Assembly (NCBI RefSeq): GCF_003789055.1
Contig: NZ_ML119095.1
Coordinates: forward strand, 1-64,000
Source of the DNA: Histidinibacterium lentulum
GTDB taxonomy: Bacteria > Pseudomonadota > Alphaproteobacteria > Rhodobacterales > Rhodobacteraceae
Length of the DNA: 64,000 nucleotides
Direction of reading: 5' to 3'
Position numbers and translations under genes: made by a program. Positions 1 to 64,000 of this stretch are shown here, one piece after another; positions within the stretch are counted from its first letter, which is position 1, and every line of letters starts with the position of its first letter. The notes below the pieces were generated by a model, which saw only the letters and a program-made list of their open reading frames with translations, ran no database searches and had not been told where the DNA came from.

Positions 1-127
1 CGCGTATCTCAAGGCCACGCTCGAAGCGATCGCCAACGGTCACCCTCAGTCCGCCATCGACGATCTGCTGCCCTGGAACTTCAAGCCGTCAAGCTGAAAC
101 GCCTCGTGGGCAGCAGACGCCGCTTAC
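1..127 (+). mobile_element. IS66-family element, right end only
   Basis: The first 127 bases hold the last codons of an IS66 TnpC and a terminal inverted repeat. The repeat (108-127), read outward on the minus strand, begins GTAAGCGGCGTC, matching the GTAAGCG end shared by IS66-family elements. The rest of the element lies outside the window. The TnpC ending differs from that of the IS66 at 61662-64000, so these are two different elements. It ends 15 bases beyond the stop codon of the downstream ATPase gene. Confidence 0.85.
2..97 (+). CDS. tnpC: IS66 transposase TnpC, C-terminal fragment
   Basis: This open frame enters from outside the window and gives 31 residues. They contain an ANGHPQSAIDDLLPW motif followed by a stop. 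The C-terminus of IS66 TnpC proteins has this form; the second copy in this window ends with DGHPKSRIEDLMPW at the same place. TnpC is the DDE transposase of IS66. Only the tail is visible, so no catalytic residues can be checked. Confidence 0.8.
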   Translation, partial: AYLKATLEAIANGHPQSAIDDLLPWNFKPSS

Positions 128-142
128 TCTCTTCTGAAAACC

Positions 143-2044
143 TCATGCCGGCGTTTCCTCGACTTCCGCGCGGCTCACGGCGATCAATTCTATCGGGCCA
201 TCGTATGGTTCATCGAACGAAACTGTCACCTTGCAGCGTTCGCCGTCCTTGACGTCAACAGTGAGCACGCCAGAACCCGGGGTGCCCGCGTCTGCAGCCG
301 TCACGATAAGGCCCTCGGGCGCGTTCACCCCCGTGGCCTGGACCATCAATTCGATCGGTCCTGAGGCTTCCGGCGTGAAGTGAAGCTCACGGGATGTGGC
401 TGCTCCGGAGCTGTCTGAACGGATAAGGTTACGTACCTCGCGGAGAACAACCGGCTCCCGATCTCCAGCTGTGCCACGGCCGCCTGTGCCCTGGCCGGTT
501 CCGGAGCCGCTGCCTCCACCTTTACCGCCAGAACCCGTCCCGGTCTGGCTCCGACCGCCCTGCTCGCCTCCAGCAGGGCTCGGAGCCTTTCGAGACTTCG
601 ATTTTCGTCTTTTGGACTCGTAGGTATACCGCTCGGGATCATGCTCGGCGTTCGGATCGTCGGGTGTGTCGGTCTTGCCGGTCTCGGCGAAGAAACGGCC
701 CAGTTCGTCCAGGACGACGGAGCCTTCATGCTTGACGCCCGTCGTTGCCTTGATGATCTCCCTAAGTTCTTTGCCGAGACGCTTCATGGCCGATGAAGCG
801 TCTGCTCGCTTGCCGGCATCAGGCAGCCTTTCGGCGGAGAAGCCGTCATGTGCTGGGTTCTCAAGCTTCTTCAGCAGAACGCCAGCTTCAGTGTCATCCG
901 GTTCCACGACCACGACGAAGTCGCGCGATCCGCGGAACTGTGCCAAAGGATGTCCGAAGTGCCGGAGGTTGTCCGTGATCAGCATCCCATTTCGGATGAA
1001 GCCAACGCGGCAGGGCATTCCCTCTTCGATCAGCACTCGGACCCGCATCTTACCAAGCTTTGGGATCGTGAGGACCTGCTCTTCCGCATTGTCTGAAACG
1101 AGGCAACGATAGAGCTGCCCTGCAAAGGTCAGATCGGCCTGATGCCCCGTGCGCTCTGCGGCATCGATGATGTCCTGCCTCGCGAACAGCCCCTCGAGCG
1201 TGTTGCGATTGATGTTGATCCTCCCGTCGTCTACCTCGAATACCATCTGTTCGCGGTGAACGGCGCCGAAGAAGTTCGAGACGAGCGAATAGGTCATGCG
1301 CTCAGCCCAGTCGTCAGCCGCCCGGAAGCCCATGCAGAAGATCGAAGTGCCGATTTCGGTACGCGCCATCCATTCCGGCACTAGCGCGCGGTCAGTCACA
1401 GCCCGGAACCCCTCGGGATCCCCCCAGTAGCCCGTCGCCCTCTGCTTCTTGCCGTCCGGGTCTGTATGCGAAACCAGCTTCACCTTGCCTTGAGCGGCAA
1501 AAGCTTCGCTCTCTCCGTTCTTGTAAGTCGTAGCGTAAAACACCGTCTGGAGGTCGGATACGGCAAAGGACGCATTCTTGCCGATGCCGAAGGAGCCGCC
1601 GGAGTCGACAGTATCCTTGGCCGTCACGCCCGAGGCCTTGACGAGGGAATGAAAAGGCGTTTCTTCCTCGTCAGGTGGGCCAACGAGGCCGGTCGTGCTG
1701 CGATCGGCGATCTCGAGCACGGCGATCCTATCCGCGCCGATCACTTTGGACGCGTTCGCGAAAAACTCCTTTTCCCGGTCCTGTTTGGCCTCGGCGCTGC
1801 AAGCAGCAATCGTGCTCCTCAGGATTTCATGGGAAGGAAAGTCTGCGTGGTTGAGACCGAAAACATTGAACGACATTCTAACGGGATGCTCAGGCAATCC
1901 CGTTGCGGCATCACGGCTGTTTTGCCCGGCCTCCCTGGCGCAGCTGGCATAGGGCTCGTCTCGAAAGGTTTCAATTCCGGCATCGCCGAGCCCCTCCTTC
2001 TCGCCAGCCTCGTTGGCCAAGAACCTAAGAACTGGTTCAACCAT
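143..2044 (-). CDS. GHKL/HATPase-type ATP-binding protein, probable defence component
   Basis: A 633-residue protein with the three ATP-binding signatures of the GHKL fold: an N-box EAGQNSRDA (about 38-46), an EIADRSTTGL motif (111-120) and a glycine box GGSFGIGKNASF (149-160). The middle part has no motif I recognise. A low-complexity Gly/Ser/Lys-rich linker (about 465-520) precedes a beta-rich C-terminal domain of about 100 residues. Free-standing ATPases of this kind occur in defence islands with Vsr, C5 methyltransferases, Z1 ATPases and PD-(D/E)XK proteins; a Vsr/C5 pair lies at the far end of this window. It is preceded by a small partner gene 41 bases upstream and followed after 15 bases by an IS66 end, so downstream operon genes may be missing or displaced. 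The ATP-binding fold is clear; the defence role is inferred. Confidence 0.7.
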   Translation of the reverse strand: MVEPVLRFLANEAGEKEGLGDAGIETFRDEPYASCAREAGQNSRDAATGLPEHPVRMSFNVFGLNHADFPSHEILRSTIAACSAEAKQDREKEFFANASKVIGADRIAVLEIADRSTTGLVGPPDEEETPFHSLVKASGVTAKDTVDSGGSFGIGKNASFAVSDLQTVFYATTYKNGESEAFAAQGKVKLVSHTDPDGKKQRATGYWGDPEGFRAVTDRALVPEWMARTEIGTSIFCMGFRAADDWAERMTYSLVSNFFGAVHREQMVFEVDDGRININRNTLEGLFARQDIIDAAERTGHQADLTFAGQLYRCLVSDNAEEQVLTIPKLGKMRVRVLIEEGMPCRVGFIRNGMLITDNLRHFGHPLAQFRGSRDFVVVVEPDDTEAGVLLKKLENPAHDGFSAERLPDAGKRADASSAMKRLGKELREIIKATTGVKHEGSVVLDELGRFFAETGKTDTPDDPNAEHDPERYTYESKRRKSKSRKAPSPAGGEQGGRSQTGTGSGGKGGGSGSGTGQGTGGRGTAGDREPVVLREVRNLIRSDSSGAATSRELHFTPEASGPIELMVQATGVNAPEGLIVTAADAGTPGSGVLTVDVKDGERCKVTVSFDEPYDGPIELIAVSRAEVEETPA

Positions 2045-2085
2045 CGCCGCTAAATCTCCATTGTGCTGCCCTGTGCAAACGGCGC

Positions 2086-2307
2086 CTAGAGCTTGAAATC
2101 TCCGGACCCGCTGCTGTCTCCGTCGCCAAACTTCGACCGAGCAAACTCGATCTCCCGCTGCAAGGCGCGAAACATCTTCTTCACGTCCTCTTCGGTGTAG
2201 CTGTAGGCCGATTTGTTCGACAGGTTACCGATCAGTCGGATGTCCTTGAGGGCCCGGTTCACCCGGGCCTCAGCCAACCTCACAAAGCTCTCTCGCTTGT
2301 CCTTCAT
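2086..2307 (-). CDS. small partner protein of the HATPase gene
   Basis: A 73-residue charged protein starting MKDKRESFVRLAEARVNRAL and containing RLIGNLSNKSAYSYTEEDV, then a C-terminal helix. I recall similar small proteins encoded just upstream of HATPase genes in methyltransferase/Vsr-linked defence clusters; this is from memory, not a search. An upstream start at 2352 (88 residues) is possible, but the family-like sequence begins at this Met. There is no clear ribosome-binding site. A TATATAAG-like stretch lies only about 5-12 bases upstream, so a short or absent leader is possible. It is the first gene of a two-gene unit. Confidence 0.6.
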   Translation of the reverse strand: MKDKRESFVRLAEARVNRALKDIRLIGNLSNKSAYSYTEEDVKKMFRALQREIEFARSKFGDGDSSGSGDFKL

Positions 2308-2310
2308 TTG

Positions 2311-2345
2311 GCTTATATAGCAACAGATCGGATATGTTGCAATAT
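2311..2345 (-). promoter_or_regulatory. putative promoter/operator of the small protein-HATPase unit
   Basis: A TATATAAG-like box (2311-2318 on the minus strand) overlaps an inverted repeat GCAACA-N9-TGTTGC (2320-2340). The 11-mer ATATGTTGCAA at 2332-2342 recurs at 17289-17299 in the prophage, where it again forms part of an inverted repeat. The layout suggests a repressor site, but no regulator is identified. Confidence 0.3.
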
Positions 2346-2352
2346 GGTGCAA

Positions 2353-2512
2353 ATATTCTGCTGATGTTGGATGTGGCGATGGCCCGTGCCACGAATCTGA
2401 GCGGTCCAGCAGCCTTGGGCTCGTCTAGAAGATTTAGGAAGGATGCCAAGCACATGGATCGAGGAGTCGAGTCAGGACCTAGTTCCACGAGACACGGCTA
2501 GTGAGACCCCGC
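2353..2512. other. junction between host defence genes and prophage; probable attL region
   Basis: This 160-base stretch has no convincing gene. It lies between the start region of the small defence gene and the end of the recombinase cassette, which is where a serine-recombinase prophage would be expected to have its attachment site. I compared it by eye with 45197-45222 and 58699-59053 and found no shared core longer than about 6-7 bases, so the site is not defined. Confidence 0.3.
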
Positions 2513-2905
2513 CTAGAGATCGGCACCTAGGTGTGCACGTTGTTCTGCCCAATCGGCAGGGATCGGCTCCAGTACGCGCGCCAACGTCACCGCCGGCCCC
2601 TGCTTCCCATCCAGGATCGCCTCCGCGATGTCGGGCGCAAGTAGCGTCAGGCGCAGAACGCGGGTCATGTAGGACGGCGCGATCCCCTCGCGGTCGGCCA
2701 GTTCGGCGATGGTGGCGAACTCGCCCAACTCCAGCATGCGCTTCCAGCGGAAGGCGCGCGCCAGCGCTTTGATAAGTGCGCTGTCGGGCCTTCGCGGCTG
2801 CGCAGCGCCCTCTGGCAGCTGCATCTCCTTCCGCCCGCCGCGCTTCACGACGCGGAACGGGACGTGGAGCGTCACCGTCTCGGGAACCGGCTTGCCGCGG
2901 GTCAT
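2513..2905 (-). CDS. small HTH-type protein of the recombinase cassette
   Basis: A 130-residue protein starting MTRGKPVPETVTLHVPFRVV. Its middle contains a helix-turn-helix-like segment, FATIAELADREGIAPSYMTR (about 76-95), resembling ParB/KorB-like or recombinase-accessory DNA-binding helices. Its ATG overlaps the recombinase stop (ATGA, 2902-2905), so translation is probably coupled. Proteins of this type are commonly the last gene of serine-recombinase cassettes in alphaproteobacterial prophages, suggesting a role in recombination directionality or control. The function is not proven. Confidence 0.65.
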   Translation of the reverse strand: MTRGKPVPETVTLHVPFRVVKRGGRKEMQLPEGAAQPRRPDSALIKALARAFRWKRMLELGEFATIAELADREGIAPSYMTRVLRLTLLAPDIAEAILDGKQGPAVTLARVLEPIPADWAEQRAHLGADL

Positions 2906-4227
2906 GCAGCCGCCCCCATTTCTCCTGCCAGCATCTCGCGCGCGAGGCCGCCAAGGCCATCGACGCGCAGCCGCACGTTCAAGCCGTCCGCCCCGATATC
3001 GACTCGCGCGACCAGCAATCCAACGATGCGGGCCTGTTCTGCTGGGAAAAGCTCGTCCCACAGCGGATCGAGCTGCTGCAGCGCCGCGCGGGCATCAGCC
3101 TCGCTGATGTCGTCGGCATGGCCGCGTGCCGCCTTCCACGTCCCTGCCACGATCTCGGGCTGGCGAAAGACCGCGCGAAGCTGGTCGATCACCGCCGCCT
3201 CGATATCGCCCGCGGGCACGCGGCCGACCGGGCACGACCCGGCACCATGCTTCAGCACCGTCTGGCTGACATAATAACGGTATAGCCTGTCGCCCTTCCT
3301 GGTGTGCGTCGGCGAGAACGCAGCGCCATCGGGGCCAAAAAGCAGTCCCTTCAGCAGCGCCGGTGTCTCGGCGCGGGTCCGCGCGGCGCGTTTGCGGGGG
3401 CTTTCCTGAAGAATGGTGTGGACGCGGTCCCACATCTCGCGGTCGATGATGGCGTCGTGCTCGCCGGGATAGCTGTCGCCCTTGTGGACCGCCTCGCCGA
3501 TGTAAGCGCGGTTGCTCAGCATGCGGTAGATGTACTTCTTGTCGATCCGGTTACCGCGCGGGGTGCAGATGCCACGTGTGCCGACCTCCCGCGCCAGTTC
3601 CGTGCAGGACCCGATCTCGAGGAAGCGCTCGAAAATCCAGCGCACATTTACAGCGCTTTCGTCGTCGACCAGCAGCTTGCGGTTCTCGACCCGATACCCG
3701 AAGGGCGGGACGCCGCCCATCCACATCCCCTTCTTGCGGCTCGCGGCGACCTTGTCGCGGATGCGTTCGGCCGTCACTTCCCGCTCGAACTGGGCGAAGC
3801 TGAGCAGGATGTTCAGCGTCAGTCGCCCCATGGAGGTGGTGGTGTTGAACGACTGCGTGACCGAGACGAACGTCACGCCGTTCCGGTCGAATACCTCGAC
3901 CAGCTTGGCGAAGTCCGCCAGCGAGCGGCTGAGGCGGTCGATCTTGTAAACCACCACCACATCGACCAGCCCGTCCTCGATGTCTTCCATCAGCCGCTTC
4001 AGGCCGGGCCGGTCCAGCGTGCCGCCCGAGATGCCGCCGTCGTCATACTGATCGCGGACCAGCACCCAGCCTTCCGACCGCTGACTAGCGATGTACGCCT
4101 CGCAGGCCTCTCGCTGGGCGTGGAGGCTGTTGAACTCCTGCTCCAGCCCTTCCTCGGAGGATTTGCGTGTGTAGACCGCGCACCGCAGCTTGCGGACGAC
4201 CTTCGACTTCTCGGGCGGCTTCGTCAT
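2902..4227 (-). CDS. large serine site-specific recombinase (phage integrase)
   Basis: A 441-residue protein. The N-terminal resolvase domain includes CAVYTRKSSEEG with the nucleophilic serine (23 or 24), a VVYKIDRLSRSL segment, and the NILLSFAQFERE helix. A Recombinase domain follows (GGVPPFGYRV, then RGICTPRGNRIDKKYIYRML), then a C-terminal domain. It would integrate and excise the prophage by a serine-linked mechanism. The upstream open frame reaches 4707, but ATG 4227 overlaps the stop of the DUF2924-like gene (ATGA) and begins the conserved domain, so this start is preferred. It is transcribed toward the left end. Confidence 0.93.
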   Translation of the reverse strand: MTKPPEKSKVVRKLRCAVYTRKSSEEGLEQEFNSLHAQREACEAYIASQRSEGWVLVRDQYDDGGISGGTLDRPGLKRLMEDIEDGLVDVVVVYKIDRLSRSLADFAKLVEVFDRNGVTFVSVTQSFNTTTSMGRLTLNILLSFAQFEREVTAERIRDKVAASRKKGMWMGGVPPFGYRVENRKLLVDDESAVNVRWIFERFLEIGSCTELAREVGTRGICTPRGNRIDKKYIYRMLSNRAYIGEAVHKGDSYPGEHDAIIDREMWDRVHTILQESPRKRAARTRAETPALLKGLLFGPDGAAFSPTHTRKGDRLYRYYVSQTVLKHGAGSCPVGRVPAGDIEAAVIDQLRAVFRQPEIVAGTWKAARGHADDISEADARAALQQLDPLWDELFPAEQARIVGLLVARVDIGADGLNVRLRVDGLGGLAREMLAGEMGAAA

Positions 4228-4679
4228 GGCCGCCCCCTGTGGTTCTTGAGGCCGAAGAAGACCCAACCGTTCCAGCGCGTGCCGGTGATGGCGCGGGCGA
4301 TGGCGGACAGCGACTTGTAGGGCCGCCCCTGCCATTCGAACCCGTCGGCGGTGACGGTGACGACCTGTTCGACGCCCTGCCATTCGCGCAGAAGGCGCGT
4401 ACCGGTGATGGGGCGGTCGCGATCGGCGCGGATGCCGCGCTTCCTCTTGTCGCCGCCGTCCAGTTCCTCGCCCAGCCGCTCCAAGCGCCGGATCGTTTCG
4501 GGCTTCAGCCCGCCGTAGGCGAGTTCCTGGATGCGGTAAGCCAGGCGGGACTCGAGGTAGCGGCGGTTGAATGGTGGCGGCTCGCTGTCGAACAGGTCGC
4601 GCCACTGTTGCTTCAGGTCGGGTGTCGGCGTGCTCTTGAGCGCGGCCAGGCGCGCGGGGATGGGATCGGGCTTGTTCAT
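4224..4679 (-). CDS. DUF2924-like protein of the recombinase cassette
   Basis: A 151-residue protein containing LKQQWRDLFDSEPPPFNRRY, YRIQELAYGGL and, toward the end, VTVTADGFEWQGRPYKSLSAI followed by a GTRWNGWVFFGL ending. This pattern matches the DUF2924 family, which is nearly always adjacent to serine recombinases in alphaproteobacterial prophages. The C-terminal part resembles a small RAMA-like DNA-associated domain. It overlaps its neighbours by 4 bases on each side, so the whole cassette looks translationally coupled. The role is unknown; an accessory to recombination is plausible. Confidence 0.75.
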   Translation of the reverse strand: MNKPDPIPARLAALKSTPTPDLKQQWRDLFDSEPPPFNRRYLESRLAYRIQELAYGGLKPETIRRLERLGEELDGGDKRKRGIRADRDRPITGTRLLREWQGVEQVVTVTADGFEWQGRPYKSLSAIARAITGTRWNGWVFFGLKNHRGRP

Positions 4680-4879
4680 GCATTTCTCCGGCGAGTTGGA
4701 GTTGCATGACGGCATCGGTCGGGCGGATAGTGTAGGCAACGTTCTCCAGTATCGTCAGATACTTCGCCCGTCTCCCGCATCCGCAACCGAAGCAGCCCGA
4801 GTGCCAGCAGGCCGCACAGCTCGGCGCGGCGCTCGGCGGCGGTCATCTGGTCGGGCGGGAGCGGATTGGGTCGTTTCAT
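4676..4879 (-). CDS. small protein, first gene of the recombinase cassette
   Basis: A 67-residue protein starting MKRPNPLPPDQMTAAERRAE with LCGLLALGLLRLRMRE in the middle. Short proteins of this form usually precede the DUF2924 gene in such cassettes. The stop overlaps the next ATG (4676-4679). An upstream ATG at 4918 is open but adds only non-conserved residues. The function is unknown. Confidence 0.6.
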   Translation of the reverse strand: MKRPNPLPPDQMTAAERRAELCGLLALGLLRLRMRETGEVSDDTGERCLHYPPDRCRHATPTRRRNA

Positions 4880-5070
4880 GTCTTGGTAGCCGTGATCGGT
4901 GGTGCTGTTACCGATCAAAAGCCACCCGGCCGCCCGGGACGGGACATCTCAGAAGAACGGAATGCAGAAATGCGAACAGGGAGAGAACATCAGGGGTTGC
5001 CGATCACGGATATGTCCATGATTATCGTGGGTTGAATCAATCGAGAGCAGTTGTTCATTGAGGTGAGTTC
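4880..5070. promoter_or_regulatory. divergent intergenic region between recombinase cassette and unknown 731-residue gene
   Basis: Genes run away from this 191-base region on both sides, so it must carry promoters in both directions. A GAGGTGA ribosome-binding site sits just before ATG 5071. The sequence around 5000-5050 is less GC-rich than its surroundings. I see no clear long palindrome. Confidence 0.35.
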
Positions 5071-7266
5071 ATGGCGCGGAGGAAGAGCGAATTCGGACCG
5101 AACCTCGGGAGTATCCTTCAGGGCGCCCCAGCTGCGCTGGTCCGGCAGTTTCTCGCCAGCTTCAAACGGCCCGACGACACTCTTCTCGCTCCGCCGGAAA
5201 TCATTGATGGCACGACCGATGATCAAGGCAAGGCCGCGCTGAGTGCGTACCTGCGTTCGGAGGACAAGGAAATCATCGGGCTACTTGAGGGCATCGCTGG
5301 CGCTCTGCTCGACATGGGCCAGGACAAGGGAGCGACCTCACTCGACACGGTTGCGGGGCAACGGCTGCAGAATGTCGACTACGACCATTATGAGTCCCAG
5401 CCTGACCTGCTGTGCAAGAGCATCTGGATGCGCACGGTCTTCCCGATGCACTTTCACGACGCCCAGAGCTTCTATGCCGCGCGGCGCTATCGAGAACGGC
5501 GGACGTACTACACATGCTGCGAGGTGGACTTCGACCACGATTCTGTTGCCGACGCAGAGGGAATCCCTGACGAGAAGCTCTGTGACGCTGTTCAGGAAGC
5601 TCTGGGACTGAAGGGCAAGGTCACCGCGTCCGTCCTCGAATTGCCCGAGACCGCCAACTACCCGCCGTCCTTCATGGTCGCCCTGCGCCATCCCGGGCCC
5701 CTGTCAAGTATCGACAATCATCGCGAGGAAGGGGGCTGGACCGTCCACTACTACAGGCCATCACACGAGGCTGTCCTGATCTACACGCCCAAGCTGAAGA
5801 AAATCGAGGTCGCATCAGCCAGCGGCGAGGTTCGCGAAAAAACCTCGAAAGTCTTCGCGGAGGTCGTTCTAGGGCGCCCGCCTTCGGCCAAGCCGCTGAC
5901 CCGCCGAGAGTTTAACCTCGAACGCTTCAGGTCCTCCTTCGATCTGGATCGCCCGGATTTCGACGATGTCGAGATCACGCTGGCGGCGGTAGTCGAGGCC
6001 GAGGTGCGCCTCGGCTCGTGGGGCCGGCGGCTGAACATCAAGGTGACCATAGAAGACACGATGGAGGACGTTGTCCGGAAATACGTCGCCAATTCAGCCA
6101 CCCTGATCCGGAGTTTCGGCTTCACAAAAATCGCCATCGCAATTGGTTACACCCGTCGATCAGACGGCAAGAAGGGAACCTTCCGGGTCTCGATCTCGAA
6201 TGGCAGCAGTTCGGACGTGCAGAGCATGCGCGATCCGTTCCTTCGGGACCTTGGGTTCCGACTGCTCGAACACTGGGGTCTTACGCAGAACCTGCGGACG
6301 CTCACCGATCAGGAACGGGCGCAGTGGTTCGGCTTTCTTCTGTCGCTGTACGACCTGCCCGGCGACACTGTTGCAGGTGCATTCTTCAACTCCGCGGGCG
6401 TCGATCCAGCCCGCTTGGTGAGTGCGAGATTGATTGCCCGCAAAGGGCGGCAGGTGATTGGGCTCGCCGAGGATGACGATGAGGTTGTCGAAGTTGAGCA
6501 GGAAACGGGTCCGGAGCCGGGGACGGTTCGACAAACCGGTTCCTTTGGGGAGGCGGACGGATTGCGTCTCGACACCAATGCGATCGAGTACGGGATCGAT
6601 CGAGCATGGCTCGCCGAAACCATCCACCAGGCGATAGCTGGCTCTCTCGGTATCAGGAACATCGAAACCATCAACGAGTTCCTCGTCTCGCTTGGGCCGA
6701 TTGCACTGGGTGAGCGAAAGGTCCCGCTTTACCTGGCGCGCCGCCTTGCCGATCTGAAAGCCCGCGAGAATGTCGAGAATGCGCTTCGGTCGCGACATAC
6801 GGCGGGTCCTGGTCTCGTACTCGCCGTGTCCAATGATCCACCACGATTCCTCGGGCCGAACGTCGTGATCGCGCTACGCGACCTGTTGCTTCAGGACGGA
6901 AGCCTCGGCGATCTGGACCAGGAGGAAATGGCTCGGCGATTCGAGGCGAACCGAACGCTGGCGTCCTCCGCGCAAGTCGCCCAAGTTGTACGACACACGC
7001 CTCGCTCTGCGACGCTCATCATCCCGGGTCTCGATCCGCTAACGCTTGACGGCGCGGGCCAGATCCAACTCTTCGAAAGCCTTGTTGAAGCGGCGACCGA
7101 TGGCACAGGCCAGCGGCTGACCAAGGTCCTGATGGACGGGATGGGGTCTGACAATCCCAGACAGCTGTTCTCTTCCGGCGCATGGGCGAAGGCGCATCCG
7201 ACTTACATCCGGCACGGCTCGAGCAATCGCTATTGGCGTCTCGGCGAGGCGACCGACACCGCGTGA
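5071..7266 (+). CDS. large protein of unknown function, candidate phage-borne cargo
   Basis: A 731-residue soluble protein with no membrane segment, signal peptide or motif I recognise. Visible features are a Cys/Asp/His-rich stretch RTYYTCCEVDFDHDSV (about 147-162), basic-hydrophobic alternating segments typical of an alpha/beta domain (about 300-400), an acidic patch EDDDEVVEVEQE (about 470-481), and a C-terminal VRHTPRSATLIIPGLDPLTL segment. It starts after a GAGGTGA site. It is transcribed alone, opposite to the recombinase cassette and ahead of the early genes. Prophages often carry cargo at this spot, including anti-phage genes. No function can be assigned from sequence; defence is only a positional guess. 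Confidence 0.7.
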   Translation: MARRKSEFGPNLGSILQGAPAALVRQFLASFKRPDDTLLAPPEIIDGTTDDQGKAALSAYLRSEDKEIIGLLEGIAGALLDMGQDKGATSLDTVAGQRLQNVDYDHYESQPDLLCKSIWMRTVFPMHFHDAQSFYAARRYRERRTYYTCCEVDFDHDSVADAEGIPDEKLCDAVQEALGLKGKVTASVLELPETANYPPSFMVALRHPGPLSSIDNHREEGGWTVHYYRPSHEAVLIYTPKLKKIEVASASGEVREKTSKVFAEVVLGRPPSAKPLTRREFNLERFRSSFDLDRPDFDDVEITLAAVVEAEVRLGSWGRRLNIKVTIEDTMEDVVRKYVANSATLIRSFGFTKIAIAIGYTRRSDGKKGTFRVSISNGSSSDVQSMRDPFLRDLGFRLLEHWGLTQNLRTLTDQERAQWFGFLLSLYDLPGDTVAGAFFNSAGVDPARLVSARLIARKGRQVIGLAEDDDEVVEVEQETGPEPGTVRQTGSFGEADGLRLDTNAIEYGIDRAWLAETIHQAIAGSLGIRNIETINEFLVSLGPIALGERKVPLYLARRLADLKARENVENALRSRHTAGPGLVLAVSNDPPRFLGPNVVIALRDLLLQDGSLGDLDQEEMARRFEANRTLASSAQVAQVVRHTPRSATLIIPGLDPLTLDGAGQIQLFESLVEAATDGTGQRLTKVLMDGMGSDNPRQLFSSGAWAKAHPTYIRHGSSNRYWRLGEATDTA

Positions 7267-7350
7267 TCTAGAGTTCATCTAGGGTTTCGGGCGGGACGGT
7301 CTAACAAACCGCTGATTATTGGAAGGGCTCCACATCAGAGGAGCACTTTC

Positions 7351-7596
7351 ATGCCGACTCCCTTCCCCTCGCGCCAGGCAGCCCAGACGAGCTGGTCCGG
7401 CGCCGCGAAGACCAAGCCCACCACCTCCAACTCGGAATGGCGCTGCACGCGCTGTGAGAAGCTGCTCGGCGTCTGCCGGGACGGCCGCATGCACCTGCGC
7501 TTCGCGCGGGGGCACGAGTATCTCGTGGGCTTTCCGGTTCAGGCCACCTGCCGGGGCTGCGCCACGCTGAATAACGCAACGGCACCCGCGCGCTGA
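7351..7596 (+). CDS. Com-like zinc-finger protein
   Basis: An 81-residue protein with a treble-clef-like pair of cysteine knuckles, WRCTRCEKLLG (about 31-41) and ATCRGCATLN (66-75). This matches the Com family of phage Mu, a translational activator that binds a hairpin in mRNA. The N-terminal 30 residues are low-complexity Ser/Thr/Lys. The next gene begins right after a strong hairpin (7667-7695), which fits an RNA-binding role. Assignment rests on the cysteine pattern and length; the Mom partner of Mu is not seen. Confidence 0.65.
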   Translation: MPTPFPSRQAAQTSWSGAAKTKPTTSNSEWRCTRCEKLLGVCRDGRMHLRFARGHEYLVGFPVQATCRGCATLNNATAPAR

Positions 7597-7666
7597 CGCG
7601 CGCATTCACCCAACCCCCTGAAATCGCAGAGACGCGCGACGTCCTGACCTGGCCACGAGAAGGCGC

Positions 7667-7695
7667 CGGACGCCTGGCCGCAAGGCAGGCGTCCG
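7667..7695 (+). promoter_or_regulatory. strong hairpin abutting the start of the sigma-like gene
   Basis: A 9-bp stem CGGACGCCT (7667-7675) pairs with AGGCGTCCG (7687-7695). After a one-base bulge there is a further 3-bp stem and a GCAA tetraloop. No T-run follows, so it is not a classical terminator. It ends at the base before ATG 7696. It could mask initiation or be the target of the Com-like protein encoded just upstream. Confidence 0.5.
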
Positions 7696-8418
7696 ATGTC
7701 CTTCGCGTGGCACGAGATCCGTGATCACCTCATGCAATCTTCCTCCAATCTTCACTTCCAGCGCAGTTTCGACGCCATCCGGCGCACGCAGGCCGCCCTT
7801 GCAGCGTTCCGGGATCCGGCGGCCCTGCTGGACGGGCTGCACCGCACCCCCGGCGATCAGGGCCAGAAGAACCTGATCCTCGCCGCTCTCGTGAGGGCAG
7901 CGCAGGGCGACGGGCCCGCGTCCGACAGCGCCCTGACAATGCTGTTGCTGGCGCTCTGGCCCGGCCTCGACGCCATCCGGCGCCGGTCGCTCTGGCGCAG
8001 GCTCGGCACCGCTGACGAGGTCGCGTCCGACGTGCTGGCGCGCACTACCGAGGCGGTCCGCGGCCTCGACCTCGGGCGCGTCAACTGGATCGCGGCCACG
8101 GTGCTCCGCAACGTCGAGCGCGACATGATCCGCGTGCGCCAGCGCGACACGGCGCGCGAACATCTCGCCAGCGGCGCCGACCCCGACGAGGTGGCGGACA
8201 GCGGCGACAGCGGAATCGGCGCGGATGGGTACGCCCGGCTGAACGGCGCCGTGCGGAAGCTGCTCGGCGACGACGCCGTGCTGGTGATCCGCGTGGCGAT
8301 CGAGGGTTTTTCCCAAGCCGAGGCGGGAGCTGACCTGGGGCTGACCGAGGCCGCCGCCCGCAAGCGGTACCAGCGCGCGATGCGCCGGCTGCACGACGCC
8401 CTCGAGGAAATCCCCTGA
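7696..8418 (+). CDS. phage sigma-70-like DNA-binding protein
   Basis: A 240-residue protein. The C-terminal 45 residues form a sigma region-4-like helix-turn-helix, GFSQAEAGADLGLTEAAARK followed by RYQRAMRRLHDAL. The middle (DVLARTTEAVRGLD, NWIAATVLRNVERDMIR) resembles region 2 of extracytoplasmic sigma factors. It is likely a phage transcription regulator or sigma-like factor for early genes. The start at 7696 touches a hairpin; ATG 7732 (MQSSSNLHF) is a credible alternative that would leave the hairpin in the leader. Confidence 0.6.
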   Translation: MSFAWHEIRDHLMQSSSNLHFQRSFDAIRRTQAALAAFRDPAALLDGLHRTPGDQGQKNLILAALVRAAQGDGPASDSALTMLLLALWPGLDAIRRRSLWRRLGTADEVASDVLARTTEAVRGLDLGRVNWIAATVLRNVERDMIRVRQRDTAREHLASGADPDEVADSGDSGIGADGYARLNGAVRKLLGDDAVLVIRVAIEGFSQAEAGADLGLTEAAARKRYQRAMRRLHDALEEIP

Positions 8419-8423
8419 ACCGA

Positions 8424-8456
8424 TGTCCCGATCCGGTCCCGCCGGTGGCTTTTTCC
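8424..8456 (+). repeat. intergenic repeat, copy 1
   Basis: TGTCCCGATCCGGTC followed by GGTGGCTTTTTCC. The same arrangement recurs at 9928-9960 (GGTGGCTTTTCC). Each copy lies 45-50 bases before a gene start and just after a stop codon. It may be a transcription or processing signal. Confidence 0.5.
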
Positions 8457-8502
8457 ATTCGAGCGCCCCGAGCGCCTTCCCTCAAACCGAAAGCAGACAC
8501 GC

Positions 8503-8697
8503 ATGAACCGCACTGCCGATCTGTCGCTCGAGGATTTCAGGCGTCTTCCGGGGCTCTATCGCCGCTGGGAGCTGACCGAGGTCTGCGAGCCCAACCGCAA
8601 CTATCAGATCGAGGACGCCGGCGCCCATGCCGACGGGACGCCGCTGCTGGCGATCTACGTCGCCGAGCCCGCGCCCGACGTCCGCGAGGCCGCGTGA
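8503..8697 (+). CDS. small phage protein, unknown function
   Basis: A 64-residue acidic protein starting MNRTADLSLEDFRRLPGLYR and continuing with WELTEVCEPNRNYQIED. No domain is recognised. It lies in the early operon between the sigma-like gene and the RecA-like module. Its stop overlaps a possible in-frame ATG of the next gene (TGATG at 8695-8699). Confidence 0.6.
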   Translation: MNRTADLSLEDFRRLPGLYRRWELTEVCEPNRNYQIEDAGAHADGTPLLAIYVAEPAPDVREAA

Positions 8698-8735
8698 TGC
8701 GCCTCCTCGATCACATCATCTCACGGAGAACCGCC

Positions 8736-9032
8736 ATGCCGGACCAGTCGGACGCCATCACCCGTCTTCGCAAGGTGAACTACGCCCTCGAAGATCTCCC
8801 CGAAACCATCTCCCTCCCGCAGCGTCCCGGAGACGAACCGCGCGAGCCGCTGCCGGTCGTCGAGGCGACCGTCGACGAGATCGCCTTCGCGATCGTGGAA
8901 GCGGAGCGCGAGAGCACGGCCGCCTACCGCCGCGCCGACGCGCTGAAGCGCCTCTACAAGCTCGCCCGCGAGGCGGGGTGCATCGGCGCAGATCGCGCCG
9001 CCACGGCGGTGATGAAGAAGGAGGGCCAGTGA
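8736..9032 (+). CDS. small phage protein preceding the RecA-like ATPase
   Basis: A 98-residue helical acidic protein (MPDQSDAITRLRKVNYALED, then VDEIAFAIVEAERESTAAYR and a basic C-terminus). The start at 8736 is preferred because a GGAG site sits 8-9 bases upstream. ATG 8697, overlapping the previous stop, would add 13 residues. Its stop overlaps the next ATG (TGATG, 9030-9034). The function is unknown; it is probably co-translated with the ATPase. Confidence 0.6.
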   Translation: MPDQSDAITRLRKVNYALEDLPETISLPQRPGDEPREPLPVVEATVDEIAFAIVEAERESTAAYRRADALKRLYKLAREAGCIGADRAATAVMKKEGQ

Positions 9033-9907
9033 TGGCCCTTCCCATCATCGGCGCCGATGAGCGGCTCGCGCAACGCAAGGGCATCAAGGGCGTCATCTTC
9101 GGGCGGTCCGGCATCGGCAAGACCAGCCTGCTCTGGACGCTGAACGCCTCGAACACGCTCTTCCTCGATCTCGAGGCTGGGGATCTGGCGGTCGAGGGGC
9201 TGGAGATCGACACGCTCCGGCCCCGCACCTGGAAGGAATGTCGCGACTTCGCGGTGTTCATCGGCGGGCCGAACCCGGCGCTGCGCGAGGACCAGCCCTA
9301 CAGCCAGGCGCATTTCGACGAGGTCTGCGGCCGCTACGGCGATCCCACGGTGATCGGGAAATACGAGACCGTCTTCATCGACTCGATCACCGTCGCGGGA
9401 CGGCTCTGCTTCCAGTGGTGCCGTGGGCAGCCCGAAGCGTTCTCCGAGAAGACCGGCAAGCCCGACATCCGCGGCGCCTACGGGCTGCATGGCCGTGAGA
9501 TGATCGGCTGGCTGACCCACCTGCAGCACACGCGCGGCAAGCACGTCTGGTTCGTCGGCATCCTTGACGAGCGGCTCGACGACTTCAACCGCAAGGTCTT
9601 CCAGCCGCAGATCGACGGCTCGAAGACCGGGCTCGAGCTGCCGGGGATCGTCGATCAGGTCATCACCATGGCCGACATCCCGGACCAGGGCGGCCAGCCG
9701 CAGCGCGCCTTCGTCTGCCAGACGCTGAACCCCTGGGGTTATCCGGCCAAGGACCGTTCCGGCCGCCTCGACAGGGTCGAGGCCCCGCATCTCGGCCGGC
9801 TGATGGAGAAGATCCAGCGTCCCGCGGCGCCAGCCTCCGAACGCCTGACATGGCCGCCGGTGACCCCGGCCGATCCCGCGCCCGCGCAGGAGCCCGGCCA
9901 TGGCTGA
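9032..9907 (+). CDS. phage RecA-like ATP-binding protein (AAA_24 type)
   Basis: A 291-residue NTPase with Walker A GRSGIGKTS (about 23-31) and a Walker B-like strand YETVFIDSITV (about 110-120). This small RecA-fold class (AAA_24, including Sak4-like annealing helpers) is common in phage recombination modules next to ssDNA-binding proteins, as here. The C-terminus is proline-rich. It would act in phage DNA recombination or annealing together with the product of the next gene. Confidence 0.8.
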   Translation: MALPIIGADERLAQRKGIKGVIFGRSGIGKTSLLWTLNASNTLFLDLEAGDLAVEGLEIDTLRPRTWKECRDFAVFIGGPNPALREDQPYSQAHFDEVCGRYGDPTVIGKYETVFIDSITVAGRLCFQWCRGQPEAFSEKTGKPDIRGAYGLHGREMIGWLTHLQHTRGKHVWFVGILDERLDDFNRKVFQPQIDGSKTGLELPGIVDQVITMADIPDQGGQPQRAFVCQTLNPWGYPAKDRSGRLDRVEAPHLGRLMEKIQRPAAPASERLTWPPVTPADPAPAQEPGHG

Positions 9908-9927
9908 GCGCCTCTCGCCACGCCCGG

Positions 9928-9960
9928 TGTCCCGATCCGGTCGCTGGGGTGGCTTTTCCC
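9928..9960 (+). repeat. intergenic repeat, copy 2
   Basis: Second copy of the TGTCCCGATCCGGTC plus GGTGGCTTTTCC arrangement seen at 8424-8456. It again lies between a stop codon and the next ribosome-binding site. I saw no third copy. Confidence 0.5.
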
Positions 9961-10008
9961 CTCTGACGCCACTGCGCGTCCCATCCTCCAACTGAAAGGA
10001 GCCGCGCA

Positions 10009-10632
10009 ATGTCCGGACCCTGGAACGACTTCAACTCCGCCCAATCCAACACCAACGTCATCCCGAAGGGCACGCTCGCCAAGGTGCGGGCCTCACTGCG
10101 CCCCGGCGGCTACGACGACCCCTCGCAAGGCTGGACCGGCGGCTGGGCGCGCCGCGCCGCCACCGGCGCCGTCTATCTCGACGTCGAATACACGGTGCTC
10201 GAAGGGCCCTATGCCCGGCGCAAAATCTGGTCGCTGATCGGCCTCTACAGCCCCAAGGGTCCAGACTGGGCCAACATGGGGCGCGGCCTGATCCGCGGCA
10301 TCCTCAACTCGGCGCGCGGCGTGTCGGACAAGGACAACTCGCCGGAGGCGCAGGCCCGCCGCCGCATCAACGGGTTCGGCGATCTCGACGGCGTCGAATT
10401 CATCGCCCGCATCGACATCGGCACCGACACCAACGGCGAGGACAAGAACGAGATCCGCAATGCCGTCACGCCCGACCATCGCGACTACGCCGCGCTGATG
10501 GGCACGGTCGCGCCGCAGTCCTCTGCTGCCCCGGCGCAGGGCCACGCCCCGCAGCAGCCCACCACGTCCACCCAGCCCAGCCAGCCCGCGTCCGCCCCCG
10601 GCGCCGCCGGTCGGCCGAGCTGGGCGCAGTAA
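10009..10632 (+). CDS. putative phage ssDNA-binding protein
   Basis: A 207-residue protein. The N-terminal 150 residues contain AATGAVYLDVEYTVLEGPYA and KIWSLIGLYSPKGPDWANMG, typical of the DUF669/SSB-like OB-fold proteins of phages. It ends in a long Gln/Pro/Ser/Ala-rich tail terminating PSWAQ, similar in style to disordered SSB tails. Its position between a RecA-like ATPase and a DEAD helicase supports a role in replication or recombination. An AAAGGAG site precedes the ATG. Confidence 0.6.
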   Translation: MSGPWNDFNSAQSNTNVIPKGTLAKVRASLRPGGYDDPSQGWTGGWARRAATGAVYLDVEYTVLEGPYARRKIWSLIGLYSPKGPDWANMGRGLIRGILNSARGVSDKDNSPEAQARRRINGFGDLDGVEFIARIDIGTDTNGEDKNEIRNAVTPDHRDYAALMGTVAPQSSAAPAQGHAPQQPTTSTQPSQPASAPGAAGRPSWAQ

Positions 10633-10645
10633 GGGGAGACCGGCC

Positions 10646-12334
10646 ATGCGCCTGCGCCCCCGCCAGAAGACCTTCGTCGAGCGCAGCGTGGCTGCGCTCG
10701 CTTCCCGCGGCAACACGCTGGGCGTGGCGCCCACCGGCGCGGGCAAGACCATCATGCTCTCGGCGGTCACCGGCGAGATGATCGACGACGGGGCCAAGGC
10801 CTGCGTGCTGGCCCATCGCGACGAGCTGACGGCGCAGAACCGCGCCAAGTTTCAGCGCGTGGTGCCAGGCGTCGCTACCTCTGTCATCGACGCAACGGAG
10901 AAGTCCTGGGGCGGTCAGGTCGCCTTCGCCATGGTGCCGACGCTGGCGCGCGCCTCGAACCTCGCCGACATGCCGCGCCTCGACCTGCTGGTCGTCGACG
11001 AGGCGCACCATGCCGTCGCCGACAGCTACCGCCGCATCATTGACCGGGTGCGCGAGGCCAATCCCGACGCCCGGATCTTCGGGGTCACGGCGACGCCGAA
11101 CCGGGGCGACAGGAAGGGCCTGCGCGAGGTTTTCGACAACGTCGCCGATCAGGTGCGGCTGGGCGAATTGATCGCCTCGGGCCACCTGGTGCCGCCGCGC
11201 ACCTTCGTCATCGATGTCGGTGTCCAGGACGAATTGCGGTCCGTCCGCAAGACCATGTCGGATTTCGACATGGCGGAGGTGGCGGGCATCATGGACCGCG
11301 CGCCCGTCACCGACGAGGTGATCCGCCACTGGAAGGAAAAGGCGGGCGACCGGCAGACCGTGGTGTTCTGCTCCACCGTCGCGCATGCCGAACACGTCAC
11401 CGACGCCTTCAGGGCGGCGGGCGTTTCCGCCGCGCTGATCCATGGCGATCTGGCGGCCGAAACGCGCAAGGCAATCCTCGCCGACTACGCCGCGGGCGAC
11501 ATCCGCGTCGTGGTCAACGTGGCGGTTCTGACCGAGGGCTGGGACCATCCGCCCACCTCCTGCGTCGTGCTGCTGCGGCCCAGCTCCTACAAGTCCACGA
11601 TGATCCAGATGGTCGGGCGCGGGCTGCGCACCGTCGACCCCGAGGAACACCCAGGCATCGTGAAAACCGATTGCGTCGTGCTGGACTTCGGCACCTCCAG
11701 CCTGATCCACGGCACGCTGGAACAGGACGTCGATCTCGACGGCAAGACCGAGATCGGCGAGGCGCCGACGAAGACCTGTCCTGCCTGCGAGGCGGAGATC
11801 CCGCTGGCCGCCACCGAATGCCCGCTCTGCGGCGAGGCGTTCCCGCGCGAGGATCTGGATGCGGGCGAAGGCGGGGACGCCGCGCCGCTCTCGGGCTTCA
11901 TGATGACCGAGATCGACCTGCTGAAGCGCTCCAGCTTCGCGTGGGTCGACCTCTACGGCACGGACGACGCGCTGATGGCCACGGGCTTCGCAGCCTGGGG
12001 CGGCATCTTCTGGCTGGACGGGGTCTGGTACGCCATCGGCGGCGCGAAGGGCGAACGCCCCCACCTGTTGGGCGTCGGCGAGCGCACCGTCTGCCTCGCG
12101 CAGGCCGACGACTGGCTGAACACGCACGAGACCGACGAGAGCGCCTTCAAGACCCGCTCCTGGCTGCGCCAGCCGCCGACCGAGAAGCAGCTGCAGTACC
12201 TGCCGCCCGAGTGCCGCCACGACTTCGGCCTGACGCGCTACCGCGCCTCCGCGCTGATGACCTTCGGCTTCAACAAGCGCGCCATCCGCCAGCTGATCGA
12301 CACGGCGGCCTCTCCCGAACGGAGGGCGGCATGA
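10646..12334 (+). CDS. DEAD/DEAH-box superfamily 2 helicase
   Basis: A 562-residue helicase with Walker A APTGAGKTIML (about 29-39), a DEAH box LLVVDEAHHAVADSY (about 115-129), motif III-like FGVTATPNRGD, and motif VI QMVGRGLRTVD. A four-cysteine zinc ribbon (CPACEAEIP and CPLCGEAFP, about 377-397) and a C-terminal extension of about 160 residues follow. It would unwind DNA during phage replication or recombination. It sits between the SSB-like and nuclease genes in one transcription unit. Confidence 0.9.
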   Translation: MRLRPRQKTFVERSVAALASRGNTLGVAPTGAGKTIMLSAVTGEMIDDGAKACVLAHRDELTAQNRAKFQRVVPGVATSVIDATEKSWGGQVAFAMVPTLARASNLADMPRLDLLVVDEAHHAVADSYRRIIDRVREANPDARIFGVTATPNRGDRKGLREVFDNVADQVRLGELIASGHLVPPRTFVIDVGVQDELRSVRKTMSDFDMAEVAGIMDRAPVTDEVIRHWKEKAGDRQTVVFCSTVAHAEHVTDAFRAAGVSAALIHGDLAAETRKAILADYAAGDIRVVVNVAVLTEGWDHPPTSCVVLLRPSSYKSTMIQMVGRGLRTVDPEEHPGIVKTDCVVLDFGTSSLIHGTLEQDVDLDGKTEIGEAPTKTCPACEAEIPLAATECPLCGEAFPREDLDAGEGGDAAPLSGFMMTEIDLLKRSSFAWVDLYGTDDALMATGFAAWGGIFWLDGVWYAIGGAKGERPHLLGVGERTVCLAQADDWLNTHETDESAFKTRSWLRQPPTEKQLQYLPPECRHDFGLTRYRASALMTFGFNKRAIRQLIDTAASPERRAA

Positions 12335-12337
12335 CCC

Positions 12338-12748
12338 ATGGCACCCTCAACCCCCATCACGGCCGAGGACCGGCGGCGACTCTGGCATCCGCGTGGGACG
12401 CTTTGTGCTGTCTGCCGGCAACCCACCCGTGGTTTTGGCTGGTTCGATCCGCACCGGTCGAAGCGGCCCCGGCCATCGGTCTGGTTCTGCTCGATGCCCT
12501 GCCAGTCCTTCTGGACGCGCTTCGCGCGGGAGCGTTTCGCCATGGTTGACCTGACCGAGGAGGAGCGCGCCGCGATCACCGCCACCATGAAGCGCGTCGC
12601 ACTGCTGATGGACGAGATCGGCTGGACTACACCGCTCGCCGATCTGACCGAGGCGCAGGTGCGCGCGCTGATCGAGGAGGCCGTCGAGGGCTTCCGCGAG
12701 GCCATGTCCGACATCGCCCGGGCGCAGACGCCGGAGGTGCCGTTTTGA
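12338..12748 (+). CDS. zinc-binding phage protein (DUF6511-like)
   Basis: A 136-residue protein with an N-terminal zinc-finger-like region: CAVCRQPTRGFGWFDP (about 23-38) and FCSMPCQSFW (50-59). A helical acidic C-terminal half follows. The pattern matches a family found in replication modules of rhodobacterial prophages, which I name as DUF6511 with moderate certainty. It begins 3 bases after the helicase stop and overlaps the nuclease start. Confidence 0.65.
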   Translation: MAPSTPITAEDRRRLWHPRGTLCAVCRQPTRGFGWFDPHRSKRPRPSVWFCSMPCQSFWTRFARERFAMVDLTEEERAAITATMKRVALLMDEIGWTTPLADLTEAQVRALIEEAVEGFREAMSDIARAQTPEVPF

Positions 12749-13515
12749 CCCTCGATTACAATCACCGGCCGACTTTCGCAGAGCGGGTCAACGCCGCGGT
12801 CGATCGGGCGCTGACCGCCGATCAGGCCACGCGGCCGCCCCGCGACTACCTCGGCGGCTCGCGTCTCGGCCATGCCTGCGAGCGCGCCCTGCAGTTCGAG
12901 TTCACGGCTGCGCCGAAGGACGAGGGCCAGGACTTCAGCGGCCAGTCGCTGCGCATCTTCGCCATCGGCCATGCGCTCGAGGATCTGGCCGTCGCCTGGC
13001 TGCGCGGCGCGGGCTTCGACCTCTACACGCGCAAGGGCAACCGGCCAGATGGCGGCCAGTTCGGGTTCTCCGTTGCGGGCGGGCGCATCCGCGGTCATGT
13101 CGACGGCATCATCGCCGCAGGGCCCGAAGGCTTCGAGCTGGCCGTTCCCGCCCTCTGGGAATGCAAGACGATGAACGCGAAGAACTGGCGCGCCTGCGTC
13201 AAGGACGGCGTGACGAAGTCGAAGCCGGTCTACGCCGCCCAGATCGCGCTCTACCAAGCCTACATGGAAGGGACGGTTTCCGGCATCTCGGCCGCGCCCG
13301 CGCTCTTCACCGCGATCAACAAGGACACCGCTGAGCTTCACCATGAGCTGGTGCCCTTCGACGCCGATCTCGCGCAGCGCATGTCCGACCGGGGCGTGCG
13401 GATCCTGCAGGCGACCGATGCGGGCGAGCTTCTGCCGCGCGTCGCCACCACGTCCGATTTCTTCGAGTGCCGCTTCTGCCCGTGGGCCGAGCGCTGCTGG
13501 GGGCTGCCGGCATGA
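12745..13515 (+). CDS. PD-(D/E)XK nuclease (Cas4/exonuclease-like)
   Basis: A 256-residue protein of the PD-(D/E)XK superfamily. The core contains GRIRGHVDGIIAAGPEG (metal-binding Asp about 117) and PALWECKTMNAKNW with the E-x-K catalytic pair (about 137-139). A FECRFCPWAERCW cysteine cluster lies near the C-terminus, and a further Cys is in the N-terminal GHACERALQ, as in iron-sulphur Cas4/AddB-type nucleases. It initiates at TTG overlapping the previous stop. It probably processes DNA ends in phage recombination. Confidence 0.8.
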   Translation: MTLDYNHRPTFAERVNAAVDRALTADQATRPPRDYLGGSRLGHACERALQFEFTAAPKDEGQDFSGQSLRIFAIGHALEDLAVAWLRGAGFDLYTRKGNRPDGGQFGFSVAGGRIRGHVDGIIAAGPEGFELAVPALWECKTMNAKNWRACVKDGVTKSKPVYAAQIALYQAYMEGTVSGISAAPALFTAINKDTAELHHELVPFDADLAQRMSDRGVRILQATDAGELLPRVATTSDFFECRFCPWAERCWGLPA

Positions 13516-15833
13516 GCGACGACGGCATCCTGCATTTCAACCCGTGGATGGATTTCAACGACGGGCCGCCGTCCGAGAACCCGTTCGGCTGCGATCCCGA
13601 CCCCGAGCAGATCGCCGTGTTCCTCGACACCGTGTTCAGCTGGTGCGAGGGGCTGATCCCGCTCCGGGGCTTCGTCGACAAGGGTCAGGGCCGGGACGGC
13701 AAGCCGCACAACATCTGGATCCCCGCCGACGAGACCGCGAACGAGAAGCTCGCGACCTTCGCCGCGTGGGCGAACCGGGAGGGCGCCGCCGTCTACGTCA
13801 TCCCCGGCACGGTCGAGGAGCAGGGTCAGGCCCGCGCCGCCGATGTGCTGCAGATGCAGGCCATCGTGGTCGATCTCGATGCGGGCGATATCCCGGCCAA
13901 GCTCGACCATGTCACGCGCCATCTCGGCCCGCCCACGCTGATCATCGAAAGCGGCGGGCGGACGCCCGAAGGTGCGGCCAAGCTCCATGTCTGGTGGAAG
14001 CTGACCGAACCGGCCGAGGGCGAGGACCTGGTGACGCTCTGCCGCCTGCGGGGCGAGATCGCCGTGAAGGTCGGCGGCGACACGCATTTCCGCTCGGCGC
14101 ATCAGCCGATCCGGGTGCCGGGCACCGTCTATCACAAGCACGGCCACCAGCGCCTCGTGCAGATCCGCGAGCATCGCGACGTCGAGGTCGACTTGGCGGA
14201 TTTCGCGGAAAAGGTCGCCGAGATGCCGCCGCTGCCAGGCGTAGGCTTCGCCAGCGACGTTGCCGCGCCGACCGCGAAGCCCGGCATCGACGCAGTGCTC
14301 ACCACGCCGGTGCGCGAAGGCGCGGTTGACGACTGGTCCCGCTTCCAGGGGGCCAGCGCCGCCATCGGCCATTACGTGCGCCTGGTGCACGAGGGCCGCC
14401 TCGACCCGTTCGCAGGCTGGGAGGCGATCTGCGGCTACAACGCCGCCATGCTGCGCCCATCCTGGCCGCTCGATCGGCTGATGGCCGAGTCCGAGCGCCT
14501 CTGGGCGCTGCATGTGAAGCGCAACGGTCCGCCGCTCCTGCGCGCGGACCACGCCGACGCCCCGGCCAGCCCGCTGCCGACCTTCAGCCTCGGCGCGCTG
14601 CTCGAAGACACGAGCCCGATGCCCGAGGACATCATCGGTCCCCGCGTGCTGACGCCGGGCGGGCTCCTGGTGCTTGGCGGCGCGCCCAAGGTCGGCAAGA
14701 GCGACTTCCTGATCTGCTGGCTCGTGCATATGGCCGCTGGCGTGCCGTTCCTCGGCTTCACGCCGCCCCGGCCGCTGCGCGTGTTCTACCTGCAGGCCGA
14801 GATCCAGTATCACTATCTGCGCGAGCGCATGCAGCAGATCGCGCTGCCCGCCGCCGTGATCGCCGCCGCGCGCGACACCTTCATCGCCACGCCGAAGCTG
14901 AAGCTGCTGCTCGACGCGGAAGGCGTCGCCCGCGTGGCCGAGGCGATCCGGGCCGCATTCCCCGACGCGCCGCCCGACATCATCGTCATCGACCCGATCC
15001 GCAACCTCTTCGATGGCGGCCCCGAAGGCGGGGGCGAGAACGACAACACAGCCATGATGTTCTTCCTGAAGGACCGGGTGGAGCTTCTCCGCGAGGCGGT
15101 CAATCCGGATGCGGGCGTCATCCTCGCCCACCACACCCGCAAGGCCACCAAGCATCAGGTCAAGGACGATCCCTTCCTCGCGCTCTCCGGCGCCAGCGCG
15201 CTGCGGGGTTTCTACACCTCCGGGCTGCTCATGCACCGACCCGACGAGGACAGCACCGTCCGCAGGCTGGAGATCGAGCTTCGAAACGGGCCCGCGCTGC
15301 CGGGGAAGCTGATCGACAAGGTGAAGGGGGAGTGGGTCGAGCTGAACCCGATGAACGAGCGCCTGGTGCGCAAGGAGGTCGGCGCCAGGCTCGATGCCGA
15401 ACGGCTGCGCAAACACGATGTCATCCTCGGCATGCTGCTTGATGAGGCGGCGAGCGAGCGCCTCTACACCGCCATGCAGTTCGCCGAGACCTTCGAGAAC
15501 CGGGGCGGTCTGGGCAGCAAGCACACGATCCGCGAGCGCCTCAGCGTGCTGGCGACCAAGGGCTTCGTGAAGTTCCTGCGCGACCCCTCGGGGTTCGGCT
15601 TCCCCGTCACCCGGTCGCGGTTCGGCTATCTCTGCGTCGAGGGCATGCAGTTCGGCGCGCACGTAGAGCATGTCGATCCAGACACCGGCGAGGTCACCAC
15701 ACCCGCCCGTCCGGTCCTGCCCAGCCACTTCAAATGCCCCCAATCCGGGCTCTGCCTGCAGGTCGAAAACCCCGCCGTCTGGGTCTACCCGGAGGGGCTG
15801 GAGGACGACCTAACTCATATGAGTGAGGCCTGA
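13512..15833 (+). CDS. phage primase-helicase (PrimPol-like plus RepA/AAA_25 helicase)
   Basis: A 773-residue protein. The N-terminal 230 residues resemble a PrimPol/RepB-like primase domain, with IVVDLDAGD (about 117-125) and HFRSAHQPIRVPGTVYH (about 195-211). A RecA/RepA-like helicase follows with Walker A GGAPKVGKSDFL (about 389-400), Walker B PDIIVIDPIRNLFDGG, and a HHTRKATK motif. A C-terminal winged-helix-like part completes it. It would prime and unwind DNA at the phage origin. ATG 13512 overlaps the nuclease stop. The stop is followed by a palindrome-rich region. Confidence 0.85.
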   Translation: MSDDGILHFNPWMDFNDGPPSENPFGCDPDPEQIAVFLDTVFSWCEGLIPLRGFVDKGQGRDGKPHNIWIPADETANEKLATFAAWANREGAAVYVIPGTVEEQGQARAADVLQMQAIVVDLDAGDIPAKLDHVTRHLGPPTLIIESGGRTPEGAAKLHVWWKLTEPAEGEDLVTLCRLRGEIAVKVGGDTHFRSAHQPIRVPGTVYHKHGHQRLVQIREHRDVEVDLADFAEKVAEMPPLPGVGFASDVAAPTAKPGIDAVLTTPVREGAVDDWSRFQGASAAIGHYVRLVHEGRLDPFAGWEAICGYNAAMLRPSWPLDRLMAESERLWALHVKRNGPPLLRADHADAPASPLPTFSLGALLEDTSPMPEDIIGPRVLTPGGLLVLGGAPKVGKSDFLICWLVHMAAGVPFLGFTPPRPLRVFYLQAEIQYHYLRERMQQIALPAAVIAAARDTFIATPKLKLLLDAEGVARVAEAIRAAFPDAPPDIIVIDPIRNLFDGGPEGGGENDNTAMMFFLKDRVELLREAVNPDAGVILAHHTRKATKHQVKDDPFLALSGASALRGFYTSGLLMHRPDEDSTVRRLEIELRNGPALPGKLIDKVKGEWVELNPMNERLVRKEVGARLDAERLRKHDVILGMLLDEAASERLYTAMQFAETFENRGGLGSKHTIRERLSVLATKGFVKFLRDPSGFGFPVTRSRFGYLCVEGMQFGAHVEHVDPDTGEVTTPARPVLPSHFKCPQSGLCLQVENPAVWVYPEGLEDDLTHMSEA

Positions 15834-15915
15834 CTCATATGACAGCGCCAACTGTGCACTCAACGAAATCAACGGGTTACGGGCAAATAAGAGTTAGGTC
15901 TCTAACTCATGCCCG

Positions 15916-15933
15916 AAGACTTCATGAAGTCTT
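15916..15933. repeat. 18-bp perfect palindrome
   Basis: AAGACTTCATGAAGTCTT is identical to its reverse complement. It lies in the gene-free region after the primase-helicase gene and could bind a dimeric protein. Confidence 0.7.
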
Positions 15934-15995
15934 ATTCCGCAATGATTTCAGCCACTTGAACGCCTCGGAACAGTTAGGTGTCAAACCCCCATACT

Positions 15996-16042
15996 ACGTA
16001 TGGGAGGGCTACCCCACAGGGTTGGCCACTCCTCCCATACGT
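15996..16042. repeat. long inverted repeat / hairpin
   Basis: Perfect 12-base arms ACGTATGGGAGG and CCTCCCATACGT flank a 23-base loop that holds an inner ACCC/GGGT stem. There is no T-run. It could form a cruciform or an RNA hairpin in the leader of the RuvC-like gene. Confidence 0.65.
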
Positions 16043-16173
16043 CCGGGTCAGCCGCGCGCGCCGCCGTGACGGTGTGTTGTGCTTTCCGATCCGACGACGC
16101 CGGCCCCGTACCGCCAAGCACCAGACCGCCGTCGTCTTCCACCACCACAGGCCACCGGCAAAGGAGACCCATC

Positions 16174-16713
16174 ATGGCTCAGCCGACTCTGATCCCGAAT
16201 TGCGACGGCGCAAGGTTTGAATCGCTGCCGCTCGACACACCCCGCAACCGCTGCATCCTCGCGCTCGACCTCGGCACCTCGACCGGCTGGGCGATCCGCG
16301 GCCATGACGGCCTGATTACCAGCGGGACCGTCTCGCTGCGCCCCGGCCGCTTCGATGGCGGCGGCATGCGCTACCTGCGCTTCACCAACTGGCTGACCGA
16401 GATCGACCGGCTGTCCGGGCCCGTCGCCGCCATCTGGTTCGAGGAAGTCCGCCGCCACGCAGGGACCGACGCGAGCCACATCTATGGCGGGCTGATGGCC
16501 ACGCTGACTGCATGGGCCGAGCTGCGGGGCGTGCCCTATGAGGGCGTCCCGGTCGGTACGATCAAGCGCCACGCCTCGGGCAAGGGCAACGCCGACAAGG
16601 CCGCCATGGTCGCCGCCGTCCGCTCCCGCGGCTTCAGCCCCGCTGACGACAACGAGGCCGACGCCATCGCCATCCTGCTCTGGGCGATCGAGACGAAGGG
16701 AGGTGTCGCATGA
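16174..16713 (+). CDS. RuvC-like Holliday-junction resolvase fold protein
   Basis: A 179-residue protein with an RNase H-like core: ILALDLGTSTGWAI with the first acidic residue (about 31), AIWFEEVRRHAG with a second (about 90), and DDNEADAIAILLWAI with the C-terminal acidic residues. This is the pattern of phage RuvC-type resolvases. An AAGGAGA site precedes ATG 16174, which sets the start inside a longer open frame. It would resolve branched phage DNA before packaging. Confidence 0.8.
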   Translation: MAQPTLIPNCDGARFESLPLDTPRNRCILALDLGTSTGWAIRGHDGLITSGTVSLRPGRFDGGGMRYLRFTNWLTEIDRLSGPVAAIWFEEVRRHAGTDASHIYGGLMATLTAWAELRGVPYEGVPVGTIKRHASGKGNADKAAMVAAVRSRGFSPADDNEADAIAILLWAIETKGGVA

Positions 16714-16910
16714 GATGGCACCCCCATGGCTACGGCGGTCGGCGCCGCGATCCCGAGCAGGTCAAGCGTGAGGGCTGGCGGGAACAGGGCGTCCTCGCGG
16801 TCTCCGCCGATGACGACCGCCTCACCTGGCCCGAGCGTGAACTGGTCCGCCAGCTGGGCGAGAAGCTCTACGGCCCGCGCCCGTCCGACAGGGAGGCGCG
16901 TCATGGCTGA
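16710..16910 (+). CDS. small basic phage protein
   Basis: A 66-residue Arg-rich protein (MRWHPHGYGGRRRDPEQVK, then an acidic-amphipathic C-terminal half). Its start overlaps the RuvC-like stop (ATGA, 16710-16713) and its stop overlaps the next start. No domain is recognised. The coupled position suggests a small accessory of the replication module. Confidence 0.55.
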   Translation: MRWHPHGYGGRRRDPEQVKREGWREQGVLAVSADDDRLTWPERELVRQLGEKLYGPRPSDREARHG

Positions 16911-17283
16911 TCGGGAATGGACCGCGGACTGCGTCGCCGATCATTTCGAGGAGGCGTTCCGCACCCTGCGCAAGCTGCCGCCGGTGAAGGCGCAGGGCTA
17001 TTTCAACACCTGGCCCGACATCGTGCGGACCAGCCGCGAGATCGCGGCGATGGAACCCCAGCCGATGCGGGTCTGGCCCTCGGCCGCTGCGATCACCCGG
17101 CTCGAGGAGACCTTCGACTGGGTGCTCTGGATCGAGGAGGCGGAGCGCAAGCTGGTCTGGTCGCGTGCGGCCCGGGTGCCGTGGAAGCAGATCAGCGGCG
17201 AGCTGGGGTGCGACCGCACGACCGCCTGGCGTCGCTGGCAGCTGGCGCTGACCAAGATCGCTGCGCGCCTGAATGCGCAGTGA
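16903..17283 (+). CDS. helix-turn-helix phage protein (DUF6362-like)
   Basis: A 126-residue protein starting MADREWTADCVADHFEEAFR. It contains a C-terminal helix-turn-helix, VPWKQISGELGCDRTTAWRR (about 95-114). Proteins of this kind (I believe DUF6362) are frequent near the end of early operons in alphaproteobacterial prophages and may control late genes. A GGGAGG site precedes the ATG, which excludes the longer upstream reading. Confidence 0.65.
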   Translation: MADREWTADCVADHFEEAFRTLRKLPPVKAQGYFNTWPDIVRTSREIAAMEPQPMRVWPSAAAITRLEETFDWVLWIEEAERKLVWSRAARVPWKQISGELGCDRTTAWRRWQLALTKIAARLNAQ

Positions 17284-17699
17284 CTCCAATATGTTGCAAC
17301 ACTTTTTCCTTCGACATCTGCAACATGATCATGCTATTCCGAAGGCAAGATGGGGAGAGTGCGCTGGAAAGCTCGCTCTCCCCTTTGCGTTGACGGGGCT
17401 CTTCTGGACCCCGGTATCCAGCGAGGGTCCGGCGGGGGTCCATCCCACGGCAGTTTCCGGTTCCTTCCTGGCGACATTCGTATGCTGGCGGGCGAAGCGC
17501 GGAACATCGCCAGCGACAGGGCCGGATTTTTGGGAAGCCACCCGGAAGCCGGAGCCACGCGCGCCCCGCGCAAACACCAATGAACGCTGGCCTTCCGACC
17601 GGACACCGCTGGTGGCCGCTGGACCCCGTGTGGAGTCCGGCCCGGCATCCGGAGTCCGGAAGCCACCGGCATCCACCCGACCGAGGAACCGTGCCCATC
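17284..17699. other. 416-base gene-free region before the methyltransferase genes
   Basis: No open frame here looks coding. It begins with an inverted repeat ATGTTGCA-N20-TGCAACAT (17291-17326); the left arm is part of a 10-bp palindrome TGTTGCAACA (17292-17301). Further on there are short direct repeats (GGAGTCCGG twice and CCGGCATCC twice, about 17630-17675). It probably separates early and methyltransferase transcription units and may hold a promoter. No regulator can be named. Confidence 0.35.
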
Positions 17700-19064
17700 A
17701 TGACGTTGAGCTTCGCCCCGGACGCGATCGAGACGTGGCCGCTGTCGCGCCTCCAGCCCTACGCGAAGAACGCGAAGGCGCATGGCGCGGATCAGGTCGC
17801 GAAGATCGCCGCCAGCATGGCCGAGTTCGGCTGGACCGTGCCCTGCCTCGTCGGCGAGGACGGCGAACTGATAGCAGGCCACGGGCGCGTGCTGGCCGCG
17901 ACGCAGCTCGGGCTGACCGAGGCGCCGGTGATCGTGCTCGGGCACCTGACCGAAGCGCAGCGCCGGGCGTACCGGATTGCGGACAACAAGCTGACGGAAC
18001 TCGGCACCTGGGACGAGGCGCTGCTGTCGGCGGAACTGAACGACCTGCTGGCCGAAGACTTCGACCTGTCGCTGGTCGGGTTTTCCGATGGCGAACTCGA
18101 CAAGCTGCTGGCCTTCGATCTCGACGGTGGCGGCGAGGAAGAGGGCGCCGGGGGCTCCGTGCCGCCGGTGACCATCCCCGAACCCCCACGCAATCCGGCG
18201 TCGCGGACGGGCGATCTCTGGATCCTCGGCGATCACCGGCTGCTCTGCGGCGACAGCACCAGCGCGGCCGATGTGCGCCGCCTGATGAACGGTGAGCGCG
18301 CGATCCTTTTCGCGACCGATCCACCGTATCTCGTCGACTACGACGGCTCGAACCATCCGACCCGCAACAAGGACTGGTCGGCGTCCTACGGCACGACTTG
18401 GGACGACAGTTCGCAGGGCGCGGAACTCTATGACGGGTTCATCGCTGCAGCCGTGGCGGAAGCCATCGCCGAGGATGCTGCCTGGTACTGCTGGCACGCC
18501 TCGCGCCGCCAGGCGATGCTGGAAGCCTGCTGGGAGAAGGCAGGCGCCTTTGTGCATCAGCAAATCATCTGGGTGAAAGACCGGGGCGTCCTGACCCGGT
18601 CGCATTACCTCTGGAAGCACGAGCCCTGTTTCATGGGCTGGCGTCGCCCGAACCGCCCGCCGAAGGTGGCCGAGGAAACGCTGCCATCGACATGGGCGCT
18701 TCCCAGCTTCGCCAAGGATGACCGGCCTGACCATCCGACGCCGAAGCCGCTCGACGCCTTCGGGATCCCGATGCGCCAGCATGTGGCGCGGGGCGGCCTC
18801 TGCTATGAGCCGTTCTCCGGCTCCGGGTCGCAGATCATGGCGGGCGAGGCCAATGGCCGCCGCGTCTTCGCAATGGAGATCAGCGCGGCGTATGTCGATG
18901 TCGCCGTGGAGCGTTGGCAGGCCGAAACCGACAAGGACGCGATCCTCGACGGCGACGGCCGGACCTTCGCGCAGGTGAAGGCGGAGCGGCTGGGCGACGT
19001 CACCGATACGCCGGACACGGACGCCGAACCCGAACCCGCGCGAAAGCGCCAGACCGCCGCGTGA
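17700..19064 (+). CDS. ParB-like domain fused to DNA N6-adenine/N4-cytosine methyltransferase
   Basis: A 454-residue protein. The N-terminal ParB/sulfiredoxin-like domain has LQPYAKNAKAHGADQVAKIA, then LIAGHGRVLAA (about 57-67). The C-terminal methyltransferase has the catalytic DPPY motif FATDPPYLVDYDG (about 204-216) and the S-adenosylmethionine motif YEPFSGSGSQIMAG (about 369-382), in the order DPPY then FxGxG of beta-class enzymes. Phage enzymes of this class modify phage DNA, often against host restriction. A tandem C5 methyltransferase follows after one base. The start at ATG 17700 is chosen because the longer frame adds unrelated sequence. Confidence 0.88.
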   Translation: MTLSFAPDAIETWPLSRLQPYAKNAKAHGADQVAKIAASMAEFGWTVPCLVGEDGELIAGHGRVLAATQLGLTEAPVIVLGHLTEAQRRAYRIADNKLTELGTWDEALLSAELNDLLAEDFDLSLVGFSDGELDKLLAFDLDGGGEEEGAGGSVPPVTIPEPPRNPASRTGDLWILGDHRLLCGDSTSAADVRRLMNGERAILFATDPPYLVDYDGSNHPTRNKDWSASYGTTWDDSSQGAELYDGFIAAAVAEAIAEDAAWYCWHASRRQAMLEACWEKAGAFVHQQIIWVKDRGVLTRSHYLWKHEPCFMGWRRPNRPPKVAEETLPSTWALPSFAKDDRPDHPTPKPLDAFGIPMRQHVARGGLCYEPFSGSGSQIMAGEANGRRVFAMEISAAYVDVAVERWQAETDKDAILDGDGRTFAQVKAERLGDVTDTPDTDAEPEPARKRQTAA

Positions 19065-19065
19065 C

Positions 19066-20247
19066 ATGCATGACCTGGCTCTACCTTCCTCCGGAGACGC
19101 TTCCGGAGCCGGAGACGCATGTCTGTTCGGCCTCTCCCTCTGCTCCGGCGCGGGCGGTATCGACCTCGGGCTCACCATCGCCATCCCCGGATATCGTGCT
19201 GTGGGCCATGTCGAACGGGAAACCTTCGCCGCAGCCACTCTCGTGGCGCGGATGGAAGACGCGTCCCTGGATCAGGCTGTTGTCTGGGACGATGTTGCAA
19301 CTTTCGACGGCCGCCCGTGGCGCGGCGCGGTGGACATCGTCACTGCGGGCTATCCGTGCCAGCCGTTCTCCGTCGCGGGCAAACGCCGGGGCGCCGACGA
19401 CCCGCGCCACCTCTGGCCGCATGTCGCCCGCATCATCGGCGAGGTCGAACCGCCCTTCGTCTTCCTCGAGAATGTCGCCCATCATCTCCGCCTCGGCTTC
19501 CCCGAAGTCGCCGCAGGACTGGTCGGCATGGGCTACCGCCTTGCGGCAGGCCTCTTCACGGCGGCGGAAGTCGGCGCGCCCCACAAGCGCGAGCGGCTCT
19601 TCATCCTCGCCATCCGCGAAGGGGACGATCTGGCCGACCCCGCGCGCCTGCTCTGGCACCCGGTCGAGTGGCGGGAACCGGACGGAACTGCTGCGGCTCT
19701 GGCCGACGCCAAGGGCCAGCGCCAACGAGAACAGGCAGACAATACCGACGCCGTCGCAGAAAGCGGGCCAGCACGGCATGAACCTGGCGACCACGGCTGC
19801 GATGTGGCCCACGCCGCAGACCGACAGTTTCCGCAGCCGGGGCGGCGAACGACGAGACGAGAAGGGTCTGGACCGCATGGCGCGGGACTGGCCGACGCCG
19901 ATGGCGAACGACGGCTGCAAGCCGAGCGCGGGCAACCGCAAGACGGCCGATCTGACCCATGCGGTGGGATTGTGGATGACGCCGACGGCGCGGGATCACA
20001 AGGACGGGGCGACGACACTCGCGAACACGCCGGTGAACGGCCTGCTTGGCCGCCAGGTCCTGGTGACGCCGATGGCTGGGAGCGATACCTCCGAGCCGCG
20101 CCGGACCTTGAACCCGCTGTTCGTCGAGGCACTGATGGGTTGGCCCACCGGGTGGACCGGCTTCGCCTCTGTGGCAACGGCGTGGTCCCCTTGGTTGCGG
20201 CGCATGCGCTGCGAACTCTCGCGGCTGAACTGCTGGCCGATGGATGA
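19066..20247 (+). CDS. phage DNA (cytosine-5) methyltransferase
   Basis: A 393-residue C5 methyltransferase. Motif I is LCSGAGGIDLGL (about 25-36), motif IV is GYPCQPFSVAGKRRG with the catalytic Cys (about 96), motif VI is FLENVAHH, motif VIII is PHKRERLFILA (about 172-182), and motif X is RLCGNGVVPLVAAHAL near the end. Between VIII and X the protein is a string of LADAKGQ/LADADGER-like repeats rather than a normal target-recognition domain. The same DNA read in the +1 frame gives LWPTPRAS/DWPTPMAND repeats typical of other phage C5 enzymes (see 19697-20260). It would methylate phage DNA. Confidence 0.8.
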   Translation: MHDLALPSSGDASGAGDACLFGLSLCSGAGGIDLGLTIAIPGYRAVGHVERETFAAATLVARMEDASLDQAVVWDDVATFDGRPWRGAVDIVTAGYPCQPFSVAGKRRGADDPRHLWPHVARIIGEVEPPFVFLENVAHHLRLGFPEVAAGLVGMGYRLAAGLFTAAEVGAPHKRERLFILAIREGDDLADPARLLWHPVEWREPDGTAAALADAKGQRQREQADNTDAVAESGPARHEPGDHGCDVAHAADRQFPQPGRRTTRREGSGPHGAGLADADGERRLQAERGQPQDGRSDPCGGIVDDADGAGSQGRGDDTREHAGERPAWPPGPGDADGWERYLRAAPDLEPAVRRGTDGLAHRVDRLRLCGNGVVPLVAAHALRTLAAELLADG

Positions 20248-20260
20248 GGCAGCGGCATGA
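19697..20260 (+). other. alternative-frame extension of the C5 methyltransferase (WPTP-repeat region)
   Basis: In the +1 frame relative to the methyltransferase this stretch is open and reads LWPTPRAS, MWPTPQTD, DWPTPMAND, LWMTPTARD, then LNPLFVEALMGWPTGWTGF. That series is the usual C-terminal half of many phage C5 methyltransferases. The stop at 20258-20260 overlaps the next gene's ATG as ATGA. No ATG with a ribosome-binding site opens it, so it would need a +1 frameshift from the main frame. It could be a second real reading, a decayed frame, or an effect of the repeats. Confidence 0.4.
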
Positions 20261-20481
20261 AGCAGACCCGCCTCATGTCGCTGGTCGAGTCCGTCGCCAA
20301 CGTGATCGTCGGCTACGGCGTCGCGGTCGTGACGCAGATCCTGATCTTCCCGATCTTCGGGCTGCACACGACGCTGGCGCAGAACCTGAAGATGGGCGCC
20401 ATTTTCACCGTCGTCTCGATCGCCCGTTCCTTCGCCTTGCGGCGGGTGTTCGAGGCGATCCGGATGCGGAGCGCCAAATGA
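20257..20481 (+). CDS. small phage membrane protein (DUF7220-like)
   Basis: A 74-residue protein (MKQTRLMSLVESVANVIVGY) with two predicted membrane helices (about 12-32 and 44-60) and a basic C-terminus FEAIRMRSAK. The family is widespread in phages of alphaproteobacteria and has no known role; I recall it as DUF7220. It is the last gene of the plus-strand methyltransferase unit and faces a minus-strand gene across a hairpin. Confidence 0.7.
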   Translation: MKQTRLMSLVESVANVIVGYGVAVVTQILIFPIFGLHTTLAQNLKMGAIFTVVSIARSFALRRVFEAIRMRSAK

Positions 20482-20483
20482 TC

Positions 20484-20510
20484 GACCGCCGCCCCGTAGG
20501 GACGGCGGTC
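20484..20510. terminator. strong hairpin between convergent genes
   Basis: An 8-bp stem GACCGCCG/CGGCGGTC with an inner CCC/GGG stem lies between the stop of the membrane-protein gene and the stop of the DUF3489-like gene. There is no T-run on either strand, so termination would be only partly intrinsic. Its position between convergent genes favours a shared terminator. Confidence 0.5.
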
Positions 20511-20534
20511 ATCAGCTTGTCGGGGTCCGGCGCG

Positions 20535-21107
20535 TCAGGCGGCGGGGAGTTTGTACACGCGCCCCCGATCCTCGACCTTCTCCGAGGTCACCTCGAGCCC
20601 GAGCTTCTTCTTCAGCGCCCCCGCCATCGCGCCGCGCACCGTGTGCGACTGCCAGCCCGTCGCGGCCATGATCTCCTCGATGGTCGCGCCGTCCGGTGCG
20701 CGCAGCATGGCGATCAGCGTGGCCTGCTTGGTGCCCTCGCGCGGTGTGCGCGTCTTGGGCGCGGTTTCGGCTACGGTGGGGGTGTCCGGCGCGGCCTCCT
20801 CGGTAGGCGCGTCCGTCGCGCCCGCAGGCGCGGGGTTCGCGTCCTCGGTCTCGATCCCGATGGCGGCAAGGCCCGCGTCGGTGGCAACCAGCGTGACGCC
20901 GTGGCCGTCTCCGGTCTCGCGCCACATAAGCTCGCCCTTGCGCGTGTCGGCGTCGACCTCCTGCAGGAAGTTCTTCGCGAGCATCGCGCCGACCACCTTG
21001 GCAGCGGCGCCGCCGCGCAGGCTCTCGGGCAGCGGCAGTGCGATGCGGTCCTCGCGCTGTGCGGCGGCGCTGAGGATGATGGCTTGGGTGTCAGAAAGCT
21101 TGGTCAT
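20535..21107 (-). CDS. DUF3489-domain protein
   Basis: A 190-residue protein. The C-terminal domain, TKQATLIAMLRAPDGATIEE followed by IMAATGWQSHTVRGAMAGAL (about 125-165), matches the DUF3489 winged-helix-like family. The N-terminal half (MTKLSDTQAIILSAAAQRED) resembles the start of the same family; a Pro/Ala/Thr linker joins them. It is likely a DNA-binding regulator in the prophage, transcribed opposite to its neighbours and together with a small upstream gene. Confidence 0.75.
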   Translation of the reverse strand: MTKLSDTQAIILSAAAQREDRIALPLPESLRGGAAAKVVGAMLAKNFLQEVDADTRKGELMWRETGDGHGVTLVATDAGLAAIGIETEDANPAPAGATDAPTEEAAPDTPTVAETAPKTRTPREGTKQATLIAMLRAPDGATIEEIMAATGWQSHTVRGAMAGALKKKLGLEVTSEKVEDRGRVYKLPAA

Positions 21108-21202
21108 GGGATCGTCTCCGTATTCGGGCCCGCGTCATGCGGCGCCTCCTACGACCCCGAGCCGCGCAGGGCGCGCGGCGGGAGTTCCGGCAGTGCCGGA
21201 GA

Positions 21203-21475
21203 TCAGCGGGCGTGCTCGCCCTCGCCGAAGGCGCTGTCGGTGATGCGCTTCAGGAGGCTGGCGTAGTGTTCGAGGGTGCCGACATGGCCCCAGTTGATCT
21301 CGTCGGGGTGGGCGTTGAAGTGGTCGTCGCTCAGCGTCTGCAGCCGGGCGAGCATCTCGTCGATCTCGGCCTTCTTGCCGATGAAGGCCGCGAGCGCGGC
21401 TTCCTTATTCCGGCGCGCCTTCTCGGCGCGGAGTTCGTGGCGCGGGGTGGTGATCGGGTTCAGGCGCGTGGTCAT
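21203..21475 (-). CDS. small phage protein, unknown function
   Basis: A 90-residue helical, charged protein (MTTRLNPITTPRHELRAEKA, then GKKAEIDEMLARLQTLSDDH). An AAGGAG site lies about 9 bases before the ATG. It is the first gene of a minus-strand pair with the DUF3489-like gene and is divergent from the terminase operon. No domain is recognised. Confidence 0.6.
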   Translation of the reverse strand: MTTRLNPITTPRHELRAEKARRNKEAALAAFIGKKAEIDEMLARLQTLSDDHFNAHPDEINWGHVGTLEHYASLLKRITDSAFGEGEHAR

Positions 21476-21586
21476 CGTGATGGCTCCTTGGTGAGTTGCA
21501 TCGTCCTTCTGAACGGACGTTCGCTCCGGTCGCGCTGCTTATCAACTCGATAAGAACATGATTTCGATAGATAATCGGAGCCGTCG
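21476..21586. promoter_or_regulatory. divergent promoter region before the terminase operon
   Basis: A 111-base region between divergent genes. Near the packaging-gene side it contains TTATC-N5-GATAA (21539-21553) followed by CGATAG and ATAATCG half-sites, in an AT-rich patch. This looks like an operator/promoter for the late operon; the protein that binds it is unknown. Confidence 0.3.
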
Positions 21587-22183
21587 ATGCAGGGCATGAG
21601 CGAGCGCCAGTACGCCGCGCATGTCGGGCTGTCGCGGGGCGCGATCCAGAAGGCCAAGGCCGCCGAGCGGCTGGTCCTCTATCCCGACGGCAGCATCAAC
21701 GCGGCCGCCAGCGACGCCAGACGTGCCGAGACGACCGACCCGTCCAAGACCCGCAAGCCGCCCACGCCGAAGCTGAAGCCCGTCCCCGAGGCGGCCGTGG
21801 CCGCTGTTGGCGACACGCTGCGTGAACAGGGGCTGGCAGTCCCGGCCGTCGGCGGCGGCACGACCTTCCTGCAGGCGAAGACCGCGAACGAGGTGCTGAA
21901 AGCGCAGGAGCGGCGCATCCGGCTCCAGAAGCTGAAGGGGGAGTTGATCGAGCGGGCCCGCGCGCTGGCGCTGGTGTTCCGGCTGGCGCGGGAGGAACGG
22001 GACGCGTGGGTGAACTGGCCTGCACGCGCGGCGGCGCTGATGGCGGCCGAACTGTCAGCCTCGTGCGCCGACGTGACCGGCCAGCAGATCACCGTGGAGC
22101 CAGCCGCGATGCAGAAGGTCCTGGAGAAACATGTACGCGCCCACCTCGACGAACTCGCCGAGGTCCGGCCCGACTTCCGGTGA
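21587..22183 (+). CDS. terminase small subunit (Nu1-like)
   Basis: A 198-residue protein. The N-terminus MSERQYAAHVGLSRGAIQKAK (from residue 4) is a helix-turn-helix of the kind used by Nu1-type small terminases to recognise packaging sites. The rest is helical (LQAKTANEVLKAQERRIRLQ, KGELIERARALALVFRL) and matches phage DNA-packaging Nu1 homologues. It directly precedes and overlaps the GpA-type large subunit, confirming the assignment. Confidence 0.82.
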   Translation: MQGMSERQYAAHVGLSRGAIQKAKAAERLVLYPDGSINAAASDARRAETTDPSKTRKPPTPKLKPVPEAAVAAVGDTLREQGLAVPAVGGGTTFLQAKTANEVLKAQERRIRLQKLKGELIERARALALVFRLAREERDAWVNWPARAAALMAAELSASCADVTGQQITVEPAAMQKVLEKHVRAHLDELAEVRPDFR

Positions 22184-24134
22184 CGATGATGGCCTGATCG
22201 ACTTCGACGGCGCGGGCGAGATCCTCCGCGCCTGGGGCAACGGGTTGCGGCCCGACCCGGAGCTGACCGTTTCGGAATGGGCGGACCGGCACCGGATGCT
22301 CTCGGGGCGGGCTTCAGCCGAACCGGGGCGGTATCGCACCGTGCGCACGCCCTACATGCGCGAGATCATGGACCGGCTGTCGCCGGGGGATCCCACGCAG
22401 CGGATCGTGTTCATGAAGGCGGCGCAGGTCGGCGCGACCGAGGCGGGCAACAACTGGATCGGGTTCGCGATCCACCAGGCGCCGGGTCCGATGCTGGCGG
22501 TCCAGCCGACCGTGGAACTGGCCAAGCGCAACTCGCGCCAGCGCATCGACCCGCTGATCGATGAAAGCCCAGAGCTGCGGGAGCGGGTGAAGCCCGCGCG
22601 ATCCCGCGATGCGGGCAACACGATGCTCTCGAAGGAGTTCGCGGGCGGCATCCTGATCATGACGGGCGCGAACTCGGCGGTCGGGCTTCGGTCCACCCCG
22701 GCGCGCTACATCTTCCTCGACGAGGTCGACGCCTATCCCGCCTCGGCCGACGAGGAAGGCGATCCGGTCACGCTCGCCGAGGCGCGCTCCCTGACCTTCG
22801 CCCACCGGCGCAAGGTGCTGCTGGTCTCGACGCCCACGATCCGGGGGCTGTCGCGCATCGAGCGCGAGTACGAGGCCAGCGACCAGCGTCGGTTCTTCGT
22901 GCCGTGCCCACAATGCGGCCACGCACAATGGCTGAAGTTCGACCGGCTGCGCTGGCAAAAGGGCCGCCCGGAGACGGCCGAGTATCACTGCGAGGGCTGC
23001 GACGCGGCAATCGCGGAACACCACAAGACGGCGATGCTGGAGGGCGGCGAATGGCGGGCGACCGCCACGGCCGCCGATCCGACCACGGTCGGGTATCACC
23101 TTTCGGCGCTCTATTCGCCGATCGGCTGGCTGAGCTGGGAGCGGATCGTGCGGTCATGGGAAGCAGCCCAAGGGTCGGACGAGGCGATCAAGGCGTTCCG
23201 CAACACGATCCTCGGCGAGACATGGGTCGAGACCGGGGAAGCGCCCGACTGGCAGCGGCTCTACGACCGGCGCGAACGCTGGAAATCCGGCACGGTGCCA
23301 GCAGGCGGGTTGTTCCTGACAGCCGGAGCCGACGTGCAGAAGGACCGGATCGAGGTCGATGTCTGGGCCTGGGGTCGCGGCTTGGAAAGCTGGCTCGTCG
23401 ATCACGTCGTCATCGAGGGCGGGCCCGACCGGCACGACGCCTGGTCGGAGCTGACCGCGCTGCTGGACAGGTCCTGGCCGCATGAACGCCGCGCGCATCT
23501 CAGGATCGCGCGGCTCGCCATCGACACCGGCTACGAGGCCCCGGCGGTCTATTCCTGGTCGCGGGCGCAAGGCTTCGCGCAGGTGTCGCCGGTCAAGGGC
23601 GTCGAGGGGTTCAACCGCTCGAGCCCGGTGTCGGGGCCGACCTTTGTCGACGCGACCGAGGGCGGCAAACGCCTGCGGCGCGGGGCGCGGCTCTGGACCG
23701 TGGCGGTCTCGACCTTCAAGGCCGAAACCTACCGCTTCCTGCGGCTGGCACGCCCGACCGAGGAGGAGATGGCCGACGGGGCGGCGTTCCCGCCCGGCTC
23801 GGTGCACCTGCCGCACTGGGTCGAGAACGAATGGCTGAAGCAGTTCGTGGCCGAGCAGCTGGTGACGGTGCGCACCAAGCGCGGCTTCGCCCGGCTGGAA
23901 TGGCAGAAGCTGCGCGAGCGCAACGAGGCGCTGGATTGCCGGGTCTACGCCCGCGCAGCCGCCTGGATCGCGGGCGCGGACCGCTGGCCCGACGAGAAAT
24001 GGCGCGACCTCGAGGATCAGCTCGGGGCCGCCCCCACCGACACCGATCCCGCCGGGCAGATCAACCGGCCGGGACAGGCCCCGCAGGGCAAGCGCCGCTC
24101 CGACTGGCTCGGGCGGCGGGAGGGATGGTTCTGA
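22131..24134 (+). CDS. terminase large subunit (GpA family)
   Basis: A 667-residue packaging ATPase-nuclease of the lambda GpA type. Motifs are a Walker A-like KAAQVGATEAGNNWIG (about 99-114), Walker B ARYIFLDEVDAYP (about 190-202), a four-Cys zinc knuckle CPQCGHAQW plus CEGCDAA (about 260-293), and a nuclease domain with GADVQKDRIEVDVWAWG (about 398-414). The start at 22131 overlaps the small subunit by 53 bases; no better start codon occurs downstream before the conserved region. It drives DNA into proheads. Confidence 0.93.
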   Translation: MYAPTSTNSPRSGPTSGDDDGLIDFDGAGEILRAWGNGLRPDPELTVSEWADRHRMLSGRASAEPGRYRTVRTPYMREIMDRLSPGDPTQRIVFMKAAQVGATEAGNNWIGFAIHQAPGPMLAVQPTVELAKRNSRQRIDPLIDESPELRERVKPARSRDAGNTMLSKEFAGGILIMTGANSAVGLRSTPARYIFLDEVDAYPASADEEGDPVTLAEARSLTFAHRRKVLLVSTPTIRGLSRIEREYEASDQRRFFVPCPQCGHAQWLKFDRLRWQKGRPETAEYHCEGCDAAIAEHHKTAMLEGGEWRATATAADPTTVGYHLSALYSPIGWLSWERIVRSWEAAQGSDEAIKAFRNTILGETWVETGEAPDWQRLYDRRERWKSGTVPAGGLFLTAGADVQKDRIEVDVWAWGRGLESWLVDHVVIEGGPDRHDAWSELTALLDRSWPHERRAHLRIARLAIDTGYEAPAVYSWSRAQGFAQVSPVKGVEGFNRSSPVSGPTFVDATEGGKRLRRGARLWTVAVSTFKAETYRFLRLARPTEEEMADGAAFPPGSVHLPHWVENEWLKQFVAEQLVTVRTKRGFARLEWQKLRERNEALDCRVYARAAAWIAGADRWPDEKWRDLEDQLGAAPTDTDPAGQINRPGQAPQGKRRSDWLGRREGWF

Positions 24135-24136
24135 AC

Positions 24137-24346
24137 ATGATCGACTGGACGGAAACCGAGCTTTCGGCGCTGCGCCGGGCCTATGCCAGCGGCACGACGC
24201 GCGTCAGCTATGACGGCAAGTCGGTGGATTACGGCTCGGCCGAGGATCTGCTCGCCCGCATCCGGACCATCGAGCGCGCCATCGCGGGCTTCAGCCGCCC
24301 GCTGCCCGTGGCGGGGCTCGCTGGCTTCTCGCGCGGGGATCGCTGA
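24137..24346 (+). CDS. gpW-like head-tail joining protein
   Basis: A 69-residue protein (MIDWTETELSALRRAYASGT, VSYDGKSVDYGSAEDLLARI). The pattern of a helix, a two-stranded hairpin and a second helix matches the gpW family that closes lambda heads after packaging. It lies 2 bases after the terminase stop and overlaps the portal start (ATGA), the same relative position as W in lambda. Confidence 0.8.
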   Translation: MIDWTETELSALRRAYASGTTRVSYDGKSVDYGSAEDLLARIRTIERAIAGFSRPLPVAGLAGFSRGDR

Positions 24347-25914
24347 TGTCGGCGACCTGGTTCGACCACGCCATCGCCACGGTGGCGCCGCGCATGGCGG
24401 CTCGGCGCGTGATGGCGCGTCAGGCATTCGAGACGCTGACGCGTGGCTATGACGGCGCGGCGCGCGGGCGACGGACGGACGGCTGGCGCGCGCCGGGATC
24501 CTCGGCCGACACCGAAATCGGCGTCGCCGGGGCGCTGCTGCGCGACCGCATGCGCGATCTGGTGCGCAACAACCCGCATGCGGCCAAGGCCGTGGCGGTG
24601 CTGGTCAACAACATCATCGGCGCGGGCATCATGCCCCGCGCCGCTAGCGGCGACGACAAGCTGGACCGGAAGGTCGATGCGCTCTTCGAACGCTGGACGG
24701 CGGACTGCGACGCCGATGGCCAGCTTGACTTCTATGGCCTGCAGACGCTGATCTGCCGGGAGATGGTCGAGGCGGGCGAGGTTCTGGTGCGCCGCCGCCT
24801 GCGGCGCGCGAGCGACGGCCTGCCGGTGCCGCTGCAATTGCAGGTGCTGGAAGCCGACTTCCTCGACGCCACCAAGTCCGGAGCCCTCGGCGCAGGGCGC
24901 CTCGTGCAGGGGATCGAGTTCGACCCGGTCGGGAAGCGCCGGGCTTACTGGCTGCATGCCGAGCATCCGGGCGACGCCTACGGGGCCTTGCAGAACGGGT
25001 TGCAGAGCCGCCCGGTCCCCGCGACCGAGATCGCCCATGTCTACGAGAAGCAGCGCACGCAAGCGCGCGGCGTCCCCTGGGGCGCGCCGGTGATCCGGTC
25101 GTTGCGTGATCTCGACGACTATGAAGTGGCCGAACTGGTTCGCAAGAAGACCGAGGCCTGCGTCACCGCCATCGTCTTCGGCGACGACGAGGCGCAACAG
25201 GGCATCGCGCCCTCCGTGGTCGATGCCGACGGCAACCGGGTGGAACAGTTCGAGCCGGGGCTGATCGCCTATGCCCGCGGCGGCAAGGACATCCGCTTCA
25301 ACCAGCCCTCGGCGACGGGCGGCTACGGCGAATACAAGCGCGCGAGCCTGCACACGATCTCGGCAGGCTTCCGCGTGCCCTACGAGCTGCTGACGGGGGA
25401 CCTGTCCCAAGTGAACTACTCCTCGATCCGGGCGGGTCTCGTGGAGTTCCGCCGCCAGATCGACGCCGTCCAATGGCAGCTGTTCATCCCGATGTTCTGC
25501 GCCCCGGTGTGGCGGTGGTTCACGGAAGCCGCATGGGCGGCGGGGCAGATCCCGTCGCCGATCGTGCCTGTGGAATGGTCGCCGCCGAAGTTCGAGGCGG
25601 TCGATCCGCAGAAGGACGCGATGGCGAACCTGCTGTCCATCCGCTCGGGCACCATGACGCTGGCCGAGGTGATCGCCCGGCAGGGCCGCAACCCCGACGC
25701 CGTGCTGGCCGAGATCGCGGCGACCAACGCCAAGCTCGACGCGCTGGGGTTGGTCCTCGACAGCGACCCTCGCCGCGTCACCAAGACCGGCAGCGCACAA
25801 TCCAAAGACGGGGCCAGCGATCCGGCGAACGATCCGGCCGCCGACGAACCAGACGCCGACGACCCGACCGCCGACGCGGATACAGACCCGGCGCAGGCCG
25901 ACCAACAGGACTGA
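24346..25914 (+). CDS. portal protein (lambda family)
   Basis: A 522-residue protein of the lambda gpB portal family. It contains DLVRNNPHAAKAVAVLVNNI (about 66-85), HVYEKQRTQARGVPWGAPVI (about 230-249) and PYELLTGDLSQVNYSSIRAG (about 345-364), all characteristic. The C-terminal 45 residues are Asp/Ala-rich and probably disordered. It forms the dodecameric DNA entry ring of the head and is translationally coupled to the gpW-like gene. Confidence 0.93.
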   Translation: MSATWFDHAIATVAPRMAARRVMARQAFETLTRGYDGAARGRRTDGWRAPGSSADTEIGVAGALLRDRMRDLVRNNPHAAKAVAVLVNNIIGAGIMPRAASGDDKLDRKVDALFERWTADCDADGQLDFYGLQTLICREMVEAGEVLVRRRLRRASDGLPVPLQLQVLEADFLDATKSGALGAGRLVQGIEFDPVGKRRAYWLHAEHPGDAYGALQNGLQSRPVPATEIAHVYEKQRTQARGVPWGAPVIRSLRDLDDYEVAELVRKKTEACVTAIVFGDDEAQQGIAPSVVDADGNRVEQFEPGLIAYARGGKDIRFNQPSATGGYGEYKRASLHTISAGFRVPYELLTGDLSQVNYSSIRAGLVEFRRQIDAVQWQLFIPMFCAPVWRWFTEAAWAAGQIPSPIVPVEWSPPKFEAVDPQKDAMANLLSIRSGTMTLAEVIARQGRNPDAVLAEIAATNAKLDALGLVLDSDPRRVTKTGSAQSKDGASDPANDPAADEPDADDPTADADTDPAQADQQD

Positions 25915-25919
25915 CCTTC

Positions 25920-27974
25920 ATGGACACGATGATCGAACTGCCGGCCATGCGCCGGTCGGCGGAGCTTGCGCCGAACACGGCCGATGCCGACAACCGCACC
26001 GTCGAGGTGGTCTGGTCGGCCGGGGCTCGCGTCCGCCGTGCCACCTTCTTCGGCGAGCCTTATGACGAGGAACTCAGCCTCGACCCGGCCCATGTCCGGC
26101 TCGACCGGCTGAACGCGGGCGCGCCGTTCCTGAAGGTGCACGAGCTCGACACGCTCGACGCGGTGATCGGCTCGGTCGTGCCGGGCTCGGCCCGGATCGA
26201 GAACGGTCGCGGCATCGCCTTGGTCCGGATCAGCGAGCGTGCCGATGTCGAGCCGATCTGGCGCGACATCCAGGCGGGGCACATCCGCGCCGTCTCCATC
26301 GGCTACCAGGTCCACCGGTTTGATATCTCGAAGCCTGATGGCGCCCGCGAGCTCTGGCGCGCGGTGGACTGGACGCCCTTCGAGGTCTCCGCCGTCGCGG
26401 TCGGAGCCGACCCAGCAGCGGGCTTCCGCGCCCAGCACCCCCTTCACGACTGCGTCCTCCACCGCCGGGACGCCCCTTCCACCACGAAAGGACCGATCCC
26501 GATGACGGACACGACCCAGACCCCGGCGAGCGACGCCGCAACCCCCGCCAACACCCAGCCGACCGCGCCGGTCGAAACCGAGGACACCCCCATGACCGAG
26601 CCGAAACCGGCTGCGCCCGACCCGAAGGTCGCGGCCAGCGAGACGCGCAGCCAGAAGACGCAGGTAACTCCCGCGCCCGATACCGAAGTGGTCGCCACCC
26701 GCGCCCGCGAGGCCGAGCGCGACCGCGTCTCCACCATTTACGATCTGGCCGGGCGGCTGAACCTCGAGCGCGGCTTCGCCGAGGATCTGGTCAAGCGCGG
26801 CGTCAGCATCGACGAGTCCCGCCGACTGATCCTCGACCAGGTCGCCGCGAAATCCGACGAGACCCGGAACTTCCCCCATGTCTCCGTCCCGCTCGGCGGC
26901 CGAGACGAGTGCATCACCCGCCGTGACGCGGTGGCGAACGCACTGCTGCACCGCTACAGCCCAACGCTGTTCCAGCTCGAGGACGCCGCGCGCCAGTATC
27001 GCGGCATGACGCTGCTGGAGCTCGCCCGCGAAAGCCTCGGCAATGCCGGGGTCAACACGCGCGGCCTGTCGCGTGACGAGGTGGCGACGCGCGCGCTGCA
27101 CTCGACCTCGGACTTCCCCGAGATCCTGTCGGCCGTCACCAACAAGACGCTGCGGCAGGCCTACGAGGCCTATCCCCGCACCTTCATGCTGTTCTGTCGC
27201 CAGGTGCTGGCGACCGACTTCAAGGCGATGCATCGCGTCCAGCTCGGCGAAGCCCCGCAGCTGCTCGAGGTCGGCGAAAGCGGCGAGTTCAAGCGCGGCA
27301 CGCTGGGCGAGAGCAAGGAGAGCTACAAGGTCAAGACCTATGGCCGGGTGGTCGCCATCACCCGTCAGACGCTGATCAACGACGATCTCGACGCCTTCAC
27401 CCGCATCCCGGCGATGTACGGCAACTCCATCGCCCAGCTGGAGTCGGACGTGGTCTGGGGCATCATCACCGCCAACCCGGCGATGGCCGACGGCAATGCG
27501 CTCTTCCACACCACCCACAAGAACCTGGCAGGCACCGGCGCGGCGCTCGATGTCAGCAGCGTCGGAGCGGCGCGCGCGGCGATGGCCAAGCAGACCGGCC
27601 TCGACAAGAAGACGGTGCTGAACGTCCGGCCTGCCTTCCTGATCGTGCCGGCCTCACTGGAACTGAAAGCCGAACAGCTGGTGGCCCAGAACCTCGTGCC
27701 CGCCGCGACGTCCAGCGTGGTGCCGCAGTCGATCAGGACGCTGGCGCCGATCAGCGAGCCCCGGCTCGACGCCGCCAGCGAGACCGCCTGGTATCTGGCG
27801 GCCAGCCCGAACCAGATCGACACCATCGAGTACGCCTATCTCGAGGGCCAGCAGGGCGCCTATATCGAGACGCGCAACGGCTTCGACGTCGACGGGGTCG
27901 AGATCAAGTGCCGCCTCGACTTCGGAGCCAAGGCCATCGACTGGCGCGGCCTCTACAAGAACCCGGGCGCGTAA
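25920..27974 (+). CDS. prohead protease/major capsid fusion protein
   Basis: A 684-residue fusion. Residues 1-180 form an HK97-type prohead protease (ELSLDPAHVRLDRLNAGAPF, FLKVHELDTLDAVIGSV with the catalytic His, and IRAVSIGYQVHRF with the Ser). A low-complexity, scaffold-like linker (about 195-290) follows. Then comes a Mu-type major capsid domain (TLLELARESLGNAG, AMHRVQLGEAPQLLEVGE, RQTLINDDLDAFTRIPAMYG). Such fusions are known in alphaproteobacterial phages. An internal ATG at 26502 with a good ribosome-binding site may also yield a shorter scaffold-capsid product. Confidence 0.92.
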   Translation: MDTMIELPAMRRSAELAPNTADADNRTVEVVWSAGARVRRATFFGEPYDEELSLDPAHVRLDRLNAGAPFLKVHELDTLDAVIGSVVPGSARIENGRGIALVRISERADVEPIWRDIQAGHIRAVSIGYQVHRFDISKPDGARELWRAVDWTPFEVSAVAVGADPAAGFRAQHPLHDCVLHRRDAPSTTKGPIPMTDTTQTPASDAATPANTQPTAPVETEDTPMTEPKPAAPDPKVAASETRSQKTQVTPAPDTEVVATRAREAERDRVSTIYDLAGRLNLERGFAEDLVKRGVSIDESRRLILDQVAAKSDETRNFPHVSVPLGGRDECITRRDAVANALLHRYSPTLFQLEDAARQYRGMTLLELARESLGNAGVNTRGLSRDEVATRALHSTSDFPEILSAVTNKTLRQAYEAYPRTFMLFCRQVLATDFKAMHRVQLGEAPQLLEVGESGEFKRGTLGESKESYKVKTYGRVVAITRQTLINDDLDAFTRIPAMYGNSIAQLESDVVWGIITANPAMADGNALFHTTHKNLAGTGAALDVSSVGAARAAMAKQTGLDKKTVLNVRPAFLIVPASLELKAEQLVAQNLVPAATSSVVPQSIRTLAPISEPRLDAASETAWYLAASPNQIDTIEYAYLEGQQGAYIETRNGFDVDGVEIKCRLDFGAKAIDWRGLYKNPGA
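26487..26504 (+). promoter_or_regulatory. internal ribosome-binding site and start in the protease-capsid gene
   Basis: AAAGGA (26487-26492) lies 9 bases before an in-frame ATG (26502), exactly at the border between the protease domain and the low-complexity linker. Initiation here would give a 490-residue scaffold-capsid protein. This mirrors lambda Nu3, which starts inside gene C. Confidence 0.55.
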
Positions 27975-28000
27975 GGCGCGCTTCCTGAACCCTGACACAC

Positions 28001-28031
28001 GGGCGGTCCTGACGGGCCGCCCTTCGTCTTT
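28001..28031 (+). terminator. hairpin after the capsid gene, weak terminator
   Basis: GGGCGG and CCGCCC (28001-28022) form a stem with an inner CC/GG pair, followed by TTCGTCTTT. The tail is only moderately T-rich. It could attenuate or process the transcript between the capsid and decoration genes. Confidence 0.45.
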
Positions 28032-28048
28032 CCACGAGGATCCCCATC

Positions 28049-28384
28049 ATGAAAACCTACGTCCAGCCCGGCAACACCATCACCCTGACCGCGCCCTATG
28101 CCGTCGCCTCCGGCGATGGCCTGCTCGTCGGCTCCATCTTCGGCATCGCCGCGGGTGCCGCCGCCATTGGCGAGCCCGTCGAGACCGCGCTCGTCGGCGT
28201 GTTCGACATCACCAAGGTCGGCTCCCAGGCGTGGACGGTTGGCGCCAAGGTCTATTGGGACGACACCAACAAGCGCACCACGACCGTCGCGACCGACAAC
28301 ACCCTCATCGGCGCGGCCGTCGAGGCGGTGGCGAGCGGCGCCGGCGACACCATCGGCCGGGTGCGCCTGAACGCGACGTTCTGA
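28049..28384 (+). CDS. DUF2190-type capsid decoration protein
   Basis: A 111-residue beta-rich protein (MKTYVQPGNTITLTAPYAVA, then GDGLLVGSIFGIAAGAAAIG, and GAKVYWDDTNKRTTT). This is the signature of DUF2190 proteins, which cement or decorate phage capsids in the position of lambda gpD. It follows the capsid gene and overlaps the next start (ATG at 28384). Confidence 0.85.
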   Translation: MKTYVQPGNTITLTAPYAVASGDGLLVGSIFGIAAGAAAIGEPVETALVGVFDITKVGSQAWTVGAKVYWDDTNKRTTTVATDNTLIGAAVEAVASGAGDTIGRVRLNATF

Positions 28385-28695
28385 TGTCGGCCTTCGCCGC
28401 CGCCATCGGCGCGCTCTTCGCCGATCCGAACATCGGCCGGGACGCGGTCTACATCGCCGACGGCGGTACACCCGTGCTGGTGCGTGCCGTCGCCCGTCGC
28501 GCCGACGCGGTCACCGACTTCGGCGACGCGCGGCTCTGGTCCGAAACCACCCGGATCGACCTGCGCGTGGCCGAGGTGGCGAACCCGCGTCCCGGCGACC
28601 GCATCGAGATCGACGGCGAGGCCTTCCTCATACAGGGCGAGCCGGTCCGCGACCGCGAGCGGCTGGTCTGGACCGTCGACCTGAGGCCCGCGTGA
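28384..28695 (+). CDS. gpFII-like head-tail adaptor
   Basis: A 103-residue protein (MSAFAAAIGALFADPNIGRD; RIDLRVAEVANPRPGDRIEI; AFLIQGEPVRDRERLVWTVD). The length, the PRPGDRIEIDGE-like turn and the C-terminal strand match the head-tail joining family of lambda gpFII/Gifsy-2. It lies between the decoration and Z-like genes, as expected. Confidence 0.75.
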   Translation: MSAFAAAIGALFADPNIGRDAVYIADGGTPVLVRAVARRADAVTDFGDARLWSETTRIDLRVAEVANPRPGDRIEIDGEAFLIQGEPVRDRERLVWTVDLRPA

Positions 28696-29321
28696 AACTG
28701 AAGCTCGACATCGATCCCGACATCGTCGCGATGATGGCGGCCGAGGTCGCGGCGGGTGAACGGGCCGTCACCGCCGCCATTCGCGAGGCCGGGACTGGGC
28801 TGAAGACGGCGTGGCGGTTGCAGATCACCGACGCGGGGCTTGGTACACGGCTCGCCAACTCGATCCGGAGCCAGAACTTCCCGAGGTCGGGCGAGAGCCT
28901 TGAGGCTGCGGCGCTGGTCTGGTCGAAGGCGCCAGTAATCGTCGGTGCGCATGACACCGGGCCGCTGATCCGATCGAAGAACGGGTTCTGGCTGGCGATC
29001 CCGCTGCCCGCGGCGGGCAAATCCCTGCGCGGCGGCCGGATCACCCCCGGTGAATGGGAGCGGCGACGCGGCCTCCGCCTGCGTTTCGTCTATCGCCGGA
29101 CGGGCCCCAGCCTGCTGGTCGCCGAGGGGCGGCTGAACACGAAAGGCCAGGCGGTGGTGTCGCGGTCGAAGACCGGGCGCGGAAAGGTCACTGCGCCGAT
29201 CTTCCTGCTGGTGCCGCAGGTCAAGCTGCCGAAGCGGCTGGATCTGGCGCGGGATGCAGACCGGGCGTTGGACAGCGTGCCGGGGCTGATCGTGGCGAAC
29301 TGGGTGGGGGGTAGGTTGTGA
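28692..29321 (+). CDS. gpZ-like minor tail protein (DUF6441-like)
   Basis: A 209-residue protein starting at GTG inside the previous stop. It contains VTAAIREAGTGLKTAWRLQI (about 20-39), a KAPVIVGAHDTGPLI segment and APIFLLVPQVKLPKRLDLAR near the end, the form of tail-completion proteins (I believe DUF6441). In the lambda order the U-like tail terminator should follow at once; here the mercury-resistance locus intervenes. Confidence 0.72.
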   Translation: MKLKLDIDPDIVAMMAAEVAAGERAVTAAIREAGTGLKTAWRLQITDAGLGTRLANSIRSQNFPRSGESLEAAALVWSKAPVIVGAHDTGPLIRSKNGFWLAIPLPAAGKSLRGGRITPGEWERRRGLRLRFVYRRTGPSLLVAEGRLNTKGQAVVSRSKTGRGKVTAPIFLLVPQVKLPKRLDLARDADRALDSVPGLIVANWVGGRL

Positions 29322-29371
29322 TCGCATCGATGCGCAATCTTGCTCGGCAGCCACGAAACCGACGGCTCGGG

Positions 29372-30808
29372 TTACCCCGCGCAGCACGACAGCTTCGCGA
29401 CATCCTTGTCGAAGGTCTGCGCGGCGAGCTTCAGCCCCTCTACCGTGGTCAGATAGGGGAAGATCGTCTCGCCGAGCGCCTTTGTCGTCATGCCGAACTT
29501 GAGCGCCATGGCGAGCGTCTGGACACTGTCGGCTCCCTCCGGCGCCATGATCACGCCGCCCAGGAGGCGGTCGGTCGCCCGGTCCGCGACGAGCTTGATC
29601 AGGCCGCGCGTGTCGCGGGCGGCGAGCGCGCGGGGCACGTTGTCGAGCGTCAGCACACTGGTCTTGACGTCATGACCCGCGGCGCGCGCCTGCGCCTCGG
29701 TCAGCCCGACGCCGGCGACCTGCGGATCGGTGAACACCACCCACGGCATCGCGGCGTTGTCGTAGCGCTCCGCCCCGCCCAGAACGGCGTTGCGGGACGC
29801 GAGCTTGGCGCCATAGGCGGCCATGTAGACGATTTGGTCGCGGTCGGTCACATCGCCCGCCGCGAAGATGCCGGCCTTCGTGGTCTGCATGTCGTCGCCC
29901 ACCCGGATCGCGCCACGCGCGTCGGTCTCGACGCCCATCTCCGCGAGGCCCAGCCCCTCGGTGTTGGCTGCGCGTCCCGTCGTCAGGACGAGGCGGTCGG
30001 CCGTCAGATCGCGGTCTGCGCCGTCCACCGTCACCGTCAGGACCGCACGGGCCCCGTCGCGCCGTGCGGCGTCGTAGGTCGCGCCATCGACAACCGCGAC
30101 GCCCTCGGCGCGCAGCGTCTCCGTCAGCGCCCGGGACACCTCCGGCTCTGTGCGCGGCAGCAGGCGCGAGCGGCAGACAATGGTGACGCGGGTGCCCATC
30201 CGCGCCATCATCTGCGCCAGCTCCACGCCGATGTAGCCGCCGCCGAGGAAGATCAGGCTTTCGGGCAACCGGTCCAGCTCCAGCAGCGACGTGCTGTCGA
30301 GCGTTGGTGCGTCCTGGATCCCAGGGATGTCGGGCACGGCGGGTCGGCCACCGGTCGCGACGATCACCTTGGGAGCCGTGATCCTGCGCCCGCCGACCTC
30401 GACCCCGCCGAGGACGAGACGCGCCGGACCCTCGTCGAGATAGGTCACACCGCCGTAGCCCGGCAGCAGATCGGCGTACTTCTTCTGGCGCAGTGTCGCG
30501 ACAAGATCGTCCTTGGCCGCAATCAGCGCCGACCAGTCGGCGACCTGCGCCTCGCTGTTCAGGCCCGGGAACCGATGTGCTGTCTGCGCACCGTGCAGGG
30601 CTTCCGCGGCCCGGATCATCGTCTTGGAGGGCACACAGCCCACGTTCACGCAGGTCCCGCCGATGGTGCCATGGCCGATCAGCGCGACGCGCTTGCCTCC
30701 CTCGGCGGCGGTGATCGCGGCCGAGAACCCGGCCGATCCGGCGCCGATCACGGCAAGGTCGAAATCGCCCTTGGGCGCGCAGCAATCGTCTTTCATCAAG
30801 TCATCCAT
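29372..30808 (-). CDS. merA: mercuric reductase MerA
   Basis: A 478-residue flavoprotein that reduces Hg(II) to Hg(0) with NADPH in the cytoplasm. It has an FAD-binding GAGSAGFSAAITAAEGGKRV segment (from residue 23), the redox-active GGTCVNVGCVPSK (about 50-62), an NAD(P)-binding FLGGGYIGVELAQM (about 187-200), and the C-terminal metal-binding Cys pair KLSCCAG. The N-terminal HMA domain found in many MerA proteins is absent; only a short DDCCAP stretch is present. It overlaps the end of merF by 8 bases and is last in merTPFA. Confidence 0.96.
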   Translation of the reverse strand: MDDLMKDDCCAPKGDFDLAVIGAGSAGFSAAITAAEGGKRVALIGHGTIGGTCVNVGCVPSKTMIRAAEALHGAQTAHRFPGLNSEAQVADWSALIAAKDDLVATLRQKKYADLLPGYGGVTYLDEGPARLVLGGVEVGGRRITAPKVIVATGGRPAVPDIPGIQDAPTLDSTSLLELDRLPESLIFLGGGYIGVELAQMMARMGTRVTIVCRSRLLPRTEPEVSRALTETLRAEGVAVVDGATYDAARRDGARAVLTVTVDGADRDLTADRLVLTTGRAANTEGLGLAEMGVETDARGAIRVGDDMQTTKAGIFAAGDVTDRDQIVYMAAYGAKLASRNAVLGGAERYDNAAMPWVVFTDPQVAGVGLTEAQARAAGHDVKTSVLTLDNVPRALAARDTRGLIKLVADRATDRLLGGVIMAPEGADSVQTLAMALKFGMTTKALGETIFPYLTTVEGLKLAAQTFDKDVAKLSCCAG

Positions 30809-31034
30809 CCGTTCGAGTGGTCTGGCGCCGCTGCCGTCTCCAGACCGCGTACACGGTCAGCGCGACGAAAAAGGCGAGCGCGGGCAGCAGAACGTAGTCG
30901 AGCCAACCCAGCCAGGCCGACAGGCCCACGGCACCCAGAAGCACCACCAGCACCGGAGTGAAGCAGCAGAGCGCCGCGATGACGGTGCCGACGATCCCTG
31001 TCGCGATCAGCTTGCGGTCGGACTGCTCGGTCAT
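30801..31034 (-). CDS. merF: mercury transport protein MerF
   Basis: A 77-residue inner-membrane protein with two helices (about 9-30 and 38-58). The first vicinal Cys pair is present in IAALCCFTPVLVVLLGAVG. The second pair usual near the MerF C-terminus is missing; the protein ends VWRRQRRQTTRTDG. It would import Hg(II) handed over by MerP and pass it to MerA. The ATG at 31034 is chosen because the conserved part begins there. It lies between merP and merA. Confidence 0.88.
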   Translation of the reverse strand: MTEQSDRKLIATGIVGTVIAALCCFTPVLVVLLGAVGLSAWLGWLDYVLLPALAFFVALTVYAVWRRQRRQTTRTDG

Positions 31035-31038
31035 CTCG

Positions 31039-31344
31039 TCAGCCCGCGACACGCGCCGGGTAGCCTGCATTGGCCGACGCGGTCGCGATGGCGTCGGCGC
31101 TCGTCGCGGCGGTGTCGAAGATCACCGTGGCGGTGCGGGCATCGAAGTCGATCTCGACGGCGCGCACGCCCGCGACGCCCTCCATCGCACGCTTCACGGT
31201 GACTGGGCAGAGCGCGCAGGTCATGTTGTCCACCGCGAAGGTGACGGTCTGCTCGGCGGCGACGGTCTGCGCGGCAACAGGGATGGCGGTGATCGGCACA
31301 ACGGCGGTCAGGCCGAACAAGGCGAGTGCAAGGATCTTCTTCAT
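31039..31344 (-). CDS. merP: periplasmic mercury-binding protein MerP
   Basis: A 101-residue protein with a Sec signal peptide (MKKILALALFGLTAVVPITA, cleavage after VAAQ or nearby) and one HMA domain. The metal-binding loop is DNMTCALCPVTVKRAMEGV (about 39-57) with two cysteines. It scavenges Hg(II) in the periplasm and delivers it to MerT or MerF. It lies 18 bases downstream of merT and 4 bases upstream of the merF start. Confidence 0.94.
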   Translation of the reverse strand: MKKILALALFGLTAVVPITAIPVAAQTVAAEQTVTFAVDNMTCALCPVTVKRAMEGVAGVRAVEIDFDARTATVIFDTAATSADAIATASANAGYPARVAG

Positions 31345-31362
31345 GTGGATGTCCTTTCGGGG

Positions 31363-31752
31363 TCAGTAGAGAAGCGGGGCCCACCAGTCGATGGTGAGGG
31401 CTGCGAGAACGAGGATCAGGGAGGCCCAGAGAGCCGACTTGGTGATGCGCGCCGATGCTGGCCTTGCGCAGTAGGAACCGGGTTCGCAGACGGTTGGCTT
31501 GCGGAAATAGACCTGCCAGAAACCCGCCGCGATGAAGCCGAGCGCGATCACGGCGAAGATCGGCTTGTAAGGCTCCAGAGCCGTCAGGTTGCCGATCCAG
31601 GCGCCCGAGATGCCGAGAGTCAGAAGCACCAGCGGCCCGATGCAGCAGGCCGAGGCGAGAAAGGCGCCCACCACACCGCCCGCCGCGAGCCAGCCCTTTC
31701 GGGCGGGGCGATCCGCGCCCGTGCTGTCCGTTCTGTCGTCTGTCAGCGCCAT
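31363..31752 (-). CDS. merT: mercuric transport protein MerT
   Basis: A 129-residue inner-membrane protein with three predicted helices. The first carries the Cys pair in FLASACCIGPLVLLTLG (about 28-44) and the cytoplasmic loop carries CEPGSYCARP (about 88-97), the two cysteine pairs of MerT. It is the first gene after the mer promoter. The open frame reaches upstream to 31830 through the promoter, so ATG 31752 (MALTDDRTD) is preferred. Confidence 0.93.
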   Translation of the reverse strand: MALTDDRTDSTGADRPARKGWLAAGGVVGAFLASACCIGPLVLLTLGISGAWIGNLTALEPYKPIFAVIALGFIAAGFWQVYFRKPTVCEPGSYCARPASARITKSALWASLILVLAALTIDWWAPLLY

Positions 31753-31783
31753 GTCGCGCACCTCTCGTCTGTGATTGACGATG

Positions 31784-31814
31784 GGTGTAGGGTCTGTAGC
31801 AACTACAGGCTCAA
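31784..31814 (-). promoter_or_regulatory. MerR-regulated mer promoter and operator
   Basis: On the minus strand a -35 TTGAGC (31809-31814) and a -10 TACACC (31784-31789) are separated by exactly 19 bases. This long spacer is the hallmark of MerR-type promoters. The spacer contains the dyad CTGTAG-N3-CTACAG (31794-31808), where the MerR dimer would bind and untwist DNA when Hg(II) is present. It drives merTPFA; merR reads the other way from the same region. Confidence 0.85.
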
Positions 31815-31828
31815 GAGGAAACTTGCCC

Positions 31829-32254
31829 ATGACCGATCACGAGCGCGAGAGCGGCTTCACACGCGGCGACCTGGCCCGGGCGACCGGCTGCAACATCGAG
31901 ACGATCCGCTATTACGAGAAGACCGGCCTGCTGCCCGACCCGCCCCGCACGGACGCCGGCTACCGGGTCTATTCCGCCGCACACGCCACACGCCTCCGCT
32001 TCATCCTGCGCGCCCGCGAACTCGGGTTCTCGATGGAGGACATCCGCGGGCTGATGGGGCTCGGCGACGGCGCCGCGCCGACCTGCGCCGAGGTCAAGGA
32101 ACGGACGGAGCGGCACCTTGCCGATGTCCGCGCGAGGATCGCGGATCTTCGGCGTATCGAATCCGTCCTCGCTACAACTGCATCCAGGTGTTCGGGCGCC
32201 GAAGTCCCCGATTGTCCGGTGCTCGACGCGATTTCCAACTCGGCCGACCCATGA
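31829..32254 (+). CDS. merR: mercury-responsive regulator MerR
   Basis: A 141-residue MerR-family regulator. The N-terminal winged helix is LARATGCNIETIRYYEKTGL (about 13-32) and the dimerisation helix follows. The three mercury-binding cysteines are visible: TCAEVKERTE (about 90), RCSGAEV and DCPVLDAI. It represses and activates the divergent merT promoter. Its stop codon overlaps the start of the phage tail-terminator gene (ATGA), so readthrough from merR enters the late tail genes. Confidence 0.94.
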   Translation: MTDHERESGFTRGDLARATGCNIETIRYYEKTGLLPDPPRTDAGYRVYSAAHATRLRFILRARELGFSMEDIRGLMGLGDGAAPTCAEVKERTERHLADVRARIADLRRIESVLATTASRCSGAEVPDCPVLDAISNSADP

Positions 32255-32667
32255 CACCTCGCGAAACCATCCTCGTCGCGCTGCACGCGCGGCTCTCGGC
32301 GCTGCCCGCCACCGCTCTGCGCGGGGACGTGCTGCCCGAGCGCATGCCGGTCGAGGGCCTGATGATCCTGCGCGATGGCGAACCAGGTGCGCCCGAAGTC
32401 ACGCTGTCGCCGCTGCGCTATCACTACCAGCACCGAGCCGAGATCGAGGCGGTCGTTCAGGGTGCCGATCGCGACGCCGCCTTTGACACGCTGACCGCCA
32501 GCATCGGCGCAGCGCTCGCCGCCGACCGGACGCTGGGCGGGTTCTGCGACTGGGTCGAGGCCGAAGCCCCGCGCCCGGTCGATCTGCCGGTCGAGGGCGC
32601 GGCGAGTCTGAAGGCCGCCGTTATCCCGGTCGTGCTGCACTATTCCACGGCCGACCCGCTGGCCTGA
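32251..32667 (+). CDS. gpU-like tail terminator
   Basis: A 138-residue protein (MTPRETILVALHARLSALPA; YHYQHRAEIEAVVQGADRDA; AASLKAAVIPVVLHYSTADP). The N-terminal helix, the central strand pattern and the C-terminal strand match phage tail-terminator proteins, often labelled acyl-CoA transferase in databases. It starts within the merR stop. It caps the growing tail tube and follows the Z-like gene once the mer insert is ignored. Confidence 0.78.
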   Translation: MTPRETILVALHARLSALPATALRGDVLPERMPVEGLMILRDGEPGAPEVTLSPLRYHYQHRAEIEAVVQGADRDAAFDTLTASIGAALAADRTLGGFCDWVEAEAPRPVDLPVEGAASLKAAVIPVVLHYSTADPLA

Positions 32668-32691
32668 CCCAACCGACCACAGGAGACGAAC

Positions 32692-33633
32692 ATGGCACGA
32701 GCCCAAGGGGCGCGAGCGCTGATGGCGCTTGCGTTCGAGACGACCTATGGAACGCCGCCCGTCAGCGGCTTCACCCGCATGCCCTTCGCCAGCACGTCGC
32801 TCGGCGCGGAGCAGCCGCTGCTGAATTCGGAGCTTCTCGGCTACGGCCGCGATCCGCTAGCGCCGATCAAGGACGCCGTGACGGCCGACGGCGACGTCGT
32901 CGTGCCGCTGGACGCCGAGGCGTTCGGCTTCTGGCTGAAGGCAGCCTTCGGCGCGCCCACGACCACGGGCGCGGAGGCCCCGTACAGCCACGAATTTCAG
33001 TCGGGGTCCTGGACGTTGCCCTCGATGTCGATCGAGACCGGCATGCCCGAGGTGCCCCGCTATGCGATGTACTCGGGCTGCGTGCTCGACCAGATCACCT
33101 GGCAGATGCAGCGCTCGGGCCTGCTCACCGCGACCGCGCGGCTGGTGGCGCAGGGCGAGACGGTCGGCACCACGACCAGTGCCGGAACGCCCGCCGCACT
33201 GGAGTTGAAGCGCTTCGGCCATTTCAACGGGGCGATCACCCGGAACGGCACCGCCCTCGGCAATGTGGTCTCGGCCGAGATCACCTACGCCAACAACCTC
33301 GACCGGATCGAGACCATCCGCTCGGACGGCCGCATCGATGGCGCGGATCCATCCATTGCCGCGCTGACGGGCCGGATCGAGGTGCGCTTCGCCGACCAGA
33401 CGCTGGTGACGCAGGCGATCAACGGCGAGGCCTGCGAGATGGAATTCGCCTACGTCCTGCCTTCAGGCGAAAGCTTCTCCTTCACCGTGCACGCCGTCTA
33501 CCTGCCGCGTCCACGGATCGAGATTTCCGGGCCGCAGGGCGTCCAGGCGACATTCGACTGGCAGGCCGCGCGCGACAGCGTCGTCGGCCGGATGTGCACC
33601 GCCACCCTCGTGAATGACGTGGAGACGTATTGA
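32692..33633 (+). CDS. major tail tube protein (gpV-like)
   Basis: A 313-residue protein (MARAQGARALMALAFETTYG; ITWQMQRSGLLTATARLVAQ; RNGTALGNVVSAEITYANNL). These are typical of the phage tail tube family (lambda gpV position). Two related beta-sandwich repeats probably span 1-160 and 160-313. An AGGAGA site precedes the ATG. Its stop overlaps the next start (TGATG). Confidence 0.85.
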   Translation: MARAQGARALMALAFETTYGTPPVSGFTRMPFASTSLGAEQPLLNSELLGYGRDPLAPIKDAVTADGDVVVPLDAEAFGFWLKAAFGAPTTTGAEAPYSHEFQSGSWTLPSMSIETGMPEVPRYAMYSGCVLDQITWQMQRSGLLTATARLVAQGETVGTTTSAGTPAALELKRFGHFNGAITRNGTALGNVVSAEITYANNLDRIETIRSDGRIDGADPSIAALTGRIEVRFADQTLVTQAINGEACEMEFAYVLPSGESFSFTVHAVYLPRPRIEISGPQGVQATFDWQAARDSVVGRMCTATLVNDVETY

Positions 33634-34070
33634 TGCTGACGCTCGACCTGACCAACGCGCCGCGCTGGCATGACCTCGCCCCCGGCGTCCGGGTGCAACT
33701 GCGCCCGCTGACGACCGCCCTGATGGTCGCGACGCGCAGCGACCCCGCCGTCGAGGCGGTGCCCGAGGAGGCTTCCGACGAGGAGCGCGCCGTCGCCTTC
33801 GCCAAGGCGCTGGCGCGACGGGCTGTGCTCGGCTGGGAGGGCATCGGCGATGCCGACGGCAACCCGATCGATCCCACCCCCGAGGCCATCGACGCGCTGC
33901 TCGACGTCTGGCCGATCTTCGAGGCCTTCCAATTGACCTACGTGTCCAAAGGCCTGCTGCTGGAACAGGAAAAAAACGCCTCCGCGCTCTCGCCGAGTGG
34001 TCCTTCGGCGGGGGCGAGTGCTACTGCGAAGCCTGCGCGCAAGCGTGCGAAGACTGCCCGACGCGCCTGA
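33633..34070 (+). CDS. tail assembly chaperone, gpG-like zero-frame product
   Basis: A 145-residue protein (MLTLDLTNAPRWHDLAPGVR; AVEAVPEEASDEERAVAFAK; DVWPIFEAFQLTYVSKGLLL) ending in a Lys/Arg/Ala-rich tail. It sits between the tail tube and tape-measure genes, the place of lambda G. The A AAA AAC heptamer at 33971-33977 would allow ribosomes to slip back one base and make a longer GT-like protein. The chaperone is thought to coat the tape measure before tail tube assembly. Confidence 0.75.
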   Translation: MLTLDLTNAPRWHDLAPGVRVQLRPLTTALMVATRSDPAVEAVPEEASDEERAVAFAKALARRAVLGWEGIGDADGNPIDPTPEAIDALLDVWPIFEAFQLTYVSKGLLLEQEKNASALSPSGPSAGASATAKPARKRAKTARRA

Positions 34071-34297
34071 ACCGGCCGCTTACCCATGAGGGCTGGCAGG
34101 TCTGGGATCTCGTCGGCCGCCTCGGCGGTCAGTTGCGCGTGCTGCCCGGCGCGGTGGTCGGCTGGGACCTGTCCGCGGCCCTCGCTCTGGGAAATGCGCT
34201 CGGCGTCCCGCCCGCTGCTGCGGGTGAACTCTTGCCCGTCATCGAAGCGGTGATGGTGGCCAAGCTCAACGAAAAGATGGATCATTCCCATGGCTGA
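33633..34297 (+). CDS. tail assembly chaperone, gpGT-like -1 frameshift product
   Basis: Zero frame to 33977, then the -1 frame to 34297, giving about 221 residues. The extension reads RLRALAEWSFGGGECYCEAC, then LTHEGWQVWDLVGRLGGQLR and AALALGNALGVPPAAAGELL, ending MDHSHG. It is stop-free, has coding-like amino-acid content and four Cys-x2-Cys-like pairs near its start. It ends 8 bases into the tape-measure gene. This matches the lambda G/GT arrangement, with T supplied only by frameshifting. Confidence 0.75.
33971..33977 (+). promoter_or_regulatory. -1 ribosomal frameshift slippery site
   Basis: The heptamer A AAA AAC is in the correct phase relative to the gpG-like frame (GAA AAA AAC). It lies at the end of the shared chaperone domain and 94 bases before the zero-frame stop. 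It fits the X XXY YYZ rule for -1 slippage and joins to an open -1 frame of about 320 bases. Confidence 0.8.
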
Positions 34298-36707
34298 GAA
34301 GAGGGTCAGCGTCCGCCTCGCGGCCGTGGGCGGACGGCAGGTGCGCGCCGAACTCGAAGGCGTGGGCGAGGCCGGGTCGCGCGGCTTCGGACGGCTGAGC
34401 CGGGAGATGGAAGCCGCGAACGCCCGGCTCGCGGCCTTCTCGCGGCGGGTGCGGGTCGCGGCTGCCGCTGCCGTGGCCGCCGCAGCCGCTGCTGGCGTGG
34501 CGATGATCCGGTCCAGCCTGCAGACGGTCGATGCGCAGGCGAAGCTGGCGCAGTCGCTCGGCACCACCGTCGCCTCGATCCAGACGCTGGAGCGCGCGGG
34601 CGATCTGGCGGGCGTCTCCATGTCCGGCATCGAGCAGGCCACCAAGGATCTGACGCGCCGTCTCAGTCAGGCGGCCGCCGGGACCGGCCCTGCTGCCGAC
34701 GCGCTCGACCGGCTGGGGCTTTCAGCAAATGAGCTGATCGCCTTGCCGCTGGACCAGCGCGTGGGCGCGATCAACGCGGCGATCGAGAGCTTCGTGCCTG
34801 CCGCCGAGCGCGCGGCGGTCGCGGGCCAGCTCTTCGGCGAGGAAGGCTCCATCGCGATGAGCCGGATCGACACCGCGACGCTGCGCCAGGCGACAGAGGA
34901 CGTCCTCGCCTTCGGGGTTGTCGTCTCCGAGCAGGACGCCGACCAGATCGAGCGGACGAACGACGCCATCTCGCGGCTCGGGTTGGTCTGGCGCGGGCTC
35001 TCGAACCAGTTGGCGGTCGCAGCGGCACCTGCGCTGGAAGCCGTCGCCGATGCCATGGCGGCGGTGGCCAGCCGCACCGGGCCGCTCGGCATCGCGATCC
35101 GCGGTCTCTTGGACAACATCGGCCGCCTGACCACCTATGCCGCCACCTTCGCGGCGTTCCTCGCGGGACGTTGGGTCGCCGGCATGGCGGCTGCGGCGCT
35201 CTCGGTCCGGGGCCTCGCCACGGCGCTCGTTGTCCTGCGCGGGGCGCTGATCCGCACCGGCATCGGCGCGCTGATCGTCGGCGCGGGCGAGCTCGTCTAC
35301 CAGTTCACCCGGCTCGTCTCCGGCGCCGGCGGTTTCGGAGAAGCGATGTCGCTCCTGAAGGACCTCGCGGTCGAGGTCTGGGAACGCATCAGTATGGGCG
35401 CGGCGGCGGCGGGCGCGGCCGCCACGGCGATGTTCTTCGACCTGAAGGCGGATGCCGCATCGGGCATGCAGAGCGCCATCGAGAGCGTGGTGGGCTTCGG
35501 CAACACGGCCGCGAACACCTTCGAAGGCGCCTACGAGGCGATCAAGGCGATCTGGGGCCTGCTGCCCGCCGCCATCGGCGATCTCGCGTTCCAGGCGGCC
35601 AACAGCCTGGTCGATGGCGTCGAGGCGATGCTGAACGGGGTGGTCTCGCGGATCAACGGCTTTATCGGCGGCATCAACCAGGGGCTCGAAGCGCTCGGGT
35701 CGGAGCGGCGCATATCGCTGGTTCCGGACCTCGACCTCGGCGAGATCGAGAACCGCTTCGAGGGAGCGGCGACTGCCGCAACCACGGCAGCTCAGGCGGC
35801 CTTCGATCGGGCCTTCGAGGACAATCCGCTCTCCGCGCCCGATCTCGGTCTGACCGAGGCGGCGAACAGGGCGCTCGAGTCCGCCAACCTTTACCGCGGC
35901 GCGGCGCGCGACCTGGCGGAGGGGGCCCGTGCGCCCCTCGAAAGCTGGCAGGCGCTGCGCGATGCCGTACGCGGCACCGACGAGGACGGCGCCGACGCAC
36001 TGGCCGAGACCACCGCTGCGGCGGAGCGCCTGGAGACGTCCCTCGGCGACGCCGGGCGCGCCGCAACAGATGCAGGTGTGGCGGCCGGAGCTGCTGCTGC
36101 GGTAGCGGAGCCCGCGACCGACGCGGCCGTCACCGGCTGGCGGGCGGTCACCGCCGCGCTCTCCGACTACGCCAGCAAGGCCCGCGAGATCGGTGGCGAC
36201 ATCGGCCAGAGCCTCGTCGGCGCCTTCCAGTCGGCCGAGAACGCGGTGGGCCAGTTCGTGAAGACCGGCAAGCTCGACTTCCGCGATCTGGTGACGTCGC
36301 TGCTGGCCGATCTCGCCCAACTGGCGGCGCGGCGGTTCATCCTCGGGCCGATCGCCAATGCGCTCTCCGGCGTCTTCTCCGGGGCGGGCGGCATCTTCGC
36401 CAACGTCCTGCATGCGGGCGGGATGGTCGGATCGGCTGGACCCTCGCGGATGGTCCCGGCCATGGCCTTCGCCGCCGCGCCGCGGATGCATGGTGGCGGC
36501 ATGGCCGGGCTTCGTCACGACGAGGTGCCCGCGATCCTGCAGCGCGGGGAACGCGTGCTGTCGCGGCGGGAGGCACAGAGCTACGGCGCGGGCGGCGGGG
36601 TCAACGTGACCATCATGGCCCGCGACGCCGAGAGCTTCCGGCAATCGCGAACGCAGGTCGCCGCGGATCTCGCCCGCGCCGTGTCGCTCGGTCGGAGGGG
36701 CATGTGA
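34290..36707 (+). CDS. tail tape-measure protein (gpH-like)
   Basis: An 805-residue protein, Ala/Gly-rich and largely helical. It has a SLGTTVASIQTLERAGDLAG segment (about 90-109), several hydrophobic stretches (about 55-70 and 270-360), and a lambda tape-measure C-terminal domain (GKLDFRDLVTSLLADLAQLA about 663-682, then MHGGGMAGLRHDEVPAILQR). The length sets tail length: about 800 residues suggests a tail near 120 nm by the usual rule of about 0.15 nm per residue. It overlaps the GT extension by 8 bases. Confidence 0.92.
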   Translation: MAEKRVSVRLAAVGGRQVRAELEGVGEAGSRGFGRLSREMEAANARLAAFSRRVRVAAAAAVAAAAAAGVAMIRSSLQTVDAQAKLAQSLGTTVASIQTLERAGDLAGVSMSGIEQATKDLTRRLSQAAAGTGPAADALDRLGLSANELIALPLDQRVGAINAAIESFVPAAERAAVAGQLFGEEGSIAMSRIDTATLRQATEDVLAFGVVVSEQDADQIERTNDAISRLGLVWRGLSNQLAVAAAPALEAVADAMAAVASRTGPLGIAIRGLLDNIGRLTTYAATFAAFLAGRWVAGMAAAALSVRGLATALVVLRGALIRTGIGALIVGAGELVYQFTRLVSGAGGFGEAMSLLKDLAVEVWERISMGAAAAGAAATAMFFDLKADAASGMQSAIESVVGFGNTAANTFEGAYEAIKAIWGLLPAAIGDLAFQAANSLVDGVEAMLNGVVSRINGFIGGINQGLEALGSERRISLVPDLDLGEIENRFEGAATAATTAAQAAFDRAFEDNPLSAPDLGLTEAANRALESANLYRGAARDLAEGARAPLESWQALRDAVRGTDEDGADALAETTAAAERLETSLGDAGRAATDAGVAAGAAAAVAEPATDAAVTGWRAVTAALSDYASKAREIGGDIGQSLVGAFQSAENAVGQFVKTGKLDFRDLVTSLLADLAQLAARRFILGPIANALSGVFSGAGGIFANVLHAGGMVGSAGPSRMVPAMAFAAAPRMHGGGMAGLRHDEVPAILQRGERVLSRREAQSYGAGGGVNVTIMARDAESFRQSRTQVAADLARAVSLGRRGM

Positions 36708-37333
36708 TGGCGTTTCACGAGGTCCGGTTTCCCGACAACATCAGCCGAGGTGCGCGGGGCGGACCGGAGCGGCGCACGCAGATCGTCGAGCTCGCCTCGG
36801 GCGACGAGGAGCGCAACGCCAGCTGGGCCAATTCGCGCCGCCGCTACGATGTCGCCTATGGCATCCGCCGCGCCGACGATCTGGCCGCCGTCGTCGCCTT
36901 CTTCGAGGCGCGCAATGGCCGCCTGCATGGCTTCCGGTTCAAGGACTGGGGTGACCACAAGTCCTGCCTGCCTTCGGGCACGCCGTCGCCCACCGATCAG
37001 TCTATCGGCACGGGCGACGGCGCGACGACCGCCTTCCAGCTGGTCAAGCGCTACGCCTCGGGTGCGCAATCCTGGACGCGCGCCGTCGCGAAGCCGGTGA
37101 CCGGAACCGCGCGCATCGCGCTCGGCGGGGTCGAGCAGCCTTCCGGCTGGTCGGTCGACACCGCCACCGGCGTCGTCACCTTCAGCACCGCGCCGGGCGC
37201 TGGCGCCGCCATCACCGCGGGCTTCGAGTTCGACGTGCCGGTCCGTTTCGACACCGACGCGCTCGACGTGACGCTCGACCTCGAGCGGCTCGGCTCGATC
37301 ACCTCCATCCCGCTTCTGGAACTGCGCCGATGA
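36707..37333 (+). CDS. DUF2460 distal tail protein (GTA gp12-like)
   Basis: A 208-residue protein starting MAFHEVRFPDNISRGARGGP and containing DVAYGIRRADDLAAVVAFFE and GFRFKDWGDH. This is DUF2460, homologous to gp12 of the Rhodobacter gene transfer agent, the distal tail component under the baseplate. The start overlaps the tape-measure stop. The next three genes keep the GTA gp13-gp14-gp15 order. Confidence 0.92.
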   Translation: MAFHEVRFPDNISRGARGGPERRTQIVELASGDEERNASWANSRRRYDVAYGIRRADDLAAVVAFFEARNGRLHGFRFKDWGDHKSCLPSGTPSPTDQSIGTGDGATTAFQLVKRYASGAQSWTRAVAKPVTGTARIALGGVEQPSGWSVDTATGVVTFSTAPGAGAAITAGFEFDVPVRFDTDALDVTLDLERLGSITSIPLLELRR

Positions 37334-38214
37334 AGTCCCTCGACCCCGACCTGCAGGCCCATCTCGACGAGGGAACGACGACGCTCGCCTGGTGCTGGCG
37401 GATCGTGCGCGCCGACGGCACGAGTTTCGGCTTCACCGACCACGATCGGACGCTCAGCTTCGAGGGGACGGATTTCGAGCCCGAGAGCGGGCTGACGGCC
37501 TCCGAGGTCCGTTCCGGCTCGGACCTCTCGGTCGATGCGCAGGACGCCGAGGGCGTGCTGACCTCGGACCGGATTACCGAGACCGACATCCTCGACGGCC
37601 GCTGGGATAACGCCGAGGTCGAAGTCTGGCGGGTGAACTGGGCCGACACGAACCAGCGCGTGCTGATGCGGCGCGGGGCCATCGGCCAGATCCGGCGCGG
37701 GCGGCTGGCCTTCGTCGCCGAAGTCCGCTCGCTCGCGCATGTGCTTGGCCAGACGATCGGGCGGACGTTCCAGGCGACCTGCGATGCCGCGCTCGGCGAT
37801 GCGCGCTGCGGCGTCGATCTGGAGAACCCGGCGTTCAAGGGCACGAGCGTCGTGATCGACCTTCTACGCGACCGCGCCTTCACCGCTTCGGGCCTCGGCG
37901 GCTTCGCCTCCGGCTGGTTCACCTTCGGGACCATCGAATGGACCAGTGGCTCCAACGCGGGGCGTCGGGCCGAGGTTCTCGGCCATGATGTGACGGACGG
38001 CATCGCCGTGCTGACCCTTCTCGAGGCGCCGGTGCGCGAGATCTCCGAGGGCAATGCCTTCACCATCCGTGCGGGCTGCGATAAGCGGATCGAGACCTGC
38101 GGCGCCAGGTTCGCCAACACGGCCAACTTCCGGGGGTTCCCGCACATCCCCGGCCAGGATGCCGTGCTGCGCTACGCCACCAAGGATGGCGGCCACGAGG
38201 GAGGCGTGCTGTGA
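37330..38214 (+). CDS. DUF2163 baseplate hub protein (GTA gp13-like)
   Basis: A 294-residue protein (MKSLDPDLQAHLDEGTTTLA; WCWRIVRADGTSFGFTDHDR) with the C-terminal RAGCDKRIETCGARFANTAN and FRGFPHIPGQD cysteine region typical of DUF2163. In the gene transfer agent the homologue is an iron-sulphur-containing hub protein of the tail tip, so Cys residues in this region may bind a cluster. It overlaps its neighbours by 4 bases on each side. Confidence 0.92.
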   Translation: MKSLDPDLQAHLDEGTTTLAWCWRIVRADGTSFGFTDHDRTLSFEGTDFEPESGLTASEVRSGSDLSVDAQDAEGVLTSDRITETDILDGRWDNAEVEVWRVNWADTNQRVLMRRGAIGQIRRGRLAFVAEVRSLAHVLGQTIGRTFQATCDAALGDARCGVDLENPAFKGTSVVIDLLRDRAFTASGLGGFASGWFTFGTIEWTSGSNAGRRAEVLGHDVTDGIAVLTLLEAPVREISEGNAFTIRAGCDKRIETCGARFANTANFRGFPHIPGQDAVLRYATKDGGHEGGVL

Positions 38215-38657
38215 CGCAACCTCTCGCATCGGCCGACCCCGCGCGTGTCGTCGCCGTCGCACGCTCCTGGCTCGGCACGCCGTACCACGACCAGGCCAGC
38301 CTGCGCGGCGTCGGTTGCGATTGCCTCGGGCTCGCGCGGGGGGTCTGGCGCGACGTGGTGGGGCCGGAGCCGTTCCCGATTCTGCCTTACAGCCGCGACT
38401 GGGGCGAGACCGGCCCGCGCGAGGTTCTGGCCGAAGGCGCGCGGCGCATGATGATCGAGGTGTCGCCTGCCGAGGCCGGTCCCGGCGCGCTGGTCCTCTT
38501 CTGCATGAGGCCCCGCGCCATCGCCAAGCATGTCGGGATCCTCACCGGTCCTGCCACCTTCCTCCACGCCTATGAGCGGCTCGGCGTGATCGAGGAACCG
38601 CTCACCAATGCCTGGCGGCGGCGCATCGCCTTCGCCTTCCTCTTCCCGCAACGCTGA
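38211..38657 (+). CDS. NlpC/P60 tail peptidase (GTA gp14-like)
   Basis: A 148-residue cell-wall hydrolase with the NlpC/P60 catalytic Cys in GVGCDCLGLARGVWRD (about 34-39) and the His in IAKHVGILTGPATFLHAYER (about 107). The GTA gp14 homologue opens the peptidoglycan during DNA entry from the tail tip. It is translationally coupled to the hub gene before it and followed 9 bases later by the gp15-like gene. Confidence 0.92.
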   Translation: MTQPLASADPARVVAVARSWLGTPYHDQASLRGVGCDCLGLARGVWRDVVGPEPFPILPYSRDWGETGPREVLAEGARRMMIEVSPAEAGPGALVLFCMRPRAIAKHVGILTGPATFLHAYERLGVIEEPLTNAWRRRIAFAFLFPQR

Positions 38658-38666
38658 GACCCCGAC

Positions 38667-41600
38667 ATGGCAACGCTTGTTCTCGGTGCAGCCGGCGCCG
38701 CCATCGGCGGTTCGATCGGCGGGGCGATCCTCGGCGTGAGCGCCGCGACCATCGGCGGCTTCATCGGCTCGAGCATCGGCTCGGTCGTCGACAGCTGGAT
38801 CATCTCGTCGCTGGCGCCGACCCAGCGCATCGAGGGCGCGCGGCTCGACACGCTGCGCATCACCTCGGCCACCGAGGGCGCGGTGATCCCGCGGCTCTAT
38901 GGCCGGATGCGGATGGGCGGCAACATCATCTGGGCGACCGATTTCCGCGAGGAGACGAAGACCACGACGCAGGGCGGCGGCAAGGGCGGCGGGGGCGGCA
39001 AGGTCAAGACCACCGAGTATCTGTACTACGCCAGCTTCGCGGTGGCCTTGTGTGAAGGCCCGATCACCGGCATTGGCCGGATCTGGGCCGACGGCAAGCC
39101 GATGGACCTCTCCGGCGTCACCTGGCGCTGGTATCCCGGCGACGAGGCGCAGACGGCGGACCCGTTCATTGCGGGGAAGATGGGCGCAGCCAACACGCCC
39201 GCCTATCGCGGCACCGCCTATGTCGTCTTCGAGGAACTGGCGCTTTCGACCTACGGCAACCGCCTGCCGCAGCTGTCCTTCGAAGTCTTCCGGCCGCTCG
39301 CCGATCCCGACACCGCCGAGGGGCTGACCCGCGCCGTCACCATGATCCCGGCCTCGGGCGAGTTCACATATGCCACGCAGGCCATCCGCAAGACCGATGG
39401 CGGCGCGACGATGCCCGAGAACCTGAACGCGCTGGCCGACTCCACCGACATGGTGGAGGCGCTCGACCGGCTGCAAGCGATGGCGCCTGCGGTCGAGAGC
39501 GTCAGCCTCGTCGTGGCCTGGTTCGGCGACGACCTGCGCGCGGGCTCCTGCAAGGTGCGGCCGGGCGTCGAGGTCTCGGCCAAGTCGACCACGCCCGCCA
39601 GTTGGTCGGTGAACGGCGTGAGCCGTGCCAACGCCTTCCTGGTCAGCCGCGACGACCAGGACCGCCCGGTCTATGGCGGCACGCCGTCCGACTTCGCCGT
39701 GGTGCAGGCGATCCAGGAGATGAAGGCGCGCGGGCTGCGCGTGACATTCTACCCATTCATCCTGATGGACGTGCCGCCCGGCAACACCCTGCCGAACCCC
39801 TATTCCGACAACGCCGCCGAGACCGGCCAGCCCGCTTTCCCCTGGCGGGGCCGGATCACCTGTTCTCCAGCGGCAGGCTACGCGGGATCGGTCGACAAGA
39901 CTGCCACGGCCGCAAGCCAGGTCGCGGCGCTGTTTGGCGCGGCGACACCTGCGAGCTTCAGCGTGGCGGGTCAATCGGTTTCGTGGACAGGCACGCCCGG
40001 CGACTGGGGCCTGCGCCGCATGGTGCTGCACTATGCCCATCTCTGCGCGGCGGCGGGCGGGGTCGATGCCTTCCTGATCGGCACCGAGATGCCGGGGCTG
40101 ACGACGGTCCGCTCGGGCGCGGCCACCTATCCGGCGGTGCAGGGCTATCGGGACCTCCTTGCCGATGTGCGGTCCATTCTCGGGGCCGGGACGAAGATCG
40201 GCTACGCCGCCGACTGGTCGGAATACTTCGGGCACCAGCCGGGCGACGGCTCGGGCGACGTGTTCTTCCACCTCGATCCGCTCTGGGCGGACCCGGAGAT
40301 CGATTTCGTCGGCATCGACAATTACATGCCGCTGTCGGACTGGCGCGACGGGTTCGAGCACGCGGATGCGCAGGCGGGCTGGCCTGCGATCTACGACCGG
40401 GCCTATCTGCAGGGGAACATTGCGGGCGGGGAAGGCTTCGACTGGTTCTATGCCAGTGCGGCTGATCGGGTGGCACAGGTGCGCACCCCGATCAGCGATG
40501 GCGCGGCGGGCAAGCCATGGGTTTTCCGCTACAAGGATCTTCGCGCCTGGTGGTCGAACGCGCATTACGACCGCCCGGGCGGGGTGGAGAGCGGCACGCT
40601 GACGGCGTGGGCGCCGGAGTCGAAGCCGATCTGGTTCACCGAGCTCGGCTGTCCCGCCATCGACCGGGGCACGAACCAGCCGAACGTCTTCTTCGACCCG
40701 AAGTCGTCCGAGAGCTTCACGCCGCATTTCTCGCGGGGCTGGCGCGACGACGCGATCCAGCGCGCCTATCTCGAGGCGACGTACCTCTGGTGGGGCGTCC
40801 CGGCGAACAACCCGGTGTCATCGGTCTACGGCGGCCGGATGGTGCATGTGCCGGAATGCGCCGCCTGGACCTGGGACGCGCGGCCGTACCCGTTCTTTCC
40901 GGCGCTGACCGATGTCTGGACGGACGGGGCGAACTGGCGGCTGGGGCACTGGCTGACCGGACGGCTTGGCGCGGTGTCGCTGGCGGCGCTCGTGCGGCAC
41001 CTCTGCCTGCGCGCCGGGCTGCCCGAGTCCCGGATCGACGTCACCGGCCTCTGGGGCGCGGTCGAAGGCTACGCCATCACGGCGCTGGAAAGCCCACGCG
41101 CCTCGATCACAACGCTGTCGCGGCATTTCGGCTTCGACGCCGTCGAGACAGAGGGGGGGATCCGCTTTGTCATGCGCGGCCGGGCCTCCGTCGCCACCCT
41201 CGCGCCCGACGATCTGGTGGCCACCCGCGAGGGCGATGTGCTGGAACTGACGCGCGGCCAGGAGACCGAACTGCCGCAGGCCCTGAAATGGCAGGTCGCC
41301 CGCGCCGACGAGGATTACGACGCGGCCCTCGTCGAGGCCCGGCGCATCACCGTGGACACGACCCGGATCGCGTCCGAGTCCTTTCCAATGGCGGTGCCGC
41401 CCGAGGAGGCCGAGAGGCGCTGCCGCCGCGCGCTGATGGAGGCGTGGGTGGGCCGCGAGACGGCGGCGTTCCGTTTGCCACCCTCGCGCCTCGCGTTCGA
41501 TCCGGCCGATGCGATCCGGCTCGCGCATGACGGGCGTCTGGTCGATCTGCGGCTCGTCTCCATCGCCGACGCGGCAGCGCGCGGCATCGAGGCGGTGCGG

Positions 41601-42632
41601 CAGGACCGTGCGACTTACGATCTGCCGCCCGGCGATCCCCGCGCGGCGTCGCTGACGCGGGCCGTGGTGTTCGGCGCGCCGGACGCGGTGCTGATGGACC
41701 TGCCGCAGCTGACCGAGGACCAGCCCGCGCATCGACCGTTTGTCGCGGCGCACGCTCTTCCCTGGCCGGGCGAGATGGCGGTGTTCCGCAGCCCCTCGAC
41801 GGACGGGTTCGAGTTGCTGACCACGTTCGGCAGCCGCGCCCGGATCGGAGCGCTGGTCTCGGACTTCTATCCGGGCCCCACCTCACGCTTCGACCACGGC
41901 AATGCGCTTGTGGTCGATCTGCTCACCGGCACGCTGGAGAGCGTCACCGACCTGACGCTGTTGGGCGGCGCCAATGCGCTGGCTATCGAGAGCGCGCCCG
42001 GCACCTGGGAGATCGTGCAGGCGGGCGCGGCCGAGCTGCTGGCGCCGGGTCGATACCGGCTGACCCGGCTCCTGCGCGGCCAGCGCGGCACCGAGGGCGC
42101 GATGGGCAATCCGGCGCCCGCTGGCGCTCTTGTCGTGGTGCTGGACGCGTCGCTGGCGTCCCTGCCGATTGCCGAGGCCGATCTCGGATTGCCGTGGAAC
42201 TGGCGCATCGGTCCGGCGAGCCGCCCCGTCAGCGACGAGACCTATGTGGCGCAATCCTTCACGCCCGCGGGCGTCGGGCTGCGGCCGTTCTCCGGCGCCC
42301 ATGTCGAGCAGCCGTGGCGCAGGCCGCGCACGCCCGGCGATCTGACGATCCGCTGGACGCGCCGGTCCCGAGCTCTCGCGGCCGACAGCTGGGGCGGGCT
42401 AGAAGTGCCGCTCGGAGAAGAGCTCGAAGCCTACGAGGTCGAGATCCTTGATGGCGCGACCGTTAAGCGGGTGCTGAGCACCGCCACCACCAGCGCGGTC
42501 TACACCGCCGCAGACCAGACCGCCGATTGGGGCGCGCCGCTCGGCCCCGGTGACACGCTCGACAGCCGCATCTACCAGCTCTCCGCCCTCGTCGGGCGGG
42601 GCGCGCCCAAGACCCTCACGCTGATACTCTGA
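38667..42632 (+). CDS. baseplate megatron / host-specificity protein (GTA gp15-like)
   Basis: A 1321-residue protein homologous to gp15 of the Rhodobacter gene transfer agent. It starts with a hydrophobic Gly/Ala-rich segment (GAAGAAIGGSIGGAILGVSA). Next is a region with VKTTEYLYYASFAVALCEGP, then a TIM-barrel-like domain (about 440-710; IGYAADWSEYFGHQPGDGSG and WFTELGCPAIDRG). A phage-tail domain and a beta-rich C-terminus (about 1000-1321; YRLTRLLRGQRGTEGAMGNP) complete it. It forms the tail tip that contacts the host surface. Confidence 0.92.
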   Translation: MATLVLGAAGAAIGGSIGGAILGVSAATIGGFIGSSIGSVVDSWIISSLAPTQRIEGARLDTLRITSATEGAVIPRLYGRMRMGGNIIWATDFREETKTTTQGGGKGGGGGKVKTTEYLYYASFAVALCEGPITGIGRIWADGKPMDLSGVTWRWYPGDEAQTADPFIAGKMGAANTPAYRGTAYVVFEELALSTYGNRLPQLSFEVFRPLADPDTAEGLTRAVTMIPASGEFTYATQAIRKTDGGATMPENLNALADSTDMVEALDRLQAMAPAVESVSLVVAWFGDDLRAGSCKVRPGVEVSAKSTTPASWSVNGVSRANAFLVSRDDQDRPVYGGTPSDFAVVQAIQEMKARGLRVTFYPFILMDVPPGNTLPNPYSDNAAETGQPAFPWRGRITCSPAAGYAGSVDKTATAASQVAALFGAATPASFSVAGQSVSWTGTPGDWGLRRMVLHYAHLCAAAGGVDAFLIGTEMPGLTTVRSGAATYPAVQGYRDLLADVRSILGAGTKIGYAADWSEYFGHQPGDGSGDVFFHLDPLWADPEIDFVGIDNYMPLSDWRDGFEHADAQAGWPAIYDRAYLQGNIAGGEGFDWFYASAADRVAQVRTPISDGAAGKPWVFRYKDLRAWWSNAHYDRPGGVESGTLTAWAPESKPIWFTELGCPAIDRGTNQPNVFFDPKSSESFTPHFSRGWRDDAIQRAYLEATYLWWGVPANNPVSSVYGGRMVHVPECAAWTWDARPYPFFPALTDVWTDGANWRLGHWLTGRLGAVSLAALVRHLCLRAGLPESRIDVTGLWGAVEGYAITALESPRASITTLSRHFGFDAVETEGGIRFVMRGRASVATLAPDDLVATREGDVLELTRGQETELPQALKWQVARADEDYDAALVEARRITVDTTRIASESFPMAVPPEEAERRCRRALMEAWVGRETAAFRLPPSRLAFDPADAIRLAHDGRLVDLRLVSIADAAARGIEAVRQDRATYDLPPGDPRAASLTRAVVFGAPDAVLMDLPQLTEDQPAHRPFVAAHALPWPGEMAVFRSPSTDGFELLTTFGSRARIGALVSDFYPGPTSRFDHGNALVVDLLTGTLESVTDLTLLGGANALAIESAPGTWEIVQAGAAELLAPGRYRLTRLLRGQRGTEGAMGNPAPAGALVVVLDASLASLPIAEADLGLPWNWRIGPASRPVSDETYVAQSFTPAGVGLRPFSGAHVEQPWRRPRTPGDLTIRWTRRSRALAADSWGGLEVPLGEELEAYEVEILDGATVKRVLSTATTSAVYTAADQTADWGAPLGPGDTLDSRIYQLSALVGRGAPKTLTLIL

Positions 42633-42642
42633 AGGCCATCCC

Positions 42643-43719
42643 ATGTCCGACGCCACGACCCATCTCCTGCTGCCCTACATCCTGGCGGCGCAGGCCCAGA
42701 AGCACGTCACCCACAACGAGGCGCTGCGGCTGCTCGACGGGCTCGTGCAGCTCTCCGTGCTCGACCGCGATCTGACAGCGCCGCCCGGCAGTCCCGCCGA
42801 TGGCGATCGCTACATCGTCGCCTCGGGCGCGACGGGCGAATGGTCCGGATGGGACCTGAACGTCGCGCTCTGGACCGATGGCGCCTGGCTGCGACTTCCC
42901 CCGCGGATCGGCTGGCGCGCATGGGTCGAGGACGAGGGCCTGCTGCTGGTCTACGATGGCGCGGGCTGGCTCGGGACCACACCGGCGGCGCTGCAGAACA
43001 TGGCGCTCCTCGGGGTTGGCACCACGGCGGATGCATCGAACCCGTTCTCGGCCAAGCTCAACGCCGCGCTCTGGACGGCGAGGACCGTGGCCGAGGGCGG
43101 CACCGGCGACCTGTTCTACACCATGAACAAGGAGGCGGCCGGCGACGATCTCGGTTTGACCCTCCAGACCGGCTTCGTGACCAAGGCGCTGGTGGGGCTG
43201 TTCGGGTCGGACCGCTTCCGGCTCGCGGTCTCCGCCGACGGCAGCACCTTCTTCGACGGGCTGAGCGTCGACAACGCCACCGGCATTGTCGATCAGCCCC
43301 GGCTGCCGCGGTTCAAGGCTTACACGAACTACGACAACTACGTCGGCGTCGGCACCTGGACCAAGATCGGCCTTAACAACACCGACTACAACGATCAGGG
43401 CGCGTTCGACGCCGTGAACAACCACTTCGTCGCCCCCGTGGACGGCACCTACCTCTTCGGCGCGACTCTGCTGTACAAGATCAACGCCAGCGCCACCGCC
43501 CGCATGCGCGGGCGGCTCGTCCTGAACGGCACGACCGAAATCCGCGGCTCCCTCGGCGAAATCTCCGCCACTCATGTCTCGCTCGCTACCGCGATCTGGC
43601 TTCAGACCATGGTGCCGCTGACGGCAGGCGATACCGTCGAGCTGCAGGGGTATTTCCGGGTCGCGGACGGCTACTTCGCCGCCGACCACACGTCCTTCTG
43701 GGGCTGCAAGGTCGGCTGA
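42643..43719 (+). CDS. DUF2793 tail fibre with C1q-like C-terminal domain
   Basis: A 358-residue protein. Residues 1-115 are DUF2793 (HLLLPYILAAQAQKHVTHNE; ALRLLDGLVQLSVLDRDLTA), a tail-attachment module common in rhodobacterial phages and GTA clusters. After a linker, the last 135 residues (FKAYTNYDNYVGVGTWTKIG; NHFVAPVDGTYLFGATLLYK) form a C1q/TNF-like jelly roll, a fold used by receptor-binding proteins. It is probably the trimeric adhesin that selects the host. Confidence 0.82.
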   Translation: MSDATTHLLLPYILAAQAQKHVTHNEALRLLDGLVQLSVLDRDLTAPPGSPADGDRYIVASGATGEWSGWDLNVALWTDGAWLRLPPRIGWRAWVEDEGLLLVYDGAGWLGTTPAALQNMALLGVGTTADASNPFSAKLNAALWTARTVAEGGTGDLFYTMNKEAAGDDLGLTLQTGFVTKALVGLFGSDRFRLAVSADGSTFFDGLSVDNATGIVDQPRLPRFKAYTNYDNYVGVGTWTKIGLNNTDYNDQGAFDAVNNHFVAPVDGTYLFGATLLYKINASATARMRGRLVLNGTTEIRGSLGEISATHVSLATAIWLQTMVPLTAGDTVELQGYFRVADGYFAADHTSFWGCKVG

Positions 43720-43738
43720 GCGGCGGAAGGAGGATCCG

Positions 43739-44026
43739 ATGAACCCACCCCGATCCGAGGGCTTCGTGCGCATGCCCGACGCCGAGTTCGAGGCGATCTT
43801 GACCCGGGCGGCGGAGGAAGGCGCCAAGCGTGCGCTGGCCGATGTCGGCCTCGACGGCGACGAGGCCGCGCTCGACATCCGCGATCTGCGCTCCCTGGTC
43901 GACTGCATCCGGCTGGTCCGCCGCACCGCGATGCAGACCGCCGTCCGCATGATCACCACCGGCGTCATGCTGGCGCTGCTCGCGGGTATAGCGATCAAGC
44001 TGAAGATCTTCGGCGGCGGCCCGTAG
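43739..44026 (+). CDS. small tail-associated membrane protein (DUF6127-like)
   Basis: A 95-residue protein with an acidic N-terminal half (MPDAEFEAILTRAAEEGAKR from residue 12) and one C-terminal membrane helix (MITTGVMLALLAGIAIKLKI). Proteins like this lie between fibre and lysis genes in many rhodobacterial prophages (I recall DUF6127). It could act in lysis or superinfection, but nothing in the sequence shows which. Confidence 0.6.
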   Translation: MNPPRSEGFVRMPDAEFEAILTRAAEEGAKRALADVGLDGDEAALDIRDLRSLVDCIRLVRRTAMQTAVRMITTGVMLALLAGIAIKLKIFGGGP

Positions 44027-44061
44027 CCGCTCAACACCCCCGTTCACCAGCCCAACCGCAC

Positions 44062-44084
44062 CCGCCCTCGAGGCGGTTTTTTTT
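44062..44084 (+). terminator. rho-independent terminator of the tail operon
   Basis: A 5-bp GC stem CCGCC/GGCGG with a 5-base loop is followed directly by eight T residues (44077-44084). It ends the late tail unit; the lysis genes start 17 bases later, so they may be expressed by readthrough or from a nearby promoter. Confidence 0.8.
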
Positions 44085-44101
44085 CGTTTCGGAGGACCCT
44101 C

Positions 44102-44776
44102 ATGACCACGACCTTCCACCGCCATTGGCGTGATGTGCCGGAGAGCGCCTGGCGCTGGCCGAATTTCTCGCCCGCCGAGATTGCATGCCGGGGCACCGGC
44201 AAGCTGCTCGTGAACGAAACCGCGCTCGACAAGCTGCAGGCGCTGCGCGACCGGCTGGGCAAGCCGCTGATCGTCCGCTCCGCCTACCGCAGCCCAGAGC
44301 ACAACCGTGCCGTGGGGGGCGCGGGCCGGTCGAAGCATCTCGACGGCGCCGCCTTCGACATCGCCATGGCGAACCACGATCCGGTGGCCTTCGAGGCTGC
44401 GGCGCGCGAGGTCGGATTCCTCGGCTTCGGCTTCTACCCGCGATCGGGGTTCATCCATGTCGATCTCGGGCCCGCGCGGCAGTGGGGCGAGCGGTTCCCG
44501 GTCCGGGCGACGGCATTTGCAGCCGAGACGCCGCCCGCGCGCGAGGTGCTGGCTGACAGCCGCACCATGAAGGGCGGCGGGGCAGCCGGTGTGGCGACGC
44601 TGGGCGCGGCGGGCGTCGAGGTGGCGCAGCAGGTGCTGGCCGAGACCCAGACCGCGATCTTGCCGCTTGTGCCGTATCTCGACACGTTGCGTTGGGTATT
44701 CATCGCCGTGGCGCTTGGCGGCATCGCGGTCACGATCTACGCGCGTCTCGATGACTGGCGCCGAGGGCAGCGGTGA
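44102..44776 (+). CDS. M15A-type peptidase endolysin with C-terminal membrane anchor
   Basis: A 224-residue protein. The N-terminal 120 residues are a peptidase M15A domain with the zinc motif GRSKHLDGAAFDIAM (His about 79, Asp about 86) and the second His in SGFIHVDLGPARQWG (about 120). Such enzymes cleave peptidoglycan cross-links. A linker leads to a C-terminal membrane helix (LRWVFIAVALGGIAVTIYA), unusual for a simple endolysin and suggesting membrane tethering. It is the first gene of the lysis cassette. Confidence 0.85.
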   Translation: MTTTFHRHWRDVPESAWRWPNFSPAEIACRGTGKLLVNETALDKLQALRDRLGKPLIVRSAYRSPEHNRAVGGAGRSKHLDGAAFDIAMANHDPVAFEAAAREVGFLGFGFYPRSGFIHVDLGPARQWGERFPVRATAFAAETPPAREVLADSRTMKGGGAAGVATLGAAGVEVAQQVLAETQTAILPLVPYLDTLRWVFIAVALGGIAVTIYARLDDWRRGQR

Positions 44777-45030
44777 TGGCCCCGCTCCTGATCGGGTTCG
44801 CCGCCAGCCCATGGATGCGGGCCGCTTTGCGCTACGGCGCCATCATCCTCGCCCTGCTCCTGTTCCTGCTTTCGCTTCGGCGGTCCGGCGAGCGAGCGGG
44901 ACGCCTCGCTGAACGCCTTCAGACCACGGAGAAAGCCAATGATGTCCAACGCCAGATGCTCGAGGCGACGGCTCGTCGTCCTAGGTCTCGCGACGAGCTT
45001 GCTGAGCGGCTGCGCAACGGTCGGTTCTGA
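44776..45030 (+). CDS. Rz-like inner-membrane spanin subunit
   Basis: An 84-residue protein with one N-terminal membrane helix (YGAIILALLLFLLSLRRSGE) followed by a charged, coiled-coil-like periplasmic part (RLAERLQTTEKANDVQRQML). The form is that of phage i-spanins such as lambda Rz. A lipoprotein gene is nested in another frame within its 3' half, as in Rz/Rz1. It starts inside the endolysin stop (TGATG). Confidence 0.72.
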   Translation: MAPLLIGFAASPWMRAALRYGAIILALLLFLLSLRRSGERAGRLAERLQTTEKANDVQRQMLEATARRPRSRDELAERLRNGRF

Positions 45031-45196
45031 GCCCGGCATCGCGACCGTCTGCCCGCCCGTGGTAGAGTACAGCCGCGAGTTCCAGGCGCGCGCAGCCGAG
45101 GAGCTCGCGCGGCTGCCGCACGGGTCGGCCATCGCCGAGATGCTGAGCGACTACGCCGTGATCCGGGATCAGGTCCGTATGTGTTCTCGCCCCTGA
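44939..45196 (+). CDS. Rz1-like outer-membrane spanin lipoprotein
   Basis: An 85-residue protein with a lipoprotein signal peptide ending in the lipobox LLSGC (Cys about 25) and a short proline-poor mature part. It lies in the +1 frame and overlaps 92 bases of the Rz-like gene, with a GGAG site before its tandem ATG codons (44939 and 44942). The pair would fuse inner and outer membranes at lysis. It is the last recognisable prophage gene. Confidence 0.75.
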   Translation: MMSNARCSRRRLVVLGLATSLLSGCATVGSEPGIATVCPPVVEYSREFQARAAEELARLPHGSAIAEMLSDYAVIRDQVRMCSRP

Positions 45197-45222
45197 TCAA
45201 GAGCCGAATTGGAGCCTCAAGG

Positions 45223-45702
45223 TCAGGCAGCAGCGTAGCTGGTAAAGACCTCGTTCGATCCGTCGCGCCGGATCAGAAACACGTCGTAGGCCTCGCGCTG
45301 GCTTTCCGGTCCCATCCCGGGCGAGCCGTAGGGCATGCCTGGCACTGCGAGGCCGACCGCGTCGGGGCGTTCCAGCAGGAGACGGCGAATGTCGGCAACA
45401 GGGACGTGACCCTCGATAATGTAACCATCCACACGACCCGTATGGCAGGAGACCATCTCCTGCGGGATGCCGTTGTCCAGCTTGTAGCGCATCAGAAGCG
45501 TCCCGGCGCTCGCCTCGGTCGTGACGGCGAAGCCGTCGTTCTCGAGGATCTCGATCCAGGCCGAGCAGCAGCCGCAGTTGGGGTCCTTCATCACGTGGAT
45601 CGCCGGACCGGCGCCTTGCGCCAGAGCCCTCAAGGGCGACGCAGCCGCCAGCGCAGCTGTACCGATCAGGAGCTTGCGGCGGGAAAACATGTCTTGGGTC
45701 AT
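45223..45702 (-). CDS. DUF411 periplasmic metal-binding protein
   Basis: A 159-residue protein with a Tat-like signal peptide (SRRKLLIGTAALAAASPLRA). The mature part is DUF411: VMKDPNCGCCSAWIEILEND with a CGCC cluster (about 43-46), SCHTGRVDGYIIEGHVPVAD and a C-terminal Met/Gly segment AVPGMPYGSPGMG. DUF411 proteins accompany copper-resistance genes and probably bind copper in the periplasm. It is downstream of the CopA-type ATPase and probably co-transcribed. It stops 26 bases from the prophage end. Confidence 0.87.
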   Translation of the reverse strand: MTQDMFSRRKLLIGTAALAAASPLRALAQGAGPAIHVMKDPNCGCCSAWIEILENDGFAVTTEASAGTLLMRYKLDNGIPQEMVSCHTGRVDGYIIEGHVPVADIRRLLLERPDAVGLAVPGMPYGSPGMGPESQREAYDVFLIRRDGSNEVFTSYAAA

Positions 45703-45741
45703 CTGATGTTCCTTTCGAGGTTGGATGTGTGGGCTGGCAGA

Positions 45742-48075
<2,334 letters not shown>

Positions 48076-48142
48076 AGTCTGCCAGCCTTTCGATCTCTTG
48101 TTTCAGCTTGCCGCTTCCAGCCGTTGGAAGCTCAAGCTCTTT

Positions 48143-49453
48143 TCAATGGTGGTCGTGAGCGCCTTCCAGGGCGGGATTCCGTGCGAGGAAGATTCCGACG
48201 AACAGGAACACCAGCGCCATGCCGATCGCACCCAGGACGACGATCAAGGGGTCGGACTGCCATTTCATCGCGGCGAAGGCGGCCAGCACCACGGCATCAA
48301 GTGCGATTGCCGTCAGCAACACCCAGCCCCGAGCGCCGATTTCTTCGCGCAGATGCCGGAACACGCCGAAATGGATGATCATGTCCATCACCAGATAGAA
48401 GAAGGCCCCGAGCGAGGCGATGCGGCTGAGGTCGAAGAAGACCGTCAGGAAGCCTGCGATCACGACGGTGTAGACGAGTGTGTGGTCCTTGATCGTGCCT
48501 GGCATCCCGAAATGGCTGTGCGGGATCATCTTCATGTCCGTCAGCATCGCCAGCATCCGCGAGACGGCAAACACGCTGGCGATCAGGCCCGAGGCAGTTG
48601 CCACCAGCGCAAGCGCCACCGTCAGGTAGAAGCCGGTTTGCCCGAGGGCTGGTTGGGCCGCTTCAGCCAGCGCGTAGTCCTTCGCCGCCACGATGCGATC
48701 GAGCGGCAGGCTGGAGCCGACCGCGAATGCGACCAGCAGGTAGACGACGACGCAGATGGCGATGGACAGGACTATGGCCCGGCCCACGTTCCGATGCGGA
48801 TTGGTCACCTCGGCGCCGCTGTTGGTGATGGTCGTGAACCCCTTGAAGGCGAGAATGGACAGCGCGACCGACGCCACGAACCCACCCGCACGAAAATCTC
48901 CGCCCGACGCTTCGAACGAAATGCCGCTGGCCCACAGACCGGCCGCCCCGAACAGCGCAATGCCGCCCACCTTGAGAATGGCCATGATAATGGACAGCAG
49001 CCCGACCGACCGGTTGCCAGAGACGTTCACGAGATAGGCGAAGACGATCAGCCCCACGCCGAGGACCGGCACGAGAATGCTGTCCGGATCGCCGCCGAAG
49101 GCTCGCAGGGTGTAGGTTCCGAAGGTGCGAGCGACGAGGCTTTCGTTGATGACCATCGACAGCGCCATCAGGAGAGCTGCGCCCGCCGCGACCGTCGTCG
49201 GTCCGTAGGCTTTCTTCAGGATCATCCCGATGCCGCCCGCAGACGGGTATGCGTTCGACATCTTGATATAGGTGTAGGCGCTGAAGGCGGTCACGATGGC
49301 GCCGACCACGAACGAGAGCGGGAAGAGAGGCCCGGCGAGTTCGGCGATCTGGCCGGTCAGCGCGAAGATGCCCGCGCCGATCATCACGCCGGTGCCCATG
49401 GCTACCGCACCGGAAAGGGTGATGCTGTTCTTCTGGTACTCGCTTCCGGTCAT
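48143..49453 (-). CDS. APC-superfamily permease
   Basis: A 436-residue membrane protein with about 12 helices. It begins with the APC signature SGAVAMGTGVMIGAGIFALT and has the GPLFPLSFVVGAIVTAFSAY and YPSAGGIGMILKKAYGPTTV segments, typical of amino-acid/cation APC transporters. Its C-terminus is short and His-rich (EGAHDHH). The substrate is not evident; its place within a copper operon suggests a co-selected transporter. Its start overlaps the stop of the TVP38-like gene (ATGA). Confidence 0.85.
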   Translation of the reverse strand: MTGSEYQKNSITLSGAVAMGTGVMIGAGIFALTGQIAELAGPLFPLSFVVGAIVTAFSAYTYIKMSNAYPSAGGIGMILKKAYGPTTVAAGAALLMALSMVINESLVARTFGTYTLRAFGGDPDSILVPVLGVGLIVFAYLVNVSGNRSVGLLSIIMAILKVGGIALFGAAGLWASGISFEASGGDFRAGGFVASVALSILAFKGFTTITNSGAEVTNPHRNVGRAIVLSIAICVVVYLLVAFAVGSSLPLDRIVAAKDYALAEAAQPALGQTGFYLTVALALVATASGLIASVFAVSRMLAMLTDMKMIPHSHFGMPGTIKDHTLVYTVVIAGFLTVFFDLSRIASLGAFFYLVMDMIIHFGVFRHLREEIGARGWVLLTAIALDAVVLAAFAAMKWQSDPLIVVLGAIGMALVFLFVGIFLARNPALEGAHDHH

Positions 49454-50124
49454 GGATTTCCCTTTTCAGGCTTTTGCCGCATGGCTACCCAAAGCAGTGG
49501 CAGGCCCGTCAAGAGGCCGAGGCCAAGTACTGCCCATGTCGCCCGGCCCAGATCTCCGCTCACCGCCTCGCCGCCGAAATGGGCCAGCAGGAAGCTTGCC
49601 GGAATGATCCCCGCCAGTGTTGCCAAGGCGAAACGCCAGGCGTGCAATCGGCTCAGTCCGGCCGCGTAGCTGATCATGTCGAAGGACACGAAGGGCATCA
49701 GGCGGCTGGCAAGAACCGTCGCCGTCAACGCGTTCTGCGAGCCGAGCAGCCCGGCATCGACGCGGTCCCCGAACACCCGCCGCAGGACGTCATGCCCCAG
49801 AACCCGTGCGAGACCGAAGGCGATCAGCGCCCCGAGCTCGGCGCCGATGACGACCTGCACGGTCCCCCAGAGATGTCCGTAGGCCGCTCCGGCCGCCAGT
49901 GCGATGGGTGCACTCGGGATTGGGCTGGCCACGACCGCGATGGTCATAAGCGTGACGATCAGGACCGGCCCCCAGAGACCCGCACGCGCCACCAGCGTTT
50001 CCAGACGCTCGGGCTCCAGGAGGCTGCGCGCCTCGGCGAACACCGAAGGCGCGAACTGCCAGACAGCGAGCAGTCCGATGCCGAGGATCGCAAGGCCCGC
50101 GAGAATGGTGACGCGCAGGCTCAT
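49450..50124 (-). CDS. TVP38/TMEM64-family membrane protein
   Basis: A 224-residue membrane protein with about 5-6 helices. The VTT/SNARE-associated core is visible: SPIPSAPIALAAGAAYGHLW (about 66-85), VIGAELGALIAFGLARVLG, and ASRLMPFVSFDMISYAAGLS (about 139-158). The family includes DedA-like proteins that move lipids or support membrane homeostasis; members often accompany mer and cop genes. It is coupled to the APC gene by ATGA overlap and lies one base after the DUF302 gene region. Confidence 0.85.
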   Translation of the reverse strand: MSLRVTILAGLAILGIGLLAVWQFAPSVFAEARSLLEPERLETLVARAGLWGPVLIVTLMTIAVVASPIPSAPIALAAGAAYGHLWGTVQVVIGAELGALIAFGLARVLGHDVLRRVFGDRVDAGLLGSQNALTATVLASRLMPFVSFDMISYAAGLSRLHAWRFALATLAGIIPASFLLAHFGGEAVSGDLGRATWAVLGLGLLTGLPLLWVAMRQKPEKGNP

Positions 50125-50125
50125 C

Positions 50126-50512
50126 TCAGACCGCCGCGACGGCCTTCGCCAGGAGGTCGCGCACCTCGCCCGCCACGGCCGTCAGTTCGGCGTTCTCAAT
50201 CGCCTGCATCGACGCCACAGGATCGATGGCGCTGACTTCCACGCCACCGTCGACCTCGCGCAGGATGACGTTGCATGGCAGCATCGCACCGACGCGCGGT
50301 TCGATCCCGATGGCCTGATGCGCCATCTTGGGGTTGCAGGCGCCGAGGATGCGGTAGGCGGGCATCTCGACATCTAGCTTCTTCTTCATCGTCGCCTTGA
50401 CGTCGATCTCGGTCAGGATGCCGAAGCCGTGGTCGGTGAGGGCCTTCCGCGCGCGAGCGTCGACGTCGTCGATACCGGCGTCGGGGAACATTCGATTGAT
50501 CGTGTAGGTCAT
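50126..50512 (-). CDS. DUF302 protein
   Basis: A 128-residue protein with the DUF302 pattern: KALTDHGFGILTEIDVKATM (about 23-42), AYRILGACNPKMAHQAIGIE (about 52-71) and MLPCNVILREVDGGVEVSAI. It has no signal peptide. DUF302 is common in metal and redox stress operons. ATG 50512 is preferred over TTG 50518 because AAAGGAG lies 8-9 bases before it. It is followed at once by the TVP38-like gene. Confidence 0.87.
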   Translation of the reverse strand: MTYTINRMFPDAGIDDVDARARKALTDHGFGILTEIDVKATMKKKLDVEMPAYRILGACNPKMAHQAIGIEPRVGAMLPCNVILREVDGGVEVSAIDPVASMQAIENAELTAVAGEVRDLLAKAVAAV

Positions 50513-50528
50513 TGCCAACTCCTTTTTT

Positions 50529-50657
50529 CTATTTCCGAAGATACTTGATCAGCGCTGCTATGGCCAAAACCAGCAGCACGAGGATCAGCAGGCCGAAGAG
50601 CCAGCCAAACCCCATTCCGAAACCCATTCCGGGGCCCATGTCGTTCCAGTTCATCAT
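50529..50657 (-). CDS. 42-residue membrane peptide
   Basis: A short open frame with an AGGAGG site upstream encodes MMNWNDMGPGMGFGMGFGWL followed by FGLLILVLLVLAIAALIKYL and RK. It is a Met/Gly-rich N-terminus plus one membrane helix. Peptides of this type occur beside multicopper oxidases and DUF302 genes in metal islands; the methionines could bind Cu(I). ATG 50654 is an alternative start. It lies between the oxidase and DUF302 genes on the same strand. Confidence 0.65.
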   Translation of the reverse strand: MMNWNDMGPGMGFGMGFGWLFGLLILVLLVLAIAALIKYLRK

Positions 50658-50777
50658 CTCATCCTCCTGATTTTTACCCGCAGGGTGCGTCTTTTGGCCG
50701 GCCCTCACGACAACATGGGGCAGGACAGACCAGGATCGGTGCCGGGCGGGGCGCCATGTCCGGACGACCCGCTGGGA

Positions 50778-52331
50778 TCAGACGGACGCCGTGACCGCGA
50801 ATTCGGTCATCATCCCCGTCGTAAGGTGCGGCATGTGGTGGCAATGCAGCATCCATCGGGCGGCCTCACCGACATCGAGGGCGACATCGACCATCGACAT
50901 CGGTGGCACGTGAACCGTGTCGCGTAGTGCACCGGCGACCCGACGCCCGTTCAGCCCGACGACCTGGAACACATGGCCGTGCAGATGCATCGGGTGCGCC
51001 ATCATCGACATGTTGTGGAACGACAGCACGACCCGCTCACCGCTGCGTGCGGTGATCGGCTGGTGCTGGCCCCAGACTGCCCCGTTTATCGTCCAGACGT
51101 ACGGCTGCATCGAACCGCCCAGCATCAGCATCTGGCTGCGGTCCACGGGTCGATCCGGCAGAGCGTCCAGCGCGATGAGGCGCGCCTCCTGCGCCAGATC
51201 GGTGTCGAACGCGGGCGCTTCGGCATCCGCCATTGCATCGAGACGCCGCACTTCGGCACCCTGCGTGGCGAGGATCAGGCCGGTGCGCTCGCGCGCGCCT
51301 TCGCGCAGGGCGAGGATCGGCCAGGCGCCGCCTTCGTGCGGCAGGTCGATCTCGATGTCCAGACGCTGGCCCATTGCCAGACCGAACCGCGTGCCGGCGA
51401 GAGGTTCGACCGCGTGCCCATCTACCGCGACCAGCCGCGCCTCGGCACCGCCGGTCTCGATCCAGAATACCGTCGCCGCAGCGGCGTTGATGACCCGAAG
51501 CCGGATACGGCCACCGCGCTCGACCTGGACCACCTCCGGGTCCGACAGGGTCCGGTCATTGGCGAGATAGGCGTCCCAGTCATAGTCGTTCAGGTCCATG
51601 GCCATGCCGCCCATCTGGCCGCCCATACCCATCATCCCGCCCATTCGGGGCATGTTGCCCATCGGCATGCCGCCCGTGGCGCCATGGCCCATGGCCCCGT
51701 GATCCATGCCCTGCATCGCCCCCATGCCTCCCATGGGAGCGCCCTGATCGGGCAATGCACCGGCACCATGGCCCGCGCCGTGCCCGCCGCCATGACCTGC
51801 GCCGATCTCGGCCAGAACCTCCTCGGGGGCCTTGAAGGAGAAGTCATGAAGGAACATCACGACGTCTTGCCGGTCGGCAGCAACGTCCTCGGCCGAGCGC
51901 ACGATCAGCGGCGCGGCGAGCAGCTGCATCTCCTGGGTGGGCACATGGCTGTGCATCCAGTGCGTGCCGGGCCGTGCCTCGAAGTCGTAGGATCGGGTTT
52001 CACCCGGTGCGAGGAGGGGCATCGGCATGTCCGGCACACCGTCCTGCGCGTTGGGCGGGATCTGTCCGTGCCAGTGGATGATGGTACCGACGTCCAGGTC
52101 GTTGGTCAGATCGACCCGGAACCTCTGGCCGGGGTCGAGGATCAGTCCCTGACCGCCGGGGCCGGCAAGCCCGAAGACCGTGGCAGCGCGACCGTCGATG
52201 TCGAGCGTGCGCGTCGCAGCGGAGAGGCTGATCGGCGCCACCCCTTGCGCGAAGGCGATGCGGGGCAAGTGTGCAGCGCCAATGGCGGCCGCACTTGCGG
52301 CAAGAAAGCCGCGTCGAGAAAGCATGTTCAT
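50778..52331 (-). CDS. multicopper oxidase (CopA/CueO type)
   Basis: A 517-residue periplasmic oxidase with a Tat signal (SRRGFLAASAAAIGAAHLPR). The copper ligands are IIHWHGQIPPNAQDG (about 83-97), THWMHSHVPTQ, HPMHLHGHVFQ and MLHCHHMPHLTTGMM near the end. These cover the type 1, 2 and 3 sites. A Met-rich insert of about 60 residues (MGAMQGMDHGAMGHG and following, about 200-260) probably binds Cu(I). It oxidises Cu(I) to the less toxic Cu(II) after export by the P-type ATPase. Confidence 0.94.
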   Translation of the reverse strand: MNMLSRRGFLAASAAAIGAAHLPRIAFAQGVAPISLSAATRTLDIDGRAATVFGLAGPGGQGLILDPGQRFRVDLTNDLDVGTIIHWHGQIPPNAQDGVPDMPMPLLAPGETRSYDFEARPGTHWMHSHVPTQEMQLLAAPLIVRSAEDVAADRQDVVMFLHDFSFKAPEEVLAEIGAGHGGGHGAGHGAGALPDQGAPMGGMGAMQGMDHGAMGHGATGGMPMGNMPRMGGMMGMGGQMGGMAMDLNDYDWDAYLANDRTLSDPEVVQVERGGRIRLRVINAAAATVFWIETGGAEARLVAVDGHAVEPLAGTRFGLAMGQRLDIEIDLPHEGGAWPILALREGARERTGLILATQGAEVRRLDAMADAEAPAFDTDLAQEARLIALDALPDRPVDRSQMLMLGGSMQPYVWTINGAVWGQHQPITARSGERVVLSFHNMSMMAHPMHLHGHVFQVVGLNGRRVAGALRDTVHVPPMSMVDVALDVGEAARWMLHCHHMPHLTTGMMTEFAVTASV

Positions 52332-52403
52332 GGTCGTCTCCTCGGGACTTCCGTCCCGTTCATCAATACCGATGGGGCGCCTCGGGCGTCTGCCCGGGCG
52401 CGC

Positions 52404-52766
52404 TCAGAGGAGACGGAGCTTGGGAGGTCGTTCGTTCAGTCCCGGCGCACGGCTGACGTGGATTGCCGCGGACGGGACGTCATGACTGGCGGCGCCGTAG
52501 GCGTGCCCGGCTTCCTCGCCTGCCGACGTCAGGAAGGCAGAGAGGCCTGCGCATACGAACTCGCACATCTCGGCATCGGCCGATCCACAGTGCTCTCCAG
52601 CGTCACAGTCGAAGCCCGAAATGACCGGAGAGTGCATCATGTCGGCGACATGCATCGCGTGATCCACACCGGAATTCATGCTCATGCGTGTCGCATGCGC
52701 GGAGGTCACCGTCGTCACCACGGTGATCGCGAGTATGGCAAGCATGGTGACGACACGTTCGAGCAT
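52404..52766 (-). CDS. Cys/His/Met-rich periplasmic protein of the copper operon
   Basis: A 120-residue protein with a Sec signal peptide (MLERVVTMLAILAITVVTTV, cleavage after SAHA). The mature part is rich in metal ligands: MSMNSGVDHAMHVADMMHSP, then CDAGEHC and MCEFVCAGL, ending PPKLRLL. Proteins like this often precede multicopper oxidases. It probably binds or senses copper. ATG 52802 would add 12 residues without a better signal. It is the first gene of a leftward copper unit. Confidence 0.65.
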   Translation of the reverse strand: MLERVVTMLAILAITVVTTVTSAHATRMSMNSGVDHAMHVADMMHSPVISGFDCDAGEHCGSADAEMCEFVCAGLSAFLTSAGEEAGHAYGAASHDVPSAAIHVSRAPGLNERPPKLRLL

Positions 52767-52883
52767 GCTGCAAAGATAGGCATTGCTCACGAGAATGTCC
52801 ATTGTCGCAGGCGCCTCGCCGCTGGCACAACGTGGTCTCGACCAAACGCGAATGTTATTCCGCAGTGATCGGCGATAGACGTC

Positions 52884-53345
52884 TTGAAAAAAGCTCTCCG
52901 AAATACTGTTGTGATCGGTCTGGTCGTCGGAGGTGTGATCCTCGCGGTCTTTGCTGGCTGGCGTTATGCCGGTACCGCATCCACCGCCGTGGCGTCGGCG
53001 GACATCATCGCGCAAGGACGCCAGATCTATGCGGATCAGTGCGCCGCCTGCCACGGCGCGGAACTGGAGGGCCAGCCGGGCTGGCGCTCGCCGCTTCCGT
53101 CCGGCCGGTTGCCGGCGCCACCCCACGACGCCAGCGGCCACACCTGGCACCATCCTGACGATGTCCTGTTCCGCATCGTTAGGGAAGGCACCGCCGCCGT
53201 GGTCGGCGGCGGATACGAGAGCGACATGCCCGGCTTCGCAGACGTGCTGAGCGACGCGGACATCCGCGCCGTTCTCGACTACATCAAGAGCACATGGCCA
53301 GAGCGCGAGCGCCGATACCAAGAGAGGGTGTCGGAGGCAAACTGA
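52884..53345 (+). CDS. membrane-anchored c-type cytochrome
   Basis: A 153-residue protein with an N-terminal membrane anchor (VVIGLVVGGVILAVFAGWRY) and one heme-binding motif CAACHG (about 53-58) with a distal Met in SDMPGFADVLSDADI. It is a class I cytochrome c on the periplasmic side, possibly accepting electrons from copper oxidation. The start appears to be TTG at 52884; no ATG fits. It is divergent from the Cys/His/Met-rich gene, and the two share a 117-base promoter region. Confidence 0.85.
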   Translation: MKKALRNTVVIGLVVGGVILAVFAGWRYAGTASTAVASADIIAQGRQIYADQCAACHGAELEGQPGWRSPLPSGRLPAPPHDASGHTWHHPDDVLFRIVREGTAAVVGGGYESDMPGFADVLSDADIRAVLDYIKSTWPERERRYQERVSEAN

Positions 53346-53398
53346 CATTCCCCATGGTCGTCGGCTGCTACTCGCGCCAGGCCAGTTCGCAGACCGAG

Positions 53399-53755
53399 TT
53401 AGAGGAACGTCGCCGACCAGGTCAGCACCATGAAGCCGCCGAGCGACTGCATCATGTTGACCATCCGTATCGGCCCGGTTGCCTCGATCTGCGTGTACCC
53501 GAGCGTGGCGAAGTTGACGCCGGAGAAGTAGATCAGGCCGCTCCAGCATGGGTCGTAGCTGCCGTCGAAGCCTCCCACGCCCCAGCCCTGCAGCGCCCTG
53601 TAGACTGCGGCGAAAGCCAGGATTTCAATCGTGTGGAGCGCGAGCAGCCCGACGAACGCCACCATGATCGCCGCCTGCGGTCTCTCTTTCGAGTTCGGCT
53701 TCACGCCCCGGACGGCCAATAGCCCCGTAGTGGTGCGCGACCAGATGGCGGCCAC
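53399..53755 (-). pseudogene. two-helix K+-channel-like protein, start unclear or N-terminus truncated
   Basis: The 118-residue frame has a pore-loop segment GLIYFSGVNFATLGYTQIEA (about 74-93) like the TTLGYG filter of Ion_trans_2 channels, flanked by helices MVAFVGLLALHTIEILAFAA and MVNMMQSLGGFMVLTWSATF. The annotated start is GTG 53755, but the frame stays open upstream to about 53830 and encodes an extra helix-like segment (GIGLLLGFALVAAIW) without any ATG. So the first helix exists but no good start codon is visible. It may be a channel with a rare start or a gene that lost its 5' end. Confidence 0.5.
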
Positions 53756-53895
53756 CAGCGCGAAACCGAGCAGAAGCCCGATTCCAGTTGCAGCATGTTG
53801 AGCACTCGCGGCGGAACAGTACCCCGAGGTTTATGTTCTCAGCGCTCGGCCCTGCGGCATGGCAGCGGAACCATCGCCCTGCCGATGATCTGATC

Positions 53896-56130
53896 TCAGG
53901 CCTCACGTTCCGGATCAAACGCAAGAAGCCGCAGCGCGTTCAGTGTGACGAGCACCGTCGCGCCGGTATCTGCAAGGATCGCGATCCACAGCCCGGTAAT
54001 GCCGAGGATCGTCGTCACCAGAAACACCGCCTTAAGGCCGAGCGCGATCGCCACATTTTGCCTGATGTTCGCCATGGCTGCGCGAGCAAGGCGAATCTTG
54101 CCGGCCACATCGGTCACGCGATTGCGCAGGATCGCGGCGTCGGCGGTTTCAAGCGCGACGTCCGTTCCGGAGCCCATGGCAACTCCGATGTGGGCGGTGG
54201 CGAGCGCAGGGGCATCGTTGATGCCGTCGCCCACCATCATCACGCGGTCTCTGGCGGTCATCTCACGGATCGCGGCGACCTTGCCTTCGGGCATCAATTC
54301 GGCGCGATGGTCAATGCCCAGCCCAGCGGAAATGGCTGCTGCCGTGCGCCGGTTGTCGCCGGTCAGCATCACAGACGCGATGCCAAGCGCCTTGAGTTGC
54401 TGCACCGCGCGGGCGGCATCCTCTCGGGGTTCGTCCCGGAGCGCTACGAGTCCGACCAACTGGCTCCGGCGGAAGACCGCGACGACTGTCTTGCCTTCAT
54501 CTTCCATGCCGACCACCGCCCGGAGCGCGTGGTCGTCCAACACACCGCGCTCCCCGGCGAACCGTGGAGAGCCCACCCAGGCGGTTTCACCCTCAACGAC
54601 TGCTTCGGCCCCTTTGCCCGGAAGCGCTTTGGCGGCGGTCGCGGCCAGGAACGGCGCTCCCGCAGCTTCCGCGCGGGACAGGATCGCCTCCGCCAGAGGA
54701 TGGCTCGACCCCGCTTCGACGGCGGCAGCCAGCGCCAGCACCTCTGTCTCCGATCCCGAGATCGGCACCACGTCCGTGACGCGCGGCCGTCCGTGGGTCA
54801 GGGTTCCGGTCTTGTCGAATGCGACATGCGTGGTGGCCGCCGCGGCCTCGATCACGGCGCCTCCTTTCATCAGCAGCCCGCGACGCGCGCCTGAAGAAAG
54901 CGCAGAGGCGATGGAAGCCGGTACCGAGATCACCAGCGCGCAGGGGCATCCGATCAGGAGAAGCGCGAGCGCCCGGTAGATCCACGTATCCCAGCCTTGC
55001 CCGAACGCGAGGGGCGGGACGATGGCCACCAGCACCGCAACTCCGACGACGGCCGGCATGTAGATGCGGCTGAAACGGTCGATGAAGCGCTCGGTCGGGG
55101 CCCGGGCGCTTTCCGCTTCCTCGACCAGCCGGATGATACGGGCAATGGTGTTGTCCTCGGCCGACTTGGTGACCCGAACACGCAGCGCCGCCTCGGAATT
55201 GATGGAGCCGGCAAAGACGGAGGCACCGGGTTCCTTCAGCTTCGGCACACTCTCGCCCGTGACGGCGCTCTCATCGACGCCCGAGGTGCCCTCGATAACT
55301 TCGCCATCTGCCGGGACCCGGTCTCCCGGGCGCACCAGAACGATCTGGTCCACCTGCAGCTGGTCGGCTGGTATCACCCGAGTCCGGCCGCCGATCTCCA
55401 GGATCGCGGTCTTCGGTACCAGACGAGCGAGCGCCCGGATCCCGTCGCGGGCCTTGTTCGCCGCAACACCTTCGAGAACCTCCCCGACGGCGAAGAGGAA
55501 GACGACGAGCGCCGCTTCCTCGGCGGCGTCGATGACGAGCGCGCCGCTGGCGGCGATTGTCATCAGCATCTCGATCGTGAACGGCATCCCCGCTCTGGCG
55601 GACGCGACGGCGCGGCGTGCGATAGGGGCGACACCAATGAGCGTCGCGAGGATGAATGCCCACGTTGCCACATCCTGGGAGGCGAGCAGTTTCACGGCCC
55701 ATGCCGCCGCGAGGAGGAGACCGGTGCCGATCACCAGTCTGCCCTTCGCGGTCTGATACCAACGCGAACCGGGCCCGGGACCGCTCTCGGGCCCTGTCGA
55801 TCCAGCGTTGGGCTCGAGTCCTGCGGCATCTCGCGAGCCGTCCGCACGGGACGCTTGCTCATCGTCCGGCAGCACGAAGCCTTTCCGATCGGGGCTCGAT
55901 CCTTTCGCCGCGATCCCGTAGCCGAGCCGCTTGACGATTGCTTCGATCTGGTTGCGAGGGGTCTGCCCTTCATCCAGAGTCAGCCGAAGCCGCTCGGTCA
56001 TTAGCGCCACATCGACGTCGCTCACGCCAGGCAGGCGTTCGACCGCACCCCGGACCTTGCCGGCGCACGACGCACAGTCCATCCCGGAAACCGTCCATTC
56101 GTAGGTTGCACTGTCGTTCGCCGTCATCAC
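53896..56130 (-). CDS. Zn2+/Cd2+/Pb2+-type P1B-ATPase (ZntA/CadA-like)
   Basis: A 744-residue metal pump. It has one N-terminal HMA domain with SGMDCASCAGKVRGAVERLP (about 15-34), a low-complexity linker, then the membrane core with CPCALVISVPASIASALSSG, phosphorylation site FDKTGTLTHGRP, GSSHPLAEAI and GDGINDAPALA. The VIS after CPCAL is characteristic of the Zn/Cd/Pb class, in contrast to the copper-type pump at 45742-48075. It is controlled by the divergent MerR-type regulator. Confidence 0.93.
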   Translation of the reverse strand: MMTANDSATYEWTVSGMDCASCAGKVRGAVERLPGVSDVDVALMTERLRLTLDEGQTPRNQIEAIVKRLGYGIAAKGSSPDRKGFVLPDDEQASRADGSRDAAGLEPNAGSTGPESGPGPGSRWYQTAKGRLVIGTGLLLAAAWAVKLLASQDVATWAFILATLIGVAPIARRAVASARAGMPFTIEMLMTIAASGALVIDAAEEAALVVFLFAVGEVLEGVAANKARDGIRALARLVPKTAILEIGGRTRVIPADQLQVDQIVLVRPGDRVPADGEVIEGTSGVDESAVTGESVPKLKEPGASVFAGSINSEAALRVRVTKSAEDNTIARIIRLVEEAESARAPTERFIDRFSRIYMPAVVGVAVLVAIVPPLAFGQGWDTWIYRALALLLIGCPCALVISVPASIASALSSGARRGLLMKGGAVIEAAAATTHVAFDKTGTLTHGRPRVTDVVPISGSETEVLALAAAVEAGSSHPLAEAILSRAEAAGAPFLAATAAKALPGKGAEAVVEGETAWVGSPRFAGERGVLDDHALRAVVGMEDEGKTVVAVFRRSQLVGLVALRDEPREDAARAVQQLKALGIASVMLTGDNRRTAAAISAGLGIDHRAELMPEGKVAAIREMTARDRVMMVGDGINDAPALATAHIGVAMGSGTDVALETADAAILRNRVTDVAGKIRLARAAMANIRQNVAIALGLKAVFLVTTILGITGLWIAILADTGATVLVTLNALRLLAFDPEREA

Positions 56131-56177
56131 GCCCTTCCAACCCGCCCAGCGGGCAACATTGTATTTGCTGAGTCGGG

Positions 56178-56208
56178 AACCTAAGGTCTCTAGTAGCTAT
56201 AGCTTCAA
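56178..56208 (-). promoter_or_regulatory. MerR-type promoter/operator of the Zn/Cd/Pb ATPase gene
   Basis: On the minus strand a -35 TTGAAG (56203-56208) and a -10 TAGGTT (56178-56183) are 19 bases apart. The spacer includes CTATAG-N3-CTAGAG (56188-56202), very close to the CadR/PbrR/ZntR-type operators. The regulator is encoded divergently from base 56220. Confidence 0.82.
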
Positions 56209-56219
56209 GAGGAAATCTG

Positions 56220-56660
56220 ATGCTCACCATCGGAAAATTGGGCGAAGCGGCCGGCGTGAAGGTTCCGACGATCCGCTACTACGAGCAGATCGGGCTCCTG
56301 CCGGAGCCAGATCGCAGTGCCGGGAACCAGCGGCTCTATGGGCAGTCGGCACTGGATCGGCTAGCCTTCATCCGCCATGCGCGGGAGCTCGGTTTTCCGC
56401 TGGACGCTATCCGAGACCTTCTGAGTCTCTCTGACAGACCCGATCAATCCTGCGCAGCCGCCGATGTCATCGCCAGGGCGCAGCTGGCCGAGGTTGAAAG
56501 CCGCCTTGCGCGCCTGACTGCGCTGAAAGGCGAACTTGAGCGCATGGTCGTGCAATGTGCAGGCGGTCGGATTGCCGATTGCCGGGTCATTGAAGTTCTG
56601 GGCGACCATTCGCTATGCGCAACCGATCACCAGCATCCGGAGAGCGAGGCGGCATCGTGA
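56220..56660 (+). CDS. MerR-family heavy-metal regulator (CadR/PbrR/ZntR-like)
   Basis: A 146-residue protein with the MerR winged helix ([40 protein letters not shown]). Metal-binding cysteines lie at SCAAADV (about 79), VQCAGG (about 114) and DCRVIEV (about 120), with a His-containing tail [11 protein letters not shown]. This spacing fits Cd/Pb/Zn sensors. It reads away from the P-type ATPase it probably controls and overlaps the YnfA-type gene start by 4 bases. Confidence 0.9.
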
Positions 56661-56998
56661 AAGCACCCGGCACCCTCGCCATCTACATCGGTGCCGCTCT
56701 GGCCGAGATTGCGGGCTGCTTTGCGGTCTGGGCATGGATGCGGCAAGGCGCGAGCGCGCTCTGGCTGGTCCCCGGCCTCCTGAGCCTGGCCGTCTTCGCT
56801 TGGCTCCTGACCCTTGCCCCCTCCGATTTTGCGGGGCGGGCCTACGCAGCTTATGGCGGGGTCTATATCGCAGCCTCGCTCCTCTGGCTGTGGCTCATCG
56901 AGAAGCAGCGCCCGGACACTTGGGACCTGACAGGTGCCGCAATCTGCCTCGCCGGTGCGGCCGTCATCCTGTTGGCGCCGAGGGCGGCTGGTGGATGA
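56657..56998 (+). CDS. YnfA-family membrane protein
   Basis: A 113-residue protein with four predicted helices. [20 protein letters not shown] (about 10-29), [20 protein letters not shown] and [20 protein letters not shown] are characteristic of UPF0060/YnfA, a small-multidrug-resistance-like family. It starts at GTG overlapping the regulator stop (GTGA). It may export metal or toxic compounds; the substrate is not known. Confidence 0.87.
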
Positions 56999-57471
56999 TC
57001 GGGGGTGCTCTCCAAGATCAAGGCAGCCGACTGCCGCTCATCGTTGCCGACATCACGATAGAGCCAACCTTTGCGGACGGACTCCCGCTCTTCCAGCGTA
57101 GCAGCTGTGCGCATCAAATAAAATCAATGACTTATACTGGAGAAGGTTGGACGTCAGACCCATCCCCTCCGCCACTTGCCCCCGCGAAAGCGTTCTCCCG
57201 ATCCGGCTGCGGCCGGATTTTTCCGTTATCCGGCATGATTGGGTCGGTGCTTCGAGTCCTGCCGGTCGCGTCGGACCAATGCTATGATGCGGTCATCCGG
57301 GATGCGGGGCACCGGGAGCACGTGAGTGCGGGCAGACCGATCTGAAAACATGGGCCGAGAGCCCGTTCCGTTAATTGGTCGCCCCTGCGGCTTGCCCGGA
57401 TGTGCCGAGAGCACGGATCTGTAGTTGCCGCGTGCCCGCCAGCTCCCGCTTCGACGGAAGAGGAGGGAGAC
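56999..57471. other. 473-base region between the metal block and the IS110 transposase
   Basis: No convincing gene is seen. A short minus-strand frame (near 57006-57117) reads EERESVRKGWLYRDVGNDER, which looks like a scrap of a transposase or other protein but cannot be identified. The region includes a terminator (57201-57222) and the IS110 leader with an AGGAGGGAGA ribosome-binding site. The IS110 left end is not defined. Confidence 0.4.
57201..57222 (+). terminator. rho-independent terminator
   Basis: A 7-bp stem ATCCGGC/GCCGGAT with a TGCG loop is followed by TTTTT. It lies about 200 bases downstream of the YnfA-type gene and could end that transcript or shield the IS110 element from outside transcription. 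Confidence 0.7.
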
Positions 57472-58698
57472 ATGCGGATCATTGGGCTCGATATCCATCG
57501 GGCATTCGCCGAAGCGGTGGCGCTCGAGGACGGCGTCTGCCACCGGCTCGGACGGATCGGGATGACGCGGGACCAGCTCGAGTCGTTCGCGGACACCCTG
57601 CAGTCGACGGATCACGTCGTCGTCGAGTGCACCGGCAATGCGACGGCGGTCCTGGACATCCTTGCGCCGAAGGTGGCTCGGGTGGCGGTGGCCAACCCGC
57701 TTCAGGTGCATCTGATCGCGCGGGCCAAGACCAAGACCGACAAGATCGATGCGCGGGTGCTGGCGAAGCTCTACGCCGCCGGCTTCTTGCCCGAAGTCTG
57801 GATTCCGGACGCGGCAACGCAGGCCCGGCGCCGGCAGGTCACGCGCCGGAAGCAGCTGGTGAAGAGCCGGGCTCGGCTCAAGGCGATCGTGCAATCCATC
57901 CTGCACGCGCACCTGGCCCCGCGCTGCCCGCATGCCGACCTGTTCGGCGGCAAGGGGCGTGCCTGGCTCCGCACACAGGACCTGCCGGAGGACGAACGTG
58001 TCGCAATCGAGCGGCATCTCGAGGAATATGACCGCCAAACCGCGGCGCAGAAGGCCGTCGAGCGCGACATCGCCGGCATCGCGCTCGACGACGCGAACGT
58101 GAGGCGTCTCATGACGATCCCCGGAATCGACATGGTCGTGGCTGTCGGGATGATGGCGGCGATCGGCCGGATCGACCGCTTCGCCGCTCCCGAGAAGCTC
58201 GTGGCCTATCTCGGCCTCAACCCGAGTGTCCGGCAGTCCGGCGACGGGCGGGCCCACCACGGCCGGATCACCAAGCGCGGCAGCAGCCGGGCCCGTCACT
58301 TCCTGGTCGAGGCCGCATGGCAGACGGTGCGCAGCCCGGGCCCGATGCGGGCGTTTTACGAACGCGTGCGCGCCCGGCGCGGCGCCCATGTCGCCGCGGT
58401 TGCGGTCGCCCGCAAGCTCACCGTCCTGATCTGGCACATGCTCACGAAAGGCGAGGACTACGCCTGGGGGCGGCCCCTGCTCATGGCTCGAAAACTGCGC
58501 AATCTCGAACTCGCGGCCGGTCACGCCGCCAAACCCGGGACGCGGGGCGCCGCCTACGAATACGGGATCACGGAACGCCGCCAAGCCGACCGCGCCCAGG
58601 CCGAGCAGGCCGAACGAGCGTACAGGCGCATCACCGAGCACTGGCGACGACAGAACAAGAAGGACGGTGCGGGCGCCGCAAGCGAGGTGCGACACTGA
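57472..58698 (+). CDS. IS110-family transposase
   Basis: A 408-residue transposase. The N-terminal RuvC-like DEDD domain begins MRIIGLDIHRAFAEAVALED with the first Asp (6); VVVECTGNATAV gives the Glu (about 60), and AKTKTDKIDARVLAKLYAAG gives two Asp (about 89-92). The C-terminal transposase_20 domain has LMTIPGIDMVVAVGMMAAIG, VAYLGLNPSVRQSGDG, and the conserved Ser in KRGSSRARHFLVEAAW. The element likely excises through a circular intermediate. Its ends are not defined, since IS110 elements lack obvious terminal repeats. Confidence 0.93.
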   Translation: MRIIGLDIHRAFAEAVALEDGVCHRLGRIGMTRDQLESFADTLQSTDHVVVECTGNATAVLDILAPKVARVAVANPLQVHLIARAKTKTDKIDARVLAKLYAAGFLPEVWIPDAATQARRRQVTRRKQLVKSRARLKAIVQSILHAHLAPRCPHADLFGGKGRAWLRTQDLPEDERVAIERHLEEYDRQTAAQKAVERDIAGIALDDANVRRLMTIPGIDMVVAVGMMAAIGRIDRFAAPEKLVAYLGLNPSVRQSGDGRAHHGRITKRGSSRARHFLVEAAWQTVRSPGPMRAFYERVRARRGAHVAAVAVARKLTVLIWHMLTKGEDYAWGRPLLMARKLRNLELAAGHAAKPGTRGAAYEYGITERRQADRAQAEQAERAYRRITEHWRRQNKKDGAGAASEVRH

Positions 58699-59053
58699 TC
58701 AGGCTGCGCGACGAAGCCTTCCCCTCATGCTCCGCTCTTGGCCACGCGGTCGCCCGCGCCCCCGAAAATAGCACGGTTGCAGCGAAAGGGGCTGTTCAAT
58801 CTCATCCGTGTTTTCGAGGGTTATGTAGGTGGGCCTGAGCACCCCTCCTGCTGCCAGGAGGCTCGCAAGCGCTCTCTCAAGGCCGATATTCTCCGGACCT
58901 GATGACTGCACCGATTTGGTGAATTTTCTTCAAGGCGTTGGAAATACAGCGAAAATATCGCGTCTCCGCTGAGCACTTCGATTTCAGGGACGCGCTTCGA
59001 GAGGGAACCGAAATCGAACAATGTCCAGGTCGGTGAAGCAGCGGGGTGGTGGT
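58699..59053. other. 355-base region between IS110 and vsr
   Basis: The first part is probably the IS110 right end and its flank; an IS110-associated bridge RNA could lie in the flanking non-coding DNA but none was folded. A minus-strand frame (58821-59021, 66 residues, starting MFDFGSLSKRVPEIEVLSGD) follows vsr in the same direction and might be the start of a gene cut by the insertion. I do not recognise it. GC content drops around 58900-58960. Confidence 0.35.
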
Positions 59054-59551
59054 TTAGCCGCCGCGATCCCCGTCGGTAGCGATTTTCCCGCTATGCAGTA
59101 TGTCGCTTTCACCGATCTCAATGGTGACAGGCCCCATGTGCAGCCACGCCGCGAGGAGATCGGTCGTGGCGCTAACCTGTTCCGGCTTCCGCAGGGCGCA
59201 CTCCCATACCGTCGCCACGCGCCACCCGTCTTCGAGGAGTCTTGTGCGAACGGCACTGTCTCGAGCGGTGTTCGCATCGAACTTCGCCCGCCAGAACTCC
59301 GGCCGGGTTGCCGGTACGGTCGAGTAGCGGCACCCTTGGTGTCGGTGCCAGAAGCAGCCGTGCACGAAGACCACGGCCCGGTGCTTCGGAAGGACAAGGT
59401 CCGGTCGACCGTGAACCTTGCCGGAATGAAGCCGGAAGCGGAAACCGCGCGCGTGCAATGCCCGCCTGAGGGCCAGCTCGGGCTTGGTGTTCTTTCCCCT
59501 GATCCCAGACATCATCCGGGAACGGGTCTGCTGGTCCACAATATCGGTCAC
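59054..59551 (-). CDS. vsr: very short patch repair endonuclease Vsr
   Basis: A 165-residue Vsr-family nuclease. It has MMSGIRGKNTKPELALRRAL (about 13-32), GRPDLVLPKHRAVVFVHGCF with the catalytic Asp in the PDLV motif (about 51), and WHRHQGCRYSTVPATRPEFW with conserved His residues. Vsr nicks next to T:G mismatches made by deamination of 5-methylcytosine, which fits the adjacent C5 methyltransferase. The two genes are divergent with 67 bases between starts. In defence islands Vsr is a common partner of HATPase and Z1 genes. Confidence 0.93.
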   Translation of the reverse strand: MTDIVDQQTRSRMMSGIRGKNTKPELALRRALHARGFRFRLHSGKVHGRPDLVLPKHRAVVFVHGCFWHRHQGCRYSTVPATRPEFWRAKFDANTARDSAVRTRLLEDGWRVATVWECALRKPEQVSATTDLLAAWLHMGPVTIEIGESDILHSGKIATDGDRGG

Positions 59552-59618
59552 ATCCGTCCTGGTTTTCGTCCCTGAACCTGGTATATACCGGCTGAATGAA
59601 ATTCGTCAGGAGCCTGAT

Positions 59619-61163
59619 TTGCCTTCCACTTTCGGTATTGTCGATCTGTTCGCCGGCCCGGGCGGACTTGGCGAGGGGTTCGCTTCCCTCGTCGAGGACG
59701 GCCATGCGCCGTTCCGGATCGGCATTTCGGTCGAAAAGGAGGCGTCGGCCCATCGGACCCTGACGCTGCGTGCTTTTCTGCGCGAGTACCGTGCACGTCA
59801 TGGCGTCTTGCCGAAAGAGTTCATCGATTTCCATGCCGGGCTGGCATCCGAACCGGACTGGTCAGCCGCCGATGCCGAAGCGTGGAAGCATGCCACCGAC
59901 GAAGCCCGCGCGCTCGAGCTCGGCACCGGGGCTGCGGCAACCGCCATTGATGGCGCCATCGCAACGCTGAAACGAAAGTACGACGACACGATCCTGATCG
60001 GCGGTCCGCCCTGTCAGGCCTATTCCTTGGTGGGGCGCGTCCGCTCCAGAGGCAAGGTCGGCTATGTCCCGGAGGAAGATGCGCGGCACTACCTCTTTCG
60101 GGAGTACATCCGGGTCCTCGACAAGCTTCGCCCGGCCGCCTTTGTTATGGAAAACGTCAAGGGCATGCTTTCGTCCACAGTCGAGAGCCGGCTTGTCTTC
60201 GAGATGATGATGGAGGATCTGTCCTCGCTCGGCACGGGTCACGCCCATCACTACGAACTTCGTGCCGTCCGGGTAGAGGATGGCAAGGCCAGCCTGCAGG
60301 AGGCGGCGCAGCCCTCGGATTTCATCGTGCGCGCCGAGGCGTTCGGAGTCCCGCAGCGTCGCCACAGGGTGATCATCGTCGGCATCCGTTCGGACATCGC
60401 AGGACAGGCAGCCGATGCGGAGATCGCTGTATCGGGGATCGCGCGGACCGTCCGCGATGTCATCGATACGATGCCCGCCTTGCGAAGCGGCATCAGCCGC
60501 GGGCGCGACGACGCGGCTGCTTGGCGAGGAGAAGTCCTACACGCCGCAAAGCTGCTGGCCGGCATCTCCAGGGGGAAGGAGAAACGTGCGCTCCGCGAAG
60601 CGTTCCTGACCGTTTCGGAGCGAGTGAAGGAAAACCCGCCAATTGTTCGGGCCGCGTCACGGTTGCCAGACGGCTACGGCACTTCGAACGATGAGTTGCT
60701 GCAGTGGATCGAGCGACCGGAACTTCGCGCGATCGCCCAGCACGAGACGCGCGGGCACATGGGATCGGATCTGGGTCGCTACCTGTTCGCTGCCGTGTTC
60801 GGGACCGTCCGTGGCTACAGCCCGAAGGCCGCCGATTTTCCTCTGGTGCTCAGCCCCGATCACCGCAACTGGCACAGCGGTGTGTTCAATGACCGCTTCC
60901 GGGTTCAGCTGGCGGACGAGGCATCGACCACGGTCACGAGCCACATCTCCAAGGATGGCCACTACTTCATCCATCCCGATCCGATCCAGTGCCGCAGCCT
61001 GACCGTGCGCGAGGCAGCCCGCCTGCAGACCTTCGCCGACGATTACCTGTTTCTCGGCAATCGGACACAGCAGTATGTCCAGGTCGGAAACGCCGTGCCG
61101 CCGTTCCTTGCAAAGCAGATCGCGCGCCTAGTGTTTGAAAGCCTTCGAGCTAGCAATAGGTAG
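59619..61163 (+). CDS. DNA (cytosine-5) methyltransferase
   Basis: A 514-residue C5 methyltransferase. Motif I is VDLFAGPGGLGEGF (about 7-20), motif IV is LIGGPPCQAYSLVGRVRS with the catalytic Cys (about 132), motif VI is FVMENVKGMLSS, motif VIII is PQRRHRVIIVGIRSD, and motif X is YVQVGNAVPPFLAKQIA near the end. The start is taken as TTG 59619, with AGGAG 7 bases upstream, because it begins at the conserved domain; the open frame extends to 59484 over the vsr promoter. It probably protects host DNA within a restriction-like defence island. Confidence 0.92.
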   Translation: MPSTFGIVDLFAGPGGLGEGFASLVEDGHAPFRIGISVEKEASAHRTLTLRAFLREYRARHGVLPKEFIDFHAGLASEPDWSAADAEAWKHATDEARALELGTGAAATAIDGAIATLKRKYDDTILIGGPPCQAYSLVGRVRSRGKVGYVPEEDARHYLFREYIRVLDKLRPAAFVMENVKGMLSSTVESRLVFEMMMEDLSSLGTGHAHHYELRAVRVEDGKASLQEAAQPSDFIVRAEAFGVPQRRHRVIIVGIRSDIAGQAADAEIAVSGIARTVRDVIDTMPALRSGISRGRDDAAAWRGEVLHAAKLLAGISRGKEKRALREAFLTVSERVKENPPIVRAASRLPDGYGTSNDELLQWIERPELRAIAQHETRGHMGSDLGRYLFAAVFGTVRGYSPKAADFPLVLSPDHRNWHSGVFNDRFRVQLADEASTTVTSHISKDGHYFIHPDPIQCRSLTVREAARLQTFADDYLFLGNRTQQYVQVGNAVPPFLAKQIARLVFESLRASNR

Positions 61164-61164
61164 G

Positions 61165-61661
61165 TTAATCGATAACCAAAGTGTAAACACCTTTCGCACG
61201 ACGAGCCGTCCTCACCGGAACTTCAGGGTAGCGTTTCTTCATCAAGGCCAGAATTTGCACTCGATAGTGGTCCACCATGCGCTCTCCCAGAATGACTTCC
61301 TTGATCGCCTCGCGAGGGTACGGCCGAAGGATCGGTGCGGTGTCGCTCTGCGGCGATTGAACCAGAAGACGTCGCTCTCCCTCATATTTCCATTCCGTGG
61401 GCTTCGCAGCGAAGACAAGTCGCCATATCTCTTGCATCTGCCGTAACGCGACTGCACCAGCCTGTTCGTAAATTGGGATCCAGCTCATTTCGTCCGTCTT
61501 CCTCAAATGCTGGATTCGTGTTTCCGTCTCCTCGATTGCCATCTGATGATACCAGTCTTGGTCCCGAGCGATCGCGTAGACGAAGCTGTCCAAAGTTGGT
61601 GGCGCATCGATGTAGGCCACGTCCACAACATAACCTTCAGGCTCGGCTTTGGTGACCAAGT
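61165..61661 (-). pseudogene. 5'-truncated gene interrupted by IS66, unknown function
   Basis: The frame encodes about 165 C-terminal residues (YVVDVAYIDAPPTLDSFVYA; DQDWYHQMAIEETETRIQHL; REAIKEVILGERMVDHYRVQ) and runs without a proper start into the IS66 terminal repeat at 61662. The first in-frame start, TTG 61659, is not preceded by a ribosome-binding site. The gene is convergent with the C5 methyltransferase (1 base between stops), so it may have been part of the same island. No domain is recognised in the remaining part. Confidence 0.65.
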
Positions 61662-61681
61662 GTAAGCGCGACGGCGTGGCC

Positions 61682-63247
61682 CTATGCGGCGAGACTTGAC
61701 GGCCGTGCGTAGCGCCAGGGCATGAGATCCTCGATGCGGGATTTGGGGTGTCCGTCGAGGATGGCCCGGAGGGTGTCGGCGAGGTACTCGACCGGGTTCA
61801 CGCCGGCCAGCTTGCAGGTGGCGACCAGCGAGGCGAGCATGGCCCAGTTCTCGGCACCGGTCTCGTTGCCCGCGAAGAGGGCGTTCTTTCTTGTCAGCGC
61901 GATCGGGCGGATCTGGTTCTCGACCGGGTTCGTGTCGAGTTCGAGGGTGCCGTCGTCGAGGAAGCGGATCAGGCCGGGCCAGTGCGCGAGGGTGTAGCGG
62001 ATGTCCTCGGCGAGCCGGGATTTCTGCGGGATGCACGACAGCTTGGCCTCCAGCCACGGCTTGAGCGCTGCGATGATCGGAGCGGCGTGCGTTCGGCGGG
62101 CGGCGAGGCGGACGGCAGGATCCTTGCCGCGGACAGCCTTCTCGACCCCATAGAGAGCCGCGATCCGGCGCAGCATCTCCTCGGCGATGGGGGAGCCCTC
62201 GTTCTCGAAGCGCTTGACGAAGCGACGGCGGACATGGGTCCAGCAATAGACCAGTTGCCACGGACCATTCTCGCGCGGGATTTCCGTCAGCGCGTTGTAG
62301 GACTGGTAGGCATCGCATTGCAGGAACCGGCCGCGGTATCCGGCGAGGAACTTCAGCGGATGCGACTTCCCCCGACCGGGAGCGTAGTGGAACAGCACGA
62401 TGGGTGGCCCAGCGCCGCCATGACCGCGATCGTCGGACACGACGGCCCAGAAGTAGCCGCTCTTCGTGGCCTTCCGGCCGGGGTCCAGCACCGGCGCGCG
62501 GGTCTCGTCGACGAAGATGCGATCGGCGGTGCGCAGATGGTCGCGCACGTGGTCGATGACCGGCGTCAGGTGGAAACAGGCGCGGCCGACCCAGTTGCCG
62601 AGCGTGCCGCGGTCGAGGTGGAGCCCCTGCCGCTCGAAGATCCCGGCCTGGCGGTAGAACGGGAGGAAGTCTCCGAACTTCGACACGATGATCCATGCGA
62701 TCAGCCGCTCGGTCGGCAGCCCGCCCGGCACGACATGCTCGGGCGCATGTGCTTGCGCCATGGCCTGTGAGCAGCGGCGACAGGCGTATCTGGGGCGCCG
62801 CGTCACCAGCACCTGGAACTGCGCCGGGATCACGTCGAGCCGTTCGGAGATGTCCTCTCCGATCCGGGCCATCTCGCCGCAGCCGCAGGGGCAGAGGGTG
62901 CTGGCGGGCTCAATCACGCGCTCGATGCGGCGCAGATGCGTCGGCAGATGGCCACGATTGCGCGCCGGCTTGCGGGGCGTCTCCCCGCGCGCCCGTCGCA
63001 GCGCGGCCTCGGCCTTCTCCTGCGCCGCCTCGAGCACACCCTGGGCCAGCTCGGCGTCCTCGAGCGGTAGGTTGAACTGATCGGCAGACAGCTTCTCGGA
63101 GCGCCTGCCGAACGTCTCGCGCTGCGACGTGCGAAGGATGTCCTCCAGCCGGCGGTTGGCTTCCTGCACCTCGGCCAGCGTCGCCTCGACCTCGGCCAGG
63201 CGGGCCTTCAGGTGAGCATTCTCGCGGCTGAGGGCGTCGGCATCCAT
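61682..63247 (-). CDS. tnpC: IS66 transposase TnpC
   Basis: A 521-residue DDE transposase. The N-terminal leucine-zipper-like coil (AHLKARLAEVEATLAEVQEA) is followed by LSADQFNLPLEDAELAQGVL. A zinc-binding region CPCGCGEMARIGEDISERLD then ARRCSQ-like cysteines (about 109-150) follows. The catalytic core has RIFVDETRAPVLDPGRKATK and FLQCDAYQSYNALTEIP (Asp residues), and GLIRFLDDGTLELDTNPVEN with the terminal Glu. The C-terminal IS66 tail is DGHPKSRIEDLMPWRY. Confidence 0.95.
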   Translation of the reverse strand: MDADALSRENAHLKARLAEVEATLAEVQEANRRLEDILRTSQRETFGRRSEKLSADQFNLPLEDAELAQGVLEAAQEKAEAALRRARGETPRKPARNRGHLPTHLRRIERVIEPASTLCPCGCGEMARIGEDISERLDVIPAQFQVLVTRRPRYACRRCSQAMAQAHAPEHVVPGGLPTERLIAWIIVSKFGDFLPFYRQAGIFERQGLHLDRGTLGNWVGRACFHLTPVIDHVRDHLRTADRIFVDETRAPVLDPGRKATKSGYFWAVVSDDRGHGGAGPPIVLFHYAPGRGKSHPLKFLAGYRGRFLQCDAYQSYNALTEIPRENGPWQLVYCWTHVRRRFVKRFENEGSPIAEEMLRRIAALYGVEKAVRGKDPAVRLAARRTHAAPIIAALKPWLEAKLSCIPQKSRLAEDIRYTLAHWPGLIRFLDDGTLELDTNPVENQIRPIALTRKNALFAGNETGAENWAMLASLVATCKLAGVNPVEYLADTLRAILDGHPKSRIEDLMPWRYARPSSLAA

Positions 63248-63304
63248 GTGCCGAAGTGAATCACGCGGGCCCCGTGCTGACCAGCAAGAACAGGTCCCGG
63301 AGGC

Positions 63305-63661
63305 TCAGCCGGCGGCCTGCGGACGCCGCGCCCGCTCCGGTCGCACCAGCCGCCAGTCCAGCCCCTCAAACAGCGCCGCCAGCTGCGCGGACGACATCCG
63401 CATCACGCCGTCCCGCACCTGGGGCCAGACGAACTTGCCGCCCTCCAGCCGCTTGTGAACGAGCACCATCCCGGTCTGGTCCCAGACCAGGAGCTTGATG
63501 CGATCCGCCCGCTTCGCCCGGAACACGAAGATCGCCCCGGAGAACGGGTCGAGCCCGAGCATCTCCTGTACCGCCAGCGCCAGCCCGTCGATCCCCTTGC
63601 GGAAGTCCACCGGGCGCATCGCCACGTAGACCTTCACCGGCCCGCCCTGGCCGAGCATCAT
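63305..63661 (-). CDS. tnpB: IS66 accessory protein TnpB
   Basis: A 118-residue protein with the IS66 Orf2 signature VKVYVAMRPVDFRKGIDGLA (about 9-28), DPFSGAIFVFRAKRADRIKL (about 38-57) and LVHKRLEGGKFVWP. It is needed for IS66 transposition but its mechanism is not known; it is unrelated to the IS200/IS605 TnpB nuclease. Its start overlaps the tnpA stop by 2 bases. Confidence 0.94.
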   Translation of the reverse strand: MMLGQGGPVKVYVAMRPVDFRKGIDGLALAVQEMLGLDPFSGAIFVFRAKRADRIKLLVWDQTGMVLVHKRLEGGKFVWPQVRDGVMRMSSAQLAALFEGLDWRLVRPERARRPQAAG

Positions 63662-63999
63662 GACATCGACGCCCGCGCCGCCCGGATCGCCCGCGCCAGC
63701 AGTCCCTCGTCGACGTCGGTCCGGGCGCGGATCACGACATCGTCGACGACGATCTCCAGCGCAGGCAAGGTCTGCGACGCCGGCGCCACCGCCGCAGCAT
63801 CGTCGACCACCAGTTCCGCGAACATCGGCAGTGCCGCCAAGCTCTCTGGAACGACAAGCTGACCCGTCCGCAGCTTCTTCCGCCAGTCGTAGACCTGCCA
63901 GCGCGTCGTTCCGTGCCGTCGTGCAACGTCCGCGACCTTCGCCCCGGGCACCAGACTCTCCGCCGCGATCCGTGCCCGCTCTGCCTTCGTGCGCCGCCG
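63658..63999 (-). CDS. tnpA: IS66 protein TnpA, N-terminus beyond window
   Basis: The frame is open to the window edge, giving at least 113 residues. Visible is a helix-turn-helix AKVADVARRHGTTRWQVYDW (about 20-39 of the visible part), and a C-terminal strand region LPALEIVVDDVVIRARTDVD. This is the Orf1/TnpA protein of IS66 elements, probably binding the element's ends. The start codon lies beyond 64000; GTG 63951 is internal to the conserved sequence and not the real start. Confidence 0.85.
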   Translation of the reverse strand, partial: RRRTKAERARIAAESLVPGAKVADVARRHGTTRWQVYDWRKKLRTGQLVVPESLAALPMFAELVVDDAAAVAPASQTLPALEIVVDDVVIRARTDVDEGLLARAIRAARASMS

Positions 64000-64000
64000 C

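Follow-up and report, generated by a model that had tools for sequence, protein, structure and literature searches.

The ATPase gene at the left end of the window (the whole stretch of 64,000 nucleotides analysed here, carried on a contig, C15, of 64,549 bases) and the small gene ahead of it are probably the 5′ portion of a mobile restriction locus with six genes, in which genes S, A, B and C are joined by a C5 methyltransferase gene (C5) and a Vsr nuclease gene. An IS66-family element splits this locus within gene B, and the remaining genes lie on a second contig, C13. The Vsr/C5 pair near the other end of the window is instead part of an MZA system. Sequence comparison establishes the gene set, its conservation, its linkage to C5 and the IS66 split. 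We consider M33, as the S-A-B-C module is called below, most likely to be a candidate helicase-less restriction module driven by a GHKL ATPase, and propose that this ATPase could act as a clamp that licenses the nuclease.

Results

The ATPase M33A and the small gene S

The left end of the window carries the following features.

1–127: terminal part of IS66-A, an IS66-family element that interrupts M33B; the contig breaks here (from ends and repeats)
128–146, minus strand: first codons of M33B, whose start codon (144–146) overlaps the stop of M33A; the rest of the gene is on C13 (from sequence)
143–2044, minus strand: M33A, an intact gene for a putative GHKL-type, paraMORC2-like ATPase (ORF call, PDC-M33A match, motifs)
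2086–2307, minus strand: small gene S, first gene of the M33 operon (conserved ahead of A; alignment)
2902–4707, minus strand: large serine recombinase of the island; the N-terminal part of the ORF may be untranslated (Pfam; homologues)

In the ORF list M33A is a 633-residue frame with an ATG start, and in profile searches it matched PADLOC PDC-M33A (E=3.6e-97) and zero Pfam or NCBIfam families. S encodes 73 residues and gave no convincing family match in Pfam, PADLOC, NCBIfam or a further profile search. Nevertheless, a homologue of S sits directly ahead of the ATPase in 13 of 23 A-B-C loci (see below), and S is therefore not a chance ORF. Both genes are thus real, as an earlier note on this DNA had supposed, and the Gly/Ser linker that it described is plainly visible in the M33A sequence. 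The beta-rich C-terminus appears in an AlphaFold2 model whose pLDDT of 44.5 is too low to count. Loci L002, L007 and L009 also have a large serine recombinase next to M33. Beside the recombinase of the window, positions 5071–7266 (plus strand) encode a 731-residue protein without a Pfam match; it matches phrog_37634 and has a 37% homologue in the same place in L009 (4680–7091).

GHKL-type motifs, reported in the earlier note, are present and ordered in M33A (RExxQNxxDA, DxxTTGL, GGSFGIGK and GT), with key residues invariant or nearly so among relatives: in an alignment of 18 sequences, R37, E38, Q41, D45, D114, T117, G119, G150, G153, G155, G232 and T233 do not vary. Profile support for the GHKL class is weak, with HATPase_c (E=0.0099) matched in 2 of 10 remote members of the family and, in a profile search, in none of 18 nearer relatives. 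When M33A was compared with MutL by hhalign, the alignment covered little more than the N-box or the G2 box (E of 0.012–0.055), and one comparison with GHKL sets aligned another stretch altogether. Profiles built from M33A and from the remote branch of its family were run against the Protein Data Bank sequences and returned nothing useful. Given these profile statistics and an unusable structural model, the motifs are the main basis of our GHKL call. A motif count (49 of 741 ORFs, all within the M33A family) was set aside as circular.

An ExxxH motif of M33A, E395-N-P-A-H399, is invariant in all 18 nearer and all 10 remote relatives, two sets whose homology is clear (hhalign probability 100, E=2.8e-42). 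The hallmark by which Iyer et al. (2008; PMC2292703) recognise paraMORC2 is a conserved ExxxH within the C-terminal region of the S5 domain. The GHKL-type motifs and ExxxH together suggest that M33A is a member of this family, with its ExxxH presumably also located in an S5 domain.

An IS66 element separates M33A from the rest of its operon

C15 begins with a stretch that reads ...AGAAGAGA then GTAAGCGGCG, and C13 ends with CGCCGCTTAC then AGAAGAGA.... The 8-bp duplication AGAAGAGA, together with matching inverted repeats, flanks the IS66-A join on both sides; its copy at 128–135 of the window is the duplication made by IS66 in M33B. On C13, one ORF runs from the end of the insertion element into B. 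The strain's own B and C, 91–93% identical to the copies in L009/L008, occupy the very end of C13, beside a second C5 gene and a second Vsr gene (93.7% and 87.2% identical, respectively, to the copies in the window). Because the L009/L008 copies match the PDC-M33B and PDC-M33C profiles, the PDC-M33 trio is complete: the window holds A and, across the IS66 element, the end of C13 supplies B and C. From the C13/C15 repeats and from relatives in which A and B overlap uninterrupted, we conclude that the strain's own locus consists of S, A, B (interrupted by IS66), C, C5 and Vsr; it adjoins tRNA-Ser, and the large serine recombinase lies beyond S. The earlier gene set, limited to the small gene and the ATPase, had missed B and C. 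An interruption this near to the start of B may impair the M33 system of this strain.

S-A-B-C operons and their partners in other genomes

A genome scan recovered eight relatives of M33A (52–95% identity). In all eight, the ATPase is followed by B (~278 residues), C (~253 residues), a C5 gene and a Vsr gene, and five also have S. Gene C is DUF6339. L005 and L006 carry a different C5 subtype, which shares at most 30% identity with the C5 of the window, and the Vsr genes of L003, L005 and L007 are cut by contig ends or shortened. A Vsr/C5-type defence system, the kind of system first proposed for the ATPase, is thus supported by its relatives. The order then proposed, with Vsr upstream of the small gene, does not hold in close relatives, where S-A-B-C is followed by C5 on the opposite strand and Vsr comes last, but Vsr/C5 genes do lie upstream of M33 in plasmids of Gram-positive bacteria and Deinococcus.

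The A-B order also occurs on plasmids of Lactococcus, Priestia, Planococcus, Arthrobacter, Ligilactobacillus, Deinococcus, Paenarthrobacter, Halobaculum, Halomicrobium and Enterococcus, and in all of these except Enterococcus the third gene was recognised as C. Across 23 non-redundant A-B-C loci, C is present in 22, C5 in 20, Vsr in 15 and S in 13. This count leaves out L029, where a 4.5-kb contig holds A, B and part of C; L043, where a truncated A is accompanied by S alone; and the near-copies L083 (of L082), L069 and L077 (Lactococcus, of L078) and L079 and L080 (of L073). Full flanks were not included for the remote matches G006, G219, G259 and G299 of the order scan; in the short stretches from G219 and G299, Vsr adjoins A. 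As background for the C5 linkage, 41 genomes of relatives of the window's genome (~152 Mb, sums made by hand), a sample distinct from the plasmids, hold 58 matches to PF00145, so that a random 16-kb stretch would contain a C5 gene in less than 1% of cases.

The partners beyond A-B-C bear on whether the methylase and nuclease are parts of the system or mere neighbours. Partner lists for the plasmid loci, which come from incomplete gene tables, give Vsr and AlwI in Planococcus, Vsr and a type II enzyme in Arthrobacter, a type II enzyme in Paenarthrobacter, and a MutH/Sau3AI-family nuclease (11706–13055 of L070) and a C5 gene with the Priestia trio. C5 is missing, within the stretch examined, from three of the 23 loci: Ligilactobacillus (N6 methylases with HsdS, MmeI, helicase and GIY-YIG genes), Lactococcus (AlwI, N6 methylases and AbiG) and Enterococcus (AIPR). 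Vsr is absent from eight. A-B-C stays constant while its partners change, and the PADLOC entry comprises M33A, M33B and M33C without a methylase; moreover, PDC candidates were, according to the part of their description available, found through ‘guilt-by-embedding’. These points would fit a self-contained anti-phage system, S-A-B-C, that rides in restriction-modification islands. We regard this alternative as a serious minority view, about a third as probable as the six-gene locus, because C5 accompanies the operon in 20 of 23 loci from several phyla, far above background, and because the loci without C5 still adjoin other restriction or abortive-infection genes. Variable partners notwithstanding, homologues of the ATPase are not consistently without Vsr/C5 genes, the pattern named at the outset as contrary evidence.

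That M33A is instead a GHKL signalling or chaperone protein with no role in defence is improbable. Its lack of a Pfam family and the weak GHKL profile evidence would allow such a function, but the gene has restriction neighbours and a patchy distribution (15 of 390 genomes of the order at E<=1e-3 and 11 of 398 of the phylum), and several copies adjoin a recombinase and tRNA-Ser.

Three further observations concern the operon. First, an AlphaFold2 model of M33B reached a pLDDT of 68.1, and Foldseek found nothing for it at E<=0.001; the top rows, cytokine receptors and antibodies, were not used. Second, DUF6339 genes are broken at contig ends in G113 (C28/C57) and G330 (C4/C12), so that insertion elements may lie in M33 loci there too. 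Finally, a search for phage-borne copies matched one phage record.

The Vsr/C5 pair of the window heads an MZA system

The right end of the window carries a second system.

59054–59551, minus strand: Vsr of the second system (MZA head), not a partner of 143–2044 (profiles, tree, L145)
59484–61163, plus strand: C5 methyltransferase of the second system (MZA head) (profiles, tree, L145)
61165–61659, minus strand: C-terminal remnant of a PDC-S31/DUF2971 gene that is located between C5 and MzaE and disrupted by IS66 (PADLOC, L145)
61662–64000, minus strand: IS66-family element (IS66-B), extending beyond the window to about position 64174 of C15 (Pfam transposase; boundary from L145)

Pfam and NCBIfam matches bear out both genes of the pair, although the C5 ORF as called probably starts too early, since several relatives begin further in, at about LPSTFGIVDLF. 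Both of the strain's copies keep what we take to be the catalytic motifs of these enzymes (RPD and HGCFWH in Vsr; GGPPCQ, ENVKG, QxRHR and GNAVPP in C5).

Four lines of evidence place this pair at the head of an MZA locus. First, the duplication CAAAGCGT flanks the IS66-type element at the right end of C15 and recurs after an IS66-type end that heads contig C1, the second element being recognised by eye from its ends and repeats. Second, C1 then carries MzaE, MzaD, MzaC and MzaB, 86–93% identical to the genes of a same-genus genome and matched by Pfam as AIPR, DUF4420, Z1 and HATPase_c_3. Third, an uninterrupted locus, L145 of genome G253, matches, in order, 59160–61661 of the window (98.3%), 64175–64422 of C15 (98.8%) and 130–8579 of C1 (97.3%). 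Finally, in a tree of 44 C5 proteins, the C5 of the window is sister to that of L145 (support 100/97) within a clade of seven that comprises it and six MZA-linked sequences (100/98), whereas the C13 C5 is not in this clade but in a set of nine, where its neighbour is the M33-linked L007. We accordingly assign the pair, by these sequence criteria, to an MZA system whose body is on C1. The Z1, DUF4420 and AIPR genes that were expected to the left of the window, beyond IS66, are thus found to its right, beyond the other IS66 element. The L145 and IS66 data further indicate that the gene between C5 and MzaE (PDC-S31, DUF2971) has been broken twice by IS66 elements; because it occupies the same position in L145 (10721–11608) and L146, one PADLOC candidate is embedded in MZA.

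These results leave very little room for the reading with which the analysis of this DNA began, in which the Vsr/C5 pair at 59054–61163 and the ATPase were once contiguous and were parted by a prophage, a metal block and IS110: the two share a contig, and the window C5 and Vsr closely resemble the true partners on C13, but the tree, the IS66 duplications, the bridging locus and the Mza genes of C1 contradict it, the ATPase has its own B, C, C5 and Vsr on C13, and the gene order in relatives differs.

Two observations concern the left flank of the pair. In G253, the MZA block directly follows a stretch (1–8610 of L145) that is 88.8% identical to 36562–45173 of the window, and 45173–59160 of the window therefore looks like a later insertion. 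Separately, 57159–57229 repeats the flank just 3′ of tRNA-Ser(gga) on C13 (91.5% over 71 bases) and is separated from Vsr by an IS110 element at 57400–58698 (Pfam transposase gene). The repeat prompted us to consider tandem islands at tRNA-Ser, an idea that we rejected because the window contains no piece of at least 14 bases of the 3′ end of the C13 tRNA and because the same MZA head has another left flank in L145.

One type of C5/Vsr head with different GHKL bodies

A C5 related to that of the window at E<=1e-40 is present in 46 of the 390 genomes of the order that were scanned. These hold it in 48 places, of which 47 were inspected (the second place in G387 was left out). All four of MzaB, MzaC, MzaD and MzaE lie alongside in 23 of these places and one or two Mza genes in 3; a hybrid set (below) occurs in 4, M33 A-B-C in 2 (the C13 locus being counted with its A on C15) and S with a remote A in 2, and 1 is the pair of the window itself. 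The remaining 12 have no Mza, hybrid, M33 or S genes in the stretch examined, and several of these stretches end at contig ends.

The hybrid set bears out the association with Z1 genes that had been suggested for this ATPase, since remote members of its family do sit with Z1 and DUF4420 genes. Seven such loci (L044–L047, L067, L068 and L180) combine Z1, a DUF4420-type gene, a remote M33A (A2), two further genes (B2 and C2) and C5, with Vsr in six and the seventh, L046, cut by a contig end; the Z1 and DUF4420 matches to Pfam and PADLOC were tested on L044. C2 of L067 matches DUF6339 (25.0 bits against a cut-off of 23.2, E=1.8e-5), and hhalign supports kinship of C and C2 (E=1.5e-5). The comparison of B with B2 found no similarity (E=0.12), and we therefore claim no kinship between them. 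Of 38 loci that encode some member of this ATPase family, near or remote, S is present in 20, Z1 with DUF4420 in 7 and both in none, a pattern with a chance of 0.0025 if the loci were independent, which they are not. L179, L180 and L183 entered this count through the C5 search and have C5 by construction.

On the C5 tree, the MZA label changes 11 times, at least 9 of these changes being forced by well-supported branches, which indicates that partners have switched repeatedly; the label is also somewhat clustered, with 25 of 500 shuffles giving as low a number. Judged by gene content, the same kind of C5/Vsr head is found with MZA, with the Z1-DUF4420-paraMORC2 hybrid and with M33.

Discussion

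Relation to known systems

The A, B and C proteins match the three profiles of PDC-M33, a candidate in PADLOC-DB 2023, but those profiles name neither S nor the C5/Vsr partners found here. The paraMORC2 restriction operons of Iyer et al., whose account includes paraMORCs with helicases like those of the hybrid set, methylases and Vsr (PMC2292703), resemble M33 in ordered GHKL-type motifs, ExxxH, C5 and Vsr neighbours and mobile spread. By contrast, the S-A-B-C branch has neither a helicase gene nor an RE-fold DUF4420 gene. MZA (MzaABCDE) shares the same kind of C5/Vsr head and a GHKL ATPase with M33, but MzaB is of another GHKL family (HATPase_c_3) and M33 is without Z1, DUF4420 and AIPR; with MzaC or MzaD in none of the 23 A-B-C loci, the genes around 143–2307 fall outside the MZA definition. 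The hybrid operons fit the description of the ‘Type I’ putative Z1/DUF4420/cytosine-methylase system of Miller et al. (2022; PMC9523054), in which a three-gene core is joined by three additional genes and DNA repair endonucleases are present. The extra three may correspond to A2-B2-C2, whereas M33 is without the Z1 and DUF4420 core. Another GHKL family has been linked to C5 and Vsr in the portion available of Bellieny-Rabelo et al. (2021; PMC8011034); a Pfam search did not find its domain in M33A. The literature searched contains no mention of DUF6339 and, in the parts accessible, none of PDC-M33, even in papers on PDC systems, which does not prove their absence from print.

A possible clamp-licensed nuclease

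We propose that C5 would mark self DNA, that the GHKL ATPase, with B and C, could form an ATP-driven clamp resembling MutL or MORC proteins that closes on unmarked incoming DNA, and that the closed clamp would license a nuclease to act on the unmarked DNA. Vsr would fill this nuclease role in the present locus, and other hosts would use enzymes of the MutH/Sau3AI type or of type II. The argument is drawn from MutL and from the looping model of Iyer et al., who, in the sections available, describe Vsr and MutH as nucleases served by MutL in mismatch repair (PMC2292703); Vsr and MutH/Sau3AI, both types served by MutL, are each found beside M33. By analogy only, VcSduA, a GHKL–nuclease fusion once named paraMORC3, lends support, as the part of its description available reports that phage defence needs both ATPase and nuclease (PMC12137116). 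As a counterpoint, Vsr might only repair deaminated methylcytosine.

Implications

More generally, and far more tentatively, GHKL modules may be bodies that can be exchanged for one another on a shared, mobile C5/Vsr head. MZA, the Z1-DUF4420-paraMORC2 hybrid and helicase-less M33 would then be stages of one modular restriction architecture in which S marks the branch without Z1 and DUF4420, and MutL-type clamps would power Vsr/MutH nucleases in restriction much as MutL does in mismatch repair.

There are several implications. First, contigs broken at repeats can lead a reader into joining the wrong halves. Second, an uncharacterised PADLOC candidate, PDC-M33, with its DUF6339 protein, is tied to prokaryotic kin of MORC ATPases proposed in 2008 and C5, together with a nuclease of the Vsr or MutH type, emerges as its likely partner. 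Finally, at least three different GHKL bodies are found with the same methylase/nuclease head, and whether a MutL-like clamp drives a Vsr nuclease in restriction is now a testable question.
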